Shown piece after piece: positions 1 through 64,000 of a stretch of 64,000 nt of DNA. The position numbers and the translations under genes are program-made. The stretch spans positions 5,518,001 through 5,582,000 of the forward strand of contig NZ_CP084058.1 of the NCBI RefSeq assembly GCF_020215645.1, written 5' to 3'. Origin of the DNA: Nonomuraea gerenzanensis (GTDB lineage Bacteria; Actinomycetota; Actinomycetes; Streptosporangiales; Streptosporangiaceae). The notes below the pieces were generated by a model. The model was given only the letters and a program-made list of their open reading frames with translations. It ran no database searches and was not told the DNA's origin. Numbering within the stretch: the first letter of the stretch is position 1; each line of letters opens with the position of its first letter.

Positions 1-1
1 G

Positions 2-1510
2 ACCTACCTGGCGCAGCGGTTGTCGTTCGCCGGGCGTACCGAAGAAGCCCTGGAACCCATCGGGGAGGCGCTGGAGATCCACCGGCGGCTGGCGGAGCCG
101 TCCAAGCTGGCCGGGACGCTGGATCTGCTGGGGGTCGCGCTGGAGGCGCTGGGCGAGCAGGAGCAGGCGCTGGCCCGCACCGCCGAGGCGGTGGAGATCT
201 ACCGTCAGGTGGCCGAGCCTGCGCAGCCCGGGCACCTGGCCGCGTTCGCCGTCGCCCTGCACAACGCCGCCAGGCTGTACCTGGCGGTGGGCGACCCGCG
301 CCGGGCCTTCGAGCACGCGGAGGAAGCGCTCGGCCTGGACATCCGGCTGGCCGGTGCCCATCCGGGCGAGCACGTGGCGAGCGTCGCCGCGTCGTTGTCG
401 ATGGTGGCCACGACGTTGTCGGCGATGGGACGCCACGAGGAGGCGCTGCGGTTCGTGGAGCAGGCGGCGCAGATCCTCACCGCCCTGGCCGAGGTGGACC
501 CGGCCACGCACCTGCCCGAGCTGGCCGACGTACAGAACAACAGGGGCGTCATCCTCTCCCACCTGGGCCGCAGGACCGACGCGGTGACCCCCGTGATGGA
601 GGCGGTCGCGGCGGAGCGGCGGCTGGCGGAGGCCAACCCCGACGTCCACCTGCCCGGCCTGGCCCTCGCGCTCAACAACCTGGGCACCCGCCATACGGAG
701 CTGGGCGAGTTCGCCGAGGCGCTCGCGGCGGCGGAGGAGTCGGTACGCATCCACACCCGGCTGGCCGCCGCCAACCCCGCGGCGCACCGCCCGGGGCTGG
801 CCATGTCGCTGCACAACCTCAGCAGCACGCAGCTGCTCATGGGGATGGCGCGGCAGGACGAGGAACGCATGCGCCTGGGCATCGAGAACGAGCGGCGGGC
901 CCTGGAGATCCAGCGTGAGCTGGCGGCCGCCCAACCGGCCAGGTACAACCTGGACCTGGCCGGGCAGCTGATGGCCTTCGGCCTCAAGCTCTCCCAGGTC
1001 GGGCGGCCCGCCGACGGGCTGGAGCCGACGCAGGAGGCGTTGCTGATCCTGCGTGACCTGGCGGTGGCGGACCCCGACGCCCACGGGGGGAGCCTGGCGC
1101 TCGCGCTGCACACCTTCGCCCTGGTACGTGCCGGTGCCGCCGTGGACCTGGAGCGGGCGCGGGCCGCCTTCGAAGCGGCCTTCGGCCTCTGGCGTGCCCT
1201 GGAGGAGCAGGAGCCGGGGACGCACCTGGCCCAGCTCGCGAGCGGGCTGATCGGCTACGCGGCGACCCGCGCCACCAGCGGGATCACCACCGAGCAGGCG
1301 CTGGCGGCGGCCGAGGAGGCCATCCAGCTCTACGACCGGATCCTGGAGGCGGCGCCGGACGACCGGATGCAGGCGGTCGCCCGCTGGGGCGCCTGCCACC
1401 TGCTGGCCGAGCTGCTGGCGGAGGCGGGCCTCGGCGCGGAGGCGGCGGAGCTGCGCGCCCGGCTGACCGAGGAGGAGGCGCGTGCGGCCGAGCCGTTCGT
1501 GCAGCCATGA
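2..1510 (+). CDS. TPR-repeat protein, C-terminal part (5' end outside window)
   Basis: The frame is open from base 2 and reads TYLAQRLSFAGR before the first possible internal start, so the gene begins upstream of the window. About 500 residues are visible. They form repeated 45-50-residue helical units of the type EEALxIxRxLAxxxPxxHxPxLAxALxNLG, the tetratricopeptide style common in actinomycete signalling proteins, often as the C-terminal part of large NTPase or CHAT proteins. Such repeats bind other proteins. No catalytic domain or membrane segment is seen in the visible part. It ends 54 bp before the convergent ABC exporter gene. The TPR assignment is firm; the role of the whole protein is unknown. 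Confidence 0.8.
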   Translation, partial: TYLAQRLSFAGRTEEALEPIGEALEIHRRLAEPSKLAGTLDLLGVALEALGEQEQALARTAEAVEIYRQVAEPAQPGHLAAFAVALHNAARLYLAVGDPRRAFEHAEEALGLDIRLAGAHPGEHVASVAASLSMVATTLSAMGRHEEALRFVEQAAQILTALAEVDPATHLPELADVQNNRGVILSHLGRRTDAVTPVMEAVAAERRLAEANPDVHLPGLALALNNLGTRHTELGEFAEALAAAEESVRIHTRLAAANPAAHRPGLAMSLHNLSSTQLLMGMARQDEERMRLGIENERRALEIQRELAAAQPARYNLDLAGQLMAFGLKLSQVGRPADGLEPTQEALLILRDLAVADPDAHGGSLALALHTFALVRAGAAVDLERARAAFEAAFGLWRALEEQEPGTHLAQLASGLIGYAATRATSGITTEQALAAAEEAIQLYDRILEAAPDDRMQAVARWGACHLLAELLAEAGLGAEAAELRARLTEEEARAAEPFVQP

Positions 1511-1563
1511 CGGCGCCTCCTCCCGGGTGCCGCCGGGCTGCGTGCCGCCGGCTGTGGGGTTTG

Positions 1564-3435
1564 TCACCGGTAGGCGGTCGCCTGAAGGGTGTACAGGTCG
1601 CTGTACAGGCCGCCACCGGCGATCAGCGTCTCGTGTGTCCCCTGCTCACTGATCCTCCCGTGGTCGAGCACGTAGATGCGGTCGGCGTAACGGACGCTCG
1701 CCAGGCGGTGGGTGATCAGCACGACGGTGCGGCCGTCGGCATGGGCGCGCAGCCCCTCGAAGGCGGCGTGCTCGGCGCGGGCGTCGAGGGCGGCGGTGGG
1801 CTCGTCGCAGATCAGCAGGTCGGCGTCGCGGTGGAAGCCGCGGGCCACGGCGATGCGCTGCCACTGGCCGCCGGACAGCTCGCAGCCGTCCTTGAAGCGG
1901 CGATCCAGCAGGGTGCGGTAGCCGTGCGGCAGGCCGGCGATGACCTCGTCGGCGCCGGCGATGGCGGCGGCGGCGTGCAGGGCGGGCTCGCCCTTGTCGG
2001 TGCCCATGGTGATGTTGTAGCGGGCGGTCAGCGGCCAGCGGGTGTGGTCCTGGGCGATGACGGCGGTGCGCAGGCGGACCGCGTCGGGGGAGACGTCCCT
2101 CAGGTCGAGGTCGTCCCAGTGGACGGTGCCGGTGTCGGGCTCGTACAGGCCGGCCAGGATCTTGGCCAGGGTGGTCTTGCCTGAGCCGTTCTCGCCGACG
2201 AACGCGATCACCTCACCGCGTTTGATCTCCAGGGACACCCCGCGCAGCGCCGGGGTGTCGGAGCCGGGGTAGGAGAACGTGAGGTCCTCGGCGGTGATCC
2301 GGCGGAAACCGGTCAGGGCGGCGGTGGCGGGGCGGTCGCCGGCCGGGCGGTGCCGGGCGGCGCACAGGTCGAGGAAGCCGGTGAAGTCGGTGAAGTACAG
2401 GCCCTCCTCGTACAGGCGGTTGGTGGCGTACATGAGGTTGGCCAGCGAGGTCTGGGCGGACTTGATGGCCAGGACGGCGGTGCCGGCGACGGCCAGCGGG
2501 ATCGCGGCCACCATCAGCAGCAGCCCGAGAGCGACGTAGACCAGGCCCGAGCCGAGGCCGCCGACGGCGTCGCCGGCGAGCCGCGTGATCGTCTGCCTGC
2601 GGGCCAGGCCGAGGCGGACGTCCTGCTCGGCGACGGCGACCGCGTCGTACATCTGCAGCAGGAAACCCCGCATGGTGAACGCGCGCACCTCGGCGGCGGA
2701 GTCGCGCTCGGCGAGCAGCCTGCCGATGATCCATTTGCGGCGGCGGACCGGGATGAGGGCGTACTCGGTGGTGTAGCGCATGCGCGCGGCGCGGACGGCG
2801 GCCCACGCGTCGGGCAGCACGGCCAGCAGCAGCAGCGGCAGCAGGACAGGATGCAGCACGCCCAGCACCCCGGCCACGGCCACCAGCCCGATGGCGGCGG
2901 TCAGGACGTCGATCGCGGAGGTGACCACGGTGGAGGCGATGTACAGGCCGCGCGAGGTGGCGCGTTCCAACGCGTCGTGGAAGTCGGGATCGTCGAAGGC
3001 GGCGAGCGGGACCGCGCTGGTCTGCTCGTAGAGCTCCTCCTCGGTGACGCGCGAGATCTGCGGCGTGAGCCGGGACTGCGCCCACCCCGCGCCCGCCTGC
3101 ACCGCGGCGCGCAGCGTGGCCGCCGCGGCGACCAGGGCGAGGCTCGGCAGCGCGGCCTGGACCCGGTCGAGGGTGGGGCCGGTGGTGAACAGCGCGGTGA
3201 GCACCCCGGTGGTGGCCAGCAGGCCGAAGGCGGTGAAGACGCCGCCGAGCAGGTTGAGCACGACCGCGCCCAGGGTGTCGCGGGGGCTGGCCCGCCAGGC
3301 CACGTCCATGGCCTGGCGGATGAGGGCGGGCAGGCGTCTGGCGATCGTGAGGAAGCGCACTTCGGCCATCTTGTCGGCGTGGCCGTACCAGTCGGAGATC
3401 GTGATCTCGCCCATGTCCAGGGCATCAGCTGCCAT
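1564..3435 (-). CDS. ABC exporter, fused membrane and ATPase domains
   Basis: A 623-residue ABC half-transporter of the exporter type. The first ~340 residues contain hydrophobic membrane segments and the C-terminal ~230 residues are the ATPase: Walker A GENGSGKTT, signature LSGGQWQR, Walker B LLICDEPTAALD, H-loop LITHR. It would act as a dimer in the membrane and export a hydrophobic or peptide substrate. The ATPase resembles that of the exporter at 24964-26814, but no precursor gene lies beside this one. The ATG at 3435 has no clear ribosome site, but a CATACT hexamer lies just upstream, so the message may be leaderless; in-frame ATGs at 3414 and 3366 are alternatives. Substrate unknown. 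Confidence 0.88.
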   Translation of the reverse strand: MAADALDMGEITISDWYGHADKMAEVRFLTIARRLPALIRQAMDVAWRASPRDTLGAVVLNLLGGVFTAFGLLATTGVLTALFTTGPTLDRVQAALPSLALVAAAATLRAAVQAGAGWAQSRLTPQISRVTEEELYEQTSAVPLAAFDDPDFHDALERATSRGLYIASTVVTSAIDVLTAAIGLVAVAGVLGVLHPVLLPLLLLAVLPDAWAAVRAARMRYTTEYALIPVRRRKWIIGRLLAERDSAAEVRAFTMRGFLLQMYDAVAVAEQDVRLGLARRQTITRLAGDAVGGLGSGLVYVALGLLLMVAAIPLAVAGTAVLAIKSAQTSLANLMYATNRLYEEGLYFTDFTGFLDLCAARHRPAGDRPATAALTGFRRITAEDLTFSYPGSDTPALRGVSLEIKRGEVIAFVGENGSGKTTLAKILAGLYEPDTGTVHWDDLDLRDVSPDAVRLRTAVIAQDHTRWPLTARYNITMGTDKGEPALHAAAAIAGADEVIAGLPHGYRTLLDRRFKDGCELSGGQWQRIAVARGFHRDADLLICDEPTAALDARAEHAAFEGLRAHADGRTVVLITHRLASVRYADRIYVLDHGRISEQGTHETLIAGGGLYSDLYTLQATAYR

Positions 3436-3542
3436 GACGCAGAGTATGAACGAGGTGACCGACAGTTTCCTGCGCTCGTTTCCCGCGAGAGGCGTCCGTT
3501 TCCCGCGAGAAATGTCCGAGGCATGATCAAGAATGGCCTGCC

Positions 3543-6500
3543 ATGGGATGGATCACGATCGCCACGGGGCACGAGCTCACCGTCGGGCAAACGCGGCGGC
3601 CGGTGCTCGCCTGCCGCACCGCCGCAGGTCACACGCTGGCCAAGGTGCCCGCCGGCGTCAAGAAGGACCCTGCGGCGGTACGCCTCATCGCCCTGTGCGA
3701 CCGGCTCGCCGAGCACGCGCGGGCGGTGCACGACCGGGTCGAGTCCTGGATGGTGCGATCGCTGCCCGTCCCGGCCGAGGTGTTCGCGGCGGTGTGGGAT
3801 GACCCGGTGTGGCGCGAGACGCTCACCGGCCTGGTCGTCGCCCCGATCACCGGCGGCAGGCCCGACCTCGGCCGCTGCACGCTCCTGCGCGAGGGCACGT
3901 GGACGGGCGCGGACGCCTTCGCGATCCCGCACCCGCTGCTGCTCGGCGAGCACGAGCTGGCCCTCTGGCGGGCCCGGCACCTCACGCAGGCCGTCGAGCA
4001 GGTGCACCGCGAGGTGTGGACGCGTCCCGCGAGCATGGACCGCACGCACGGCGTGATCGACACCCTGCACGCGCAGTACGAGAGCGGCGCCGCGTTCGAG
4101 CGCCGCGTGCACGAGCTGGGCGGCCGCATCAGGGGCGACAGGGCGCGGTTCACCGTGCACGCGCCCGAGCCGCTCGGCATCGAGCTCGACCTCGACTGGA
4201 GCGGCCCGATGAGCCCGGCCTACCTGATGTCGCTGACCTTCACCGCAGGCGGCCGGGAGATCGGCGACATCGCCTGGTCGGAGGGTGTGCGCATCCTCGC
4301 GGCCCTGTACGCGGCCCGCACCCTGGACGAAGCCGAGCCCGAGCCCGAGCCCGAGACCGGGACCGTGGCGGCGGCGGAGGTGTACGCGCGCTACTGCGCC
4401 GCCCACGAGGGCGAGCCCGGCACCGTGGCGCGCTCCGGCCGCACCGAGCCGACGCGGGAGGTGCTGCTGCGCGCCGGGGCGGTGCTATCGGGCCAGCCCG
4501 CCGCCGCCGGCGAGGACCCGTGCGTGGCCGTCCGCTACGCGCACCCCGTCCTGGACATGCCGGTCGTCGAGCTGGTCCGGCGCGCGGCCGTGGACGGCGA
4601 CAAGGCCGAGAAGTCGCTGTACGACCTGGCCCCGGTGGCCGAGACCGACGTCGGCGCCGTGCACGCGGGCCCGCTCGGCTTCCTCGCGATCGCCCTGCAC
4701 GCGTACCCGGCGCACCGCGCCCGCATCCTGGCCGTGCACACCGACCTGCGAGCCGCCCGCGACCTGGCCGCCCGCAAGCCCGGCCTCGCGCGCACCGCGC
4801 TCACCCGCACCGGCGACGACCTGAAGACGCACGCGCCGGAGCTGCTGCCGCCCTTCTACGAGGAGTGCGCGCGGATCCTGGCCGCCGCGGGCAGCGCCCG
4901 CTTCGCCGCCGCCTGCTTCGAGCAGGCCCGCGCCGCCGAGGACGCGCACACGCTGCCGGTGGACGAGGCCGCGCTCGTCGCGGCGCACCTGGCCGCCGGG
5001 CCCGACGCCGCCGGCCCGGCCACGCTCAAGAAGCACGGCAAACGGCTCGCCGCCCGCCATCCCGCCCCCGACGCCTACCGCTGGCAGCGCGCCCTGCTCA
5101 CCGCGTGGTGCGAGCACGTCCAGGACGGCGCGGACGGCGCGCTGGCCCTGGCCGACGGCTGGGCGGCGCTGGCCAGGGCCGCCAGGCGCGCGCTCGGCGG
5201 CCCCGAGGACGAACGCGCCGTGCGGGCCTTGCTGGCGAGCGGCTGCATGGAGTCGGCGCCGCAAGCCCTCTGGACGTTCGTCCTCACCCTGCTCGGCCCG
5301 ATGGCGCGGGCGGACGCGGGCATCGGCCGCGCGCTCCTCGGCGTCCTGCCGCTGCCCGCCAAGGACACCCCCCAAGCGAAGAGCGCGGCGGTGTCACTGC
5401 TCCTGCGCAACCTCGCGGGCGCGGGCCTGACCGCCCCGTTCACCACCATCCCCGGGCCGGCGGTGCAGGACTGGCTCGGCCGCTTCCTGAAGCTGTACGC
5501 GGGGCTCGCGCTCCCCGTCGCCGGGCTCGGCGACCTCCTGCACGACGCCGGCACGCGGCTGCGCGCGGAGGGCCTGACCTGCGACGACCACGAGGCGGTG
5601 CTGGGCCTGGATGAGGACGAGGTCAACCGCTGGGAGGAGACCGCCGCGGACCTCCCGCTCCTCGACCTCCTCGTGGACCGCGGCGTCCCGCTCGCCCGGC
5701 CCCGGCTGCTGCACACGTTCAAGCTGTACGACCGGCTCGCCTCAGGGCCGGGCACCGACCTGGCCGCCGTCGCCGCTGACCCGGACTGGGCGCCGCTGCT
5801 GCGCGACGCGATCGTGGGCAACGTGACCAACCAGCTCAACGTCACCGAGCCCGCCGTCCCGAAGCAGACCGCTCCCGAGACCGTACGGGCCCTGACCACG
5901 ACCCACGGAACGGCGCGGATCGTCGCCGCCATCCTGGCCGAGCACGCGGCACGCGTCCCGGACCAGGGGCTGCCGGACGCGCACGCCGCCCTGTGCGACG
6001 CCGGACGGTTCACCGTCGCCGGAGTGCCCGGCCCCCTCCTGGACAGCGTCCGGGCGATCGCGACCGGCACGGACCCGGCCCGCGCCCTGGCCGCCACGCT
6101 GAGCGGCGGCGTCCTCGACGAGCTGGAGCTGCCCGCCTTGCTGCCCGGCCACGTCAACACCATCACCGACTACCTGGAGGAGAGCGGCGCCGACCTGCTC
6201 CTGATCCAGTCGGGCCGGCTCTGGGAGCACCAGTTCCGCGCCTGCGTCGTCACCCCGGACGGAGCCGGCCCGTCCCACGGCTTCGGCACCTACGAGGACA
6301 TCTCCAGCCGGTCCCACGAACGCACCGAGGCGCGCGACCTCTACGACCGCTGCCTGATCGCCGTGGACGGCCGGGTGACCGTGCTCGACCACGGCGGCCC
6401 GCACTGCCCGCACGGCAGCACGCATCCCGCCGCCCGCCGCGTCGTCCCGGCCGACGGCGAACGCGTCACCTTCCCCGGCGGCGCCGAGGCCACCGTGTGG

Positions 6501-8438
6501 CGCGGCCGGGGCCGGATCATCGAGCTGCGGGACCCGTACGGGCGCACCATCGGCCGCTACGTCCGCGGCTGGGGCAGGGTGCCCGAGCACGACGGCGCCG
6601 AGAACATCGGCACGGTCGAGCACCACCGCTACGCGGCCGGTACCCGCCTGGTCGTGCCGCCCGGCTGGTGGTCGGCGATGCGGCCGCGCGACCCCGAAGG
6701 GTCCAGGGCGCTGCGCGCCGTGGACGAGAAGCAGGCGCAGGCCCTGATCGACGTCGCCGACGCCGCGCTCGCCGCCGACCTCCTGCGGGTGCTGGACCCC
6801 GAGACCGGGTACGCGGAGCAGGGAGCCGCCGGCGACGAGCTGGCCGGACGGCTGCGCCCGCTCCTGCCGGAGATCACCGACGAGTCGCTCCTGAGGGGCG
6901 TCACGTTCCTGGTGTGGACGGCCGTCGAATGCCGCGAGCGCGCGTTCGCCCTGCTGGAACGCCTGGCGCTGACCCCGCCGCCGCACCTGCGCCCGGCACC
7001 CGCCGCCTCGGCGCCCGCCGTGCGGTCCGAGGAGTCCCGCGAGCCGTACGATCCGGGGCCCGAGTCCGCGTACGAGCGGATCGTGCACTTCACCCGGGCC
7101 GCCGCCGAGCTGCCGTACGAGATGAAGGTCGCGGCCTTCGACGCCACCGCCGTCAAGGGGATCGAGAACACGCTGGGCCGCCTCGGCGCCGCCGTCCTGG
7201 AGGCCGCGTGGGACGGCGGCGGGCACCCGCGACCGCCGCACCTGGGCGCCGTCGCGGAGGCCGGGTGGGACGGCGGCGGGCACGCGCGACTGCGGGAGCT
7301 GGCCGCCGTCCCCGAGCTCCTCCGCACCGACGGCACCTGGCACGTCGCCCGGCTGCGCCCGGGGTACGACCTCGGGCAGATCCACTCGGGCCGCGGCCCC
7401 ATCGCCGCAGCCTCCGTGGCCGACCACGAGGAGGTGGGGTACGGGGACGCGGTCACGGCGCTCCTGCACACCCCGGGCGGTCCCGACCCGCTGCTGTTCA
7501 CCCGCAACCGCGTCGTCGAGCTGCGGACCTGCCGGGGCTGGGGCGACCCCGACCGGCTCCGGCGGGCGCTCGACCTGATCGCCGAGAACGGCCCCCCGCC
7601 CGTGGACCGGGAGGCGACCGTACAGGCGTTCGCCGAGGCCACCGGCCTGTCACCCGCCCAGTGCCTGATCCTGCTGTCCACCTCGGCCCGCACGCTCTCC
7701 TGGCCGGACGGCTGGGCACGCGGCCGCGTCGCCGCCCTCCACCCGGGCGACGCCGCCCGCGCCGCCGGCCTGACCGAGCTCGACCTGCACCTCGCCGCGC
7801 TCTGTCTGGAGGCGCTCACCACCGCCGACGAGGCCGTCGAGGTCGTCGAGCTGCTCATGCCCGACGACCCCGCCGACCTCTGGCGTACGGGCCCCGACGT
7901 GGACCGGGCGGTCGCGTACTGGACGCAACGCCACCCGAGGCTCACCCCGCTCACCACCCGGCAGTGGGTCACCCTCGCCGCCGGCGCCGAGGAGGCCCTG
8001 GCGGCGCTGATCGCCCTGCTCGGCGAGCGCCCGTCCGTACCGCCGCTGGGTCACCTCGCCCAGGCCGCGCGGCTCCTGTCCGACCGCCTGCCCAAGGACC
8101 ACCCCGCCCGGACGACCGTCGCCGCCCGCCTGCGTGACCTGCGCGAACACGTCGCCGCCCCGGACACGACGGTGCCTGTGGCGGCCGGGGTCACCTCGGT
8201 CACCGCCCTGGAGCGGGCCGCCGGCGCGACCGCGGCCCACCTGCCGGGCAGCAGGCTGGCCATCGGCGACGCCCTCGTCCTGGAGCCCGCCGGGGACGGC
8301 TACCGCGTCCACCTGCGCCCGGCCGGCTGGCCCGACCTGGACGCGCTGGCCCCGGCCCTGCGCCGCAGCGGCGCCACGGACGTCGCCCTGGTCACGGAGG
8401 ACCTGCGCTTCCTCCTTTCGCCCGAGGCGTTCGCTTGA
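3543..8438 (+). CDS. Very large DUF4132-like protein
   Basis: A 1631-residue protein with no signal peptide or clear membrane segment, so probably cytoplasmic. Residues ~1-270 resemble the DUF4132/MolR-type family: a WMVRSLPVP stretch, an HPLLLG stretch, then QAVEQVHREVW, comparable to that family's QPFKQxxREVY motif. The rest is alanine- and acid-rich helical sequence without a recognised fold. Around residues 1220-1255 a short block (AWDGGGH / GWDGGGH) is repeated. DUF4132 proteins are poorly characterised and often occur as lone large genes, as here. Start chosen at ATG 3543. The family call is by motif resemblance only and the function is unknown. Confidence 0.6.
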   Translation: MGWITIATGHELTVGQTRRPVLACRTAAGHTLAKVPAGVKKDPAAVRLIALCDRLAEHARAVHDRVESWMVRSLPVPAEVFAAVWDDPVWRETLTGLVVAPITGGRPDLGRCTLLREGTWTGADAFAIPHPLLLGEHELALWRARHLTQAVEQVHREVWTRPASMDRTHGVIDTLHAQYESGAAFERRVHELGGRIRGDRARFTVHAPEPLGIELDLDWSGPMSPAYLMSLTFTAGGREIGDIAWSEGVRILAALYAARTLDEAEPEPEPETGTVAAAEVYARYCAAHEGEPGTVARSGRTEPTREVLLRAGAVLSGQPAAAGEDPCVAVRYAHPVLDMPVVELVRRAAVDGDKAEKSLYDLAPVAETDVGAVHAGPLGFLAIALHAYPAHRARILAVHTDLRAARDLAARKPGLARTALTRTGDDLKTHAPELLPPFYEECARILAAAGSARFAAACFEQARAAEDAHTLPVDEAALVAAHLAAGPDAAGPATLKKHGKRLAARHPAPDAYRWQRALLTAWCEHVQDGADGALALADGWAALARAARRALGGPEDERAVRALLASGCMESAPQALWTFVLTLLGPMARADAGIGRALLGVLPLPAKDTPQAKSAAVSLLLRNLAGAGLTAPFTTIPGPAVQDWLGRFLKLYAGLALPVAGLGDLLHDAGTRLRAEGLTCDDHEAVLGLDEDEVNRWEETAADLPLLDLLVDRGVPLARPRLLHTFKLYDRLASGPGTDLAAVAADPDWAPLLRDAIVGNVTNQLNVTEPAVPKQTAPETVRALTTTHGTARIVAAILAEHAARVPDQGLPDAHAALCDAGRFTVAGVPGPLLDSVRAIATGTDPARALAATLSGGVLDELELPALLPGHVNTITDYLEESGADLLLIQSGRLWEHQFRACVVTPDGAGPSHGFGTYEDISSRSHERTEARDLYDRCLIAVDGRVTVLDHGGPHCPHGSTHPAARRVVPADGERVTFPGGAEATVWRGRGRIIELRDPYGRTIGRYVRGWGRVPEHDGAENIGTVEHHRYAAGTRLVVPPGWWSAMRPRDPEGSRALRAVDEKQAQALIDVADAALAADLLRVLDPETGYAEQGAAGDELAGRLRPLLPEITDESLLRGVTFLVWTAVECRERAFALLERLALTPPPHLRPAPAASAPAVRSEESREPYDPGPESAYERIVHFTRAAAELPYEMKVAAFDATAVKGIENTLGRLGAAVLEAAWDGGGHPRPPHLGAVAEAGWDGGGHARLRELAAVPELLRTDGTWHVARLRPGYDLGQIHSGRGPIAAASVADHEEVGYGDAVTALLHTPGGPDPLLFTRNRVVELRTCRGWGDPDRLRRALDLIAENGPPPVDREATVQAFAEATGLSPAQCLILLSTSARTLSWPDGWARGRVAALHPGDAARAAGLTELDLHLAALCLEALTTADEAVEVVELLMPDDPADLWRTGPDVDRAVAYWTQRHPRLTPLTTRQWVTLAAGAEEALAALIALLGERPSVPPLGHLAQAARLLSDRLPKDHPARTTVAARLRDLREHVAAPDTTVPVAAGVTSVTALERAAGATAAHLPGSRLAIGDALVLEPAGDGYRVHLRPAGWPDLDALAPALRRSGATDVALVTEDLRFLLSPEAFA

Positions 8439-8469
8439 TCGGGGGAGGCGAGGTCACGTCAGCAGGTCA

Positions 8470-8760
8470 CTACCTTGTCGAACACGGCGGCGTACGAGAC
8501 TCGTACCTTCTCGTCGCATCCGGGGAGAGCGCCTTGCACGTGCTGTCAGGGGAGAACCTCCACACGACCTTGACGTCGTACGTCCAGGTGCAGTCGTTCC
8601 TGATCTTCACCCACACGTTGCCCGTCAGCTCACGGCCACCGTCGACCTTCTTGATGCAGTCCACCGCCTGCACGCTCCGCGCACTCACGCTGCTCGCCCC
8701 GGCAGCCAGCACGAGCGCGGCACCGGAGGCCACCGCCAGCGCCCTGAGAACTGTCCGCAT
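8470..8760 (-). CDS. Small secreted four-cysteine protein, possibly tendamistat-like
   Basis: A 96-residue protein with a classical signal peptide (MRT, then a hydrophobic run to about residue 27, possible cleavage after VSA) and a mature domain of ~65 residues with four cysteines. An AAGGGG ribosome site lies 7 nt before the ATG. The pattern NDC-x5-VKVV followed by C-x-A-x-x-P resembles the core of the Streptomyces alpha-amylase inhibitors (tendamistat family: NGC-x5-VKVV, then C-x-A-x-x-P). The WRY inhibitory triplet of tendamistat is missing and the other cysteine spacings differ. It is therefore a secreted disulfide-bonded beta protein of uncertain function. It ends 32 bp after the end of the convergent DUF4132-like gene. 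Confidence 0.75.
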   Translation of the reverse strand: MRTVLRALAVASGAALVLAAGASSVSARSVQAVDCIKKVDGGRELTGNVWVKIRNDCTWTYDVKVVWRFSPDSTCKALSPDATRRYESRTPPCSTR

Positions 8761-8857
8761 CGTTCAACCCCTTCACGATGATTGTTTCGGTCAGAGGACG
8801 ACGCAGGGACGGCCGCCATACGGACAGTACAGATTTGCCACAAAGGATCCGGGCAGG

Positions 8858-9215
8858 TCAGTGCCAGCCTCGTCGGGCCGGGAACCCGGCGATCCCGTCG
8901 GCCGCCAGGTGGACGCCGGCCGGCACGGAGCCGGCCCCTGCGGCGCGGGTGGCCAGCGCCATCACCACGCCGCTCAGCGCGTAGGAGTCCACCGCCGTGA
9001 GCAGCACTCTCGTGGGGCCGGGCGGGCTGCCCGGGCGGGGGCGCGCGGTGCAGAGCATGACGTGGAAGGCGCCGAGGTCGGCGTCGTCCCGCAGCGCGGC
9101 GCGCACCACGGCCTCGGCGTGCGGGGCCAGGGTCTCGGGACGGAGGTCCGGCACTTCGGCCCAGGTCGCGGCGCTCCAGCGGGTGCTCCCGGTTGCCCAT
9201 GGTGACCGGCCGCAC
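8858..9215 (-). pseudogene. Frameshifted 3' remnant of an unidentified gene
   Basis: The minus strand carries coding-like sequence in two frames. One frame reads VTMGNREHPLERRD up to about base 9165. The next frame, one base further on (base 9164 looks like the extra base), continues with WAEVPDLRPETLAPHAEAVV and runs on to a stop at 8858. The C-terminal part (ending in a PAGVHLAADGIAGFP segment) looks like the end of a real protein, perhaps a saccharopine-dehydrogenase-like oxidoreductase, but this is weak. There is no start or N-terminal domain. I read it as a truncated and frameshifted pseudogene. Confidence 0.45.
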
Positions 9216-9233
9216 CTCCTGCGGGCCGGTGGG

Positions 9234-9413
9234 GCGGGCGGCCGGACGCGCGGCTTCCGTGCCCGCGTCCTTCGCGGCCCGGTGCGCGTCCAGCGGGGTG
9301 ACGCGCCGCAGCTCGGTCCGCCGCGCGCCGTTGACGAACTCCCACGCGGCCTCGATGGCCGCGCGCGGACGAGGATCATCGGGAACGGCGTCCTCGAACA
9401 CCGGAGGGACTTC
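9234..9413 (-). pseudogene. Fragment resembling a putative immunity protein
   Basis: About 60 residues (starting EVPPVFEDAVPDDPRPR and including AAWEFVNGARRTELRR and LDAHRAAKDAGTEAAR) resemble the N-terminal part of a family of small actinobacterial proteins annotated as putative immunity proteins. The usual continuation (a YLHPxAKATQVGH-type segment) is absent; after about base 9234 the sequence changes to the unrelated remnant at 8858-9215. The fragment starts directly after the stop of the cyclase gene, without its own start codon. The family call is from memory of the motif and would need a search. Confidence 0.4.
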
Positions 9414-9421
9414 CCGGGCGG

Positions 9422-10402
9422 TCAGAAGGTGGCGATCGGGTTGACCGGGCTGCCGGACGTGCCGGCGAAGCGGACCGGCGCGACCGCGAGCTGGAAGTCC
9501 CACTGTCCGAGCTCGGCGGCCGTCGAGGCGCACGCCTCCAGGTCGCAGTTGTCGAGCATCCACAGCCCCATCGCGACGAGGCTCACCGCGTGCACCGGCA
9601 TCAGCACGTCGGCGTAGCCCGACGGCTGAACGTCCTGCGGGGTGTCGGCGCCGATCAGCGCGACCTCCCGCTCGTGCAGCCACGGCAGGCAGGACGCGTG
9701 CCAGCCGGCCTGCGTGAAACCGCCGGCCGGACCGCTCTCGTGCCGGGCGCGGCCGTAGCCGGTGCGCAGGAGCACCGCGTCGCCGGGCCGCACGCGCACA
9801 CCCTGGCGACGCTCGGCCTCCTCCAGGTCGTCGGGGAAGACGCCCTGCCCCGGCTCCAGCCACGGCACGTCGCGGACCTTCGCGACGTCCAGCAGGACGC
9901 CGCGCGTGACGATCCCGTTCGCCGCCGCCGTGACGGCGCCCCACGCCGATCCCGTCGCCGGGTCCACCAGCGAGTGCGGCCGCCCGTTGTACATCGTGCC
10001 GTCCCAGAAGATGTGGCACGGCGAGTCGATGTGGGTGAGCGTGTTGCCGTGGAAGGTGAGGCCGAGCCGCTCGGAGGAGAAGCCCCAGCGCCGGTCGGCG
10101 TGGAACGCGGCGACCGGCATGTTCTCGGCGCCCGGCATGTCGGCGGCGCACGGGCACGTCGTCGTCGACCGCTCCATGTCGGCCGGCACGGCGACCTCCC
10201 ACGCGCACGACACGCTCCTGCCGTGGCGCACGGCCCGCGCCGCCGCCAGCCGGACGTCGTCGGTGATGTGGTTCAGCGTGCCGAGCTCGTCGTCCTCGCC
10301 CCACCGCCCCCAGTTCGACAGCGTGTCGAAGTATCCGAGCACGTCGTCCTGGGTGGGCATCGGTCGCTCCGCCGTCATCGCAGCCTCGGCTCCTCGGGTC
10401 AC
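9422..10402 (-). CDS. Cyclase / kynurenine-formamidase-like metal hydrolase
   Basis: A 326-residue protein of the cyclase family (PF04199-like). The metal-binding motif HGNTLTHIDSPCH matches the family pattern H-x-(G)-T-H-x-D-x-P-x-H. Further family marks are LLRTGYG and the ending SPVNPIATF. Family members hydrolyse amides or esters such as N-formylkynurenine, or act in polyketide and catabolic pathways; the substrate here is unknown. It is probably cytoplasmic. In-frame ATGs at 10402, 10378 and 10360 are possible starts; the conserved part begins near PTQDDVLGYFD. No operon partner is evident, and its 3' side abuts decayed gene fragments. Confidence 0.82.
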   Translation of the reverse strand: MTRGAEAAMTAERPMPTQDDVLGYFDTLSNWGRWGEDDELGTLNHITDDVRLAAARAVRHGRSVSCAWEVAVPADMERSTTTCPCAADMPGAENMPVAAFHADRRWGFSSERLGLTFHGNTLTHIDSPCHIFWDGTMYNGRPHSLVDPATGSAWGAVTAAANGIVTRGVLLDVAKVRDVPWLEPGQGVFPDDLEEAERRQGVRVRPGDAVLLRTGYGRARHESGPAGGFTQAGWHASCLPWLHEREVALIGADTPQDVQPSGYADVLMPVHAVSLVAMGLWMLDNCDLEACASTAAELGQWDFQLAVAPVRFAGTSGSPVNPIATF

Positions 10403-10526
10403 GCGGCCCGGGGCGCCGGAGGCGGGGTGCCCGCCCTCTCCGTCGGCATGCCAAGGCCCGTTGAGCCGGCATGATACAAGATCGGAGGGCTGTGGAGGTG
10501 GCGCATCCCGCGACGGCTCGCCCGGC

Positions 10527-11423
10527 TCAGGCGTAGCCCCAGGCGGTGGCGTACTTGGCGAGCGCGGGCGGCAGGCCGGCCAGGCCGTCGAAGGTGCGGG
10601 CGGCCTGGACCCGGCCGGACTTGATGTTGTCGCTGCGGTCGCCCAGGTTCGGCACGAACTGGCCCTGGTAGGTGCGGCCGTAGTCGAGCATCGCCGGCTC
10701 CCACTCGACGTCCAGGAACGCGCAGAGCTCGCGGGTGACCTTCTCCGGCTCGGCGGTCAGGTCCTCGTACCGCAGGGTCAGGCCGTCGAGGGTGCGGCGG
10801 GCCTGCTCCAGGGGCTTGAAGTACTTCAGCGCGGTCGCCTCCAGAGCGTCCCGGGTGGTCGTGTTGTCCTTGCGGTTCTGCAGCGAGGAGATCACCCCTT
10901 CCGGGTGGCGCAGCAGGAAGACGAACCTGGCGTGCGGCCAGACGTAGTGCAGCCGCTTCCAGATGAAGACGTTGCCCGGCGTCTTGTCGACGATGATGTC
11001 CTTGCCGCTGCGCAGCAGCTCCAGGTGCAGGATGCGGTCCCACACCACGTGCTCCAGCTCCACCCGGTCCAGCCCGAGCTCCTCCATGGACGTCTCGGAG
11101 AAGCCGGGCGCCAGCTCCACCCCGATGGTGCGCAGGTGCAGCTCGTGCGGGGCTCGAATGCGGGAATGGCTGTTGAGCAGCATGCGCAGCAGCGTCGAGC
11201 CGGAGCGTACCGGGGCGATCACGAAGACGGGCGAGCGCACCAGCCGCGGCGCGGCGGGGAAGGAGTAGTCGATGATCTGCGTACGCTTCGGCGGTCGCCG
11301 GGCCTTCAGCCCGTCGGCGAGCCCGAGGTCGCCTGTCTCCGGGGAGAGGAACCGCTGCGGTGGGCGAAGCGCCTCGCGCAGAAGTCGTGCCCTTCGTTTG
11401 AACCCTTTGTCGACGACTCCCAT
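10527..11423 (-). CDS. PAPS-dependent sulfotransferase
   Basis: A 298-residue sulfotransferase. The 5'-phosphosulfate loop is IAPVRSGSTLLRMLL near the N-terminus, and the 3'-phosphate site is the ARFVFLLRHPEGVISSL segment. It would move sulfate from PAPS to a hydroxyl of a carbohydrate, lipid or small molecule in the cytoplasm. The frame stays open upstream to 11690, but that part is low-complexity and unlike the family, so ATG 11423 (MGVVDKGFKRR) was chosen. The gene stands alone. A sulfatase lies in the same window (52402) but far away, and no direct link is implied. Confidence 0.85.
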   Translation of the reverse strand: MGVVDKGFKRRARLLREALRPPQRFLSPETGDLGLADGLKARRPPKRTQIIDYSFPAAPRLVRSPVFVIAPVRSGSTLLRMLLNSHSRIRAPHELHLRTIGVELAPGFSETSMEELGLDRVELEHVVWDRILHLELLRSGKDIIVDKTPGNVFIWKRLHYVWPHARFVFLLRHPEGVISSLQNRKDNTTTRDALEATALKYFKPLEQARRTLDGLTLRYEDLTAEPEKVTRELCAFLDVEWEPAMLDYGRTYQGQFVPNLGDRSDNIKSGRVQAARTFDGLAGLPPALAKYATAWGYA

Positions 11424-11864
11424 GCGCGAATTTCTTGCCCTTTCACCCCCGTGTCCCCGTTCTCTCCGATGTGAGTGGCAGGAGCCACGGCGACATGGTG
11501 GCACATCAAGGCGTATGCGCCCAATAAGAGAAAACTGGGAGTTTGCTGGCAGGAGTGGGTGCGCGGGGTGCGGCGAGGCCCGCTGGCCGAGCCGCAGCAC
11601 TCGGTCAGCGGGCACCCCACATGAGCCGGCGGCGATCACTCGCCGACGGCCGGTGCGGCGTGAAAGATCCTCCCACAGTGGCATCACCACTTCGTTGGGT
11701 AGTCATGACCGCCACCAGTGGAGTGTCGTGCCGAGGCAAAGCTTGAGGCGAGAAAGACCCAGGTCGCGTGCTGGGGGAAGCCTCGTTGTACCGGCCTTGT
11801 TGACGTGAGTATTGGCCATGCAGAAGAGGCCGAAAGGAACGGTACAGAACTCGGGAGGAACACC
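11424..11864. other. Intergenic region without a recognised gene
   Basis: About 440 bp between the divergently transcribed sulfotransferase and the small ORF at 11865. Base composition is less GC-biased than in the genes (for example AATAAGAGAAAACTGGGAG around 11522). Short open frames cross it on both strands, but none combines a ribosome site with a convincing protein. A TTGACG hexamer at about 11803 could be a -35 element for the small ORF, but no good -10 was found. Confidence 0.4.
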
Positions 11865-11987
11865 ATGCAGACGAAGCAGTACCTGGGGCTACTAGGGCTG
11901 AGGGCCCCGTACCCGGATCCGCGCACGCCCAGCGGGGGCGGCACGGACAACAGCCGTAGTTCGCGTCGCCGGCGTCGTCGTCGCTGA
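11865..11987 (+). CDS. Small ORF with arginine-rich tail, unidentified
   Basis: A 40-residue frame starting MQTKQYLGLLGLRAPYPDP and ending in SSR followed by six further arginines. It is preceded by a very good ribosome site (GGGAGGA, 11854-11860, about 5 nt before the ATG), which is the main reason to list it. The first third is mildly hydrophobic; a glycine/serine linker joins it to the basic tail. It could be a nucleic-acid-binding microprotein or a peptide precursor. No maturation enzyme is adjacent: the downstream importer operon converges on it and the sulfotransferase diverges from it. It may not be a gene. Confidence 0.35.
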   Translation: MQTKQYLGLLGLRAPYPDPRTPSGGGTDNSRSSRRRRRRR

Positions 11988-12037
11988 CGTGGGTGATGGC
12001 CTTCGCCCCAGGGCAGAGGCCGTCCATCGTTGTCTGC

Positions 12038-12856
12038 CTACGGCGAGTCGGCACCAGGCCGGCCCGTCCCGTAGGTGGGCCCGCGAAGAGGTGCCGGGCT
12101 CAGAAAACGCAGGCTCGGCCGGCCGGTGTCGGAGCGGGTGACCTGCGCGCGTACGCCGTAGACGCGCTCGACCGTCTCCTCGGTGAGGACCTGTCCCGGA
12201 GACCCGGCGGCGACGAGCCGCCCCTCGCGCAGCAGCAGAAGATGATCGCAGTACTGGGCGGCGAGGTTGAGGTCGTGCAGGGCGGTGACGACGGTGGCAG
12301 GGGTGGCGGCGAGCAGGTCCAGCAGGGCGAGCTGGTGGGCGATGTCGAGATGGTTGGTGGGCTCGTCGAGCAGCAGCTCGGTGGGTTCCTGCGCGAGGGC
12401 GCGGGCGATGTTCACCCGCTGGCGTTCGCCGCCGGAGAGCGTGGACCAGCGGCGCTGTTCCAGGTCGGCGACCCCGCAGCGGCGCAGGGCGCGGCGGGCG
12501 TGTTCGAGGTCGGCGGCACCTGCCGAGGCCGCCAGGCGGCGGCGGTGGGGGATGCGGCCGAGCAGCACCACGTCCAGGACGGGCAGCTCCACCTCGGCGC
12601 TCACCTCCTGGGCGACCACCGCCAGGCGGCGGGCGGCGTCGCGACGCGGCAGGTGGCGCAGGTCGTGGCCGCCGAGCAGCACGGCGCCGGACGCCGGGCG
12701 CAGCAGCCCGGCGAGCAGCCGCAGGAAGGTGGACTTGCCCGAGCCGTTCGGGCCGAGCAGCCCCGTCAGGCCGCCGGGCGGAATCTCGACGGTGATCCCG
12801 TCGACGATCGGCCGGCCCTGAGCCGTCCACGTGACCTCATGGGCGTGCAGGCTCAC
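12038..12856 (-). CDS. ABC importer ATPase (FecE/BtuD type)
   Basis: A 272-residue ATPase: Walker A GPNGSGKST, signature LSGGERQRVNIARAL, Walker B ELLLDEPTNHLD, H-loop TALHDLNLAAQYCD. This is the typical pattern of ATPases serving FecCD-type metal or siderophore importers. The GTG at 12856 overlaps the stop of the permease gene (GTGA), so the two are translationally coupled. It is the last gene of the operon 15622-12038 (binding protein, methyltransferase, permease, ATPase). The Zur box at the operon start suggests the cargo is zinc or a zinc chelate, though haem, cobalamin or iron chelates are known for the family. Confidence 0.9.
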   Translation of the reverse strand: MSLHAHEVTWTAQGRPIVDGITVEIPPGGLTGLLGPNGSGKSTFLRLLAGLLRPASGAVLLGGHDLRHLPRRDAARRLAVVAQEVSAEVELPVLDVVLLGRIPHRRRLAASAGAADLEHARRALRRCGVADLEQRRWSTLSGGERQRVNIARALAQEPTELLLDEPTNHLDIAHQLALLDLLAATPATVVTALHDLNLAAQYCDHLLLLREGRLVAAGSPGQVLTEETVERVYGVRAQVTRSDTGRPSLRFLSPAPLRGPTYGTGRPGADSP

Positions 12857-13863
12857 GCCGGTGTCTCCTTTCTGCGGCGCAGGACGAGCGCGAAGGCGGG
12901 GACGCCGATCAGCGCCGTCAGTACGCCGACGGGGATCTCCCTGGGGGCGAAGGCGGTGCGCGCGACGGTGTCGGCCGCCAGCAGGAACACGCCGCCGTAC
13001 AGGGCGCAGGCCGGCAGCAGCACGTGGTGCCGGCCGCCGGTGAGCGCGCGCACGGCATGCGGCACGATCAGGCCGACGAAACCGATCGCGCCGCTCGCCG
13101 CCACCAGCACCGCCGTGGTCAGCGCCGTCACCGAGAACAGCACCAGCTCGGTCCTGGCCGGGGCGATGCCCAGCGACGCGGCGGCCTCGCGGCCGAACGC
13201 GAACGCGTCCAGCGCCGAGGAGGCCAGCAAGCAGGCGATCAGGCCCGCCCCCGCCACCGCGGCGCACAGGGCCACGCTCGCCCAGCTCGCCGGGGCCAGC
13301 GAGCCCAGCAGCCAGAAGGTGACCCCGCGGGTGCTCTGCGCGTCCGCCGCCCAGATCACGACCAGGCTGGTCAGCGCACTGAACAGCTGCGAGACCACCA
13401 CCCCCGCCAGCACGACCCGGACCGTGCTGCCGAGCTGCCGCCCGATCATCACCAGCACGCAGCAGAAGGCCAGCACGCTACCGCCGAAGGCCCCCGCCGA
13501 CAGCGCCGCCGCGCCGGCGCCCAGGCCCAGGACCAGCACCGCCACCGCCCCCGCCGAGGCGCCGGAGGAGATGCCCAGCAGGTACGGATCCGCCAGCGGG
13601 TTGCGCGTCAGCGCCTGCAGCACGGCCCCGCACACCGACAGGCCCGCTCCCACCAGCACGGCCAGCAGCACCCGGGGCAGACGCAGCTCCCAGATGATGC
13701 CGTCGTCCAGCGGCGCCGGCGCTTGCACCGGCAGGCCGGCGTGGGCCGCGACCGTCCGCAGCACGTCGGCGGGCGACAGCCCGGCCGCCCCCACCACGGA
13801 GGCGGTCGCGATCGACAGCGCCAGGAGCAGCAGGCCGCCGCCGATCACCCCTGCCGTTCTCAT
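12853..13863 (-). CDS. FecCD-family ABC permease
   Basis: A 336-residue inner-membrane permease with many hydrophobic segments and the FecCD marks LRLPRVLLAVLVGAGLSVCG and TRNPLADPYLLGISSGAS. It forms the homodimeric channel of a binding-protein-dependent importer. Its ATG overlaps the stop of the methyltransferase (ATGA at 13860-13863) and its stop overlaps the ATPase start, so it sits in a tight operon. Length is normal for the family. Substrate is inferred from the operon context only. Confidence 0.9.
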   Translation of the reverse strand: MRTAGVIGGGLLLLALSIATASVVGAAGLSPADVLRTVAAHAGLPVQAPAPLDDGIIWELRLPRVLLAVLVGAGLSVCGAVLQALTRNPLADPYLLGISSGASAGAVAVLVLGLGAGAAALSAGAFGGSVLAFCCVLVMIGRQLGSTVRVVLAGVVVSQLFSALTSLVVIWAADAQSTRGVTFWLLGSLAPASWASVALCAAVAGAGLIACLLASSALDAFAFGREAAASLGIAPARTELVLFSVTALTTAVLVAASGAIGFVGLIVPHAVRALTGGRHHVLLPACALYGGVFLLAADTVARTAFAPREIPVGVLTALIGVPAFALVLRRRKETPA

Positions 13864-14618
13864 CGCCTGGCGAAGACGACGTAGTCGTCGAGGTACTGCC
13901 AGACGGTGCCCACCTCGGTGAAGCCGGCCGTCCGCAGCGCGGCGAGGTGGAGGGCCAGCGGGGCGAGCGGCTGGGGCGGGCGGCCGGCGAAGCGCCGCTC
14001 ACGCTCGGGGATCCGCTCGGCGAGCGCGGGCAGCCGCCCGGCCAGGGCCCACCATTCGTCCCAGGTGGGGGTGCCTGCGGTGAAGGCGGCCTGTTGCACC
14101 TGCTCGTCGTGGCGGGCCGACACCTCGGCCAGGGCGGGATGCTCGGGCCCGAACCGCAGATGGTCGGCGTTGAGCAGGACCGCGCCGGGCGGCAGGATCG
14201 CGGCCAGCTCGGTGTAGACGCCCAGGAGCTGCTGAGGTGCCAGCCAGTGCAGCGCGGTCGAGGTCAGGACGGCGTCGAAGCGCCACTCGGTGAATCGCCG
14301 GCTCCAGCCGGGCTCGGCCAGATCGGCGTCGACCACCGTGGCCCGGTCACCGAGCACCATGCCGGCGAGGCGGGCGAGCACGGGGTCGTAGTCGGTGGCC
14401 ACCACGCGGGAGCCCGGGACGCGCGCCAGCACCCGGTCCGCGATCGAGCCGGGTCCGCAGGCCAGGTCCAGCACCGTGGGCTCGGCGGGGCAGTGCAGGC
14501 GCAGGACGTCCAGCATGACCTCGAAGCGGTTCTCGCGGTGGGCGACGTAGGCGCTCTGCTGCTCCTCCCAGCGGGCCAGCAGGTCGCGAGGGGTCAGGGA
14601 CGTGGTGGGGGCGGTCAC
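13860..14618 (-). CDS. SAM-dependent class I methyltransferase
   Basis: A 252-residue methyltransferase. Motif I is VLDLACGPGSIADRVL, the acidic end of strand 2 is VVATDYDP, and the post-motif region is FDAVLTSTALHWL. It is cytoplasmic. GTG 14618 is chosen because an AAGGAG ribosome site lies 5 nt upstream and the start overlaps the stop of the binding-protein gene (GTGA at 14615-14618). A methyltransferase inside a FecBCD importer operon is a recurrent actinobacterial arrangement; it may modify the imported chelate or ligand, but this is inference. Confidence 0.82.
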   Translation of the reverse strand: MTAPTTSLTPRDLLARWEEQQSAYVAHRENRFEVMLDVLRLHCPAEPTVLDLACGPGSIADRVLARVPGSRVVATDYDPVLARLAGMVLGDRATVVDADLAEPGWSRRFTEWRFDAVLTSTALHWLAPQQLLGVYTELAAILPPGAVLLNADHLRFGPEHPALAEVSARHDEQVQQAAFTAGTPTWDEWWALAGRLPALAERIPERERRFAGRPPQPLAPLALHLAALRTAGFTEVGTVWQYLDDYVVFARR

Positions 14619-15622
14619 GAGCTCTCCTTCTGGCTGTACAGGCGGGTCAGGCCCTGGCCGACCTGCTCGACGGCGGTGACGGCGCGGATGGACGGGTCCA
14701 CGGAGGAGCCGGGGACGACGATGAAGCGGTCCTCGCGCACCGCGGTGAGCTTGGAGGCGACGGGGTCCTCGCGCAGGAAGCGTTTCTTGGCCTCGGCGCT
14801 GTCGCCGTCGCCGCCGCGAGTGAGGTCGGCCAGCACGATCACGTCGGGGTCGCGGGCGGCGATCTCCTCCCAGTTGCCCTCCGGCCACTGCTGCTCGACG
14901 TCGGCGAAGGCGTTGCGCGCGCCCAGCAGCCTGGTGATCGTGCCGGGCAGCCCGGTGTCGCCGGCGATGGCGGGGGCCTTGGTGCCGGAGTAGTACCACA
15001 TGACGTCGGCGTCGAGCTGCGCCGGCGCCGCTCGCCTGGCCGCTTCCAGCCGTCGGCGCAGATCGGCGACCACGGCCTGGCCGCGTTCGCGCACTCCGAA
15101 GACGGTGGCGAGGTCGTCGATCTCCTTGAAGATCGCCTCGAACTCGGCGGTGGCGGGGATGAGCGCCCGGTCCTCGCAGTCGTTGGCGGACAGGTAGGCG
15201 GGCACGCCCAGCTTGGCGAGGTCCTGCCGGGACCCGGCGGCCTCGGGGGCGTAGGCGGAGGCGCGCATCGAGTAGACGAAGTCCGGCTTGGCGGCCAGCA
15301 GCGCCTCGCGGCCCGGATACTGCGCGGCCAGCACGGGCACTTTCGCGTAGGACCGGGCCAGCTCGGGCAGCACCGGGTCGGTCCGGTAGGCGGTTCCGGC
15401 CATGCGGTCGGCCAGGCCGAGGGTCAGCATGATCTCTGCCGCGTTCTGCTCCATGGCGACCGCTCGGCGGGGCGGGGCCTGGATCTCCAGCGGAAGCCCG
15501 CAACTCGTGACCCGGACCGCTGGGGGAGCGGTGGCGGTGGTCGCGGCCGTGCCGCTTGCGCACGCTGTGGCCAGGGTCAGCACAGTGGCCACCACTCCCC
15601 AACGAATGGGAATGATTTTCAT
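14615..15622 (-). CDS. Metal/chelate ABC binding lipoprotein (FecB/TroA-like)
   Basis: A 335-residue solute-binding protein with a lipoprotein signal (LATAC lipobox near residue 21), so it is anchored outside the membrane. It has the FecB/BtuF-like layout, for example AVAMEQNAAEIMLTLGLADR and YPGREALLAAKPDFVYS, and the ending AVEQVGQGLTRLYS. It is the first gene of the importer operon. ATG 15622 was chosen: it yields the lipoprotein signal, and a TAGGGT hexamer 8-13 nt upstream could be the -10 of a leaderless message. The start codon lies inside a Zur-like palindrome. Confidence 0.86.
   Translation of the reverse strand: MKIIPIRWGVVATVLTLATACASGTAATTATAPPAVRVTSCGLPLEIQAPPRRAVAMEQNAAEIMLTLGLADRMAGTAYRTDPVLPELARSYAKVPVLAAQYPGREALLAAKPDFVYSMRASAYAPEAAGSRQDLAKLGVPAYLSANDCEDRALIPATAEFEAIFKEIDDLATVFGVRERGQAVVADLRRRLEAARRAAPAQLDADVMWYYSGTKAPAIAGDTGLPGTITRLLGARNAFADVEQQWPEGNWEEIAARDPDVIVLADLTRGGDGDSAEAKKRFLREDPVASKLTAVREDRFIVVPGSSVDPSIRAVTAVEQVGQGLTRLYSQKESS
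15607..15621. promoter_or_regulatory. Putative Zur operator
   Basis: TGGGAATGATTTTCA matches the 15-bp actinobacterial Zur consensus TGAAAATGATTTTCA at 13 of 15 positions. It overlaps the start codon of the binding-protein gene and lies just downstream of a likely -10 (TAGGGT), an ideal place for repression by zinc-loaded Zur. It suggests that the importer operon is switched on under zinc starvation. Confidence 0.55.
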
Positions 15623-15633
15623 ATTCGCAGACC

Positions 15634-15854
15634 CTAGCAGCACCGGCACGTGGCATCGCCGTGCGGGCGGCGCAGGTCGGCGCCGTGCAGCTCGACGGCC
15701 AGGGCGGCGAGTGCGACCGTGATGACGGGCCACACATCCGTTGCCCCTGCGGCAGGCGCCGGCTGATTTCGACCACCGCGATCAGCGGCGCCATCCCGGC
15801 CAGCGCGCTGACCGCGGTCAGGACGGCGCAACCGATCAGGGTGGCGTAACCCAT
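15634..15854 (-). pseudogene. Possible frameshifted small membrane protein with Cys/His tail
   Basis: Reading from ATG 15854 gives a hydrophobic segment (MGYATLIGCAVLTAVSALAG) and ISRRLPQG. Around base 15740 the coding-like signal moves to another frame, which continues with WPVITVALAALAVELHGADL and ends RRPHGDATCRCC before a TAG at 15634. Joined, this is about 72 residues with two membrane segments and a His/Cys-rich tail that could bind metal. It lies between the importer operon and the TIGR03943 gene. It may be a decayed gene, a sequencing frameshift or chance. Confidence 0.25.
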
Positions 15855-15874
15855 CACCCAGCCGGGTGCCGCCC

Positions 15875-16564
15875 CTATTCGTACGGCTCCGCCGGCCGCT
15901 CGACGGCGGTCACAGCGGTCGCGGCCACGGCCGGGACCACGTAGTCGTCCGGCACCCCGCCCCGCCACGGAACCCAGGTCCCCGTGACCGCCACCCACGC
16001 GTTCTCCGCAGGGGAGGCCGCCCCCTGGACGGCGACCTCGAGCGCGAGCGCGTCGGCGGCGCAGCAGCGGATCTGCATCCGGGTCAGGTACCAGCTCCTG
16101 CCGTCCTCGGCCGGGACGGCGAAGCCGACCAGCCGGACCTTCCTGCCGGCGAGCGACGGCCCCGACCGCGCGTAGGCACGCCCGATGAACTCACCCAGCG
16201 TCAGCTCCGTCACCTCACCTCCCGTCAGCGGGAGGTGTCCCTCGGTCCGTACGAGCACCGGCGGGCCGTCACTGTGCCTGGCCGCGAAGGCGCCGAGCGC
16301 GGGCGGCGCGACCAGCACGACAGCGAACACCGGCACGGTCAGCAGCCACGCCACCCGCGGCCCACGCTGACGGGCGCCGGGCCGGTCCAGCACCCCGGCG
16401 GCGACGGACAGCAGGCCGAGCGCCGCCAGCACCGCACCGGCCGCCACGAGCAGCGGCCGGAACCCCGGCTGGACGTAGTTGACGTACGTCGTGGAGAACG
16501 CGGAGATGCTCAGCACCGTGGCGCCGAGGATCAGCAGGACGGCGCCCTGCGCCTGGCGGCTCAC
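15875..16564 (-). CDS. TIGR03943-family membrane protein (YcgQ-like)
   Basis: A 229-residue protein with four hydrophobic segments in the N-terminal half (starting MSRQAQGAVLLILGATVL) and an outer domain containing LVGFAVP and MQIRCCAADA, marks of the family paired with DUF318 permeases. In Bacillus the equivalent pair (ycgQ/ycgR) is under Zur control; the exact role is unsettled. The GTG start at 16564 overlaps the stop of the permease gene (GTGA), so the two are made together. Its closeness to a Zur box supports a link to zinc, although no such box was found upstream of this pair itself. Confidence 0.78.
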   Translation of the reverse strand: MSRQAQGAVLLILGATVLSISAFSTTYVNYVQPGFRPLLVAAGAVLAALGLLSVAAGVLDRPGARQRGPRVAWLLTVPVFAVVLVAPPALGAFAARHSDGPPVLVRTEGHLPLTGGEVTELTLGEFIGRAYARSGPSLAGRKVRLVGFAVPAEDGRSWYLTRMQIRCCAADALALEVAVQGAASPAENAWVAVTGTWVPWRGGVPDDYVVPAVAATAVTAVERPAEPYE

Positions 16565-17595
16565 AACAGCGCCCGGCCGGCGACGAAGCTGACCCCGACG
16601 GCCAGCACCAGCGTGAGCGGCGCGAACCGCCAGGCGAAGGACCGGCCGAAGGTGCCGACCTGCAAAGCGATGAGCTTCAGGTCCACCATCGGCCCGACCA
16701 CCAGGAACGCCAGCTTGGCCGTGGGGGAGAACGCCGTGAACGAGGCCGCCACGAAGGCGTCGGCCTCCGAGCAGATCGACAGCAGCACCGCCAGGAACGC
16801 CAGCACCAGCACGGACACCACCGGCACCCCCGCCAGCGCGGTCAGCCAGTCGCGCGGGATCACCACGTTCAGGGTCGCCGCGGCCAGGGCGCCGACGACC
16901 AGGAACCCGCCGGCGTGCAGCAGGTCGTGATGCATCGCGTCCACGAAGCGGCTCATCCGGCCCCCGCCCGCCTCGGCGGCACGGCGGGGCTTCGGCAGCC
17001 ACGCGGCGCGCCCGAACCGGGCCCAGATCCAGCCGGCCAGCACGGCCACCGCCAGCGACGCGGCGAACCTGGCCGCCACCATCGCCGGGTCGTCGGGGAA
17101 GGCCACCGCGGTGGCCACCAGCACCACCGGGTTGATCGCCGGGGAGGCCAGCAGGAACGCCAGCGCCGCCGGCGGCGCCACCCCGCGGGCCATCAGCCCG
17201 GAGGCCACCGGCACCGACGCGCACTCACAACCGGGCAGCACCGCCCCGGCCAGCCCCGCCACCGGCACCGCCGCGTACGTACGCCGGGGCAGCGCCCGCG
17301 TCCAGAACGAGGCGGGCACGAACGCGGTGATGGCCGCCGACAGCGCCACACCCAGCACCAGGAACGGCAGCGCCTGCACGCACACCGCCACGAACACGGT
17401 CGCCCAGGTCTGCAACGCCGGCTGCGTCAGGTAGGGCGCCAGCAGGAACCGTCCCGCCGCGAGCAGCGCCACCAGGACGAGGAACGCCCAGGGCAGCCGG
17501 AACCCGCCCGAGCCCCTCGGTGACCCGCACCCGTCACTGCCCGGGACCGGCGGATCCGCCGTGCTCTGCCGCGCCATCGCCCTCCCACCCCGCAC
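16561..17595 (-). CDS. DUF318/UPF0718 permease (YcgR-like)
   Basis: A 344-residue multi-span membrane protein. The diagnostic motif PGCECASVPVASGLMARG is present, followed by AFLLASPAINPVV and, in the second half, LLSICSEADAFVAASF. The cytosolic loop between the two halves contains a His/Asp cluster (MHHDLLH). Family members are thought to move metals, metalloid compounds or small solutes. The start is ATG 17595 or ATG 17577 (MARQSTADPP). It is the first gene of the pair with the TIGR03943 protein. Confidence 0.82.
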   Translation of the reverse strand: MRGGRAMARQSTADPPVPGSDGCGSPRGSGGFRLPWAFLVLVALLAAGRFLLAPYLTQPALQTWATVFVAVCVQALPFLVLGVALSAAITAFVPASFWTRALPRRTYAAVPVAGLAGAVLPGCECASVPVASGLMARGVAPPAALAFLLASPAINPVVLVATAVAFPDDPAMVAARFAASLAVAVLAGWIWARFGRAAWLPKPRRAAEAGGGRMSRFVDAMHHDLLHAGGFLVVGALAAATLNVVIPRDWLTALAGVPVVSVLVLAFLAVLLSICSEADAFVAASFTAFSPTAKLAFLVVGPMVDLKLIALQVGTFGRSFAWRFAPLTLVLAVGVSFVAGRALL

Positions 17596-17643
17596 GCAGG
17601 TACGCGGAGCAGACTAGCCCGTGCCGGCCCGGCTCACGGGCTG

Positions 17644-18385
17644 TCAATGACCGGCGCTCCGGTAGTGGCCGAGCTGCCGCCGCCACACCCGGTACGCCAG
17701 CACGATCAGCGGCACCCCCACCAGCGGGGCGGCCGGCGCCCACGGGCTGTCGAGCCTGCCCAGGACGACGCTCGCGGGCACGTACGCCACGAAGGCGACC
17801 GGCAGCACGAACGTCAGCAGCCACTCCACGGCGCCCCCGAAGATCTGCATCGGGTACGAGCCGAACTTGGACGAGCCGGTAGAGCAGCGAGACGGCCGCG
17901 ATCTCCATCGTCCAGAAGGCGATCAGGCTGATCAGCAGCGCCAGCTGCACGGCGATGACGTAGCCGAGCAGCAGCGTGAGCACGTAGCCGGCGGCGTCGG
18001 CGGGGGCGGTGATCGAGCCGGCCAGCAGCACCACCGGGACGACCGGGGCGAGCAGCAGCAGCCCGCCCAGGGTGTTGCCGGCCTGGAAGGCGGCCATCTG
18101 CCGCAGGTAGCCGACCGGCCTGGCCAGGTCGAAGAAGACCGTGCCGGTGCGGACGCGGTGCTGGACGGTGCGGGTGACGAGCGTGTGGGTCGCGAAACCC
18201 TGGAGGTTGGCCAGGGTGAGGCAGGCGAGCAGCGCGTCCAGCGTGAGGCCGGCGGCGGCGGGGCGCGCGCCGTACACCGCGGTCCAGATCATCCGCACCA
18301 GGAACACCTGGGTGACCAGCGCCACGCAGGTCATGAGGATGTTGCTGCGGTAGGCCAGGGCGAGGCGGAAGCCGATGCGCGTCCT
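17644..18385 (-). pseudogene. ABC-2 type permease, frameshifted and lacking its start
   Basis: From about 18385 the strand encodes RTRIGFRLALAYRSN and several membrane segments of an ABC-2 family permease (RMIWTAVYG, FFDLARPVGYLRQMAAF). Near base 17875 the reading frame breaks after SLLYR; the next frame continues SSKFGSYPMQIFGGAVEWLL and runs to a stop at 17644. No start codon precedes the first part, which runs directly out of an ATPase fragment. Both faults suggest a dead exporter subunit, possibly once part of the neighbouring peptide locus. Confidence 0.65.
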
Positions 18386-18531
18386 CGGGCGTAGATCCCC
18401 TTGATCACGCCCTCCAGGTCCGGCTCCTCGATCGACAGGTCGCGGATGGTGTGCTCGGCGGCGATCGAGGCGATCATGCCGGGCAGGTCGCCGTGGATGT
18501 CGAAGACGTAGCGGCCCTCGACCTGGATCAT
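18385..18531 (-). pseudogene. C-terminal fragment of an ABC ATPase
   Basis: Roughly 48 residues, including VEGRYVFDIHGDLPG and RDLSIEEPDLEGVIKGIYA, match the extreme C-terminus of DrrA/BcrA-type ABC ATPases that pair with ABC-2 permeases. The nucleotide-binding domain is absent, and the fragment runs without a stop into the permease remnant in another frame. It is the relic of the ATPase half of the broken exporter at 17644-18385. Confidence 0.55.
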
Positions 18532-18630
18532 GCAGGAATACTCGCCAGGGGGACGCGCGTGCCGCAACTCATTTCATGGTCACCGGAGCAGGCGATGATC
18601 GCCGGTGGCGGTGGACGTGCTGGCCGGACA

Positions 18631-18660
18631 TTGACCGCCGGGCTTTCCCCATGTGATGAT
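18631..18660 (+). promoter_or_regulatory. Possible promoter of the ThiF/M50 peptide locus
   Basis: TTGACC at 18631-18636 and GATGAT at 18655-18660 with 18-bp spacing resemble a vegetative promoter, about 105 bp upstream of the peptide ORF and on its strand. The -35 element is good, the -10 mediocre. Confidence 0.35.
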
Positions 18661-18765
18661 CTTGGATGTTGAGGCGGTGACGAGCGGGGCTCATGTTCCG
18701 TCCGGTGTCCTGCACCGGTCGTCCTCGGAGCCGCCGGGTTCGAGATCGAGAGCGAGGAGATGTCC

Positions 18766-18849
18766 ATGAAGAAGAAGAAGCTCGAGGTCAAGATCAGGAA
18801 GCTTGAGAAGATCGAAACCACCATCAACCGCGGCGGAGCCAGCGGCTGA
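18766..18849 (+). CDS. 27-residue peptide, candidate RiPP precursor
   Basis: A short frame starting MKKKKLEVKI and ending INRGGASG. An AGGAG ribosome site ends 7 nt before ATG 18766; the alternative ATG at 18760 is too close to it. The N-terminal part is strongly basic and would form an amphipathic helix (alternating K/R, L/I and E), as expected of a leader bound by a PqqD-like domain; the C-terminal part is small and polar with a GG. It lies 94 bp upstream of an E1-like enzyme with an N-terminal PqqD-like domain and is followed by a membrane metalloprotease, the layout of a ribosomal peptide locus. It is not recognised as a member of a known precursor family. Confidence 0.6.
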   Translation: MKKKKLEVKIRKLEKIETTINRGGASG

Positions 18850-18868
18850 TCAACGATCACGCGGAACC

Positions 18869-18893
18869 GGTCCGGCCGTCGCCGGGCCGGTCC
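18869..18893 (+). promoter_or_regulatory. Hairpin between peptide and enzyme genes
   Basis: CCGGCC (18872-18877) can pair with GGCCGG (18885-18890) around a 7-nt loop, with further G-C pairs after one T-T mismatch. A hairpin between a precursor ORF and its enzymes often acts as a partial terminator, so that more precursor than enzyme is made. Stem strength is moderate in such GC-rich DNA. Confidence 0.3.
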
Positions 18894-18943
18894 CGCCTCC
18901 ACCGCGTGCAGAAGCACCACCGCGTGAAGGAGAGGGTGGCCGA

Positions 18944-20038
18944 GTGCGTCTGCCCAGGGTGAAACGGGTGCACCAGCCGTTCGTGCTGCCCGGGAACCGC
19001 ATCGTCATCGGGCTGTCCCAGTTCGGCGTGGCCTCCGAGATCGCCGACGACGAGGACGGCAGCATCGCCGCGATCCTGTCCTTGATGGACGGCACCAGGA
19101 CCGTCGATGACATCTGCGCCGACTTCGGGAAGACCCATCCCGGGGTGGACGACGACAGCGTGCGCGCCGTCATCGAGGACCTGGTCGGCAGCGGCTTCGT
19201 CGAGGACGCCGGCGCGCCCGTACCGGCGAACCTCAGCGAACGGGAGATCGCCAGGTACGAGTCGGCCCGCCACTTCTTCAGCTGGATCGACACCACACCG
19301 CGCACGTCGCCGCACGACGTCCAGTCCAGGATCAAGCAAGCCAGGGTGAGCCTGCTCGGCGTGGGCGGCACCGGGTCGGCCGTCGCGGCGGGGCTGGTGT
19401 CGAGCGGCATCGGGGCGCTGCGGCTGGCCGACTTCGACAGCGTCGAGGAGTCGAACCTGACCCGCCAGCTCCTGTACGCCGAGACGGACGTGGGCAGGTC
19501 CAAGGTCGGCCAGGCGGCCGCGCGGCTGCGGGCCATGAACGGCGCGGTCCTCGTGACCGGGAGCGAGACCAAGGTGACCGGCCCCGGCGACGTGGTGGAG
19601 CTGATGACCGGTTGCGACCTGTTCGTCCTGTGCGCGGACGAGCCGCACCCGGAGATCGTCCAGTGGACCAACGAGGCGGCCCTGCGCACCGGCACCCCGT
19701 GGTTCATGAGCCTCTACACCGGGCCGATGGTCGTCGTGGGCTCGTTCGTACCGGGCGAGACGGGCTGCTGGGCGTGCCTCGACCGGCAGGAGGAGGCGCG
19801 CAAGGAGAAGGAGCTCGGGCGGCTGCTGCCCGAGTCTCGGCCGAACGCGGTGGTCGCGGCCAGCGCGAACATCAGCGGCCACCTGTGCGCGCTGGAGGTG
19901 CTGTACCAGCTCGGCGGCCTGCCGGCGCAGACCCGCGGCAGGGTCTTCCACTGGAACCTGGCCGTCTGGGACCACCAGTACTTCATCGACGTCCCGCGTG
20001 ACGAGGGATGCCCGGTCTGCGGGCCGAAAGCACGGTGA
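18944..20038 (+). CDS. ThiF/E1-like adenylating enzyme with N-terminal PqqD-like domain
   Basis: A 364-residue protein. Residues ~1-90 resemble the PqqD-like winged-helix domain that binds leader peptides in ribosomal peptide pathways. Residues ~133-364 are a ThiF/MoeB/E1 fold: nucleotide loop LGVGGTGSAVAAG (138-150), LADFDSVEESNLTRQ (161-175) with the conserved Asp, Asn and Arg, and a complete zinc site from C275/C278 (GCWAC) and C356/C359 (GCPVC). Such enzymes adenylate a peptide C-terminus or an amide, as in microcin C7 (MccB) and azoline pathways. GTG 18944 was chosen because AAGGAG lies 11 nt upstream and the PqqD-like domain starts at once; the open frame before it is low-complexity. 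No ThiS/MoaD or YcaO partner is nearby, so a peptide target is most likely. Confidence 0.85.
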   Translation: MRLPRVKRVHQPFVLPGNRIVIGLSQFGVASEIADDEDGSIAAILSLMDGTRTVDDICADFGKTHPGVDDDSVRAVIEDLVGSGFVEDAGAPVPANLSEREIARYESARHFFSWIDTTPRTSPHDVQSRIKQARVSLLGVGGTGSAVAAGLVSSGIGALRLADFDSVEESNLTRQLLYAETDVGRSKVGQAAARLRAMNGAVLVTGSETKVTGPGDVVELMTGCDLFVLCADEPHPEIVQWTNEAALRTGTPWFMSLYTGPMVVVGSFVPGETGCWACLDRQEEARKEKELGRLLPESRPNAVVAASANISGHLCALEVLYQLGGLPAQTRGRVFHWNLAVWDHQYFIDVPRDEGCPVCGPKAR

Positions 20039-20042
20039 GCAC

Positions 20043-21293
20043 GTGACCACCCAGGCGGCCGAGGTCGGCGCGGGCAGCGTCGTACGGCTCCACCCGCTCG
20101 TCGTCCGTCCCGACGACGACGACCCGGAAGCGATCATCGTCGGCCGCCCCGACCTCGGCGAGTTCGCCGAGCTGCCCGCGGTGTGCGGGGAGGTGATCCG
20201 GCTGCTCGGCGAGGGACGGCCGGTCGCGGAGGTCGAGGCCGCGGTCGCCGCCGAGCACGACGTCGAGCTGGACGTGGCCGACTTCGTGGAGTCGCTGGCC
20301 GACCTGGACTTCGTGGCCGAGATCGATGGGCTCCCGCTGCCCGGACCGGCGTCCGCGCCGGTGGCCGGCCACTTCGAGGGCATCACCGAGCGGCACGTGC
20401 GATGGGTCTTCGCCCGGCCGATGAAGCTGCTCTGGCTCGCCGTCGTCGTGGCCGCGGCGCTGACCGTGCTGGTCAGGCCCGGCCTGTTCCCCCGCCACCA
20501 GGACTTCTTCTGGAGCGGGTACACCGGGCTGTCCGTGCTGGTCAACACGGCGTTCTTCTCCGTCGTCGCGAGCGTGCACGAGATGATGCACCTGATCGCG
20601 GCGCGTTCGCTCGGCGCGCCGGCGCGGATCGGGTTCGGCACCCGGCTGCACTACCTCGTCGTGCAGACCGACGTGAGCGCCATCTGGGGAGTCCCCCGGC
20701 GGCACCGCTACCGCGTGTACCTGGCCGGGATGGCCTCCGACGTGCTGCTCATCGCGACGATGCTGCTGGCCGTCGCGTACCTGCCGCTGCCCGATCCGGC
20801 CGAGGCGCTGCTGCGGGCCTTCATCCTGACCACGCTGCTGTGCCTGCCCCTGCAGGCGCAGATCTACATGCGGACCGACCTCTACTTCGTGCTCCGCGAC
20901 CTGCTGCGGTGCAAGGACCTGTTCGGGGACGGTCTGCGCTACGTCCGCTACCTGCTCGCCAGGGCGGTCGCCCCGCTCAGGAGGCCGGGCTCGCCGGTGA
21001 CCGACCCCACCGGTGACCTCGCAACGCACGAGCGCCGTGCCGTCCGGATCTACGCCGTCGCCCTCGCGCTGGGCAGCACCGTCACGCTGACCGTCTTCGC
21101 CCTGTACGGCGCTCCGATCATCGTCAGCGGCCTGACCAGCGCGCTGACGGCCCTGTGGGCCGGCTTCCACGGCGGCCCCGCCCTCGCCGCGGTCGATGCG
21201 GCGCTGCTCATCCTGGTCGAGGGCGGCATCCAGGTGATGTTCCTGGTGACGTTCTTCCGGACCCGCCGCCACTGGTTCCGCCGCTCTGAGTGA
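20043..21293 (+). CDS. PqqD-like domain fused to M50-type membrane metalloprotease
   Basis: A 416-residue protein. Residues ~30-95 resemble a PqqD-like domain (GEFAELPAVCGEVIRLLGEG). Then come several membrane segments with the zinc motif HEMMH at 179-183, and RTDLYFVLRDLL at 277-288 in the place of the third zinc ligand of site-2-type (M50) proteases. Related PqqD-M50 proteins are found in peptide loci, where they probably cut or handle the product in the membrane. It starts 4 bp after the E1-like gene, so the two are one transcription unit. GTG 20043 is the only close start; the ribosome site is weak, suggesting translational coupling. A further hydrophobic region near the C-terminus suggests about six to eight membrane spans. 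Confidence 0.82.
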   Translation: MTTQAAEVGAGSVVRLHPLVVRPDDDDPEAIIVGRPDLGEFAELPAVCGEVIRLLGEGRPVAEVEAAVAAEHDVELDVADFVESLADLDFVAEIDGLPLPGPASAPVAGHFEGITERHVRWVFARPMKLLWLAVVVAAALTVLVRPGLFPRHQDFFWSGYTGLSVLVNTAFFSVVASVHEMMHLIAARSLGAPARIGFGTRLHYLVVQTDVSAIWGVPRRHRYRVYLAGMASDVLLIATMLLAVAYLPLPDPAEALLRAFILTTLLCLPLQAQIYMRTDLYFVLRDLLRCKDLFGDGLRYVRYLLARAVAPLRRPGSPVTDPTGDLATHERRAVRIYAVALALGSTVTLTVFALYGAPIIVSGLTSALTALWAGFHGGPALAAVDAALLILVEGGIQVMFLVTFFRTRRHWFRRSE

Positions 21294-21300
21294 ACGGGCG

Positions 21301-22461
21301 CTACAGGAGGCGCTCGCGCTGGGCGGCGGCTGCCTGCCGGACCTCCGCGCAGAACGACGCGGTGTGGCGCCGCTGCCGTTCCTCGTCGTCGAGGCCGGTT
21401 CCGTCGAAGTCGGTCCCGTCGAGGTCGGTCCCGTCGAGCTCGGTCGCGTATTCGGCGTACAGCAGCCAGCAGCCGCGGATCCCGCCGAGCAGGTCCTCCA
21501 GCAGGTCGAGGGCCGGGCGGGCGGGATCCAGGGGCGTGAGGCGCAGGACGAAGACGTCCGGGTGCGGCTCGGGCTGGTCCTCGCGCCGCGCGTCGAGCAG
21601 TCGCTCGGCGGCGGCGATACGCCGATGGAGTGCCGGGAGGTCGGGGATCTCGCCCTCGGCGATCCGCAGGGCGTCGCGGATCAGGGGCATCACCGCCTGG
21701 CGGGGGGAGGCGCCGTCGGCCATCAGCTCCAGGACGAGGGTCGGGGTCGCGTGGGGGAGTGCCTCGATGGTGTCGGCTTCGGCCACGATCTGGGTGGCGG
21801 GGAGCCCGGCGTACCCGGCGGTGACGGTGGCGGCGGCGTGCAGCCAGTGCGCGGCGGCGATGGCGGCCGCGGCCGGATCGATCTCGGTGAAGATCGCCTC
21901 GGGGCCGAAGGGGTGGTCGTGCAGCAGGCTGCTGGCCTGGGCGACCTGGACGGGGGAGGCGTCCTCGCGGGTGAGGGTGACGGCCTGGCGGGCGCGTCCG
22001 GTCAGGTTGCCCAGCTCGGCCTGTTCGATGGCGGCCAGCTCGGCGCCGACGTCGAGGGTGACGCGGGTGGCCGGCTCGGCGGCGCCGAGGGCGTGCAGGG
22101 CCCGGCCGGCCTGGTGGGCGGCTTCCTCGACCCGGACGGCGGACTGGATCAGGTAGCCGTCGGGGGGCAGGTCCGGGTTCGTGAGTGCCGTGAGGACGCC
22201 GGCGAAGGCGTCGCGTTCCTCCTGACGGCGCTCGCCTTCGGAGCCGGGCTCGTGGCTGTCGGCGGCGCTGGCCGGATGGGTGTAGCAGCGCCAGCAGACT
22301 TCGGAGAGCTGGGTGAGCGTCCTGGCCAGGTTCAGCGCGTCGTGACGGGGGAGCCCGGCGGGAAGATCGGTGACGTCCGTCGCGATGTCTCCCGACCCGG
22401 TGCTCCAGGACGAGATGAGGACGTTGCGGTGGTGATCGACGGCGTACCGGGTCAAGAACAC
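21301..22461 (-). CDS. Unidentified acidic protein with a pentapeptide-like repeat
   Basis: A 386-residue, mostly helical, acidic protein without signal peptide or membrane segment. I recognise no family. Near the C-terminus the sequence ELDGTDLDGTDFDGTGLDD repeats a five-residue unit ([ED/DF/DL]DGT) about three times, encoded by a short tandem DNA repeat around 21395-21445. It converges on the M50 gene (7 bp apart) and shares no strand with it, so membership of either peptide locus is uncertain. The hydrophobic N-terminal stretch is too weak for export. Confidence 0.6.
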   Translation of the reverse strand: MFLTRYAVDHHRNVLISSWSTGSGDIATDVTDLPAGLPRHDALNLARTLTQLSEVCWRCYTHPASAADSHEPGSEGERRQEERDAFAGVLTALTNPDLPPDGYLIQSAVRVEEAAHQAGRALHALGAAEPATRVTLDVGAELAAIEQAELGNLTGRARQAVTLTREDASPVQVAQASSLLHDHPFGPEAIFTEIDPAAAAIAAAHWLHAAATVTAGYAGLPATQIVAEADTIEALPHATPTLVLELMADGASPRQAVMPLIRDALRIAEGEIPDLPALHRRIAAAERLLDARREDQPEPHPDVFVLRLTPLDPARPALDLLEDLLGGIRGCWLLYAEYATELDGTDLDGTDFDGTGLDDEERQRRHTASFCAEVRQAAAAQRERLL

Positions 22462-22553
22462 TCCTCGCGGATGAGCAGGAACGATGCTGGGACACGCCTA
22501 GCATGGAGCATCGGCGGTCGTTCGTGCCGCAGCTCGGCCGCCTTGGCCGGCGC

Positions 22554-23471
22554 TCAGATCCAGCCCTGCTGCTTGGCGAGCAGGGCGCCCTGGAAGCGGT
22601 TGGCGGCGCCGAGCCGCTCCAGCAGCTCGGCCACGTAGCGCCGGTAGGTGCGCAGGCTCACGCCCATCTCCCTGGCCGCCACCTCGTCCTTGCGGGTGCC
22701 GGCCAGCAGGTACAGCACCCGCCGCTCGCGCGTGGTCAGGCTGGGCGCGTGGCAGGGCTCCAGGTCCTGAGCGTGCGCCCAGACGCGCTCGAACAGGTCC
22801 GCCATCGTCGCGACGACCCCGGCCTGGGAGATCATCAGGGCGCTCCGGCCGGCGCCCTCCGGCTCGCTGGGGACGAAGACCACCGAGCGGTCCACGATCA
22901 CCATCTGCTGCCCGTCGTCGTCGACCACCCGGTGGTGATCACCGGCGCGGTGCAGTTCGAGGCAGTGCTCCATGAGCGCCGGGTCGAGCAGGCTCTGCCG
23001 GGAGACGATGGTGCGCCGGCGGGCGCCGTCCTCGAGCCGCTGCAGGTGGGCGGGCAGGTACGACCGGTGCCGCTCGGGCTGCATGGCCAGCACCTCGCGC
23101 GCGTCGAGCGTCAGCGACCGGATGCGCTCGTCGATCCGGTCGGCGCCGTGGATCTGCTCGATGGTGACCGTGCGGTCGGGCCCGCGCTGCTGCGCGCTCA
23201 GCAGGTGCACCGCCTCCCACGCCGCCGAGATGCGGCGCTGCTCCGCGTTGGTCTCCAGCAGCCGTCGCCGGATCAGGCGGCTGATCCCGACCTCCGGCTC
23301 GACGGCGATGGGCCGGCCCGCCGGGTCGAAGCGGATGAGGCCGAGCGCCGAGAGCCGCTCCAGCGTGGCCCGCAAGCCGTCCGGATCGCCCGTCGCCGTG
23401 TCGCGGCCGCGCAGGAGGTCGCGGTAAACGTTCTCCTCGAAGTCGGTCAGTCCGAGACTGCTGAGGCTCAT
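22554..23471 (-). CDS. TrmB/LuxR-like transcription regulator
   Basis: A 305-residue regulator. The N-terminal ~75 residues (LTDFEENVYRDLLRG onward, ALGLIRFDPAGRPI) resemble a TrmB-type winged helix. The C-terminus carries a LuxR/GerE-like helix-turn-helix (SLTTRERRVLYLLAGTRKDE, then MGVSLRTYRRYVAELLERLG). It is divergent from the precursor gene at 23689, and the 217-bp gap between them holds a perfect 14-bp inverted repeat. Regulators of this type commonly sit beside secondary-metabolite and peptide genes, so it probably controls the peptide operon and perhaps itself. Confidence 0.82.
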   Translation of the reverse strand: MSLSSLGLTDFEENVYRDLLRGRDTATGDPDGLRATLERLSALGLIRFDPAGRPIAVEPEVGISRLIRRRLLETNAEQRRISAAWEAVHLLSAQQRGPDRTVTIEQIHGADRIDERIRSLTLDAREVLAMQPERHRSYLPAHLQRLEDGARRRTIVSRQSLLDPALMEHCLELHRAGDHHRVVDDDGQQMVIVDRSVVFVPSEPEGAGRSALMISQAGVVATMADLFERVWAHAQDLEPCHAPSLTTRERRVLYLLAGTRKDEVAAREMGVSLRTYRRYVAELLERLGAANRFQGALLAKQQGWI

Positions 23472-23521
23472 GTGGCTCCCGAGGTGACGAATGGGCCTCC
23501 CGCTGCTGGTGGTGCGGGAGT

Positions 23522-23555
23522 GACAGCAAGCTGCACGGCACTGCAGCTTGCTGTC
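23522..23555. repeat. Perfect 14-bp inverted repeat, candidate operator or hairpin
   Basis: GACAGCAAGCTGCA (23522-23535) and its exact reverse complement TGCAGCTTGCTGTC (23542-23555) are separated by six bases. It lies 51 bp upstream of the regulator start and just upstream of the likely promoter of the peptide operon, the expected place for the binding site of a dimeric LuxR-type regulator. A second, weaker dyad (CTCCCGC / GCGGGAG, 23497-23520) is adjacent. A terminator role is unlikely because neither neighbouring gene ends here. Confidence 0.6.
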
Positions 23556-23576
23556 GGACCCAGCGGCTTACTTCAG

Positions 23577-23605
23577 TTGATCATCCGTGGTTATTGTCCT
23601 GATGT
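23577..23605 (+). promoter_or_regulatory. Possible promoter of the disulfide-peptide operon
   Basis: TTGATC (23577-23582) and TGATGT (23600-23605) are spaced 17 bp and lie 84 bp upstream of the precursor start, directly after the 14-bp inverted repeat. The -35 fits well, the -10 only partly. Confidence 0.35.
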
Positions 23606-23688
23606 CGGCGGCGTTGATCACCCAAATCGCGCATGTCGGCTTCTGCCGGCATCCCCCACCGCCGGCTCGCACCAAGAGGAGGATCCCT

Positions 23689-23829
23689 GTGTTCCGTGCA
23701 CTCCATGAGATGAGCGACCGGCTTCTCGGCAGGCTGCTGCCCACCACCACGGCCGAGGCCGAGCCCTGCTGGTGGACCTCGACCGGCATCCGCTGCTGCA
23801 TCTACGCCGGCAAGACGTACTGCCGCTAG
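23689..23829 (+). CDS. 46-residue cysteine-rich precursor peptide
   Basis: A short gene with a strong ribosome site (GGAGG, 6 nt before GTG 23689), which favours this start over the internal ATG at 23710. The first ~24 residues form a helical leader (MFRALHEMSDRLLGRLL, then PTTTAEA). The tail after the AEA contains four cysteines (C27, C36, C37, C45), two tryptophans and two tyrosines, and ends TYCR. AEA (residues 22-24) fits the A-x-A pattern cut by signal-peptidase-type enzymes, and an S26 peptidase is encoded in the same locus. The following genes encode thiol-redox proteins and an exporter. I infer a secreted peptide of about 22 residues with two disulfides. I cannot place it in a known precursor family. 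Confidence 0.8.
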   Translation: MFRALHEMSDRLLGRLLPTTTAEAEPCWWTSTGIRCCIYAGKTYCR

Positions 23830-23855
23830 CGCCTCGGGCCGAACGGATCAGCGGC

Positions 23856-24377
23856 ATGGAGTACGTCGCGCTGGCCGCCCGCTGCACCCTGGGAATCGTC
23901 TTCCTGGCGGCGGTGGCCGGCAAGGTGCGCGGGCGGGAGGCCTTCGCGGCGTTCCGGCGATCGATGCCGGCGCTCGTCCCGCTGTGGCGGGGCCGGGTGC
24001 CGGCCGCGCTGCCCGTCGCGGTGGTCGCCGTCGAGTCGGCCACCGTGGTGCTGCTGACGGCGGAGTCCACGGCACCGGCCGGGCTGGTCCTGGCCGGTGC
24101 CGTGCTGCTGGCCTTCTCCCTCGGCATCCGGCACGCGCTGCGCTCGGGCAGCCGGGTCTCCTGCAACTGTTTCAGCACCTCGTCGGCGCCGCTCGGCCGC
24201 AGGCACCTCGTCCGCAACGCCGGCCTGATCGCGGTGGCCGTCACCGGCCTGGCGGCCTCGGGCGCGGGCACGCACGCGCATCCCGCCGGAGCAGTCCTGG
24301 CGCTCGCCGCCGGTGGCCTGATAGCGCTGCTCGCCGTCTTCACCGACGACCTCACCGACCTGTTCGCGGCGCGCTGA
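23856..24377 (+). CDS. MauE/DoxX-like redox membrane protein
   Basis: A 173-residue membrane protein with four hydrophobic segments and the motif SCNCF (C103, C105), typical of MauE. In methylamine dehydrogenase maturation MauE works with MauD to form disulfides in the small subunit. Here it follows the cysteine-rich precursor by 26 bp and precedes a TlpA/MauD-like protein, so it probably relays electrons to and from the oxidoreductase that oxidises the peptide. ATG 23856 is the first start after the precursor stop that gives a complete first membrane helix. Confidence 0.82.
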   Translation: MEYVALAARCTLGIVFLAAVAGKVRGREAFAAFRRSMPALVPLWRGRVPAALPVAVVAVESATVVLLTAESTAPAGLVLAGAVLLAFSLGIRHALRSGSRVSCNCFSTSSAPLGRRHLVRNAGLIAVAVTGLAASGAGTHAHPAGAVLALAAGGLIALLAVFTDDLTDLFAAR

Positions 24378-24421
24378 ACCGAGCTGTTCAAGCCGTGCCC
24401 GCTCGACCGTAAGGGACGCCG

Positions 24422-24958
24422 ATGTCCTTCCTCGTGGCCGCCGTCGTCTTCGTCGGCGTGCTGAGCGCCGTCAACCTGTTCCTGCTCCTGGCCGTGATCC
24501 GCCGCCTGCGCGAGCACGCGAACGTCCTGCGGCACGTCACCGCCCCACCCGCCTTCACCCCGCCGGGCACCCGGCTGCCGGGCTTCACCGCGACGGACAC
24601 CACCGGCGCCGCCGTCAGCCGCGCCACGCTCGGCGCCGGCGGCGGCACGACCGTCGTCGGCATGTTCTCCACCGACTGCTCCGCCTGCGACGAGCACCTG
24701 CCCGCCTTCGCCGAGCGGGTGCGCCACCTGGGCCGGGACCGCGTCCTGGCGCTGGTGGTGGGCGGCGGGCCGAAGGAGGCGACGTTCACCGCCGCCCTCG
24801 CGGACCTCGCGGCCGTGGTCACCGAGGAGCGCGACGGCCAGATGTACACGGCCTTCGGGCGCCCGCCGTTCCCCGGCTTCTACCTCGTGGACGGCGAGGG
24901 CGTCGTGACGGCGTCGGCGCACTCCACATCCGAGCTCCCGATCCCCGCGCACGCCTGA
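24422..24958 (+). CDS. Membrane-anchored TlpA/MauD-like thiol oxidoreductase
   Basis: A 178-residue protein with one N-terminal membrane anchor (MSFLVAAVVFVGVLSAVNLF) and a thioredoxin-like outer domain containing the active-site pair C86-S-A-C89 (STDCSACDEH) and the cis-proline region PPFPGFYLVDGEG. It would make or shuffle disulfides outside the membrane. With MauE it forms the redox pair of the peptide locus. It ends 5 bp before the exporter gene. Confidence 0.84.
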   Translation: MSFLVAAVVFVGVLSAVNLFLLLAVIRRLREHANVLRHVTAPPAFTPPGTRLPGFTATDTTGAAVSRATLGAGGGTTVVGMFSTDCSACDEHLPAFAERVRHLGRDRVLALVVGGGPKEATFTAALADLAAVVTEERDGQMYTAFGRPPFPGFYLVDGEGVVTASAHSTSELPIPAHA

Positions 24959-24963
24959 CCGGC

Positions 24964-26814
24964 ATGGCGAACCCCACGCTCGGGCGGATCCGCGTCGCCG
25001 CCGCCCTCGCCTGGACGGCCCATCCGGCGGCGGCCGTCGGCGCGGCCCTCCTCGGTGTGCTGGCCGGGGTGGCGCCGGTCGCGACCGCCTGGCTGACGAA
25101 GCTGGTCCTCGACGCCATCATCAGGGGCGACGGGTTCGCCGCGCTGGCACCGGCGGCCGGCGGGCTCGCCGTCGCCGGGCTGGCGGTCATCGTGCTGCCG
25201 CACGTGTCCGACTACGCCACGGCGCAGTTGCGCAGGTCGCTGCGCCTGCTCATCTACGACCGGCTGTTCCGGGCGGTCAACCGCCATCCCGGGCTGAGCC
25301 GGTTCGAGACCCCGGGCTTCCACGACACGCTGCGGCTGGCGTACGAGTCGAGCCACAACGCGCCGGACCGCCTGGTCGTCGGCGCGCTGGCGATCGGCCA
25401 GGCGCTCATCACCCTCGCGGGCTTCGCCATCAGCCTGGCCGCCGTCAACCCGGTCATGGTCGCCGTCATCGTCGTCGCCGCCCTGCCTGCCGCGCGCATC
25501 GAGCTGATGCTCAGCCGCAAGCGCGCCGAGGTGATGTGGGACATCACCCCCGCCATGCGCCGCCAGGTGTTCTTCGGCGACCTGCTCACCCGGCCGGAGG
25601 CGGCCAAGGAGGTGCGGCTGTTCGGCCTGGGCGACTACCTGCGTACCCGGATGCTGGACGAGGTCAGCGGCATCAACCGCGCCGAGCGCGACGTGGACCT
25701 GCGCGCTCTGCGCAGCCAGGGCGTGATGGCGCTGCTCGGGAGCGTCGTGGCCGCCGGCGGGCTGCTGTGGGCCATCCTCAGCGCCGCCTCGGGAGGCATC
25801 AGCGTGGGCGAGGTGACGGTCTTCGTCGCGGCCGTCGCGGGCGTCCAGACGGCGCTGACCGCGATCGTCAGCCAGTGGGCGGACGCGCACAACGCGCTGC
25901 TGATGTTCGGCCACTACACGGAGGTGGTGGCGGCCGAGCCCGACCTGCCGGTGCCGCGCGAGCCCGCCGCGCTGCCCGCGCTGCGCGACGGGATCGAGCT
26001 GCGCGACGTGTGGTTCCGCTACAGCGACGAGCACCCCTGGATCCTGCGCGGGGTGGACCTGTTCGTCCCCGCAGGCCGGACGGTGGCCCTCGTCGGGGTG
26101 AACGGCGCGGGCAAGAGCACGCTGGTCAAGCTGCTGTGCCGGATGTACGACCCGACCAAGGGACAGATCACCTGGGACGGGGTGGACCTGCGCGACGCGA
26201 GCCCGGCAGACCTGCGCGGGCGGATCGGCGCGGTGTTCCAGGACTACATGGACTACGACCTCACCGCCGCCGAGAACATCATGCTGGGCGACCTGACGGC
26301 CGACCGCGACCGGGTCCACGACTCGGCCCGCCGGGCGGGCGTGCATGAGACGGTCACCGCGCTGCCGCGCGGCTACGACACCATGCTCAGCCGCCTGTTC
26401 GGCGACCGCGACGAGCAGGCCGGGGTCTCCCTGTCGGGCGGGCAGTGGCAGCGGCTGGCGCTGGCCCGCGCGTTCATGCGGCAGCGCCAGGACCTGCTCA
26501 TCCTGGACGAGCCCAGCTCGGGCCTCGACGCCCAGGCCGAGCACGAGGTCCACACCAGCCTGCGGGCCTACCGGGGCGACCGCACGAGCGTGCTGATCTC
26601 GCACCGGCTGGGCACCGTGCGCGCCGCCGACCTCATCGTGGTGCTGAGCGAGGGGCGGATCGCCGAACGCGGCACGCACGACGAGCTGATGGCCCTGGGC
26701 GGTGAGTACGCCCGGCTGTTCACCCTGCAGGCCGACGGCTACGGGACTCCTTCGGAGGCACCGGAGGACAACTTCCGTACGACCACACCCAGTACGCGAT
26801 CGGCCGGCACGTAG
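24964..26814 (+). CDS. ABC exporter of the peptide locus
   Basis: A 616-residue half-transporter: a membrane domain (residues ~1-330) and an ATPase with Walker A GVNGAGKST, signature LSGGQWQRLALARAF, Walker B LLILDEPSSGLD and H-loop LISHR. There is no N-terminal C39 peptidase, so leader removal must be done by another enzyme, which fits the S26 peptidase next door. It starts 5 bp after the redox gene and is the last gene of the plus-strand operon. Its 3' end overlaps the convergent peptidase gene by 76 bp. Export of the matured or unmatured peptide is inferred. Confidence 0.88.
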   Translation: MANPTLGRIRVAAALAWTAHPAAAVGAALLGVLAGVAPVATAWLTKLVLDAIIRGDGFAALAPAAGGLAVAGLAVIVLPHVSDYATAQLRRSLRLLIYDRLFRAVNRHPGLSRFETPGFHDTLRLAYESSHNAPDRLVVGALAIGQALITLAGFAISLAAVNPVMVAVIVVAALPAARIELMLSRKRAEVMWDITPAMRRQVFFGDLLTRPEAAKEVRLFGLGDYLRTRMLDEVSGINRAERDVDLRALRSQGVMALLGSVVAAGGLLWAILSAASGGISVGEVTVFVAAVAGVQTALTAIVSQWADAHNALLMFGHYTEVVAAEPDLPVPREPAALPALRDGIELRDVWFRYSDEHPWILRGVDLFVPAGRTVALVGVNGAGKSTLVKLLCRMYDPTKGQITWDGVDLRDASPADLRGRIGAVFQDYMDYDLTAAENIMLGDLTADRDRVHDSARRAGVHETVTALPRGYDTMLSRLFGDRDEQAGVSLSGGQWQRLALARAFMRQRQDLLILDEPSSGLDAQAEHEVHTSLRAYRGDRTSVLISHRLGTVRAADLIVVLSEGRIAERGTHDELMALGGEYARLFTLQADGYGTPSEAPEDNFRTTTPSTRSAGT

Positions 26815-27188
26815 CCGTACACCCGTGAGTCGGCGCTCGACGTGCCGTCGCCCACGACCACCAGCGCGCCCTCGGGCACCCTCGCACCGGGCCCCGCCGC
26901 CACCGCCTCCACCACGTCGGCCGGCACGGGGTCGCCGGGCAGCGCGGTCACCCGCTTGATCGCCCAGGGCGGCGCCGGAGGGCCCGTGCCCCACCCCGAA
27001 GGCCGCGTCGACTCGAACACCACCACCCGGCCCCGCCGCACCGCACCGGTCCGGCGGACCAGCACCCGGTCACCCGGACGGTAGGCCGGCGCCATGCTCA
27101 CGCCGCTCACCTGGACGACGACGAGACCGCGCCGGGCGACGACCGCGAGGACGACGAGCACGGCGAGGGCGATGAGCGCGTACCACAC
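26739..27188 (-). CDS. S26-family signal peptidase
   Basis: A 149-residue protein with one N-terminal membrane anchor and the S26 marks: catalytic serine in QVSGVSMAPAYRPGD (S31), catalytic lysine in AIKRVTALPGD (K78) and the conserved GDGTSSADSRVYG box. It is short, as in dedicated rather than housekeeping signal peptidases. Its gene overlaps the exporter gene tail to tail (26739-26814). It is the best candidate for cutting the precursor after the AEA at residues 22-24. Regulation separate from the peptide operon is implied by its opposite strand. Confidence 0.86.
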   Translation of the reverse strand: MWYALIALAVLVVLAVVARRGLVVVQVSGVSMAPAYRPGDRVLVRRTGAVRRGRVVVFESTRPSGWGTGPPAPPWAIKRVTALPGDPVPADVVEAVAAGPGARVPEGALVVVGDGTSSADSRVYGYVPADRVLGVVVRKLSSGASEGVP

Positions 27189-27241
27189 GGCTCCACTCTA
27201 GACCCGGCAAGATCATTCGACGATCCGCCGGCCGTGGTCAC

Positions 27242-27270
27242 GGCGGTCTCCCCGCCGCGGGGAGACCGCC
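27242..27270 (-). terminator. Strong hairpin after the mannanase operon
   Basis: GGCGGTCTCCCC (27242-27253) and GGGGAGACCGCC (27259-27270) pair perfectly over 12 bp around a 5-nt loop, 10 bp beyond the stop of the GH26 gene. No clear T-tract follows, which is common in high-GC actinomycetes. Confidence 0.65.
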
Positions 27271-27280
27271 GCACCCACGG

Positions 27281-29560
27281 TCAGCCCTCCGGCAGGATCC
27301 GGACGGTCGCCGTGGCGGGAGCGCTGACGCGATACCCCCCGCCGGGCAGCAACCTGACGGTGACCGTGCGCCCGGCGGGCGCGTGCCCGCGCCGGTCGAG
27401 CACCCGGACCGGCTCGGTGGCCGTGGTCCGCCCGGCCGCGAACGTGACGCGCCCGTCGAGCCGCGCGTAGTCCCGCCCGGCCCGCGTGTCGCGATCGTCG
27501 TGGACGACGTAACGCACGGTCAGCTCCTCGTCCGCGGAGTGCGCCGGCCGGACGAACGTGAGGACCCCGTCGGTGCCGGGCTCGCGGGCGTGCGACGTGG
27601 CCTCCACGGAGACGCGCGGCAGCGGGTCGACGGCGTTGCGCCGGGTGGCCAGGCGCGGCACCCCGGCGGCGCCGATGCTGTGGTGGTAGAACTCGGCCAT
27701 CGCCTCCGGGGTGTTGTGGTTCCAGGTGCGCACGCCCCACGGCATGGCCAGCGTCCAGTCCGGCTGGGCCGCCTGCTCGGCCTGCGAGGGGAAGACGAAC
27801 GTCTCACCGATGATCATCGGCTTGCCGTCGCGTTTCGCGATCGACCTCGCCTGCTCGTAGTGGCGGGCCGCGTAGCCCTCGGGGTCGTAGAAGTCCACCG
27901 ACAACACGTCGTAGTAGTCCCTGCCGGGGCTGAAGGAGGACCAGTCGTTCGCGTCGTACTCGGCCAGGCCGCCGTCGAGCCCCTCGTAGCGGTCGAACTT
28001 CGGGTCGCCGTCGGCCCAGCCGTAGTCGTCCGGCAGGTCCTGGACGTTCCACACCCAGACGATGTTGGACAGCCCCTTCTCGACCTCCATGTAGTCGTGG
28101 AACATCCGGTACAGCCCCGCGCCGCCGGTCAGGCCGGGCCGGCCGCCCCACCAGAACACGTGCTGGTTCATCTCGTGGAAGGGCCGCAGCAGCACGGTCA
28201 CCCCGGCGTCCTCGAGCTGCTGGAGGTAGCGGGCGTACTCGTCCATGCGCAGCTTCCAGTTGCGGTTGAGCGGCGTGCCGTCGGTCATCAGCTCCTTCCA
28301 CTGATCGGCGTAGAGGTAGCTGAAGATCCGGTTCGGGCCGGGCAGCGTCTCGTGCGCCTGGTCACCGCCCCAGCCGCCCTCGCGCTCCTGCGCGACGGTG
28401 TACTGCGGGGGCGAGACGTGGAACATGATCTGCACGAGGCCGCCGCCGGCCCACTGCCGCCTCACCTCGTCGATCATGTTCTGCCGGTACGGCACGGTGC
28501 CGCCGGTCAGGAAGTCCGCGCTGTACAGGGCCGGGTAGACGCCGAACTGGTTGGCCACCCGCTGGTGCAGCACGTCGGCGTTGCGCGGGTCGGCGTACGA
28601 CTGGTCGTGGTGCATGGCCGAGAGCATGCCCTTGCCGGTCAGGCCCTTGAGGTAGGCGGTCACGTCCACGCGCGGCGGCAGGTCGCGCACCCGCACCCGC
28701 AGGCTCACGTCCTGGTCCACCGTGAAGGTGATGCCGTTCTGGTGCAGCTTGAGCTGCTGGAGCCGGACGAGCGTGCTGCCGTTGCCGGCGAAGTCGCCCT
28801 TGGGCGCGAACCGGTCGCCGGAGGAGGGCAGGACGGCCGCGTTCTGCGAGGTGTAGCGCGCCTGCACGATCCGCGCGCCGGCCGGCAGCACGGCGGCGTC
28901 GTTCAGGGCGGTGACGAGGTTGCCCACCCGGTCGGCCGTCAGCGCGCCGCCGGGGAAGGAGACCTCCGGCACGTACGGCTTCTCATCGAAGACGAGCTCG
29001 ATCTCGTCCACCGTGACGCGTCCCTCCGAGACCTCGCCGACCTGGTTGACATAGAGGGCGAACGACGTGATCCCCGCCGTGTTGATCGTCCCCGTGCCTG
29101 TCTTGGGGGTGAACGACCCGATCGGGATCGTCAGGTGCTGCGGCTGCGCCGAGGCCGGGTCGAAGCCGGGCACCGCGTTCAGGTGCGCCTCGTAGGAGGC
29201 CCCGTCGGACAGCTGCAGCAGCACGTCCTGGCCGGGCGTGGCGTTGGCGACCCACAGCTCGACGGCTCGCAGGCCCGGCCAGTAGCCGTTCACCGGCCGG
29301 GAGCGGCCCGAGTAGCCGCCGGTCAGCGTGTAGGCCAGCTCCATGGCGTTACCGAGCCCGGCGCCGAACGGTGAGGGCACGAGCGTGGCGGTGTTCGTCC
29401 CGCCGTTGGGGTTGGGTGCGTACGCGGCCGACAGGCGGGCGCTGTCGGCGTAGGCCGAGAAGTCGTCCAGCTTCTCCCGGTAGGCGTCCGCGGCCTGCGC
29501 GGCCGGGACGGCCACGCAGAGCGCGAGAAGGGCCAGCAGGACGGTGAGCACTCTGCTCAT
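27281..29560 (-). CDS. Secreted GH26 beta-mannanase with carbohydrate-binding and Calx-beta modules
   Basis: A 759-residue secreted enzyme. A signal peptide (MSRVLTVLLALLALC..., cut near AQA) is followed by a ~150-residue beta module (DDFSAYADSARLSAAY) related to the C-terminal module of the GH5 enzyme upstream, then the GH26 barrel with the acid/base segment VLLRPFHEMNQ, WWGGRPG and the nucleophile segment MIIGETF, and a Calx-beta-like C-terminal domain (TVRYVVHDDRDTRAGRDYA). It would cut beta-1,4-mannan outside the cell. ATG 29560 overlaps the stop of the preceding gene (ATGA). It is the third gene of the minus-strand operon that starts at 33438. Confidence 0.86.
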   Translation of the reverse strand: MSRVLTVLLALLALCVAVPAAQAADAYREKLDDFSAYADSARLSAAYAPNPNGGTNTATLVPSPFGAGLGNAMELAYTLTGGYSGRSRPVNGYWPGLRAVELWVANATPGQDVLLQLSDGASYEAHLNAVPGFDPASAQPQHLTIPIGSFTPKTGTGTINTAGITSFALYVNQVGEVSEGRVTVDEIELVFDEKPYVPEVSFPGGALTADRVGNLVTALNDAAVLPAGARIVQARYTSQNAAVLPSSGDRFAPKGDFAGNGSTLVRLQQLKLHQNGITFTVDQDVSLRVRVRDLPPRVDVTAYLKGLTGKGMLSAMHHDQSYADPRNADVLHQRVANQFGVYPALYSADFLTGGTVPYRQNMIDEVRRQWAGGGLVQIMFHVSPPQYTVAQEREGGWGGDQAHETLPGPNRIFSYLYADQWKELMTDGTPLNRNWKLRMDEYARYLQQLEDAGVTVLLRPFHEMNQHVFWWGGRPGLTGGAGLYRMFHDYMEVEKGLSNIVWVWNVQDLPDDYGWADGDPKFDRYEGLDGGLAEYDANDWSSFSPGRDYYDVLSVDFYDPEGYAARHYEQARSIAKRDGKPMIIGETFVFPSQAEQAAQPDWTLAMPWGVRTWNHNTPEAMAEFYHHSIGAAGVPRLATRRNAVDPLPRVSVEATSHAREPGTDGVLTFVRPAHSADEELTVRYVVHDDRDTRAGRDYARLDGRVTFAAGRTTATEPVRVLDRRGHAPAGRTVTVRLLPGGGYRVSAPATATVRILPEG

Positions 29561-30963
29561 GCAGGCAAGGTCCACTTCTGGTTAGCGTTGGTGGTGCAGC
29601 TCCAGATCTGCAGCGCGGTGCCGTCGGCCGGGCTCTGCCCGGTCGCGTCCAGGCACTTGCCGGTGGCGGCGCTGGTCAGGCGCTGGGTGGCGGAGTCGTA
29701 GGTCCACCGCTGGTTGGCGTTGCCGCTCGTGCAGTCCCAGATCTGCACCCTGGTCCCGTCGGCGCCGACCCCGCCGGCCACGTCCAGGCACTTGCCGAGC
29801 GCGCGGATGGTCCCGTCGGAGCCGACCGTCCACGCCTGCGCGCTGCCGTTGGCGTCACAGGTGTAGAGCTGCACCTTGGTGCCGTTGGCCGGGTTGGCGG
29901 CGGCGACGTCGACGCACTTGCCGCCGAGCCCCCTGATCTTCCCCGTACGGGTGGCGCCGCCTCCTGCCGTGATCGTGAACTCGCCGCGGTTGTACACCCG
30001 CGGCCCGAAGTAGCTCGCCTGCACGCCGGCGTTGGTGTTGTACGCCGGGTCGGTCAGCCACTCCGCCCACACCATGAACCAGGTCCACCGCGGCTGGGCG
30101 TTGAGCAGCGCCGGGCTCGGGGTGCGGCCCACCTCGGCCAGGGAGATCGGCTTGCCGCCCGCGACGTCGAGCATCGCCTGGTAGTCGGAGGCGGAGGGCT
30201 CCAGCTTGGCCCACACGTCGAGGGAGGCCACGTCGGCGTACGACGAGCCCGGCCAGTATTCGCCGATGGAGCCCATGGAGACGTCCTTGACGTTCCAGAC
30301 CCACACGAGGTTCGTCAGGCCCTGCGAGGTGTAGTAGTCGTAGGTGATCTGGTACAGCTTGCGGCTGCCGTTGGCGCCGGGCCGGCCGCCCCACCAGGAC
30401 CAGCCGTCGTTCATCTCGTGAACGGGCCGCCACAGCACGGGCACGCCGGCGTTCTGGAGCTGGCGCAGGTAGGGCAGCGCCTCGGCGAGCCGGCTCTTGT
30501 AGGCGTTGTTGAGGCTCGTGCCGTTGGTGACGAGCTGGCTCCACTGGCTGTCGGACAGGTGGCTGAGCACGCCGCCGGAGTCCCAGCCGCAGGTGGGGCC
30601 GGTGGTGGGCGGGCACATGTGCCAGGTCAGGGCCACCACCGAGCCGCCCTGCCACTGGCGGATGGCCTCGTTGACCATCGTCTGGCGGCTGGAGACGTCG
30701 GCGGCGGCGAACAGGAAGTCGCCGCCCCACAGGCCGGGGGTCTGGCCGGTGATGCTCTGGGCGACGCGGGTGTACTTGGTGGGGTCGCTGTTGGGCTCGC
30801 GGTTGTGCTGGCCCGACAGGGTGTACTGGCCGGAGATCCGGTTCAGGAAGCCGATCAGGTCGGCGCGGGTGGCGGCGGGGAAGGCCAGTGCGGGCGTGGC
30901 CAGGCTCGCGACGGTGGCCAGGGCCACCGCCAGGGTCAGTAACAGGCTGCGGGGGGTGCGCAT
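29557..30963 (-). CDS. Secreted GH26 beta-mannanase with ricin-B (CBM13) domain
   Basis: A 468-residue secreted enzyme: signal peptide to about residue 27 (PALA cut site), GH26 catalytic domain with WRPVHEMNDGWSWWGG (acid/base Glu) and ISLAEVGRTP (nucleophile Glu), then a ricin-B trefoil of three repeats with QxW-type motifs (SAQAWTV, NQRWTY, NQKWTL). GH26 enzymes are mostly endo-beta-1,4-mannanases. It sits 12 bp after the GH5 gene and overlaps the next GH26 gene by 4 bp, so all three secreted enzymes are made together. Confidence 0.9.
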   Translation of the reverse strand: MRTPRSLLLTLAVALATVASLATPALAFPAATRADLIGFLNRISGQYTLSGQHNREPNSDPTKYTRVAQSITGQTPGLWGGDFLFAAADVSSRQTMVNEAIRQWQGGSVVALTWHMCPPTTGPTCGWDSGGVLSHLSDSQWSQLVTNGTSLNNAYKSRLAEALPYLRQLQNAGVPVLWRPVHEMNDGWSWWGGRPGANGSRKLYQITYDYYTSQGLTNLVWVWNVKDVSMGSIGEYWPGSSYADVASLDVWAKLEPSASDYQAMLDVAGGKPISLAEVGRTPSPALLNAQPRWTWFMVWAEWLTDPAYNTNAGVQASYFGPRVYNRGEFTITAGGGATRTGKIRGLGGKCVDVAAANPANGTKVQLYTCDANGSAQAWTVGSDGTIRALGKCLDVAGGVGADGTRVQIWDCTSGNANQRWTYDSATQRLTSAATGKCLDATGQSPADGTALQIWSCTTNANQKWTLPA

Positions 30964-30975
30964 GGGGGTTCCCTC

Positions 30976-33438
30976 CTACGGGGCGGGATAGGCGGTGACC
31001 TGGTCGACGGTGAGCGTGCCGGTGCCCGGCGCGCCGCCGACGTAGAACGAGAGCTGCTCGAAGCGGGTCAGGTCGAGCGGGCCCGCGCCGGCCCAGCTCG
31101 GGTGGTCGAACGCGGTGAACGGGATGCGGGCCACGCCGTCAGGCACGGCGTCGAGGGTGTGCTCGAAGTAGACGCCGCCGGTGACGAACTGCACGGTGAT
31201 CTTCGCGGGCGCGCCCGTCTGGGCGAGCCGCAGTTCCAGGCCGTGCTGCCCCCACACGTCCAGGGCGGGGGAGAAGGTACGGGTGACGCCCGCGTAGCCG
31301 GCGCCGCCGAGCGTGTAGTCCAGCCGCAGGTCCTGGCCTGGTGCCAGCGACGGGGTGATCTGGTCGCCGCCCGGGTTGCGCACGTAGGCGGCGGCGAGCT
31401 GGGCAGAGTCGGCGTAGCCGGTGAAGTCGTCCACGACGGCGGGGGCGGTGGGCAGCGGGCGGGTGGCGAAGGAGGACACCGCGCCGTGGGTGCGGCCGGC
31501 CGCGTTGACCGCCGTGACCCGCCAGTGGTAGGTGAGGCCGGGTTCGAGCTCCCCGGCCGGCCGGTGCTCCGCCCCGGTGATCGCGGTGGCCGACAGCACG
31601 GGGTCGCTCAGGTCGGCGTGCTCGGAGACGGTGAGCGTGTAGTAGCCCGCGCCCTCGGCCGGGCTCCAGGTGAACGCCGGGGTGCCCAGCACGTCACGGG
31701 CGTCAGGAGCCGGGGTGAGCGGCGCGGGGATGGCCGGGGGCGCGGAGACGGGGGCCGGGTCGGCCGACCAGAGGGTGGCGCGGGTCAGCCCCTCGCCGCC
31801 GCTCCACAGCACGCGGACGTGACCCGCGCCGCCGGCGTCCGCCGTCACCTGTCCGTCGCCGCTCTCGTGCCGCACGGTACGCCAGGCGGCGCCGTCGCCG
31901 GAGACCTGCACCCGCACGCGGGGCCGGCCCGCCACGTCGAAACGCACCCGCTGCAGCCCGGGGCGGCTCCACGACATCCAGGCCTCGCCCCGCGCGACGG
32001 CCGCAGCCGGGGTGAGGGTGACGTTCCCGTGGCCGTCGGCCAGGTCCGTCGTCTGCAGCGGATCGACGAGCACGACCTGCGAGCGGGTGACCCGCACCGG
32101 CTCCGAGGCCGTGCCGCGCCGGCCGTCGCGGTCGACCGGGACGACCCGGTAGGTGACCTCGCCCGCCGCGCCCGCGTCCAGCCACGGCGCCTGGTTGTCG
32201 GTGAGCAACCCCTGGTGGGCGGCGCTCCACCGGCCGTGCTGCGAGCGCTCGACGACGTAGCCGGCGGCGCCGGCCGTGCCGCGCCAGCGCAGCTCGTTCA
32301 GCCCGCCGCGCTTGTCCACCTGGACGAGGAGCGGCGGCCCGACGCGGGCGGGACGGCCACCCGATGGGGAGACCTGCCCGGCGAAGGCGACCTGCGCCTC
32401 GACGGAGGCCCGCATGCGCTCGTCGTCGCCGGGATAGTGCAGGGTGAAGCCGTCGTCGTGCTGTACGAAGCCGCCCCGGTCGTGGTGACCGAACAGCGAC
32501 CACGACAGCATGCCGGTGACGTTGCGGTCCGCGGCGAGCGGGGTGAGCAGCTCCTCGGTGGCCGCGGTGGAGGCGTACTCGCCGGCGAGGTAGACCTTGC
32601 CCGCGCCGGTCACCCTGGCCGCGTCGGCGCCGACCCGCTCGGTGGTCGGCGGGTAGTAGTGCACGTCCACGATGTCCACGCCGGGCGCGGCGAGCGTGTC
32701 AGGGTCGATCTCGAAGCGGCGCCCCGCCGCGATGAGCTGGCGCGGCGCCCACTTCCTGAACGCGGCGGCGTTGCGGTTGATCCAGTCGAGCGTCATGCCC
32801 TCCAGCTCGTTGCCGAACTCCCAGGCCATGATCGTCGGGTCGGCGTTGTAGGCCCTGCCCGTCAGCGGGTTGACCCGGCTCATCACATGCTCGGCGTAGG
32901 CCTGGTAGTCGGCGATCACGCGCTCGTCGGTGTAGAACGCCTCCGACGGCAGGCCGTAGGGGTCGGTGAAGTCGCGGTGACCGCCGTGGTAGTAGGACCA
33001 CTCGTCGGTCAGCGGCAGGATCAGGCGCAGGCCGATCGAGCCGGCGTAGGCGATCGCGTAGTCCACCGTCGCGAACGCCGCCTCGTTGAAGCCCGCCTGC
33101 TTCGAGGGCAGGATCGACAGCGGGTTGCCGGTGGAGGCCAGCATGTGCGAGCGCACCACGGTCATGCCCATGGCCTTGGCCGTGTCGAGGGCGTCCCTGA
33201 TGCGGAAGAACGTCGGGTAGGCGACGCCGCCGACGTTCTCGTCCAGGCCGAGCCAGTAGATGTTGGTGCCGGCGAAGCGGAACGGCTTGCCATCGAGGCT
33301 GAGGCGGGAGTCCGCGCGGGTCACGAACCGGGTGTTCAGCGAGCTCAGGTCCGCCGGGGTGGGGGCAGCGTGCGCGGGCGGGGCCAGGGAGAGGGCCAGG
33401 ACGACCGCGGCGAGGCTCGCCCATCGGAGGGAACGCAT
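30976..33438 (-). CDS. Secreted GH5-type beta-mannanase with fibronectin-III and C-terminal binding modules
   Basis: An 820-residue secreted enzyme. After the signal peptide (to AHA near residue 25) comes a GH5-like barrel with FAGTNIYWLG, the acid/base motif WEFGNELEG and the nucleophile segment VYLAGEYAS, as in GH5_7 endo-mannanases. Then follow fibronectin-III-like regions (TPAFTWSPAEGAGYYTLTV) and a C-terminal module (DDFTGYADSAQLAAAY) homologous to the N-terminal module of the GH26 at 27281. ATG 33438 is used because it gives the signal peptide; the longer frame to 33540 adds non-signal sequence. It is the first gene of the secreted enzyme operon. Confidence 0.86.
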   Translation of the reverse strand: MRSLRWASLAAVVLALSLAPPAHAAPTPADLSSLNTRFVTRADSRLSLDGKPFRFAGTNIYWLGLDENVGGVAYPTFFRIRDALDTAKAMGMTVVRSHMLASTGNPLSILPSKQAGFNEAAFATVDYAIAYAGSIGLRLILPLTDEWSYYHGGHRDFTDPYGLPSEAFYTDERVIADYQAYAEHVMSRVNPLTGRAYNADPTIMAWEFGNELEGMTLDWINRNAAAFRKWAPRQLIAAGRRFEIDPDTLAAPGVDIVDVHYYPPTTERVGADAARVTGAGKVYLAGEYASTAATEELLTPLAADRNVTGMLSWSLFGHHDRGGFVQHDDGFTLHYPGDDERMRASVEAQVAFAGQVSPSGGRPARVGPPLLVQVDKRGGLNELRWRGTAGAAGYVVERSQHGRWSAAHQGLLTDNQAPWLDAGAAGEVTYRVVPVDRDGRRGTASEPVRVTRSQVVLVDPLQTTDLADGHGNVTLTPAAAVARGEAWMSWSRPGLQRVRFDVAGRPRVRVQVSGDGAAWRTVRHESGDGQVTADAGGAGHVRVLWSGGEGLTRATLWSADPAPVSAPPAIPAPLTPAPDARDVLGTPAFTWSPAEGAGYYTLTVSEHADLSDPVLSATAITGAEHRPAGELEPGLTYHWRVTAVNAAGRTHGAVSSFATRPLPTAPAVVDDFTGYADSAQLAAAYVRNPGGDQITPSLAPGQDLRLDYTLGGAGYAGVTRTFSPALDVWGQHGLELRLAQTGAPAKITVQFVTGGVYFEHTLDAVPDGVARIPFTAFDHPSWAGAGPLDLTRFEQLSFYVGGAPGTGTLTVDQVTAYPAP

Positions 33439-33740
33439 GGGGCTGGGCCTTTCTCGGATTCGGCTGAACGATTGCTTTACCGAATAAGTGCCCTGAAGAT
33501 AGAACCGGCGCGACAACGATGTCAACGATCCGAAACCCACAAGACACGGTGGCTTAACGTCAGCCTGACCCGGTTCAGCGGCTGCCCGCTCCCGGGACGT
33601 CCGTGCGGGCTCCGAGCCGCCTCCGCGACCTGCTGGTTTAGCAAGTAACTAAAACGGTCTAGACACGTTCAGGTGGGAATCGCTACCTTGTCGGACGTCT
33701 GGGGGCGTTTGTCCCATTGTCATGACCAAGGAGCAGACGG
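33439..33740. promoter_or_regulatory. Divergent control region of the mannan cluster
   Basis: A 302-bp gap between the secreted-enzyme operon (left) and the beta-mannosidase gene (right). It is AT-richer than the genes. It contains the operator-like site at 33649-33662 and, nearer the GH5 gene, a weaker near-palindrome CTTTACCGAATAAG (33475-33488). No ORF with a ribosome site lies inside it. Confidence 0.6.
33649..33662. promoter_or_regulatory. LacI-type operator, copy 1
   Basis: CTAAAACGGTCTAG is a near-palindrome with a central CG, the form bound by LacI-family repressors. A close copy (CTAAACCGCTCTAG) lies upstream of the sugar importer at 37311. It is placed 79 bp before the beta-mannosidase start. 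Confidence 0.6.
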
Positions 33741-36230
33741 TTGACGAAGCAGAGTAGGTCGCTGGACTCGGGATGGACGCTCCGGCTGGCGGGCGGCGCG
33801 GCCCCCGCCGAGCTCGCCGGGCTCCGCGACGAGGCCGTGCCCGCCCAGGTGCCCGGCTGCGTGCACGCGGACCTCCTGGCGGCCGGGCTGATCCCCGACC
33901 CGTACCGTGATCTCAACGAGCTGGAGGTGGCGTGGGCGGGCCGGGCCGACTGGCGTTATGACACCGTGCTGGCCGCCGCCCCGCCCGGCTTCGAGCGTAC
34001 GGACCTGGTCTTCGACGGGCTCGACACCGTCGCCCGGGTGCTGCTCGACGGGCAGGAGCTGGGCCGCACCCGCAACATGCACCGCTCCTACCGGTTCGAC
34101 GTCACCGGCCGGGTGCGCGCGGGCTCGGCGCTGTCGGTGGAGTTCGCCTCGGCCTACACCGAGGCCGAGGCGCTGCGCGAGCGGCTCGGCGCGCGGCCGA
34201 ACGAGTACCCCGAGCCGTTCAACTACATCAGGAAGATGGCCGCCTCCTTCGGCTGGGACTGGGGGCCCACCCTCGTCACCGCCGGCATCTGGCGTCCCGT
34301 GCGGCTGGAGAGCTGGAGCACCGCCCGGCTGGCCTCCGTCAGGCCGCTCGTCACCGTCACCGGCCGCGGCACCGGCACCGGCACCAGCGGCAGCGGCAGG
34401 ATCGAGGCGCACGTCGAGCTGGAGCGCACCGCCTCCGGCGCGGGCCGCGAGCTGACGCTCACCGTCGAGGCCGCCGGGCACACCGCCGTCCAGGCCGTCA
34501 CCTCCGGCAGCGCGGTGGTCGTGCTGGAGGTGCCAGGGCCCGAGCTGTGGTGGCCGCGCGGGTACGGCGACCAGCCCCTGTACGACTGTGTCGTCACCCT
34601 GTCCGACGCCGGGCACGTCCTGGACCGGTGGGAGCGGCGCGTCGGGTTCCGCACGGTGGAGCTGGACCGCGCGCCCGACGAGCACGGCACCGCCTTCACC
34701 CTGCGCGTCAACGGCCGGCCGATCTTCGCCCGCGGCGTCAACTGGATCCCCGACGACGCCCTGCCCGCCCGCATCACCCCCGAGCGCTACCGCCGCCGGC
34801 TGGTCCAGGCCGCCGAGGCCGGCGTGGACCTGGTCCGCGTCTGGGGCGGCGGCATCTACGAGGACCGCGCCTTCTACGACGCCTGCGACGAGCTCGGCCT
34901 CATGGTCTGGCAGGACTTCCTGTTCGCCTGCGCCGCCTACCCCGAGGAGCAGCCGCTGCGCGGCGAGATCGAGGCCGAGGCCCGCGAGAACGTCACCCGG
35001 CTCAGCCCGCACGCCAGCCTCGTGCTCTGGAACGGCAACAACGAGAACCTGTGGGGTTTTCGCGACTGGGGCTGGGAGCCCGAGCTGGACGGCGAGAGCT
35101 GGGGCGAGGGCTACTACCTCGGGCTGCTGCCGCGCGTGGTGGCCGAGCTGGACCCGACCCGCCCGTACCAGGCGGGCAGCCCCTGGTCGGGCTCCTGGGA
35201 CCACCATCCCAACGACCCCGCGCACGGGCCCTCCCACTTCTGGGAGGCCTGGAACCGCCGCGACTACAGCGACTACCTCGACCACGTGCCGCGCTTCGCC
35301 GCCGAGTTCGGCTGGCAGGCGCCGCCCGCGCACGCCACCCTGCGCGAATGGCTCGGCGACGACCCGCTCAGCTCCACCTCGCCCGGCATGCTGCACCACC
35401 AGAAGGCCGAGGACGGCAACGGCAAGCTCGACCGGGGCCTGGCCCACCACTTCACCGCCCCCGCCGACTTCGACCAGTGGCACTACCTCACGCAGGTCAA
35501 CCAGGCCCGCGCCATCGCGACCGGCGTCGCCCACTGGCGCTCCCACTGGCCGGTCTGCGGCGGGACCGTCGTCTGGCAGCTCAACGACTGCTGGCCGGTG
35601 ACCTCGTGGGCGGCGATCGACGGGGCCGAGCGGCTCAAGCCGCTCTACCACGAGCTGCGCCGCCTGTACGCCGACCGGTTGCTCACCTTCCAGAGCAGGG
35701 ACGGCGCCCGCGTGCTGGCCGCCGACAACCAGTCGCCCGAGCCCTGGCAGGGCACCGCCGTCGTGCGCAGGCTGCGTGCCGACGGGACGGGCCTGGCCGA
35801 GGAGCACGTGCCGTTCACCGTGCCGCCGCGCTCGGTCGCGCTGCTGCCGCTGACGGCCGAGGTCGCCGAGATCAAGGACGCCGCGGCCGAGCTGCTCGTG
35901 GCCGACGCAGGTGACCTGCGCGACGTCGCGCTCGGCGGGCCCGACAAGGAGTTCGCCTACCCGCCCGCCGAACTCGACCTGCGGCTGGACGTCTCCGGCG
36001 GTACGCTCATGGTTGTGATCACCGCCCGCGCCTTCGTCCGCGACCTGCTGCTGCAGGCCGACCGGCTCGGCCCCGCGGCGAGCGCCGACCGCGGGCTGGT
36101 CACGCTGCTCCCCGGCGAGAGCGTCACGATCACGGTGCGCGGCCTGCCCGACGCCGCCCAGGTGGACGCCGCCGCCGTGCGGCCGGCCCTGTTCTGTGTC
36201 AACGCGGCGGAAGGGGTCCCGCGGCCATGA
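33741..36230 (+). CDS. GH2 beta-mannosidase
   Basis: An 829-residue cytoplasmic enzyme with no signal peptide. Order: jelly-roll sugar-binding domain, immunoglobulin-like domain, GH2 barrel. The acid/base is E435 in VLWNGNNENLWG and the nucleophile is E522 in FAAEFGWQ; the preceding YEDRAFYDACDELGLMVWQDF is typical of beta-mannosidases. It would split the short mannooligosaccharides imported by the ABC system into mannose. TTG 33741 is chosen since AAGGAG lies 7 nt upstream. Its stop overlaps the LacI-gene start (ATGA), so enzyme and repressor are coupled. Confidence 0.9.
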   Translation: MTKQSRSLDSGWTLRLAGGAAPAELAGLRDEAVPAQVPGCVHADLLAAGLIPDPYRDLNELEVAWAGRADWRYDTVLAAAPPGFERTDLVFDGLDTVARVLLDGQELGRTRNMHRSYRFDVTGRVRAGSALSVEFASAYTEAEALRERLGARPNEYPEPFNYIRKMAASFGWDWGPTLVTAGIWRPVRLESWSTARLASVRPLVTVTGRGTGTGTSGSGRIEAHVELERTASGAGRELTLTVEAAGHTAVQAVTSGSAVVVLEVPGPELWWPRGYGDQPLYDCVVTLSDAGHVLDRWERRVGFRTVELDRAPDEHGTAFTLRVNGRPIFARGVNWIPDDALPARITPERYRRRLVQAAEAGVDLVRVWGGGIYEDRAFYDACDELGLMVWQDFLFACAAYPEEQPLRGEIEAEARENVTRLSPHASLVLWNGNNENLWGFRDWGWEPELDGESWGEGYYLGLLPRVVAELDPTRPYQAGSPWSGSWDHHPNDPAHGPSHFWEAWNRRDYSDYLDHVPRFAAEFGWQAPPAHATLREWLGDDPLSSTSPGMLHHQKAEDGNGKLDRGLAHHFTAPADFDQWHYLTQVNQARAIATGVAHWRSHWPVCGGTVVWQLNDCWPVTSWAAIDGAERLKPLYHELRRLYADRLLTFQSRDGARVLAADNQSPEPWQGTAVVRRLRADGTGLAEEHVPFTVPPRSVALLPLTAEVAEIKDAAAELLVADAGDLRDVALGGPDKEFAYPPAELDLRLDVSGGTLMVVITARAFVRDLLLQADRLGPAASADRGLVTLLPGESVTITVRGLPDAAQVDAAAVRPALFCVNAAEGVPRP

Positions 36231-37267
36231 GAGCTGCCGCCCGCCCGGGCGGGAAGGTGACGATCGCCGAGGTCGCCGCGCGCGCCGGAGTGTCCAAGGG
36301 CTCGGTGTCGCTGGCGATGAACGACAAGCCGGGCGTGTCCGCGGCCACGCGGGAGAAGGTGTTCAAGGCAGCCCGTGAGCTGGGCTGGCTGCCCAACCAG
36401 GCCGCCCGTTCCCTGTCGTCGGCCTCGACGCAGGTCAGCAACGTGGGGCTGGTCATCGCCAGGCCGGCCCGCATGCTCGGGCTTGAGCCGTTCTACATGG
36501 AGTTCGTCTCCGGCATCGAGAGCGTGCTGGTCGAGCGGTCGTATTCACTGCTGCTGCGGCTGGTGCACGACGTCGGCGAGGAGATCGGCGTCCTGGACGG
36601 CTGGGGCCGCAGCAAGCAGATCAGCGGCTCCATCATGGTCGACTTCACCCTCGACGACCCCCGCGTCGCGCCGATCGCGGCGCTGGGCCTGCCCGTGATC
36701 GCCGTCGGGCATCCCGACCTGACCGGCGGGCTGCCGTCGGTCTGGACCGACGACGGCGCGGCGGTCACCGAGGCGGTGCGTTACCTGGCGGCGCTCGGCC
36801 ACCGGCGGCTCGCGCGGGTGGGCGGCCCCGCCACGCTCGGGCACAGCATGATCAGGAGCGAGGCGTTCGCCAAGGCGGTCGCCGACCTCAACCTGGAGCC
36901 CGGCCGCATCCTGCCCACCGACTTCTCCGGCGAGCAGGGCGCCCGCGCCACGCGGGCGCTGCTCGCCTCCGCCCAGCGGCCCACGGCCATCCTGTACGAC
37001 AACGACATCATGGCCGTGGCCGGCCTGTCCGTGGCCACGGAGATGGGCGTGTCCGTGCCCGCCGAGCTGTCACTGCTGGCCTGGGACGACTCGCAGCTCT
37101 GCCGGCTCACCCATCCGCCGCTGTCGGCCATGAGCCACGACGTCTTCGCCTTCGGTGCCGAGGTCACGCGCCGGCTCATGGACCTCATCGACACCGGCCA
37201 CGCCGAGGTGGGCGCGGTGCCGACGCCCGTGCTCGTCCCGCGCGGCACCACCGCCAGGGCCCGCTGA
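36227..37267 (+). CDS. LacI-family repressor of the mannan cluster
   Basis: A 346-residue repressor. The helix-turn-helix is VTIAEVAARAGVSKGSVSLA and the hinge helix NQAARSLS; the rest is a periplasmic-binding-protein-like sensor domain. It overlaps the beta-mannosidase gene by 4 bp. The two 14-bp near-palindromes at 33649 and 37311 flank the mannosidase-repressor unit and are its likely targets. A manno-oligosaccharide or mannose inducer is inferred. Confidence 0.9.
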   Translation: MRAAARPGGKVTIAEVAARAGVSKGSVSLAMNDKPGVSAATREKVFKAARELGWLPNQAARSLSSASTQVSNVGLVIARPARMLGLEPFYMEFVSGIESVLVERSYSLLLRLVHDVGEEIGVLDGWGRSKQISGSIMVDFTLDDPRVAPIAALGLPVIAVGHPDLTGGLPSVWTDDGAAVTEAVRYLAALGHRRLARVGGPATLGHSMIRSEAFAKAVADLNLEPGRILPTDFSGEQGARATRALLASAQRPTAILYDNDIMAVAGLSVATEMGVSVPAELSLLAWDDSQLCRLTHPPLSAMSHDVFAFGAEVTRRLMDLIDTGHAEVGAVPTPVLVPRGTTARAR

Positions 37268-37480
37268 CCCAGCCGCTCCTCGGACGCCGCCCTCGCACGC
37301 CCTCAGGCAGCTAAACCGCTCTAGTCATTGTTTTTCCAGCTCAGCCCACATCTCGATCGACGTCTGCACTGAACTCCTTGTAACGGTTATGTATCTTCAG
37401 TGCTTCGTCCCTTTTACGCCTAAACGCGACATGCCACTGTTCACCGCAACCACGGTGCTTCCCTTAGGAGATGGTGTGAG
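37268..37480 (+). promoter_or_regulatory. Promoter region of the manno-oligosaccharide importer
   Basis: A 213-bp gap, AT-richer than the genes, with the operator copy at 37311-37324, a TATGTA -10-like hexamer near 37389, and a half-site (CCTAAACG) near 37417. An AGGAG ribosome site ends 10 nt before the ATG of the binding protein. No ORF is seen. Confidence 0.5.
37311..37324. promoter_or_regulatory. LacI-type operator, copy 2
   Basis: CTAAACCGCTCTAG differs from the site at 33649 at two positions and keeps its palindromic ends and central CG. It lies 157 bp before the importer genes. Confidence 0.6.
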
Positions 37481-38788
37481 ATGCGCAGACTTGCGCTGAC
37501 CGGTCTGGCCCTCGCGGTGACCGCGGCACTGGCCGCCGCCTGCGGCGGCAGCGGAAGGAGTACGGCGCCCGCCACGGCGGCGAGCGACCCGTCGAAGGTC
37601 TCCGGCGAGATCACCGTGCTGACCAACCGCACCGACCTGGTGAACGACGGCACGATGAAGAAGTACGCCGGCGAGTTCGCGAAGGTCTACCCCGGCGTCC
37701 AGGTCAAGTTCGAGGCGATCACCGACTACGAGGGCGAAGTCAAGATCCGCATGAACACCGAGAACTACGGTGACGTGCTGCTGATCCCGAACAACATCGC
37801 CAAGGGCGACTACCCCAAGTTCTTCGCCCCCCTCGGCTCGGCCGCCGACCTGTCCCAGAAGTACAAGTTCATCCAGTCCGGCACGGTGAACGACCAGGTC
37901 TACGGCATCGTCTCCTTCGCCTCGGCCAACGGCTTCGTCTACAACAAGGACCTGTGGGCCAAGGCCGGCGTCACCGACTGGCCCAAGACGCCGGAGGAGT
38001 TCCTCGCCGGGCTGAAGGCCGTCAAGGACAAGACCGGCGCGACCCCGCTCTACACCAACTACAAGGACGGCTGGCCGCTCAGCAACTGGACCAACGGCAA
38101 CGGCTCGGTCACCTGCGACGTCAAGGCCGAGTCGGCGATGGCCACCGAGGACCCGTGGGCCCCCGGCAAGGACCTCAACGTCGTCGACTCCCTGCTGTTC
38201 AACGCCGTTCAGCAGCAGCTCACCGAGAAGGACCCGACCACCACCAACTGGGAGGACTCCAAGAAGTTCATCGCCACCGGCAAGATCGGCGCGATGTGGC
38301 TCGGCTCCTGGGCGATCCCGCAGATGCAGGCCGCCGCCACCACGGCCGGCCAGAGCCCCGACTCCATCGCCTTCATGCCCTTCCCCTCCCAGGCCGGCGG
38401 CTCCTTCTGCTCGGTGCTCAACCCCGACTACCAGTACGCCGTCAACAGCCACTCCCCGAACAAGGCGGCGGCTCGGGCCTGGCTCGACTGGTTCGTCGAC
38501 AAGTCCGGCTTCTCCGCCACCAACCAGGGCGTCTCGCCCGTCAAGTCCGACCCGCTGCCCTCGGCGCTGAAGCCGTACAGCGACGCGGGCGTCAAGCTCA
38601 TCGAGCTGGAGACCGACCAGCGCATCCTGGTCGACAACATCGACAAGGAGTCCGAGGTCGGCATCAAGTCGCCCGACTACCGGCAGAAGCTCATCGACGT
38701 CGCCCGCGGCGCCGCCAAGGGCGACCTGAACAGCGTGCTCGCCGACCTGTCCGCCCGCTGGAAGGCCGGCCAGCAGGCCGCCGCCTGA
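37481..38788 (+). CDS. Sugar ABC importer binding lipoprotein
   Basis: A 435-residue extracellular solute-binding protein of family 1 with a lipoprotein signal (MRRLALTGLALAV, lipobox LAAAC). The mature part begins with glycine/serine-rich linker sequence and has the family layout (EITVLTNRTDLVNDG, MWLGSWAIPQM). Together with the two permeases downstream it would import mannooligosaccharides; the ATPase is not encoded here and is probably a shared MsiK-like protein elsewhere. The last 25 bp of the gene are repeated 39 bp downstream. Confidence 0.88.
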   Translation: MRRLALTGLALAVTAALAAACGGSGRSTAPATAASDPSKVSGEITVLTNRTDLVNDGTMKKYAGEFAKVYPGVQVKFEAITDYEGEVKIRMNTENYGDVLLIPNNIAKGDYPKFFAPLGSAADLSQKYKFIQSGTVNDQVYGIVSFASANGFVYNKDLWAKAGVTDWPKTPEEFLAGLKAVKDKTGATPLYTNYKDGWPLSNWTNGNGSVTCDVKAESAMATEDPWAPGKDLNVVDSLLFNAVQQQLTEKDPTTTNWEDSKKFIATGKIGAMWLGSWAIPQMQAAATTAGQSPDSIAFMPFPSQAGGSFCSVLNPDYQYAVNSHSPNKAAARAWLDWFVDKSGFSATNQGVSPVKSDPLPSALKPYSDAGVKLIELETDQRILVDNIDKESEVGIKSPDYRQKLIDVARGAAKGDLNSVLADLSARWKAGQQAAA

Positions 38789-38827
38789 CGTCCCTGTCCG
38801 ACGGCCGGCCAGCAGGCCGCCGCCTGA
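38764..38827 (+). repeat. 25-bp direct repeat of the binding-protein gene end
   Basis: Bases 38764-38788, which encode the last residues (GQQAAA) and stop of the binding protein, recur exactly at 38803-38827. It looks like a small local duplication in the gap before the permease genes. Confidence 0.7.
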
Positions 38828-38908
38828 TACCGCCGCCTGACACCCCCGCCCGCGGTGCCGGCCCGACCCGGCGCGCCGGCACCGCTCGCTGACCGAAGAA
38901 AGGCAGAG

Positions 38909-39862
38909 ATGACACCCGTCTCGTCATCCCTGAGGCGCGGCCCCGCGGGAGGCCCGCGACCGCAGGACGGGGCGCGCCACTCCAGGCAGCGGCCGCGCCG
39001 CCGCTGGAGGCAGCGCCTGACCCCGTGGCTGTTCCTGCTGGTGCCGCTGGCCCTGCTCATCACCTTCTCGTACGTGCCGATCATCAACATGATCGTGTAC
39101 AGCTTCACCGACTGGGACGGCGTCAGCCCCGACTACACGTTCACCGGCCTGGAGAACTACGTCGAGATCTTCACCCGTCCCGAGCTGTTCAGGGTCTTCG
39201 TCGCCAGCGCCTACTATCTCGGCGCCGCCGTCCTGCAGATCGTGCTCGCGCTGTACTTCGCCACCGTCCTCAGCTTCAACACCCGCTTCCGCAACCTGTT
39301 CAAGGGCATCCTGTTCTTCCCCTACCTGATCAACGGGGTGGCCATCGGCTTCGTCTTCCTCTACTTCTTCCAGGAGGGCGGCACGTTCGACACCGTGCTG
39401 CGGCTCTTCGGGATCGGCGGCGAGCACCTCTGGCTCGGCGACCCCGACCTGGTCAACTACTCGCTGGCCGGGGTCTCGGTGTGGCGCTACATGGGGCTCA
39501 ACTTCGTGCTCTTCCTCGGCGCGATCCAGTCGATCGCGCCGGAGCTGTACGAGGCCGCCGAGCTCGACGGGGCCAACCGGTGGCAGCAGTTCCGCTTCAT
39601 CATCGTGCCCAGCCTGCGCCCCCTCATCGGGCTGACCGCGATCCTGGCGATCTCCGGCTGCCTGTCGGTCTTCGAGATCCCGTACATCATGACCGGCGGC
39701 GCAGGCGCGAGCGAGACCTTCGTCATCCAGACCATCAAGCTCGCCTTCCGCTTCAACAAGACCGGCCTGGCCTCGGCCGCCGCCGTGGTGCTCCTCGTCA
39801 TCATCCTGCTGGTGGCGTGGGTGCAGCGGCGGATCGTCCCGGAAGAAAGGGTGACCTCGTGA
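38909..39862 (+). CDS. Sugar ABC importer permease 1
   Basis: A 317-residue MalF-like inner-membrane permease with six hydrophobic segments and the ATPase-contact loop EAAELDGANRWQQFRFIIVP. GAAAGG lies upstream of ATG 38909; the longer frame from 38855 is not needed. The stop overlaps the start of the second permease. It is part of the mannan importer unit. Confidence 0.9.
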   Translation: MTPVSSSLRRGPAGGPRPQDGARHSRQRPRRRWRQRLTPWLFLLVPLALLITFSYVPIINMIVYSFTDWDGVSPDYTFTGLENYVEIFTRPELFRVFVASAYYLGAAVLQIVLALYFATVLSFNTRFRNLFKGILFFPYLINGVAIGFVFLYFFQEGGTFDTVLRLFGIGGEHLWLGDPDLVNYSLAGVSVWRYMGLNFVLFLGAIQSIAPELYEAAELDGANRWQQFRFIIVPSLRPLIGLTAILAISGCLSVFEIPYIMTGGAGASETFVIQTIKLAFRFNKTGLASAAAVVLLVIILLVAWVQRRIVPEERVTS

Positions 39863-40698
39863 CGACCGCTGTCCGCGCCAGGGTGGCGAGCACCCTGAAG
39901 TACCTGTCCCTGATCGTGGCCGGCCTGGTCGTGCTGCTGCCGCTCGGGGTGGTGCTGCTCACCTCGCTGAAGACGTCCGACGAGCTCGCGGCCGGCAGCG
40001 GCCCGCTGACGCCCCCCGGCGACTGGCTCAACCTGGCCAACTACGTCACGGCCTTCGAGAAGGGACGGATGGCGGAGGCGGCGCTCAACACCTTCGTCAT
40101 CCTGGTGGTCTCGATCACCGGCACGGTCTTCATCGGCTCGGCCGCCGCCTACGCGATCGACCGGTTCGACTTCCGCCTGAAGAAGCTCATCGTCGCCCTG
40201 TTCCTGTTCGCCACGCTCGTCCCCAGCATCACCACCCAGGTCACGACATTTCAGGTCATCGACCAGCTCGGCCTCTTCAACACCCGCCTGGCCCCGATCA
40301 TGCTGTACCTCGGCACGGACATCGTGGCGATCTACATCTTCCTGCAGTTCATCCGGAGCATCCCGATCTCGGTGGACGAGGCCGCCCGCCTGGACGGCGC
40401 CTCCTCGTTCACGATCTACCGGAAGATCATCCTCCCGCTGCTCAAACCGGCGATCGCGACCGTCGTCATCGTCAAGGGCATCGCCGTCTACAACGACTTC
40501 TACATTCCCTTCCTCTACATGCCGGACCAGGGGCTGGGCACGATCTCGACGTCGCTGTTCCGCTTCAAGGGGCCGTTCGGGGCGCACTGGGAGAACATCT
40601 CGGCGGGGGCGATCCTGGTGATCGTGCCGACGCTGGCCGTGTTCCTGCTGCTCCAGCGCTTCATCTACAACGGGCTGACCCGGGGCGCGGCCAAGTGA
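39859..40698 (+). CDS. Sugar ABC importer permease 2
   Basis: A 279-residue MalG-like permease with the ATPase-contact loop DEAARLDGASSFTIYRKIILP. GTG 39859 overlaps the preceding stop (GTGA). It ends the importer operon; no ATPase gene follows, as is usual where one ATPase serves several sugar importers. Confidence 0.9.
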   Translation: MTTAVRARVASTLKYLSLIVAGLVVLLPLGVVLLTSLKTSDELAAGSGPLTPPGDWLNLANYVTAFEKGRMAEAALNTFVILVVSITGTVFIGSAAAYAIDRFDFRLKKLIVALFLFATLVPSITTQVTTFQVIDQLGLFNTRLAPIMLYLGTDIVAIYIFLQFIRSIPISVDEAARLDGASSFTIYRKIILPLLKPAIATVVIVKGIAVYNDFYIPFLYMPDQGLGTISTSLFRFKGPFGAHWENISAGAILVIVPTLAVFLLLQRFIYNGLTRGAAK

Positions 40699-40732
40699 GC
40701 GAACACGTGGAGTACCCGTAGGCGTCAATGGC

Positions 40733-40936
40733 TCATCGGCCACGCCCCCTCAACTGCCGGACCCCGACGAGAACGAGGACCAGCGCCACCACCATGACGA
40801 TCGGGCCGATGATCGCCCAGGTGGTGACGCCGCTCATCACGCTGCCGCCGACGATCCCCAGACCCTGCAGCGTCCACACGAGCCCGGTCAGGGCCAGCAG
40901 GACACCGAGTACGAGGAAGATCCAAGCCTTGACCAT
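40733..40936 (-). CDS. Small two-span membrane protein
   Basis: A 67-residue protein made almost entirely of two membrane helices (MVKAWIFLVLGVLLALTGLV and AIIGPIVMVVALVLVLVGV), ending in RQLRGRGR. A GGGAGC ribosome site precedes the ATG. Similar small proteins are widespread in actinomycetes, with unknown function. It is convergent with the importer operon and divergent from the NACHT gene. Confidence 0.7.
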   Translation of the reverse strand: MVKAWIFLVLGVLLALTGLVWTLQGLGIVGGSVMSGVTTWAIIGPIVMVVALVLVLVGVRQLRGRGR

Positions 40937-41069
40937 GAAAGCTCCCGGTCGTGCTGGTCACATGTGCCATCGCCCTAGATCGTCGCGCACAGTCCGCCCG
41001 CTTGCCCACCCCGAGCCAGGGGCCTGGTGACCCGATCACGGTCACGATTCACGCGCGACCGCTGCCGGA

Positions 41070-43409
41070 GTGCCCGTCACCGGTGACGATGAGGAGGTGA
41101 ACAGACGCAAGCCCGGGTGGCGGTTCGCCGTCGCCGTGCCGGCTGTCCTGGCGGTGGCCGTGGCGGTGGTCGCGGTCTGGCGGGCGTGGACCCCGGGTGC
41201 GGAGGTCAACCTCGCCGACGTCGTCGCTGTGTCACTGGCCGGGGCCATGCTGGCGGGCGCGGTGGTGGCCTGGGCGAGGCGTTCCGCCCTCCCGGCCGGC
41301 CCAGCCGGCGTGACCGGCGCGGGTGTCGGCCCAGCCGATGTGACCGGCGCGGGTGCCGGCGCCGCCGCGCAGGTGCTGGCCGGGCTGGTGGAGCGGCAAT
41401 GGCGCGCCGAAGCCCGTAACCGGCTGCTGGACGACCCGGGACCGATCCCGGTGCACTGGCAGCTCATCGCCGATGCGACGGTGATGAGCCAGCCGCGCCT
41501 GATCACGTTCCCTACCGAGCCGACCGACGCCGCGAGCCTCGCCGATGCGAAGGACCGGTTCGGGCCTGCCCTGACCGGCCGTAGCGACGCCATCGCGGCC
41601 TTCGCGGACGCCTTCCGCGGCCTGAGGCAGCGGCGGCTGGTCATCACCGGCGGCGCGGGCATGGGCAAGACCACCTTGGCCATTCAGCTGCTCCTGCGTT
41701 TGCTGGCCATGCGCGCGGCCGACCGGGCCGGCGCCGGCGAGGGGCAGCCGGTGCCGGTGCTGCTGCCGGTCTCGGGCTGGGACACGGACGCTCATCCCCG
41801 GCTGCAGGACTGGCTCGCCGTCCGCCTGGCCGCCGACTACCCGGCGCTGGCCGCTCCTGAGCTTGGCGCGGGTGCCGCCGCCGCGCTGGCCGAAGGCGGT
41901 CACGTCCTGCCCGTCCTGGACGGCCTGGACGAGATCCCGCCGCCTGCGCGCACCAAGGTGCTCGCAGCGCTCAACGCCTCGCTGACCGCCCGCGACCAGC
42001 TCATCCTCACCAGCCGCCGTAAGGAGTTCACCACCGCCGTCCGCGAGACCGGCAGGCCACTGACCGCCGCCGCGGTCATCGTCCCCAAGCCCATCACCCC
42101 CGAGGCCGCCGCTGACTACCTGGCCGCCTGCCTCCCCGCCGTCCTGTCCGGGGACTGGACCCGGACCCTGGACGCGCTGCGCTCCCGAGCCCTTCCCGGC
42201 CTGACCCGGCTGGCCGCCACCCCGCTGGGCCTGTGGCTGATCCGCACCGTTTACCTGACCCCCGAAGGCGACCCCGTACCGCTGACCGGACCTCTTGGCG
42301 ACGATGCCGACGCGCTGCGCGCCCACCTCCTCGACCAGCTCATCCCCGCGCTGATCAAGGCGCGCCCGCCCAGCACCGATCCCGCCCACCACTTCCGGCC
42401 GCGACGGGTGCGCGACCCCGACGTCACCCGCCGCCACCTGACCAGCCTGGCCCGCGCCTTTCCCCCGGGCGCCACCCGCGACATCACCTGGTGGCACATC
42501 GCCCGCACCACACCCCACATCCGATCGGCAGTCGGGCTCACGACCGGGATCGCCTTCGGGCTCGTGGCCGCGCTCGCGTTCACGCTCACGCTCGGGATCG
42601 CGTTCGGGATGATCGCGCTCGATCCCTCCAGCGGGGTCGAGTTCGGGATCGACTTCACGACCGGGATCGGGATGGGTATCAGCTTCGGGCTCGCGAGCGG
42701 TCTCGTGCGCGCCCGGTCCTGGGTCGACGAGCGGCCTGGCCGCGCGGACCTGCGCCTGCGCGGGCGAACCGCCCTGCTCCTCCGCTCCATCATGGGCGCC
42801 CTCGCGGTCGGGTTGAAGATCGGGTGCTGGGTCGGGCTCACGATCGCCGCCATGCCGATGGTTACGGTCGAATTCGACTCCGGGGTGGTCGTGCGCCTTG
42901 ATCTCGCCGACTTCGATGCCGCCGGTGGGCTCCAGGTCGGAGCCGCCGCCTGGCTCGGGATCACTCTGGCGTCGGGGCTGATCACCTGGGCGGAACAGCC
43001 CACGCTCGAATCGACCAGCACTCCCCGCTCCAGCTTGCGGGCCGACAGAGCGCTGTCCCTGCTGCGCATGGTCGTGACAGGGCTCTTGACCGGGGTTTTG
43101 TTCGGGCTCGTAGCCGGGCTCGTGACCGGGCCAGGGGGCGCACTCATCATCGGGGTGGCGGTCGGGATCGGATCTGGGCTCACGTTCGGGCTCGCGGCCG
43201 GGTTCGTGATGGGCAACCATCACGCGTGGCTGGTCCTCACCATCGCGGTGGCCCGGCTGGCCCTCGAACACCGGCTTCCCTGGCGGATCATGGATTTCCT
43301 CGATGACGCTCACCGTCTGGGGCTCCTGCGCGCTGTCGGACCCGTCTATCAGTTCCGCCACGCGGCCCTGCACGACCACCTCGCCGCCGGACGCGACCAT
43401 GAGCGGTAG
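41070..43409 (+). CDS. NACHT-type NTPase with two membrane regions
   Basis: About 779 residues. One or two N-terminal membrane helices (residues ~18-70) are followed by a STAND/NACHT NTPase domain: Walker A ITGGAGMGKTTLA (K200) and Walker B VLPVLDGLDEIPPP, with LTSRRKEF as sensor. The C-terminal ~270 residues are very glycine-rich hydrophobic stretches (GIAFGLVAALAF, GIGMGISFGLASGLV, GVAVGIGSGLTFGLAAGF) that look like glycine-zipper membrane helices. STAND NTPases act as switches that assemble on sensing a signal, and several are antiphage effectors. The start (GTG 41070 or GTG 41097) is uncertain, as neither has a good ribosome site. No partner gene is adjacent. Confidence 0.75.
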   Translation: MPVTGDDEEVNRRKPGWRFAVAVPAVLAVAVAVVAVWRAWTPGAEVNLADVVAVSLAGAMLAGAVVAWARRSALPAGPAGVTGAGVGPADVTGAGAGAAAQVLAGLVERQWRAEARNRLLDDPGPIPVHWQLIADATVMSQPRLITFPTEPTDAASLADAKDRFGPALTGRSDAIAAFADAFRGLRQRRLVITGGAGMGKTTLAIQLLLRLLAMRAADRAGAGEGQPVPVLLPVSGWDTDAHPRLQDWLAVRLAADYPALAAPELGAGAAAALAEGGHVLPVLDGLDEIPPPARTKVLAALNASLTARDQLILTSRRKEFTTAVRETGRPLTAAAVIVPKPITPEAAADYLAACLPAVLSGDWTRTLDALRSRALPGLTRLAATPLGLWLIRTVYLTPEGDPVPLTGPLGDDADALRAHLLDQLIPALIKARPPSTDPAHHFRPRRVRDPDVTRRHLTSLARAFPPGATRDITWWHIARTTPHIRSAVGLTTGIAFGLVAALAFTLTLGIAFGMIALDPSSGVEFGIDFTTGIGMGISFGLASGLVRARSWVDERPGRADLRLRGRTALLLRSIMGALAVGLKIGCWVGLTIAAMPMVTVEFDSGVVVRLDLADFDAAGGLQVGAAAWLGITLASGLITWAEQPTLESTSTPRSSLRADRALSLLRMVVTGLLTGVLFGLVAGLVTGPGGALIIGVAVGIGSGLTFGLAAGFVMGNHHAWLVLTIAVARLALEHRLPWRIMDFLDDAHRLGLLRAVGPVYQFRHAALHDHLAAGRDHER

Positions 43410-43478
43410 TCCTCGCTGCCGGTGGTGCGCTGGTGCACCTTGCCCAGAAGCCGGTGATCACACGTCCGGCGCGCGAGG

Positions 43479-46400
43479 TCAAGGCAGGTCGCGGGCGGCC
43501 TTCAGCGCGCTGATGAGGTCGGTGGCGAACGTCCGATCGATCTTCTTACCCGCCAGCGCGCCGACCTCGGCGACCAGCCCCGTCAACAGCCCGCGCCTGG
43601 CCCGGGGCCGGTCCCACACCGTGGCCAGCGTGCGGAGCTGCGCCAGCAGCCCCGCCCGTACGCCGGGCCCGCTGATCCTGCCGGTCTCGGCGGCCTGCGT
43701 CACGGCGGCGGTCAGGGTCGCCGGGCTGAGTGCGGCCCAGGCGGGCCGGCGGACGGTGACCGTCACGGGGCCCGGCACCTGCTGGTCGCGCGGGTGGAAG
43801 GACGTGGTCGCCCCGGACGTCCCGACCTCGAAGGGCACCCAGTCGTGCACGACCGCGCTGCCGCGGCTGACCTGCTCGACGCGCAGCCCCCAGCCGCGCC
43901 CGTCGCCCAGCCTCGTGGTGGCCCACAGGCCCTCGGCCCAGGCGGGCAGCGTGCCGTCCAGGGTCAGGGCGTCGGGGGCGGAGGCGAGCGGGGTGGCCGG
44001 GGCGCCGGTCCAGGCGCTGGAGGTGGCGGTGACGGTGAGCGTGCGCTCCTCGCCGGTGAGGCGGAAGGCGCCGCCGTGCAGGTGGCCGCGGCCGTTGACG
44101 TAGCCGGAGACGACGGCGCCGGTGGCCTTGTCGAGGCGGGCCAGGACGAAGCGGCCGGCCATCGCGAGGCCGTCCACGACACGCTCCTCGGTGGAGTCGC
44201 TCACGTAGATGATGTCGCGATATCTCGGGGTTTCGATGCGGGTGACGGAGGTCATCGGGTCGCCGCCGTAGGACTCCTCGAAGGTGACCGCCGACAGGTT
44301 GCCCGGCCGGCCCGCACGCATGGTCTCGTACACCGCCGCGTACGTCGTGGTGTCGGCGGGGGTGACCAGCCTGCGGCGCTGGAAGTGCCAGTTCGGGTAG
44401 GCGTCCTTCTTGGCGGCGTCGTTCGCGGTGCGCCGGAGCGTCGGCACCTTGGAGAAGATCACCTCGTCGCCGGGGGAGCCGTTCACGAACGCGCGCACCG
44501 CCGTTCCCGTCCGGGCGCCCGTCCAGGTGAAGGAGAGGTCCTCGGTGCCGGGGCCGACGCGCGGGTCGCGCATCAGGTCACGGTCCTCGGCCAGACCCTC
44601 CGTCCGGCCGGTCGAGTCGTGGTAGGACTTCACCGTGCCGCCCTTGTCCTGCAGCGGCAGCGCGGTGTCGAGCGTGACGTCCTCGTCCTCCGAGGCGCGC
44701 AGGAACCACTGGTGGGCGTCGCCGCCCTTGAGCCGCGAGACGTCCACGGCGTACCGGCCGTCCGGTGACTGGATCACCGCGAGCAGGCGCCGCTTGACCT
44801 CGGCGCCGTCCTGCGCGGGCCCCGGCTCGGACGCCTCGATGAGCTGCACGCCCTTGCCCGAGGCGGCGCCGTCGTCGTAGGCGAGCACCGCCGCGCCGGT
44901 GCCGAGGGCGTCCTGGCAGGTGTAGCCGCCGGCGTTGTCCTTGGACCAGATCCACGGCGTGTTGTGCGCGGGGGTGTCCATGTGCCAGTAGCGGTTGTTC
45001 GGCACCTGGGTCGGGTAGCCCTGGTCGGGCAGCACCTCCATGCCCGAGCCCCACAGGATCAGCCCCAGGTGGTCGCCGTGGCCGTGGCCCGCCTTGTACG
45101 GCAGGCCCTCCGAGGTGGGCGGCAGCGTGAGGTGCGCCTGCAGCGCGTCGCGGGTGTCACCGGCGGTCAGCGCGTAGTGGCCGTAGCCGTACAGCTCGAT
45201 GTTGCCCAGGTCGGTGATCGGGTCCGTGGCCACCATGTCGTCGGCCTTCGGGAAGTGGGTGTCGTTGATCGTCACCGGTACGCCGTCCGGGAAGCGCAGC
45301 TCCTGACCCATGGTCGCCGCCTTGGCGAAGATCGGATAGCGGGCCGGCACCAGGTCGGTGTGGTCCAGCGTCAGCTCGCCGGCGTATCCGGCGGGGTCGG
45401 CGTAGTTCTCCGCGAGCAGGGTGAACGCGCCGCGGGCGAAGAACATCACCTGGTCGTGGTAGGACGTGGTCGCCTCCTCCCAGGTGCCGTCGGCGAAGAA
45501 CTGCCGGCCGGAGAACATCCGGTCGGTCATCGGCAGCACGTACCTGACCAGGTCGGGGTCGCCCAGAATGGCGGCGACGGCGAAGGCGTAGCGGAAACCG
45601 TACACCTCGATGTTGTGCAGGCCCGTCGGCTTGTCCGCCAGGTTGACGAAACTGACGACCGTGCGCCGCAGCCAGCTCTCGACCAGCGCACGGGTCTGCG
45701 GCGTCCAGTCCGGCGCGTCGTGGACCAGGTCGTAGGCGCGCACGGCCTGGAACGGGATCGTGTTCTTCGACCAGGAGGGATGGGTGTAGGGCACGTCGTC
45801 GTAGCCGCGGGCGAGCTCGACCAGGCCGAGCACGGCCCGCCGCTTCTCGTCCAGCTCGGCGAACCTGCGCAGGTGCGTCTCGAACTCCGGGTGCACGTCC
45901 AGCCCCGTACGGCTCGCGCTGGCGGCCCTCGCCGCGGCGAGGAAGTCGGGCTCCGGCATCGTCGCCAGCATGCCCAGCTTGTCGCGTTTGACCTGGTCCG
46001 ACTCGCCGGCGACGGCGTTCCAGTCGGAGCCGCCCATCATGTTCTGCGGGTTCTTCAGCGGATGGCTCACCCGCGAGCTGGGGTACTCGCCCCCGACGTC
46101 GGCGGGCAGCGCGGCGGGCGCGGCCGTCTCGACCCAGGCGGTGCCGGGGCCGGTGAACGTCACCTCGACGCGCAGCGCGTCCGCGCCGGTGGGCATCGGG
46201 ACGTTGTGCGCGACGGGCACGAAGCCGCGCTGCTGGTCGAGGTCGGTGTAGGCGGTGCGGGCACCGGGGATCGGCGAGCCGCCCTGCATCGGGGTGTAGG
46301 CGATCTCCAGCTTGCTCGACTGGCAGGCGATCTCGTCGAGCCTGACCCGCAGCCGCGAGGCGTAGACCGTGCGGCCGTCGGCGGGGAAGGTCCGGCGGTA

Positions 46401-47039
46401 CTGGCCGCTCGCGCCCGCCGCGCCGCCGATGGTGAGCGTGCCGTCCTTCTCCGCGGACGTCGGCGTGCCCGACATGGGGACGAACTGCCAGCCGTCCCCC
46501 GAGGGCACCGGGCCCGCCCACTCCAGGGTCAGCGCGTCGACGGCGAACGTGCCCACCCCGCTGTCGATCATCGGCTGCAGGCTGACGGCGGCGGTGCCCG
46601 CCGGGACCTCCAGGTAGGCGTCGGCCTCGTGCCAGGCGGTGGTGCCCGTGGTCTGGGCGAAGTACTGCAGCCCGAGGGACACGCCGGACGCGTCGAACGA
46701 CTGCACCCTGATGCTGGTGCGGCCACCGGTCAGCCCGGTGGAGCGGACCTTGGCCCGCAGGCGCACGAGGCCGCCGCCGCTGTCGGGCAGCGCGACCTTC
46801 TGGGTGATCGCCACCCGGTCGTCGGAGGTGTCCGTGCTCAGCTCGGCCGCGCTCGTGCCCTCGGCCGCGTCGGCGGAGGCGGTGATCCTGCCGTCACCCT
46901 TGGGTCTCCATGCCGGCCATGAGGTGGGCAGGCCCGCCGTCCACGTCTCGAAGCCGCCGTTGACCAGCGGCAGCGGATCCGCGGCAGCGGCGGCGGGGGT
47001 CAGCAGGGCGAGGGCCAGAGCGGCATGGAGCGAGCGCAT
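43479..47039 (-). CDS. Secreted heparinase II/III-like polysaccharide lyase
   Basis: A 1186-residue secreted protein. A signal peptide is followed by an N-terminal carbohydrate-binding-like module (LVNGGFETW), a second beta region, an (alpha/alpha) barrel, and the heparinase II/III C-terminal sandwich with GHGHGDHLGLILWGSGMEVL and HNTPWIWSKDN. Such lyases cut uronate-containing glycans by beta-elimination; alginate, heparin-like and related targets are known. It is the last gene of the operon that starts with the binding protein at 50140. Sulfatase and fucosidase genes nearby suggest a sulfated, fucose-bearing glycan. Confidence 0.8.
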   Translation of the reverse strand: MRSLHAALALALLTPAAAAADPLPLVNGGFETWTAGLPTSWPAWRPKGDGRITASADAAEGTSAAELSTDTSDDRVAITQKVALPDSGGGLVRLRAKVRSTGLTGGRTSIRVQSFDASGVSLGLQYFAQTTGTTAWHEADAYLEVPAGTAAVSLQPMIDSGVGTFAVDALTLEWAGPVPSGDGWQFVPMSGTPTSAEKDGTLTIGGAAGASGQYRRTFPADGRTVYASRLRVRLDEIACQSSKLEIAYTPMQGGSPIPGARTAYTDLDQQRGFVPVAHNVPMPTGADALRVEVTFTGPGTAWVETAAPAALPADVGGEYPSSRVSHPLKNPQNMMGGSDWNAVAGESDQVKRDKLGMLATMPEPDFLAAARAASASRTGLDVHPEFETHLRRFAELDEKRRAVLGLVELARGYDDVPYTHPSWSKNTIPFQAVRAYDLVHDAPDWTPQTRALVESWLRRTVVSFVNLADKPTGLHNIEVYGFRYAFAVAAILGDPDLVRYVLPMTDRMFSGRQFFADGTWEEATTSYHDQVMFFARGAFTLLAENYADPAGYAGELTLDHTDLVPARYPIFAKAATMGQELRFPDGVPVTINDTHFPKADDMVATDPITDLGNIELYGYGHYALTAGDTRDALQAHLTLPPTSEGLPYKAGHGHGDHLGLILWGSGMEVLPDQGYPTQVPNNRYWHMDTPAHNTPWIWSKDNAGGYTCQDALGTGAAVLAYDDGAASGKGVQLIEASEPGPAQDGAEVKRRLLAVIQSPDGRYAVDVSRLKGGDAHQWFLRASEDEDVTLDTALPLQDKGGTVKSYHDSTGRTEGLAEDRDLMRDPRVGPGTEDLSFTWTGARTGTAVRAFVNGSPGDEVIFSKVPTLRRTANDAAKKDAYPNWHFQRRRLVTPADTTTYAAVYETMRAGRPGNLSAVTFEESYGGDPMTSVTRIETPRYRDIIYVSDSTEERVVDGLAMAGRFVLARLDKATGAVVSGYVNGRGHLHGGAFRLTGEERTLTVTATSSAWTGAPATPLASAPDALTLDGTLPAWAEGLWATTRLGDGRGWGLRVEQVSRGSAVVHDWVPFEVGTSGATTSFHPRDQQVPGPVTVTVRRPAWAALSPATLTAAVTQAAETGRISGPGVRAGLLAQLRTLATVWDRPRARRGLLTGLVAEVGALAGKKIDRTFATDLISALKAARDLP

Positions 47040-47066
47040 GGGGGGTGCCTCTCAGAAGGGGGTGGA

Positions 47067-47903
47067 CTACTTGCCGCTGCCGAGGGTCATGCCCTCGATG
47101 ATCCGGCGGCCGAGCCAGAGGTAGACCAGCAGGAGCGGCAGGATGACGATGGCGATGGCGGCGAACAGGCCGCCCCAGTCGGCGCCGCTGTACTGCACGC
47201 GGGTCATGAAGTTGAGCAGCGCCAGGGGCAGCGTCTGCTGGGCCGGGTCCTGGAGGAAGATGAGGGAGAGCAGGCCCTCGCTCCAGTGCCCGATCACGTT
47301 CAGGATCACCAGGGTGACCAGGCCGGAGCGGGCCAGCGGCAGCATGATCTGCCAGAACGTGCGCAGCGGGCCGGCCCCGTCGAGCGCCGCCGCCTCCTCC
47401 AGGTCGCCCGGCAGGCTGCGGAAGAAGGCCGTCAGGAAGAACACCGCGAACGGGATGGACGTCGCGACGTAGACGATGATCAGCCCGCCGAGGCTGTTGA
47501 CCAGCCCGAGCTGCGACATGGCCACGAACAGCGGCAACATGATCGCCTGGATCGGCACGCCCAGCCCCATGGCGAAGAACGTGGTCAGCGGGCCGGACGT
47601 CCTGGTCGTCAGGCGGCTCAGCGCGTAGGCGGCCGGGGCGGCGACGACCACGGTGCCGAGCGCGGTGGCCGCCACCACGACGACCGTGCGCAGGATCGCC
47701 GGGCCGAACTCGCTGACCTCCCAGGCGCGGGCCCAGTTGTCGAGCCGCCAGTCGGCGGGCAGGCCGAACGGGCCGGCGAAGATCTCTCCGGCACTCTTGA
47801 ACGACGACAGGACGAGCCAGAGCAGCACCAGGAGGTCGAAGGCGACGACGAGCCAGACCAGCAGCCTGCCGGGGCGCAGCCGTACGGGGACTGTGGCCAT
47901 CAC
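47067..47903 (-). CDS. Sugar ABC importer permease (MalG-like)
   Basis: A 278-residue permease with the contact loop EEAAALDGAGPLRTFWQIMLP and six membrane spans. It starts at GTG 47903 or ATG 47900, directly after the stop of the other permease. It belongs to the second glycan importer and ends 27 bp before the lyase gene. Confidence 0.88.
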   Translation of the reverse strand: MMATVPVRLRPGRLLVWLVVAFDLLVLLWLVLSSFKSAGEIFAGPFGLPADWRLDNWARAWEVSEFGPAILRTVVVVAATALGTVVVAAPAAYALSRLTTRTSGPLTTFFAMGLGVPIQAIMLPLFVAMSQLGLVNSLGGLIIVYVATSIPFAVFFLTAFFRSLPGDLEEAAALDGAGPLRTFWQIMLPLARSGLVTLVILNVIGHWSEGLLSLIFLQDPAQQTLPLALLNFMTRVQYSGADWGGLFAAIAIVILPLLLVYLWLGRRIIEGMTLGSGK

Positions 47904-48848
47904 TCAGTACTCCAAGCTCTCGCGCCGGGTGACCCGGCGGGTCAGCAACGTCAGCACGACGATCAGGACGAGCGTCACCATCGTGGCCGCGGCCGAGGCC
48001 CCGTACCGGGCCTCGCCCGTGGGCTGGAAGGCCTCGGCGTAGGCGTACAGCGACAACGTCCACGCCTTGGTCGTCGGCACCGAGCCCGCCGCGCCGGCGA
48101 AGACGTAGATGAACTCGAAGATCTTGATGGCGCTGATCGCCCAGAGGGTGGCGCTGACGGCGACGGCGTCCCACATCAGCGGCAGCGTGACGTTGCGGAA
48201 CTTCTGCCAGGACGAGGCACCTTCGAGATCGGCCGCCTCGTACAGGTAGGCCGGGATGCGATCCACGGCGGCCATCAGGATCGTGGTGTAGAAGCCGGTG
48301 TTGACCCACACCAGGCCCAGGCAGATGACGTAGAACAGGTTGTCGTCGGCCAGCCATCGCGGCACGGTGTCCACGCCGGCCAGCCGCAGCAGCGCGTTGA
48401 CCAGGCCGTCGGCCTGGAACAGGAAGCCCCACAGGATCGAGATGGCCAGCGCGGAGACGGCGTTGGGGAAGAAGATCACCGCGCGGGCGAACTTGCGCCC
48501 GGCCATCTCGCGCAACACCATCGTCAGCCCGAAGCTGAACAGGAAGGTCAGGAAGCCTACGCCGACCAGGATCAGCAGCGTGTTGACCAGCGAGGAGTGG
48601 AAGACCTCGTCGTACCAGAGCCGCCGGTAGTTGGCCAGGCCCACCCACTCGATCGGCCCGGCGCCCGCCCACTTCGCGAAGCTGAGCACCACCGTGAACA
48701 GGCTCGGCACGATGAAGACCAGCAGGTAGACCGCCAGGGCGGGCAGCACGAAGGGCAGGTAGAGGCGGCGCCGGGCCCTGGTCAGCGGGCTGCCCGGCTG
48801 CGCGGCGGGCCTGACGGCGGCCGGCGCCTCCACGGTGGCCGTGGCCAT
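47904..48848 (-). CDS. Sugar ABC importer permease (MalF-like)
   Basis: A 314-residue permease (MATATVEAPAAVRP start) with the contact loop YEAADLEGASSWQKFRNVTLP. ATG 48848 shares one base with the stop of the binding-protein gene (TGATG), so they are coupled; the frame extending to 48866 lies inside that gene and is not used. Confidence 0.88.
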   Translation of the reverse strand: MATATVEAPAAVRPAAQPGSPLTRARRRLYLPFVLPALAVYLLVFIVPSLFTVVLSFAKWAGAGPIEWVGLANYRRLWYDEVFHSSLVNTLLILVGVGFLTFLFSFGLTMVLREMAGRKFARAVIFFPNAVSALAISILWGFLFQADGLVNALLRLAGVDTVPRWLADDNLFYVICLGLVWVNTGFYTTILMAAVDRIPAYLYEAADLEGASSWQKFRNVTLPLMWDAVAVSATLWAISAIKIFEFIYVFAGAAGSVPTTKAWTLSLYAYAEAFQPTGEARYGASAAATMVTLVLIVVLTLLTRRVTRRESLEY

Positions 48849-50140
48849 CAGCCGTTGACCTTCCACCAGTTGACGGTGTCCGCCTTGAGCTCGGTGACGA
48901 AGGCGGCGGCGGTGATCTCACCGGCGAACAGCTCCTTGGCCATCGGCAGGAAGATCTTGACGTTCCAGTCGTCCATGCCCCGCACGCCGTCCATCGGCAG
49001 GTGGACGGGCACGCCCGAGTCGAGGGTCGCCTTGGCGTCGGCCACCTCGGCGGGGATGCTGGTGTCGGTGCGGATCGACATGACCTTCTCGTCGGCGGGG
49101 ATGCGTTCCAGCCACTTCTTGTTCATGAAGTACTCGATGAACTGCTCCGCGTTCGCCGCGTGCCTGGCCTTGGCCGGTACGGCGAAGCCGAACAGGGAGA
49201 CCTCCTCGGAGGCGAACCCGGCCTCGGTCTTCGGGAAGGGGAAGGAGCGGAAGGTGAATCCGGGGCCGGCGACCTCGGCCGTCTCGCTCGGCCCGTAGGT
49301 GCCGATGAACAGGAAGTCGGCCTGGCCCTGCGCCCACTTCTGCTGGATGGCGGGGAACTTGCCGGCGTCCCAGCCGTCGATCAGGTACCGGCCCTTGGCC
49401 AGCCTCTCGATGGAGGTGGCCGCCTTGAGGAACCGGGGGTCGTCGAACCCGGCGCCGCTGCGGTCGGTGAGCACCTTGGCCAGGTTGCCCGGGCCGAACT
49501 CGCGCATCAGCGCCTGGGAGAGCCACTTGCCGACGTACCCCTGGATGTCGCCGTCGGCGGCCAGCGCCGCCCGGCCCGCGGCCTTGCTCCGGTCGAACAG
49601 CGCGAGCAGCTCCTCGAAGGTCTTCGGCGGATCGGCCGCGACGTCGGGGAGCTTGGCCGCGTTGTAGTAGATCTGCCAGGTGTGCACCGACGTGGGGATC
49701 ATGTACGTCTTGCCCGCGTCGGCGATGACCTGCTGGTAGGTGTCGGGGATGACGTCGCCGACGGTCTTGTCCTCGCCCGGGATCCGGCTCTTGAGCAGGC
49801 CGGACAGGTCCTTGGCGTTGCCGGTGACCTGGAGGAGGTTGAGCAGGTTCGCCTGCGAGCCGTCCACCAGGTCGGCCGCGACGTTGCCGCCGACCAGGGT
49901 GGGCTGCAGCTTCTTCAGGTTCTCCCTGCCCTGGAAGACCAGGTTGACCTTGATCCCGGTGTCCTCGGTGAACGCGGCCGCCAGCTCGCCGAGCATCTTG
50001 GCGCGGGGCTCGTCCTGCTTGTGCATCGACCAGAACGTGAACTCCTTGGCGTCCGAGGCACCGCCGCCGCCGCACGCGGACCCGCCCAGCGCGAGGACGG
50101 CGGCGGCGAGGGCTGCCGCACCCTTCCGAGGGAGATTCAT
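48848..50140 (-). CDS. Sugar ABC importer binding lipoprotein
   Basis: A 430-residue solute-binding protein with a lipoprotein signal (lipobox GGSAC near residue 23) and family-1 features (TFWSMHKQDEPRAKML, WAQGQADFLFIGTYGPSE). ATG 50140 gives the shortest complete signal; the open frame to 50188 adds no signal sequence. It heads the operon binding protein - permease - permease - lyase, and the ATPase is again absent. It is divergent from the GntR/LacI-type regulator. Confidence 0.87.
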   Translation of the reverse strand: MNLPRKGAAALAAAVLALGGSACGGGGASDAKEFTFWSMHKQDEPRAKMLGELAAAFTEDTGIKVNLVFQGRENLKKLQPTLVGGNVAADLVDGSQANLLNLLQVTGNAKDLSGLLKSRIPGEDKTVGDVIPDTYQQVIADAGKTYMIPTSVHTWQIYYNAAKLPDVAADPPKTFEELLALFDRSKAAGRAALAADGDIQGYVGKWLSQALMREFGPGNLAKVLTDRSGAGFDDPRFLKAATSIERLAKGRYLIDGWDAGKFPAIQQKWAQGQADFLFIGTYGPSETAEVAGPGFTFRSFPFPKTEAGFASEEVSLFGFAVPAKARHAANAEQFIEYFMNKKWLERIPADEKVMSIRTDTSIPAEVADAKATLDSGVPVHLPMDGVRGMDDWNVKIFLPMAKELFAGEITAAAFVTELKADTVNWWKVNG

Positions 50141-50290
50141 GAGCACCGCCGTTGAGTCAGGGAACGATGGGGAGGATTCTGCGGCCATTCATGCGCTATC
50201 GTCAACGGATTCTTAGGAATGAATTTTCGCGCTACTTGATCGAGATGCCCACCACGGCAGCGGATGCGCCAAGATTCTCGGGGAGGTCCC
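50141..50290. promoter_or_regulatory. Divergent control region with GGAATGAATT site
   Basis: The 150-bp gap between the importer operon and its regulator contains TTAGGAATGAATT (50213-50225). The same ten bases GGAATGAATT occur, inverted, at 51328-51337 between the regulator and the oxidoreductase gene. The two copies flank the regulator gene, as expected of an autoregulated GntR-type regulator controlling both flanking units. Confidence 0.4.
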
Positions 50291-51343
50291 GTGAGTGAAC
50301 CCAAGCGCGGCGAGAAGTTCCGTCAGCTCGCCGACGAGTTGCGGCGAGGCATCGCCGAAGTGCGCTGGCCGGAGGGCAGGCTGCCCACCGAGCAGCAGCT
50401 GGCCAAGGATCAGGGGGTCAGCCTCAACACCGTGCGGCGGGCGGTGGACCTGCTGGTCAACGAGGGGCTCGTCTACCGGCGCCAGGGCTCGGGCACGTAC
50501 GTGCAGACGGAGCAGCCGCGCACCGGCCCGGTGATCGGCGCGATCGTGCCGTCGATGACCTACTACTACCCGCGGATCATCGCCGGCATCGAGAGCGAGC
50601 TGTCCAGGAACGGCGCGCAGCTCCTGCTGCGCAGCACCGGTTACGACCTCGCCCAGGAGACGCAGGCGGTGGAGAGCATGCTCGCCGCGGGCGCCCAGGG
50701 CCTGCTCATCGTGCCCGAGCTGAGCGCACGGGCGGGCGCCCACGCCTACCTGGACGGGCTCGGCCTCCCTCTGGTCCTGGTCGAGCGGCGGTTCAGGTCG
50801 GGTGGCGACGTCCACGAGTTCGTCTGCTCCAACCACGCGGCCGGCGGCTACCTCGCCGCCCGCCACCTGCTCACGCTCGGCCACCGCACGGTCGCGTTCC
50901 TGGCGCGCAGCAGCCCGCACGCCGCCGAGGTCGCGCAGGGCTTCCGCGAGGCGCTGGCCCACCGCGGGCTCGAACCGGGCCTGGAGCACACCACCGGCAG
51001 ATGGACGGCGGCCGACGCGGAAAGCTGCCTGGACCGGCTGCTGGCCGAGGGCTGCACGGCCGCGCTGTGCTTCGCCGACAGGGAGGCGACGCTGCTGGTG
51101 GCGGCGGCGGCCAAGCGGGGGCTGGCGGTGCCGGGCGACCTGTCGGTGATCGGCTACGACGACGAGATCGCCGACCTGTCCGCCGTGCCGCTCACCGCGA
51201 TCTCCCCGGCCAAGCAGGCCGTCGGCCGGCTCGCCGTCCAGGCCCTCCTGCGCCGCCTCGCCGAGCCGGACGCGCCCCTCCAGCAGCATCTGGTCGTCCC
51301 GGCGCTGGCAGTCCGCGAGTCCACCGGAATTCATTCCCCTTAG
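50291..51343 (+). CDS. GntR/LacI hybrid regulator (AraR-like)
   Basis: A 350-residue regulator with a GntR winged helix at the N-terminus (GEKFRQLADELRRGIAE, LPTEQQLAKDQGVSLNTVRR) and a LacI-type sugar-sensing domain (IGAIVPSMTYYYPRIIAGIE). GGAGG lies 4 nt before GTG 50291. It is divergent from the importer-lyase operon and upstream of the oxidoreductase, sulfatase and fucosidase, so it probably controls both sides in response to a sugar. Confidence 0.88.
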   Translation: MSEPKRGEKFRQLADELRRGIAEVRWPEGRLPTEQQLAKDQGVSLNTVRRAVDLLVNEGLVYRRQGSGTYVQTEQPRTGPVIGAIVPSMTYYYPRIIAGIESELSRNGAQLLLRSTGYDLAQETQAVESMLAAGAQGLLIVPELSARAGAHAYLDGLGLPLVLVERRFRSGGDVHEFVCSNHAAGGYLAARHLLTLGHRTVAFLARSSPHAAEVAQGFREALAHRGLEPGLEHTTGRWTAADAESCLDRLLAEGCTAALCFADREATLLVAAAAKRGLAVPGDLSVIGYDDEIADLSAVPLTAISPAKQAVGRLAVQALLRRLAEPDAPLQQHLVVPALAVRESTGIHSP

Positions 51344-51360
51344 AGGGGTTGAATTCGAGA
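51328..51360. promoter_or_regulatory. Dyad at the end of the regulator gene
   Basis: GAATTCA and TGAATTC flank a CCCCT-TAG-AGGGG core (about 51328-51357) that includes the regulator stop codon. It contains the inverted GGAATGAATT sequence also found at 50216-50225. It could be an operator for the downstream genes or a terminator. Confidence 0.4.
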
Positions 51361-51410
51361 AGGTCTTGGGTCAAGGTGGGTCCGTCATCCCCGACGTAAA
51401 GGACATCTCC

Positions 51411-52415
51411 ATGGCAGTGGTACGGCTCGGCCTGGTCGGTGCGGGCGGCGTCGCCCGGCTCTACGCGCAAGCCGCGCTGGGACTGCCGGACGAGGTCCGG
51501 GTGACGGCGGTGTCGGACATCGACCCGGGCCGCGCGGCGGAGCTGGCCGCGTTCAGCTCCGCCACCGCGCACGACGACCACCTGAGCATGCTCGGCGGGG
51601 CGGTGGACGCGCTGGTCGTGTGCACCCCGCACGCCCTGCACGTGGCCCCCGCCGTGGACGCGGCGGCGGCCGGGGTGCACGTGCTGATGGAGAAGCCGAT
51701 GGCCACCTCGCTCGCCGGCTGCGACACCATGGCCGCCGCCTGCTCGGCCGCCGGGGTGGTGCTCTTCGTCGGCCACATCCAGCACTACCTGCCGATCACC
51801 GCGACCGCCCGGCGCGCGATCGCCGACGGCCTGATCGGCACGCCGGTCGCGATCGTGGACCGCCGCTCCACCGACTACCGGCCCGGCCACCGTCCCGGCT
51901 GGTTCTTCGACCCCGAGCTGGCCGGCGGCGGCGCGATCATGAACATCGGCGCGCACGGCATCGACCGGGCCGCCTGGCTCGCGGGCGGGCGGCCCACCCG
52001 GGTGCACGCCACCGTGGTGCGGCGGGCGGCCGTGGAGACCGAGGGCCTGCTGCAGCTGGAGCTCGACAACGGCGTGCTGGCCACGGTGGCCGTCCTCGAC
52101 AGCGCGCTGGGCGGGATCGACGAGATCGAGGTCCTGGGCACGGCGGGCACCCTGCGCGCGTCCCGTCCGCACGGGGTGCAGGTCGCCACCGGCCAGGGGG
52201 TGCGCACCCTGCTGCGGGCCCCCGCCGACATGGACGAGCACGTGCGGACGGCCTTCACCGCCCAGCTCACCGACTTCGCCGCCGCCGTGCGCGGCGAGCG
52301 GCCCGCCGCCATCGGCGCCCAGGTGGGCCGCGACGTCGTGGCCACCGTGCTGGCCGCCTACGACTCCGCCCGCAGCGGGAAGAGCGTGGAGGTGGAGCTC
52401 TTTGGCCAGTCGTGA
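51411..52415 (+). CDS. Gfo/Idh/MocA-family oxidoreductase
   Basis: A 334-residue NAD(P)-dependent sugar oxidoreductase: Rossmann start VRLGLVGAGGVARLYAQAAL, the EKPMATS motif holding the catalytic lysine, and GGGAIMNIGAHGID in the C-terminal domain. It would oxidise or epimerise a monosaccharide set free from the glycan. AAAGGA precedes ATG 51411. The end overlaps the sulfatase gene by 14 bp. Confidence 0.88.
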   Translation: MAVVRLGLVGAGGVARLYAQAALGLPDEVRVTAVSDIDPGRAAELAAFSSATAHDDHLSMLGGAVDALVVCTPHALHVAPAVDAAAAGVHVLMEKPMATSLAGCDTMAAACSAAGVVLFVGHIQHYLPITATARRAIADGLIGTPVAIVDRRSTDYRPGHRPGWFFDPELAGGGAIMNIGAHGIDRAAWLAGGRPTRVHATVVRRAAVETEGLLQLELDNGVLATVAVLDSALGGIDEIEVLGTAGTLRASRPHGVQVATGQGVRTLLRAPADMDEHVRTAFTAQLTDFAAAVRGERPAAIGAQVGRDVVATVLAAYDSARSGKSVEVELFGQS

Positions 52416-53775
52416 CCCCGCGCGGCCCAACGTCGTGTTCATCCTCAGCGACGACCAGGGGCCGTGGGCGCTCGGCTGCGCGGGCAACCCCGAGATCCAC
52501 ACCCCGCACCTCGACGGGCTGGCCGCCTCGGGGGTGCGGCTGTCGCGGTTCTTCTGCGTCTCGCCGGTCTGCTCCCCGGCCAGGGCGTCGCTGTTCACCG
52601 GGCGGATCCCGTCCGCGCACGGGGTGCACGACTGGCTGAGCGGGCCGTCGCCGGACGACCACCTGGCCGGGCAGCGGCTGTTCACCGACGACCTGGCCGA
52701 CGCGGGCTACCGGCTGGGGCTGGTGGGCAAGTGGCACCTGGGCGCCAACGACGTCCCGAGGCCCGGGTTCGTGCACTGGTACGCGCACCCTTCGGGCGGC
52801 GGGCCGTACTACGGGGCCACGATGATGGGCCGGCAGGTGGACGGCTACCTCACCGACGCGCTCACCGCGCAGGCGGTCGCCTTCATCGACCAGGAGGCGG
52901 GCCGCGACGAGCCGTTCTACCTCTCGCTGCACTACACCGCCCCGCACAAGCCGTGGAAGGGGCAGCACCCGCCGGAGTTCGAGGCCCTGTACGCGTCGTG
53001 CCCGTTCGCCTCCTGCCCGCAGGAGGCCGCCCACCCCTGGCAGCCGGTCGGCGCGGACGGCGTGCCCGTGGGCGGCGAGGCCGACGTCAGAGCCGCGCTG
53101 ATCGGCTACTTCGCCGCCGTCAGCGCCATGGACGCGGGGATCGGCCAGGTGCTGGCGACGCTGGCGGCCCGCGGGCTGACGGGCTCGACCCTGGTGGTCT
53201 TCACCAGCGACAACGGCTTCAACTGCGGCCATCACGGCATCTGGGGCAAGGGCAACGGCACCTTCCCGCAGAACATGTACGACTCCTCCGTCATGGTCCC
53301 CGCGATCTTCAGCCAGCCCGGCCGGCTCCCCGAAGGCGTCGTGTACGACTCGCTCGTGTCGGGCTACGACCTGCGCCCCACCCTCCTGGACCACCTCGGC
53401 CTGCCCGACACCGGCGACGGGCCCGGCCGGTCCTTCGCGGCCTTCGGCGACCGGTCGGGCGCGGAGGTCGTGGTCTTCGACGAGTACGGGCCGGTGCGCA
53501 TGATCCGTACGGAGAGCTGGAAGTACGTGCACCGCCACCCGCACGGCCCGCACGAGCTGTACCACCTCGAACAGGACCCGGACGAGCGGCACGACCTCGC
53601 CCACGCGGGCCGGCCCGAGCTCGCCGAGCTGCGCGACAGGATGGACGCCTGGTTCAGCCGCCACGCCGACCCCCGGCTGGACGGCGCCCGGTTGCCGGTC
53701 AACGGCTCGGGCCAGCACGCGCCCGCCGGGCTCGGCGCCTTCGAACCCGCCCCCTACAGAACGGAACCCCGGTGA
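52402..53775 (+). CDS. Type I sulfatase
   Basis: A 457-residue sulfatase. The metal site begins at ILSDDQGPW (D17/D18) and the formylglycine motif is C57-S-P-A-R61 (VCSPARASLFTGR), so activity needs a formylglycine-generating enzyme, which is not in this window. There is no obvious signal peptide, so it would act in the cytoplasm on imported sulfated sugars. TTG 52402 is chosen for the GGAGGTGGAG ribosome site upstream. It overlaps the fucosidase gene by 4 bp. Confidence 0.88.
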   Translation: MASRDPARPNVVFILSDDQGPWALGCAGNPEIHTPHLDGLAASGVRLSRFFCVSPVCSPARASLFTGRIPSAHGVHDWLSGPSPDDHLAGQRLFTDDLADAGYRLGLVGKWHLGANDVPRPGFVHWYAHPSGGGPYYGATMMGRQVDGYLTDALTAQAVAFIDQEAGRDEPFYLSLHYTAPHKPWKGQHPPEFEALYASCPFASCPQEAAHPWQPVGADGVPVGGEADVRAALIGYFAAVSAMDAGIGQVLATLAARGLTGSTLVVFTSDNGFNCGHHGIWGKGNGTFPQNMYDSSVMVPAIFSQPGRLPEGVVYDSLVSGYDLRPTLLDHLGLPDTGDGPGRSFAAFGDRSGAEVVVFDEYGPVRMIRTESWKYVHRHPHGPHELYHLEQDPDERHDLAHAGRPELAELRDRMDAWFSRHADPRLDGARLPVNGSGQHAPAGLGAFEPAPYRTEPR

Positions 53776-54803
53776 AGAGCTGGTATCCCGAGGCCCGATT
53801 CGGCATGTTCGTCCACTGGGGCCTGTACTCCATGGTCGGGCGCGGTGAGTGGGACAGAGCCGTGTCGCAGGTGCCGCGCGAGGACTACGCGGGCCTGATG
53901 AAGGTGTTCGATCCCGCCGCCTTCGACGCCCGTTCGATCGTCCGGACCGCCGCCGACGCGGGCCAGAAGTGGATCACCATCACCAGCAGGCACCACGACG
54001 GCTTCTCCATGTACGACACCGGCCTGTCCGACTTCAAGATCACCAACTCGCCGTTCGGCCGCGACCCGATCGCCGAGCTGGCCGAGGCGTGCCGCGAGTG
54101 CGGGATCAGGCTCGGCTTCTACGTCTCGCTCGTGGACTGGCACCACCCCGGCTACCTCGACCCCGCCGGCTGGCAGGACTACCTCGGCTTCCTGCACGGC
54201 CAGGTCGAGGAGCTGTGCACCCAGTACGGCGAGGTCGGCCAGATCTGGCTCGACGGCGACTGGCCGCACTCCAAGGCCCCCGAGCGTCACCCCGGCTGGT
54301 TCACCACCGACCAGCCGTGGGACTACGAGCGCCTCTACGCCATGATCCACGACCTGCAGCCGCACGCCGTCGTGCTGAACAACCGCAAGTCCGGCCTCCA
54401 GCCCGGCGAGGACGTCCAGGGCTTCGAGAACGACCTGCCCGGCGAGAACTCCACCGGACTCAACCCGGCCCCGATCGTCCCTGGAGTCCCCCTGGAGACC
54501 TGCCTCACCATGAACCGGTCCTGGGGCTACGTACCGCACGACGACGCCTGGCGCGACGTCGGCGAGCTGCTCGCCACCCTGCTGCGCTGCGTGGCCGCCG
54601 ACTCCAACCTGCTGCTGAACGTCGGCCCCACGCAGTCCGGCACCATCCCGCGACCGGCGATCGAGCGGCTGCTCGCGATGGGCCGCTGGCTGGCCGGGCA
54701 CGGCGAGGCGGTCTACGGCGCCGGGCCGTCCGGCGAGCCCGGCGCGGTCAGGACGGCGGCGGGGCAGGTGCTGCCCATCCAGCGGCTGCTCGGCACCGCC
54801 TGA
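53772..54803 (+). CDS. GH29 alpha-L-fucosidase
   Basis: A 343-residue cytoplasmic enzyme with GH29 marks: WYPEARFGMFVHWGLYS, TSRHHDGFSMYDT, and the nucleophile D161 in QIWLDGDW. It is shorter than most GH29 enzymes (about 450 residues) and seems to lack the C-terminal beta domain. GTG 53772 overlaps the sulfatase stop (GTGA). It would remove fucose from oligosaccharides after import and desulfation. Confidence 0.87.
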   Translation: MKSWYPEARFGMFVHWGLYSMVGRGEWDRAVSQVPREDYAGLMKVFDPAAFDARSIVRTAADAGQKWITITSRHHDGFSMYDTGLSDFKITNSPFGRDPIAELAEACRECGIRLGFYVSLVDWHHPGYLDPAGWQDYLGFLHGQVEELCTQYGEVGQIWLDGDWPHSKAPERHPGWFTTDQPWDYERLYAMIHDLQPHAVVLNNRKSGLQPGEDVQGFENDLPGENSTGLNPAPIVPGVPLETCLTMNRSWGYVPHDDAWRDVGELLATLLRCVAADSNLLLNVGPTQSGTIPRPAIERLLAMGRWLAGHGEAVYGAGPSGEPGAVRTAAGQVLPIQRLLGTA

Positions 54804-54815
54804 CCGCCGGTCCAT

Positions 54816-54874
54816 CGGCCGGGGAGCCATGCCGGCCGACCGGCCGGGGAGCCATGCCGGCCGACCGGCCGGGG
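54816..54874. repeat. 25-bp tandem repeat, 2.4 copies
   Basis: A 25-bp unit beginning CGGCCGGGGAGCCATG is present at 54816-54840 and 54841-54865, with a partial third copy to 54874. It lies between two converging genes and can form GC-rich hairpins, so it may serve in termination. Confidence 0.75.
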
Positions 54875-54877
54875 CGC

Positions 54878-55858
54878 TCAGCCTTCGGCGATCAGCTTGC
54901 GATAGGCGTCGTAGGCGGGCTTCGGCTCATAGCCGCTGGTGGTCAGCCCGAGCTGGGCGGTCGGCTCGGCGCGGGCGGAGTCGGCGTCCCGCAGCCCGAA
55001 CAGCTCGTAGTGGGTGACGTGGTGGCGCGTGGCGGCGGCGGCCACCGTACGGATCATGATGTCGAGCCGGGCGGCCTGGTCGTCCGGCGTGCGGTCCGGC
55101 CCGGTGGGGCTGCCGTTCTCGGCGACGTGGATGGGCACGTCCGGGCCGAGGTGGGCGCGGGGCATGCAGTGCTCGCGCAGGTGGCGCAGGGCGTGCTCGG
55201 TGAGGTCGGGCAGGGCGGACGCGGGCACGGGGGAGAAGGCGTCCGGATACAGGCCCAGGCCCACGTAGTCGACGTGGGCCGCGAAGTCCGCGGGCGCGAG
55301 CCGCTCCAGGTGCGCCCAGAACTCCTCGTCGCCGCCGAGGAACTCGGGCGGTTCGGCGACGGAGAACCCGATCCGCACGTCACCGTGACCGGCCTCGTCG
55401 AGCAGGCGCCGGGCGTGGCGTGTCCCGGTGGTGAGTGCGTCGAGGACGCCGGGGGAGCTGCCGTCGATCCAGGGCAGCTTGAAGTTCGGCTCCAGGGTGA
55501 TCTGCAGGAAGCGCGCGACGGCCCCGTACCGGAGGATCACTCGCTCGATGAAGGCCAGCCAGCCGTCGAGGTCGCGCTCCGTGGGCAGGTAGCACAGCAC
55601 CAGATCGAGCCGGCGGTTCCCTGTGCGGTACCACCGGTCGGGCATGGTCAGCTCGCGCAACCGCCGCTCGGGCGACAGCACCTGCGCCTTCTCGGGGTCC
55701 GCGGGCGTCCCGAGGAAGTGCAGGTACTCGCGGACGACGAAGGGCCGCCCGCCGCTCAGGCCGCCGACCAGGGCGTCGACGGCCGCGGGGTCGTCCGGCG
55801 GGCCCGCCGTGGCGGCCACCCGGCCGGCCGCGTAGATGCCGTACGTCAGTCCGCTCAT
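54878..55858 (-). CDS. Unidentified TIM-barrel-like protein
   Basis: A 326-residue cytoplasmic protein. Segments such as ITLEPNFKLPWIDGS, YVGLGLYPDAFSPV and IHVAENGSPTGPDRT resemble the strand ends of a glycoside-hydrolase barrel, with Glu and Asn at positions like those of catalytic residues, but I cannot name a family. Its ATG overlaps the stop of the PadR gene (ATGA), so the two are coupled and the regulator probably controls it. Confidence 0.6.
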   Translation of the reverse strand: MSGLTYGIYAAGRVAATAGPPDDPAAVDALVGGLSGGRPFVVREYLHFLGTPADPEKAQVLSPERRLRELTMPDRWYRTGNRRLDLVLCYLPTERDLDGWLAFIERVILRYGAVARFLQITLEPNFKLPWIDGSSPGVLDALTTGTRHARRLLDEAGHGDVRIGFSVAEPPEFLGGDEEFWAHLERLAPADFAAHVDYVGLGLYPDAFSPVPASALPDLTEHALRHLREHCMPRAHLGPDVPIHVAENGSPTGPDRTPDDQAARLDIMIRTVAAAATRHHVTHYELFGLRDADSARAEPTAQLGLTTSGYEPKPAYDAYRKLIAEG

Positions 55859-56418
55859 GCCTGTCCCTCCGCCGGCCACGCCAGCTCGCCGCCGTCGATG
55901 CGCGCGATGAGCGCGCGGATCCAGTCGGCCTCGGCGCGCAGCTGGTGCAGGACGAAGTCGACCTCGATCATGGTGATCTCCGGCAGGCCGGGGTCGCTCG
56001 CCCGGTCCAGCTCCGCGATCCGCTTCTCCAGCGAGTCCTGACGCTCGCGCAGGACGTGCGGGGCCTCGGCCCGGTCGAGCGCGCCGAGATAGGCCAGCGC
56101 GTCCACGAACGCCGAGGTGGTCACCTTGGCCTCGCGGATCTGCCGGCGCACCCGCTCCCTGAAGATGTCCCAGCCCTGACCGGTCAGGGCGTAGACGGTG
56201 CGGGCCGGGCGGTTGCCGTGCTGCTCGACCCCGGTCTGGGCCACCCAGCCGGCGGCCTCCAGCGAGCGGACGAGCGTGTAGACGGAGCCGCTCTTGGCGT
56301 TCAGGAACGGGTAGCGCTCGTTGAGCGCCACCGCCAGGGCGTAGGGGTGCATCGGCCGCTCCACCAGGAGGCCGAGCAGGCGCAGGGTCAGTGGGTTGTC
56401 CACTGCGGTCAGGGGCAT
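55855..56418 (-). CDS. PadR-family regulator
   Basis: A 187-residue regulator with a PadR winged helix (MHPYALAVALNERYPFLNAK, GSVYTLVRSLEAAGWV) and a helical C-terminal dimerisation part. TACCCG/CGGGTA arms (56418-56423 and 56442-56447) upstream form a possible operator around a GATAGT -10-like hexamer; the ATG follows 8 nt later, so the message may be leaderless. It is coupled to the barrel protein downstream. Confidence 0.86.
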   Translation of the reverse strand: MPLTAVDNPLTLRLLGLLVERPMHPYALAVALNERYPFLNAKSGSVYTLVRSLEAAGWVAQTGVEQHGNRPARTVYALTGQGWDIFRERVRRQIREAKVTTSAFVDALAYLGALDRAEAPHVLRERQDSLEKRIAELDRASDPGLPEITMIEVDFVLHQLRAEADWIRALIARIDGGELAWPAEGQA

Positions 56419-56473
56419 ACCCGAACACTATCATTCGTATACGGGTAACTGGGCGCGGGTCGCGCCCGCGCGG

Positions 56474-57193
56474 TCAGGACTCGACGTCGAACTCCAGCTC
56501 GTCGTAGCGGCGCTCCGCGATCTGCTCCCTGGTGCCCGAGACGAGGGTGATGCAGCCGTCCCCGAAGAGCTCGCTCTCCGGGATGGAGAGGAACAGCACC
56601 TTGCCGCGCTCTTCCACCGGGTTGTGCCAGGCGCGGGAGTGGCCGCCGAGCTGGATGTCGTATCTCCACCGGACGCCGGGGATCTCCCTGACCTCATCGA
56701 TCAGCTTGGTCACGCGGCCGGCCAGTCCGGCGTCGCCGCCCTCGACGACCTGGGACCAGTGGAGATCGTCGGGCGCGGTGGTGCCCGGGACCGCGTAGAG
56801 CGGGAAGGAGTCGTGGGACTTGCGCTGCGAGTGTCGTTGGACGGTCTGGGTGCCCGCCGGCAGGTATATGACGTCGCCTTCGTCGTAGTCCGAGACCTCG
56901 GCGAGGACGACCAGGTGGCCGTCGGCGGGAAAGCCGATGTCGAGGACGCCGGCGGGGATGGCGGCGCAGTCGATGGTCACCACGTGCGGTCGGTACGAAG
57001 GCACCTCCACGTCCTCGGGCAGGTGGGGAAGCCCCAGGGCCCGGGCGGCCGGACGGGCGCCCTGCGGCACCTCGTCGCAGGGGCAGAGATAGACGCAGGG
57101 GCGCAGGCGGCGGATGAGCGCCTCGGTCACCGCCTCGGGCACCGCAAGGGCTCTTCCGGCCTGGAGGACGGCTTGACGCACGCTCGTGTTCAT
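56474..57193 (-). CDS. DUF1963 (YwqG-like) protein
   Basis: A 239-residue protein with the DUF1963 layout: ARALGLPHLPEDVEVPSY, HVVTIDCAAIP, FPADGHLVVLAEV and the C-terminal KVLFLSIPESELFGDG. Function is unknown; the family is broad and cytoplasmic. ATG 57193 is taken as start because the frame upstream lacks similar sequence. A CxxxCPC cluster near residue 33-39 may bind metal. Confidence 0.68.
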   Translation of the reverse strand: MNTSVRQAVLQAGRALAVPEAVTEALIRRLRPCVYLCPCDEVPQGARPAARALGLPHLPEDVEVPSYRPHVVTIDCAAIPAGVLDIGFPADGHLVVLAEVSDYDEGDVIYLPAGTQTVQRHSQRKSHDSFPLYAVPGTTAPDDLHWSQVVEGGDAGLAGRVTKLIDEVREIPGVRWRYDIQLGGHSRAWHNPVEERGKVLFLSIPESELFGDGCITLVSGTREQIAERRYDELEFDVES

Positions 57194-57254
57194 GGAGGTC
57201 AGCCTGCCATGCGTCACCGACGTCCCGTGATCGGCGTCGTCGGGCGGCCTGGTC

Positions 57255-57824
57255 TCAGAGGCCCTTGATCGCGATGTCCAGCAGCCGGTTCGCCTGCGCG
57301 TCGTCGTCGTGCTGCTCGGTGGCCAGCGAGATGGCGTTGACGAGCGCGAGCAGGTCCTCGGCACGGATCTCGGGGCGTACGGCGCCCGCCTGCTGCGCTC
57401 GCCGCAAAAGCCGGCCGGCCGCATCGGTGATCATCGCCTGGCAGCCCTCGTTCTGCTCCAGCAGGTCGGCGTCCTGGCCGTCGTGCAGCAGGGAGGCGGC
57501 CAGGCCGCGGCTGGTGCGCGCGTAGGCGTTGAGATCGCCCAGCCAGGCCAGGAGCGCGGGGCCCGGCCCGCTCTCCTCCGCGCGTCGCGCCGCCAGGGCG
57601 CACAGCTCCTCGACGCGGTCGTGGAAGACGGCTTCGAGCAGGGCGCGGCGGGAGGGGAAGAGGCGGTGCAGGGTCGCCGACCCCGTGCCGGCCTGACGGG
57701 CGATCTCCTTCAGGGCGGCGCCGGCGCCGTCGCGCGCGAAGACGTCCCGGGCCGCGCTGACGATGCGGTCGTGGTTGCGCTGGGCGTCCGCACGCAGGGG
57801 CCGTCGCCGGGTGGTGTGGGGCAT
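57255..57824 (-). CDS. TetR-family repressor
   Basis: A 189-residue TetR regulator: DRIVSAARDVFARDGAG and ALKEIARQAGTGSATLHRLF form the DNA-binding part, followed by a helical ligand domain. It is divergent from an MDR oxidoreductase, with a 23-bp palindrome between them; the usual logic is repression of the enzyme until a ligand binds. Confidence 0.88.
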   Translation of the reverse strand: MPHTTRRRPLRADAQRNHDRIVSAARDVFARDGAGAALKEIARQAGTGSATLHRLFPSRRALLEAVFHDRVEELCALAARRAEESGPGPALLAWLGDLNAYARTSRGLAASLLHDGQDADLLEQNEGCQAMITDAAGRLLRRAQQAGAVRPEIRAEDLLALVNAISLATEQHDDDAQANRLLDIAIKGL

Positions 57825-57881
57825 GGCCTCCTCCAGGGTTTTGACAAGTGGGCTGGCGCTCCGGTTAGAGTAGCCGAACCG

Positions 57882-57904
57882 TAAGTGGGCCGCTAGCCCA
57901 CTTA
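57882..57904. promoter_or_regulatory. TetR operator palindrome
   Basis: TAAGTGGGC and its exact complement GCCCACTTA flank five bases. A further half-site (AAGTGGGCTGGCG, from 57846) overlaps a TTGACA -35-like hexamer (57841-57846) with TTAGAG 18 bp on. The site lies 24 bp before the oxidoreductase start. Confidence 0.7.
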
Positions 57905-57927
57905 TCTCGAAACGACTGGGAGAGCTC

Positions 57928-58878
57928 ATGCGCGCCGTCCAATACACCCGTTTCGGCCCTCCCGAGGTGCTACGCGTCAACGACGTGCCCACCCCGCAGC
58001 CGGGGCCGGGAGAGGTGCTCGTCGAGGTCCGCGCCGCGAGCGTGGACGCCGGAGAACTCGCCTTCCGCACAGGCAGGCTGCGCGGACTCACCCGCGCCCG
58101 ATTCCCCCGCGGCCTGGGCGGCGACTTCACCGGCCGCATCGCGGCCCTCGGCGCCGGGGTGCACGGCTGGAGCGCGGGAGAGGAGGTCTGGGGGCTGATG
58201 CCGCACTTGGCCTTCGGTGCCATCGCCGACTACGTCACCGTCCCCGAGCAGCGGCTCGCCCGCGCTCCCAGGAATCTGAGCCTCCTGGACGCCGCCGCCC
58301 TGCCCTCGTCGGGCACCACCGCCCTGACCGCCCTGACCGACAAGGCCGCCCTCACCGGCGGCGAACGGCTCCTGGTCCGCGGCGCCACAGGCGGCGTCGG
58401 CAGCCTCGCCGTGCAACTGGGCAAGGCGCTCGGCGCCCACGTCACCGCCCTCGCCGGCGCCCGCAACCTCGGCTGGGTCACCGAACTCGGCGCCGACACG
58501 GCCCTGGACTACCGCACCACCCGCCCGCAGGACCTCGGCCGCTACGACGTGATCCTCGACGTCGTCGGCACCGACCTCGGGGCCTACCAGGCCCGCCTCA
58601 CCCGGGGCGGACGCCTGGTCGCGCTCGCCTTCGACCAGGACCGCATCCTGGCCTCCATGGTCACCATGGGACTGCGAGCCGCCCTCTCGCCCCGGCGCGT
58701 GAAACTCTTCAGCAACAACCCGTCCTCGGCGCGGATCGCCGAGCTCACCGCCTCCGCCGAGGCGGGCAGCATCCGCCCGGTGATCGACACCGTCTACCCG
58801 ATCGGCGACGTCGCGCAGGCGCACCGGCGGCTCGAAGCCGGCGGGGTCCGCGGCAAGCTCATCATCGACATGCGGTGA
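57928..58878 (+). CDS. Zinc-independent MDR-family oxidoreductase
   Basis: A 316-residue medium-chain reductase of the quinone-oxidoreductase type: VQYTRFGPPEVLRVND, GGDFTGRIAALGAG, and the NADPH loop VRGATGGVGSLAVQLGK. The zinc ligands of alcohol dehydrogenases are absent. It probably reduces quinones or enones; with its divergent TetR regulator it may answer a reactive compound. Confidence 0.88.
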   Translation: MRAVQYTRFGPPEVLRVNDVPTPQPGPGEVLVEVRAASVDAGELAFRTGRLRGLTRARFPRGLGGDFTGRIAALGAGVHGWSAGEEVWGLMPHLAFGAIADYVTVPEQRLARAPRNLSLLDAAALPSSGTTALTALTDKAALTGGERLLVRGATGGVGSLAVQLGKALGAHVTALAGARNLGWVTELGADTALDYRTTRPQDLGRYDVILDVVGTDLGAYQARLTRGGRLVALAFDQDRILASMVTMGLRAALSPRRVKLFSNNPSSARIAELTASAEAGSIRPVIDTVYPIGDVAQAHRRLEAGGVRGKLIIDMR

Positions 58879-58976
58879 TCGTCGGCTGCGGCGCTGCCCC
58901 TGCCGGAAGCTCCCCGTGCCCGCTGCCTGCTTCTGCCGTGAAGCGAGGGTAGTGGGGGCCGTGGAGGTGCAGGACC

Positions 58977-59591
58977 ATGGCTGAACGCAAAGATCGAGCC
59001 CGTAACGGGGACGTCCCGGGCAACCAGACCCCCAACACGCCCGACGTCGACGAGAGCAAGCTCGCCAAGCTCAAGGTGGACGAGCTGCGCGACCGCGCCC
59101 AGGACCTCGGCGTCTCGGGGGCGTCCCAGATGCGCAAGGAAGAGCTGATCGAGGCGGTGGCGCAGGCGGCGAGCCGCGACGGGCAGAGGCGGCGGGACGG
59201 GTCGGGCGGCGACGGCGGAGGGGGAGTGCGGCGCGGCCCGGACAGCTCCAAGAGCCTGAAGTACTCCCAGGAGATCCGCTCGCCGGAGGAGGAGCCCGAG
59301 CGGGCCGGCCGGAGCCTGGTCACGACGAACCACGAGGTGATCAAGCGCTGGGCCGAGGAGCGCGAGGCGGTGCCGGCGACGGTCGAGGGCACCGAGCACG
59401 GCGATCACCTGGGCGTGCTGCGGCTGGACTTCCCCGGCTACGGCGGCGACAAGCTGCGGCAGGTCAGCTGGGACGAGTGGTTCGGCACGTTCGACGAGCG
59501 CGGTCTGAACTTTATCTATCAGGAACGCAGGAGCGACGGCAGCCCCAGCAACTTCTTCCGGCTGGAGAACCCGGACCGCGAGGACGCCTGA
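58977..59591 (+). CDS. Rho-N/SAP-like protein with unknown C-terminal domain
   Basis: A 204-residue protein. Residues ~25-65 (ESKLAKLKVDELRDRAQDLG, then MRKEELIEAVAQA) match the Rho N-terminal helical module, which binds nucleic acid. After a glycine-rich linker comes a conserved-looking acidic domain (HLGVLRLDFPGYGGD, SWDEWFGTFDERGLNFIYQE). Similar proteins are common in actinomycetes and uncharacterised. Confidence 0.72.
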   Translation: MAERKDRARNGDVPGNQTPNTPDVDESKLAKLKVDELRDRAQDLGVSGASQMRKEELIEAVAQAASRDGQRRRDGSGGDGGGGVRRGPDSSKSLKYSQEIRSPEEEPERAGRSLVTTNHEVIKRWAEEREAVPATVEGTEHGDHLGVLRLDFPGYGGDKLRQVSWDEWFGTFDERGLNFIYQERRSDGSPSNFFRLENPDREDA

Positions 59592-59654
59592 CCCGCGCCC
59601 CGCCCGCCTTCATGCACGGACTCGGCCCCCGAGACGCCGACGTGTCCGGCACCG

Positions 59655-60935
59655 TCACACAGGCCCCAGCTGGTGCTTCTCGTCCGGTCGCCACTCGGCC
59701 AGCAGGACGGTGGCGTCGTCCTGGAGCTGGTCGTCATGGTAGGCCAGCACGCTGCGGACGAGCCGGCGCAGCGTCTCCGGCACCGGCAGGCCGTCGGCGT
59801 TGTGGCGGATGACGAAGTCGACGAAGCGGTGCAACCCGAACTCGCGGCCACGGGTGTTGCGCGCTTCGGTGATGCCGTCGGTGTAGAGCAGGACCCGATC
59901 ACCAGGCTCCAGCTGCTCGCGGCACAGGATCGGCTCCAGACCCAGATCCAGCCCCAGCGGATGGGCGGGCGGGCATTCCAGGGTGGTGCTCCAGCGTCCG
60001 CCGCGGATCACCACGGGCGGGTGGTGGCCGCGGTTGACCCAGCTGAGCACGCCGGTGGTCAGGTCGAGGTCGGCCAGGATGGCGGTGACGAAGCGGGTGG
60101 CCCGGCCGAATTCCTCGATCAGCACCCGTTCGATCATCATGCTGTTGGTGACCAGGTCGGCGCCCTGCCGGCGGTGGTTGCGGCAGGCGGCCATCGCCAG
60201 GTTGGCCGTCAGCCCCGCCGAGACGTCGTGGCCCATGGCGTCGAAGACGGCCAGGTGCGCGACGCCGTCGGCGATGGAGTAGTCGAAGGCGTCACCGCCG
60301 ATCTCGTAGGCCGGTTCCAGCACCGCGCCGATCACCAGCTCCGGTGTGGCGCAGGTGAGCGGCGGCATCAGGTTCCACTGCATCTCCGCGGCCACGTTCA
60401 TCGGCCGGGTGCGCACCAGGCGGGGATAGGAGTCGCTGTAGGCGCGCGTGCTGACCACCATCAGCGCCACCATCGAAGCCAGGTGGCGCACGGCGTCGCC
60501 GAGGTCCCGCTCGTCGCCCGGGGCGCCGACCCGCAGCACGCCGATGCGTTCGGTGCCGTCCAGCACGGGCACCCACCAGTGCTCGGCGGGCTCCGCGTCG
60601 TCCCCGTTGTCCTGGCCGTTCTTCTTGCCCAGGATGCGGCATTCCTGGAACGCCCGTCCTGCCAGCGTGCCGTCGATGCGCAGCTCCTTGTCGGCGTCGC
60701 TGCCGTCCTGACCGGCGTCCAGGCCGTGGCCGGTCAGCCGGCGCAGGACCGTCTGCTGCAGATCGGCCAGGTAGATCAGTACGCCGTCGAGCCCGGCCAG
60801 CGCGGCGTGCTCGGCCACCAAGGCCGGAACCTGCTCGAAGGTGGCCAGATGGGTGGCCTCCAGCAGCCCGGTCAGCATGCTCTCCAGACCCGACGGTCCC
60901 CCGCCCTCGCGCATCACGGTGTTGTGCTCCGGCAT
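59655..60935 (-). CDS. GAF-SpoIIE serine phosphatase
   Basis: A 426-residue protein: a GAF-like sensor (residues ~20-200; VPALVAEHAALAGLDGVLIY) and a PPM/SpoIIE phosphatase (residues ~210-420) with YEIGGDAFDY, VFDAMGHDVSAGL, NRGHHPPVVI and LLYTDGITEARN, including the metal-binding Asp residues. Such proteins act on anti-anti-sigma factors in stress or development pathways, but no such partner is nearby. ATG 60935 is preferred to 60980, though the ribosome site is weak for both. Confidence 0.84.
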   Translation of the reverse strand: MPEHNTVMREGGGPSGLESMLTGLLEATHLATFEQVPALVAEHAALAGLDGVLIYLADLQQTVLRRLTGHGLDAGQDGSDADKELRIDGTLAGRAFQECRILGKKNGQDNGDDAEPAEHWWVPVLDGTERIGVLRVGAPGDERDLGDAVRHLASMVALMVVSTRAYSDSYPRLVRTRPMNVAAEMQWNLMPPLTCATPELVIGAVLEPAYEIGGDAFDYSIADGVAHLAVFDAMGHDVSAGLTANLAMAACRNHRRQGADLVTNSMMIERVLIEEFGRATRFVTAILADLDLTTGVLSWVNRGHHPPVVIRGGRWSTTLECPPAHPLGLDLGLEPILCREQLEPGDRVLLYTDGITEARNTRGREFGLHRFVDFVIRHNADGLPVPETLRRLVRSVLAYHDDQLQDDATVLLAEWRPDEKHQLGPV

Positions 60936-61132
60936 GGGTTCGCCAGCCTTCTCCCGCCTCGTCTGCGGCCCAGGCAGCATCAGGTGGGAGACACTGGTGG
61001 AGTCCCGGATCCACGCGATCGGGGAGCTGCACCACAGCTTGCCATGCTTGAGCACCATTGCGCACTGCTGGCGGCGTGTACGCGGCACATCGAGGGCGGT
61101 GACGCGCTGGTGGATCGCTCGAGTGTCCGCAC

Positions 61133-62368
61133 GTGGACGTCATCGGGCAAGGAGTGCGTAAGCGCCCAGCCGGTCACGATGTCCCCGTCGTTGCTGGACA
61201 GGCGGCCCCGCACGCGTACGTGGCGCGGATTCGCCGCGTCGCCGAAGCGCCACAGCGCCGAGTCCCCGTCGTTCTCGCGCAGGACGATGGCGACGGCATC
61301 GGACGTGAGGTCGTCCCGGAAGGGCTGCGGTGCCTGCGGGCCGCCGCGCGGGCCCACGGGTTCGAGCTGGAGAGCGTCGAGTTCGAGTTCGCCTGTGCCG
61401 ACTACTGGGTGCGGCACGGCGAGATGTTGCCGCCGGACTGGAAGGAGGTGCTCGGCGGCTTCGACGCGATCTTCTTCGGTGCGGTCGGCTGGCCCGAGGT
61501 CGTGCCCGACCACGTGTCGTTGTGGGGCAGCCTGCTGAAGTTCCGCCGGGAGTTCGACCAGTACGTCAACCTGCGGCCGGTCCGGCTGCTGCGCGGGGTG
61601 CGCAGCCCGCTGCGTGACCGCGGGCCCGGCGACATCGACTTCCTGGTCGTCCGCGAGAACACCGAGGGCGAGTACTCGAGCATCGGGGGCCGGATCTTCG
61701 AGGGCACCGACCGGGAGACGGTCGTGCAGGAGACCGTGATGACCCGGACCGGGGTGGACCGGGTGCTGCGTTACGCCTTCGACCTGGCAGGCTCCCGGCC
61801 GCGCAGGCGGCTGACGTGGGCGACCAAGAGCAACGGCATCTCCATCACGATGCCGTACTGGGACGAGCGCGCCGCCGCGATGGCGGAGCGGTACCCCGGC
61901 GTGGCCGCGGACAAGGACCACATCGACATCCTGGCGGCCAAGTTCGTCCTGCGCCCCGAGCAGTACGACGTGGTCGTCGCCAGCAACCTGTTCGGGGACA
62001 TCCTCTCCGACCTCGGGCCGGCGTGCGCGGGGACGATCGGGATCGCCCCGAGCGCCAACATCAACCCCGACCGCACCTGGCCGAGCCTGTTCGAGCCGGT
62101 GCACGGCTCGGCTTCCGACATCGCCGGACGCGGGATCGCCAATCCGGTCGGTCAGATCTGGAGCGGTGCCATGATGCTCGACCACCTGGGAGAGACCGCT
62201 GCGGCGGCGCGGATCGTGGCCGCGATCGAGAGGGTGCTGGACGGGCAGCCCGAGGTGCTCACCCCCGATCTCGGCGGCTCCGGGACGACCGCGGGTCTCG
62301 GTACGGCGATCGCGGCCGAGGTCGCCGGGCGGCGCGGTTCGCCGCCGCTGGACACCACGGCGTCATGA
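61133..62368 (+). CDS. Tartrate/isopropylmalate-type dehydrogenase with altered N-terminus
   Basis: The conserved part begins at GDGIGREVVPEGL (about 61289) and covers the whole family: GAVGWPEVVPDHVSLWG, LVVRENTEGEYSSIGG, WATKSNGISITM and the metal motif VVASNLFGDILSDLGPA, ending SGTTAGLGTAI. It would oxidatively decarboxylate tartrate, isopropylmalate or a similar hydroxy acid with NAD. The usual first strand is lost; an unrelated 52-residue segment, antisense to a LysR remnant, keeps the frame open back to GTG 61133. No good start or ribosome site is visible, so the gene may be silent or inactive. Confidence 0.7.
   Translation: MDVIGQGVRKRPAGHDVPVVAGQAAPHAYVARIRRVAEAPQRRVPVVLAQDDGDGIGREVVPEGLRCLRAAARAHGFELESVEFEFACADYWVRHGEMLPPDWKEVLGGFDAIFFGAVGWPEVVPDHVSLWGSLLKFRREFDQYVNLRPVRLLRGVRSPLRDRGPGDIDFLVVRENTEGEYSSIGGRIFEGTDRETVVQETVMTRTGVDRVLRYAFDLAGSRPRRRLTWATKSNGISITMPYWDERAAAMAERYPGVAADKDHIDILAAKFVLRPEQYDVVVASNLFGDILSDLGPACAGTIGIAPSANINPDRTWPSLFEPVHGSASDIAGRGIANPVGQIWSGAMMLDHLGETAAAARIVAAIERVLDGQPEVLTPDLGGSGTTAGLGTAIAAEVAGRRGSPPLDTTAS
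61139..61291 (-). pseudogene. Internal fragment of a LysR-type regulator
   Basis: The minus strand encodes AIVLRENDGDSALWRFGD and VRVRGRLSSNDGDIVTGWAL, a hallmark of the ligand domain of LysR regulators. There is no helix-turn-helix and the C-terminal part is missing. The fragment ends exactly where similarity to the dehydrogenase begins on the other strand (about 61286-61291), so a deletion has removed the regulator's N-terminus and the shared promoter. Confidence 0.55.
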
Positions 62369-62416
62369 CACCCGCCCTTGTGCCGTATCAGGGCGGACCA
62401 TGACGAGCGCCGCCGC

Positions 62417-63160
62417 TCAGGGCCGGGTGGCGGGCGCGGTCGTCTGGGTCGTCGGTGCGGCGAGCAGGTCCCCGAGCCCGCCGCGGGCGTCCTCGATCAC
62501 CAGCGCCTCGGCCGCCGCCGAGTCACCCACCCGCAACGCCCGGACGAGCGCGCGATGGCTCGTGTACCGGTGCAGCCCGAACTCGGGGTCGTGGCCGATC
62601 CGTTCGAGCAGCCTGGCCCGGCGCGCCGGCCACGAGAACACCCGGGTCTGGTCGAGCAGCCGCACCAGGACCGGATTGCCGGCGCAGGACTCGACGATCT
62701 CGTTGAAGCGCTGCATGGCGTCGAGCAGCCGCCCGAGGTAGCGCGACGGCTCCTGCCCGGCCCGATGGCGCTGCTTGATGAGGATCAGCAGGTCGTCGGC
62801 CTCGTCGAGGACGGCGTCGAGCCGGTCCAGCTGCTCGGGGGTGGCGCGCCGGGCGGCGAAGCGGGCCACCATGCCGCGCAGGGCCACCTCGACCTCGGCC
62901 AGGTCCTGGATCGCGACGTCGCTGAAGGCGGCCACCTGCACCGTCCTCGGCCCCGTCCGCTCCAGCAGGCCGTCCTGCTCCAGCCGCCGGATGGCCTCGC
63001 GCACCGGCGTCGGGCTGACCGACAACCGCTCGGCGAGCCCCCGTTCGGTGACCTTCTGGCCGGCCCCCAGCTCGCCCGTCGTGATCGCGTCGCGGAGGGC
63101 GCGGTACGCGCCGTCGGCAAGCGTGCTGGTCGTGGGTCCCCTCGACGTCTCATCCGCCAT
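62417..63160 (-). CDS. FadR-type GntR regulator
   Basis: A 247-residue regulator with a GntR winged helix (LADGAYRALRDAITTGELG, VTERGLAERLSVSPTPVREA) and a helical FCD ligand domain. These answer organic or sugar acids. It is divergent from an MFS transporter and adjacent to the dehydrogenase, so it may control uptake of the same acid. Palindromic sites lie in the gap upstream. Confidence 0.86.
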   Translation of the reverse strand: MADETSRGPTTSTLADGAYRALRDAITTGELGAGQKVTERGLAERLSVSPTPVREAIRRLEQDGLLERTGPRTVQVAAFSDVAIQDLAEVEVALRGMVARFAARRATPEQLDRLDAVLDEADDLLILIKQRHRAGQEPSRYLGRLLDAMQRFNEIVESCAGNPVLVRLLDQTRVFSWPARRARLLERIGHDPEFGLHRYTSHRALVRALRVGDSAAAEALVIEDARGGLGDLLAAPTTQTTAPATRP

Positions 63161-63181
63161 GCGCGCAGTCTATCTGCCATG

Positions 63182-63222
63182 GCAAAGCTGATTTGCAACG
63201 CTTGACGGTGTTGCTATAGCAA
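63182..63222. promoter_or_regulatory. Two GntR-type operator candidates
   Basis: GCAAAGCTGATTTGC (63182-63196) and TTGCTATAGCAA (63211-63222) are both palindromic and share TTGC/GCAA ends. A TTGACG hexamer (63202-63207) lies between them. They sit in the gap between the FadR-type regulator and the MFS gene. Confidence 0.55.
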
Positions 63223-63274
63223 ATCTAGCGTGGTGCGCGTCACATCGATCCGGGGGTGAAGGGAAGGGCGCCCG

Positions 63275-64000
63275 ATGGCGACCACCAGCGTGCGGCGCAC
63301 GCGTACGGGACGGATCACCTTCTTCATCTCCCTGGCGGTCTTCGCCCAGGAGTCGACGTGGAACCTCTACGACTCCCAGGTGCCGCCGCTGCTCCGCGAG
63401 CACCTCACCAGCGCCGCGCTCGTCGGCCTGCTCATGGGCATGGACAACCTGCTCGGCATCTTCATCCAGCCGTGGATGGGCAATCGGTCGGACAACACCC
63501 GTACCCGGTGGGGGAGACGGCTGCCGTACCTGGTGGTCGGGATGCCGCTGGCGGCGCTGCTGTTCCTCGCCATCCCGCACGCGGCGGCCACGCTGCCGCT
63601 GCTGGTCCTGGTCATGTTCGCCTACGCGCTGGTCGCGAACTCCTTCAAGCCCATCGCCGAGTCCCTGCTCCCGGACTTCATCCCGCCCCAGCGCCGCAGC
63701 CGCGCCAACGCGGCGGTCAAGATCGCGTCCAGCCTCACGGTGATGGTCGCGGCGCTGATCAGCATCTTCCTGATCGACGACTTCCCGAGGGCGTCGTTCG
63801 CGATCCCCGCGACCCTGATGCTGGCCTCCGTGGTCGTGCTCGCGGTGAAGCTGCGCGACAGCCGCTCCCCGGCCTACCAGGCGGTGGTCGAGGAGGATCG
63901 CGAGCGGCAGGACACCGCGCGGGTGCGGGTACGGCACGTCGTGCTCGACATCGTGCGCGACCCGGACCGCAGCAGATCGTGGCTCATCGTGTCCATCCTC
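63275..64000 (+). CDS. MFS transporter (GPH/SUT-like), partial
   Basis: The first 242 codons of a major-facilitator protein, cut by the window end. Several membrane helices are visible, with the loop MGNRSDNTRTRWGRRLPYLV between helices 2 and 3, a form of the MFS motif typical of sugar-cation symporters. The ATG at 63275 follows an AAGGGAAGGG region. It is divergent from the FadR-type regulator and probably imports a sugar or sugar acid. Confidence 0.8.
   Translation, partial: MATTSVRRTRTGRITFFISLAVFAQESTWNLYDSQVPPLLREHLTSAALVGLLMGMDNLLGIFIQPWMGNRSDNTRTRWGRRLPYLVVGMPLAALLFLAIPHAAATLPLLVLVMFAYALVANSFKPIAESLLPDFIPPQRRSRANAAVKIASSLTVMVAALISIFLIDDFPRASFAIPATLMLASVVVLAVKLRDSRSPAYQAVVEEDRERQDTARVRVRHVVLDIVRDPDRSRSWLIVSIL

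Follow-up and report, generated by a model that had tools for sequence, protein, structure and literature searches.

The locus and its genes

The window, a stretch of 64,000 nucleotides of Nonomuraea gerenzanensis DNA, carries a precursor peptide gene (23689..23829, forward strand) which, judged by translation and an alignment of relatives, starts with GTG, runs for 46 codons to a stop at 23827-23829 and has an AGGAGG ribosome-binding site (23677..23682, forward strand) six bases 5' of its start. Its product divides into a leader (23689-23760, forward strand), VFRALHEMSDRLLGRLLPTTTAEA, and a predicted core of 22 residues (23761-23826, forward strand), EPCWWTSTGIRCCIYAGKTYCR, whose four cysteines are residues 27, 36, 37 and 45. 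The leader ends in a P-x3-A-x-A motif, here P-T-T-T-A-E-A (23740..23760, forward strand), with A-E-A at residues 22-24, and an S26 peptidase is predicted to cut after codon 24. The four cysteines and the A-E-A agree with what an earlier sequence-only reading had described. That the peptide is a chance reading frame can be rejected because its sequence is conserved among relatives, eight of which were found in the database with 71-93% identity across 98-100% of the length; an alignment of 33 hand-picked relatives gives D10, P18, A22, A24, C27, C36, C37 and C45 as invariant columns. Against four relatives the gene has a dN/dS of about 0.4-0.8. Modelling the peptide's structure gave a low pLDDT of 64.6 (73.5 for a six-cysteine relative), fold searches with the peptide models gave no match, and of the sequence searches against the PDB one returned two chance-level hits (E 0.52 and 1.2) and another none.

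Downstream on the same strand lie a MauE-like membrane redox protein (23856..24377; PF07291, 75.2 bits) with a C-x-C at 24162-24170, a TlpA/MauD-like membrane-anchored protein of thioredoxin fold (24422..24958; PF00578, 30.5 bits over a threshold of 26) with its C-x-x-C, C-S-A-C, at 24677-24688, and an ABC exporter (24964..26814) with transmembrane and nucleotide-binding domains, which an exporter profile places in the family clade and which has no C39 peptidase domain among its Pfam matches. An S26 peptidase with one N-terminal transmembrane helix and a Ser/Lys dyad (26739..27188, reverse strand; TIGR02227, 67.3 bits over 47) is convergent with the exporter and overlaps its 3' end. Pfam and NCBIfam profiles thereby bear out this set as first read. 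The divergent regulator (22554..23471, reverse strand), labelled 'TrmB/LuxR-like' at first, keeps the second half of its name, being of the LuxR (GerE) type (PF00196, 26.2 bits) with orthologues of 59-71% identity at peptide loci L045, L048, L049 and L317 (L numbers denote fetched loci), and loses the first, as TrmB has no Pfam support at E<=0.05.

A family of leader-bearing peptides with even cysteine counts

A set of about 160 fetched loci, in which certain places are represented twice, contains 197 family peptides with 110 non-redundant cores. Mean pairwise identity (1395 pairs) is 46% in the leader, or about 33% without three positions fixed by the search pattern, against 24% at the non-cysteine positions of the core. 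The conserved leader with an A-x-A site that had been anticipated is found, P-x3-A-x-A being present in 89 of 93 peptides, and charged residues are conserved in the middle of the leader: of 69 unique leaders, 63 have D at -15, 57 have R at -14 and 54 have R or K at -10. Cysteine occurs in 0 of 93 leaders, and in the later, exporter-anchored and named-contig sets the pattern itself demanded a cysteine-free leader. A scan with the leader and cysteine pattern, covering all fetched loci with some overlap and hence some places counted twice, gives 206 matches in 2.70 Mb around family exporters versus 6 in 0.67 Mb elsewhere, three of the six being family peptides; in the 64-kb window it finds the window peptide and one chance ORF.

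The cores carry from 4 to 12 cysteines at highly variable spacing, some with a C-C-CC-C-C framework, and the four conserved cysteines originally predicted hold among relatives of the window peptide but are one subtype family-wide. Their number is even in 109 of the 110 non-redundant cores of all sets (in smaller sets, 92 of 93 peptides and 71 of 71 non-redundant cores), whereas each of nine other residues is even in 28-44 of the 71. Left out before the 71-core count were L041, with five cysteines and an overrun of the usual stop, and three ORFs taken by eye for chance (L222 6481, L223 9332 and the odd L224 12459); L262 6569 (odd), L292 884, L312 4469 and L319 1523 were additionally left out before the 110-core count. 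Further odd cores are L318 1261 (nine cysteines, counted) and L300 4627 (five, not counted), the latter from a looser peptide scan that excluded the named loci L254, L312 and L319, which are without a pattern peptide. L135 and L137, being without neighbour genes, were kept out of the 93-peptide set; L137 looks like a genuine orphan family peptide with eight cysteines. Because the counts are even, full disulfide pairing of the core cysteines is strongly favoured.

The gene set across genomes

The earlier reading had staked itself in advance on a conserved, cysteine-bearing short ORF recurring beside homologous exporter and redox genes, and at loci chosen by their exporter a pattern peptide is present in 33 of 40, or 32 once a locus with a chance ORF alone is removed. 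Named contigs have it at 54 of 73 loci with a family-level exporter, and MauE, TlpA, S26 or peptide at 0 of 7 loci whose exporter scores 482-530 bits; the rest of the set is absent at 2 of the 40 exporter-anchored loci. The set occurs on named contigs of Nonomuraea, Streptomyces, Lentzea and Micromonospora and on two MAG contigs of other phyla, and within one order 66 of 150 genomes carry the exporter clade. By comparison, what demonstrably recurs at the level of sequence is a P-x3-A-x-A leader, an even-cysteine core, S26, TlpA, usually MauE and one clade of ABC exporter. The gene set of the window belongs to a large family of such sets in Actinobacteria that has hardly been described.

S26 is the regular member it had been taken for, with Ser and Lys kept in 73/73 homologues, although it was not found at L047, L051 and L052. 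The redox pair is less constant. MauE and TlpA are both missing at 7 of 23 four-cysteine loci (a table that omits the short loci L044, L058, L061 and L072 and tallies L041 as four-cysteine), and genomes of such loci carry other MauE genes. At 9 of 40 exporter-anchored loci, and at 10 of 80 named loci with 6-kb flanks, TlpA, S26 and peptide are present but no MauE lies near enough to be seen; several of these loci have cores of 6-12 cysteines, so the proposed MauE step is not encoded nearby in every case. Loci lacking MauE alone or both genes rule out the pair as obligatory members; at L141 and L146 both were missed by tblastn and found by profiles. Cores of at least six cysteines, by comparison, keep MauE and/or TlpA in 48 of 49 cases (Fisher p=0.001, uncorrected for relatedness). 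SARP-like ORFs lie close to 38 of 76 loci, and the four that were scanned all contain a BTAD domain; the clustering of neighbours behind this count blended real genes with shadow frames, and its SARP cluster alone is used.

Membrane side and proposed maturation

Where the redox proteins and the peptidase occur, their active sites are nearly invariant: all 62 MauE homologues encoded at the loci keep the C-x-C, and the first and second cysteines of TlpA are kept in 66 and 65 of 67. Lysine and arginine are richer after than before the transmembrane helix in 66/66 TlpA homologues, and likewise in 52 of the 57 S26 sequences that passed the transmembrane filter (3 reversed, 2 tied; 16 of 73 unscored); it counts against this argument that a TlpA from an unrelated place in the same genome has a similar charge pattern. 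The MauE loop with the C-x-C holds about 4.4 such residues per sequence, against 0.0 in the N-terminus, 0.1 in the last loop and 0.5 in the C-terminus. Because they lie on the positively charged side, the active sites of all three are probably cytoplasmic, as the positive-inside rule predicts, and maturation may therefore precede export. This placement is new here; the earlier reading called the peptide secreted and cut by a signal peptidase, in words that fix no side of the membrane.

The genes of the locus very probably form a set that produces a ribosomal mini-peptide with a leader and a core locked by disulfides, and the set belongs to a large family. In the pathway we propose, the amphipathic leader would dock the peptide onto membrane-bound S26 and TlpA/MauE, TlpA would oxidise the core cysteines (giving two disulfides in the window peptide), MauE would re-oxidise TlpA and pass electrons to the respiratory chain, S26 would cleave after A-x-A, and the ABC exporter would release the product. 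Going by charge topology, the likeliest site of oxidation and cutting is the cytoplasmic face, ahead of export, though at no better than about even odds. The fullest version, with all maturation on that face by a quinone-linked MauE/TlpA relay, a reverse-oriented S26 and peptidase-free ABC export of a folded product, is put forward tentatively; it entails 2-6 disulfides installed in a reducing cytosol and a leader with a Ni-SOD-like P-x3-A-x-A.

The same parts could act in the opposite order, the reduced full-length peptide being exported first, then oxidised by TlpA/MauE and cut by S26 outside the membrane. Most TlpA/ResA proteins, like the housekeeping signal peptidases of the S26 family, do work outside, and the conserved core gene set fits this order equally well; the positive-side placement of all three active sites and a leader middle with conserved D and R in place of a Sec-type hydrophobic core speak against it, and we regard it as a credible but less than probable course. 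That TlpA/MauE instead act as a reductase or isomerase, keeping or reshuffling thiols for passage through the exporter while disulfides form spontaneously later, seems unlikely. Four-cysteine loci without both genes still keep their cysteines, TlpA occurs without MauE, and one or the other stays with the cores of at least six cysteines, as expected where mispairing matters, but the same distribution fits an oxidase with other oxidases helping at simple cores. The earlier claim that the pair makes two disulfides is narrowed: the even-cysteine rule strongly favours full pairing, and the pair cannot be its sole source, because both genes are absent at 7/23 four-cysteine loci.

That the core cysteines bind a metal or cluster, as in a metallophore or metal-delivery peptide, is suggested by a leader whose cut-site spacing resembles Ni-SOD propeptides of the same genome. 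One of these begins MLARLLRPKHVASA followed by HCDLPCG, before which we take the cut site to lie, with P at -7, A-x-A at -3/-1 and an adjoining S26 gene. Clean leader homology is rejected, as the leader HMM places this Ni-SOD 7th of 4665 ORF N-termini at a non-significant E=1.2 and misses a second one; the window S26 scores 31.5 bits, below cut-off, against the Ni-SOD protease SodX (TIGR02754), and Ni-SOD is an enzyme whereas the window product is a peptide. With even cysteine counts in 109/110 cores, no His among the invariant columns of the 33-relative alignment, a redox pair at most loci and very variable cysteine spacing, metal binding is highly improbable. Least probable of all are other crosslinks made by an enzyme encoded elsewhere, such as the pair of a ThiF-like (E1-like) protein (18803-20038; TIGR03882, above cut-off) and a PqqD/M50 protein 2.4 kb upstream, since thioethers or azoles would give no reason for even cysteine counts and the pair, found near three fetched loci besides the window (L055, L141 and L257), cannot serve the whole family. 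Azol(in)e peptides (TOMM) are marked by a YcaO together with a leader-binding E1-like protein; the ThiF-like protein is a candidate for the second, and no YcaO turned up among the part of the window's ORFs scanned. PADLOC matches were of ATPase and E1 type only.

Relation to known peptide classes

The family has the short precursor, conserved leader, variable core and dedicated genes of a RiPP in the broad sense, and the even cysteines, all in the core, of a disulfide peptide. Lanthipeptide, lasso and radical-SAM class enzymes, already read as absent, are missing from the Pfam matches of the six genes at 22554-27188, the genes further out having been covered in part. Class II or double-glycine bacteriocins (pediocin type, glycocins) use C39-bearing exporters and are cut after Gly-Gly; they share small size, disulfides, an ABC exporter and sometimes a thioredoxin-like helper, but here no C39 appears among the Pfam matches, the leader ends in A-x-A and the S26 is separate. 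The leader is not of Sec type, its hydrophobic h-region being interrupted by D, R or K (judged by eye on 69 unique leaders). Conotoxins, knottins and defensins likewise combine a conserved leader with a variable even-cysteine core; the present family differs in being bacterial, in its non-Sec leader and in having no meaningful PDB sequence or fold match, and the window peptide has four cysteines where a knottin requires six, threaded as C1-C4, C2-C5 and C3-C6.

The label 'undescribed' stands for the peptide itself, which matches no Pfam or NCBIfam family, and falls short for its surroundings, as decRiPPter (2020) put forward as candidate RiPPs three families of Streptomyces clusters that carry mauE (PMC7794033). 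As far as the available text of that paper goes, MauE is present in all three and MauD in one, the predicted precursors are cysteine-rich, MauE/MauD are proposed as RiPP modification enzymes, and the strict filter also required a transporter, a peptidase and a regulator. Compared by description only, those families differ in being confined to Streptomyces and in precursors of at least 8 cysteines (4 in the window core, up to 12 in its relatives); the terms 'S26' and 'signal peptidase' are absent from the available main text, and its MauE-family section mentions no leader motif, cysteine parity or topology (PMC7794033). For Paracoccus methylamine dehydrogenase, MauE, of the same protein family (PF07291), is speculated to aid beta-subunit disulfides and the role of MauD is given as unclear (cited in the available text of PMC7794033), whereas the window set has no dehydrogenase subunit and its substrate would be a short peptide. 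No further account of this peptide family was found in the open-access literature, which misses most subscription papers and preprints.

Biological meaning

From the SARP-type regulators and the diversity of the cores we infer that the product is a bioactive natural product that the cell secretes, acting either like a bacteriocin or as a signal. The gene family suggests a bacterial route to disulfide-locked mini-peptides and would be a rich source of stable scaffolds held by disulfides, easily missed by short-ORF annotation; a compact gene set able to introduce disulfide bonds into small peptides within a bacterium would also be practically useful. If oxidation truly takes place on the cytoplasmic side, it would break the usual rule that bacterial structural disulfides are made outside the cytoplasm and would make the cell biology of MauE/MauD directly testable, and a class matured on the cytoplasmic face would be a bacterial counterpart to the diversification of conotoxins or defensins.

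Gene content of the peptide locus

The genes that the sequence-only reading had placed at the window locus (22554-27188) were all confirmed in position by sequence, translation and Pfam/NCBIfam searches. The peptide gene (23689-23829) comprises 46 codons, with a GTG start and an AGGAGG motif six bases upstream. The regulator, earlier called TrmB/LuxR-like, is of the LuxR/GerE type, which is common to the window and four relatives; the TrmB part of that description is not supported, there being no such Pfam match at E ≤ 0.05. In line with the earlier reading, none of the exporter's Pfam hits is a C39 peptidase domain.

Two neighbouring groups of genes were also observed. On the plus strand (18803-21293), an E1/ThiF-like protein scoring above the TIGR03882 cut-off overlaps a membrane metalloprotease (PqqD/M50-like) whose two Pfam hits are under cut-off; this pair, also seen near the peptide loci L055, L141 and L257, may represent a distinct RiPP cluster of its own or may be ancillary. 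On the minus strand (27281-33540), three glycoside hydrolases lie side by side: two of GH26, one with a weak Calx-beta match and the other with a ricin-B lectin domain, and one of the GH5 family. Together they may form a mannan-degradation cluster.

Relatives of the peptide

The window peptide has no Pfam or NCBIfam family match at E ≤ 0.05, and nine of its relatives gave none in Pfam and only weak NCBIfam matches, far under the cut-offs. Its nearest relative, from Nonomuraea monospora (P0002), is 93% identical. Matches at E ≤ 1e-5 occur in 25 of the 297 genomes searched from the taxonomic family, the organism's own included; the tally of 119 genomes at E ≤ 0.1 includes chance matches. Mapping by tblastn placed a homologous exporter at 38 and an S26 gene at 37 of 40 well-ranked fetched loci, and an alignment of 33 peptides, hand-picked by the analyst, has the invariant columns D10, P18, A22, A24, C27, C36, C37 and C45. 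In the taxonomic family of G319, a profile search matched 32 of the 297 genomes at E ≤ 1e-3; this family includes Streptomyces and Embleya, going by peptides that recur unchanged on contigs of known name (L127/L282, L154/L272). The organism's own genome holds a second full locus, L092 (G000:C1:8328000-8346500), with two tandem peptides of eight and six cysteines and a SARP regulator.

At L041 (8001-8171), a five-cysteine peptide, possibly decaying, reads past the stop used by near-identical relatives; among the full-length loci of the first set, which was collected by peptide searches, it alone showed no exporter. The six-cysteine cores of L304, L307 and L309 (Lentzea/Kibdelosporangium) contain C-x6-CC followed by three further cysteines and look knottin-like by eye.

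Search from the exporter

The prediction that a short cysteine-bearing ORF lies beside homologous genes in other genomes was tested by searching with the exporter profile only. At E ≤ 1e-140, with at most eight candidates per genome scored, the exporter occurs in at least 66 of 150 genomes of the order, scores dropping from 630 straight to 485 bits; over the phylum, with three candidates per genome scored, it occurs in at least two of 396 genomes, namely the organism's own and G319. The peptide pattern demanded a short ORF with a cysteine-free leader ending P-x3-A-x-A and at least four core cysteines. Such an ORF was present at 33 of 40 previously unfetched exporter loci, and the prediction held at 32 after removal of L223, which was rejected as a peptide locus, its only match being a chance ORF. 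MauE, TlpA, S26 and a pattern match stand together at 24 of the 40 (L223 counted), while nine have TlpA, S26 and peptide with no MauE found within 6.5 kb. Near exporters, 206 pattern matches fall in 2.70 Mb (overlapping fetches counted), compared with six in 0.67 Mb away from them, three of which are family peptides.

Of 80 named contigs, which are among the matches listed (more exist), 73 carry a family-level exporter, which is accompanied by a pattern peptide on 54; 16 of the remaining 19, viewed by eye with a looser pattern, yielded ten with a likely peptide and variant leader. On the other seven contigs the exporter scores lower (482-530 bits) and no further member of the gene set is present; they act as a built-in negative control, although L325 among them is only 3.9 kb long. 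The ten likely peptides from the looser search include one with eight cysteines (4931-5122) between TlpA and S26 on L303, a Komarekiella MAG contig, and MAG contig L314 has a pattern peptide (701-859) and the gene set, MauE not being found. We take these contigs to be cyanobacterial and from Chloroflexota, respectively, which suggests, if the MAG bins are right, that the gene set has spread between phyla. At L207, L243, L254 and L319, a family-level exporter was observed with no MauE, TlpA, S26 or convincing peptide nearby.

Cysteine parity and the redox genes

Among 93 first-set peptides, 92 have an even number of cysteines and none has a cysteine in the leader. All 71 non-redundant cores are even, whereas counts of nine other residues (Y, W, G, S, T, R, P, D, K) come out even in 28-44 of these 71; with the named contigs added, 109 of 110 cores are even. 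The first profile fixes four cysteines but leaves the parity of others free, and the later pattern demands only at least four. At exporter-anchored loci, 47 of 48 pattern matches are even (45 of 45 once three judged chance are removed). The simplest reading of this parity is that all core cysteines are paired in disulfides.

The enzymes keep their catalytic residues at these loci: the S26 Ser and Lys in 73 of 73 homologues, the MauE C-x-C in 62 of 62, and the first and second TlpA cysteines in 66 and 65 of 67. Among 72 full-length first-set loci, the whole gene set accompanies 47 of 49 cores with at least six cysteines but 11 of 23 in the four-cysteine class, which takes in one five-cysteine locus. 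MauE and TlpA are both missing at 7/23 versus 1/49 (Fisher p=0.001, kinship ignored), the one exception being L066, with a TlpA about 7 kb off. In the named set, which overlaps the first at some places, the pair is missing at 3/6 four-cysteine loci versus 0/48 others (p=0.0008, kinship ignored). The redox genes thus seem to matter most where many cysteine pairings are possible. Genomes without the pair at the peptide locus have other MauE genes; that of the pair-less L194 has a second, six-cysteine locus with MauE and TlpA.

Leader, topology and structure models

Unlike a Sec signal, the family leader is amphipathic and keeps a D and an R. Its motif spacing is the same as in the Ni-SOD propeptides of the organism's own genome, which has two such genes (L160, L161), one adjoining a gene for a short S26 protein in which no N-terminal TM segment is evident. 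The leader profile scored this Ni-SOD at E=1.2 and missed the other, so that kinship is suggestive only.

By the positive-inside rule, the active sites of TlpA, S26 and MauE would all face the cytoplasm. K/R residues are more numerous after the TM helix than before it in 66 of 66 TlpA sequences scored (medians 4 versus 0) and in 52 S26 sequences, with three reversed and two tied among the 57 of 73 that passed the TM filter; one LepB of the organism's own genome, viewed by eye, has the textbook arrangement, opposite to family S26. In 59 MauE sequences, under an assumed five-helix layout in which the second and third helices could not be told apart, K/R residues number about 4.4 in the C-x-C loop and 5.9 in the first loop, against 0.0 at the N-terminus, 0.1 in the last loop and 0.5 at the C-terminus. 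A TlpA from elsewhere in the same genome (L191) has a similar N-terminus, so this orientation may be a general trait of MauD-type proteins.

Structure models of the window peptide (pLDDT 64.6; residues 31-46 about 80) and of a six-cysteine relative (73.5; residues 31-58 about 80-91) are predictions of low to moderate confidence. The PDB gave no meaningful match by sequence and none by fold at E ≤ 0.001.

Precedent and putative role

The closest published description found, in the consulted part of PMC7794033, concerns three mauE families in Streptomyces, one with mauD, as candidate RiPPs with precursors of at least eight cysteines; that part of the text has no S26 role, leader motif, parity rule, breadth or topology. 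No further description of the family was found in openly accessible literature. On this basis, the family is rated, from its sequences, as putative ribosomal modified peptides, a known kind with partial precedent there.

SARP-like regulator ORFs of one cluster lie near 38 of 76 loci, with a BTAD domain in all four scanned. Tandem peptides occur at family loci, genomes hold up to seven family exporters (150 genomes of the order, at most eight candidates per genome scored), and leaders are 46% identical (about 33% without pattern-fixed positions) compared with 24% for cores. Together, these features suggest that the putative product would be secreted and diversifying, as in bacteriocins.
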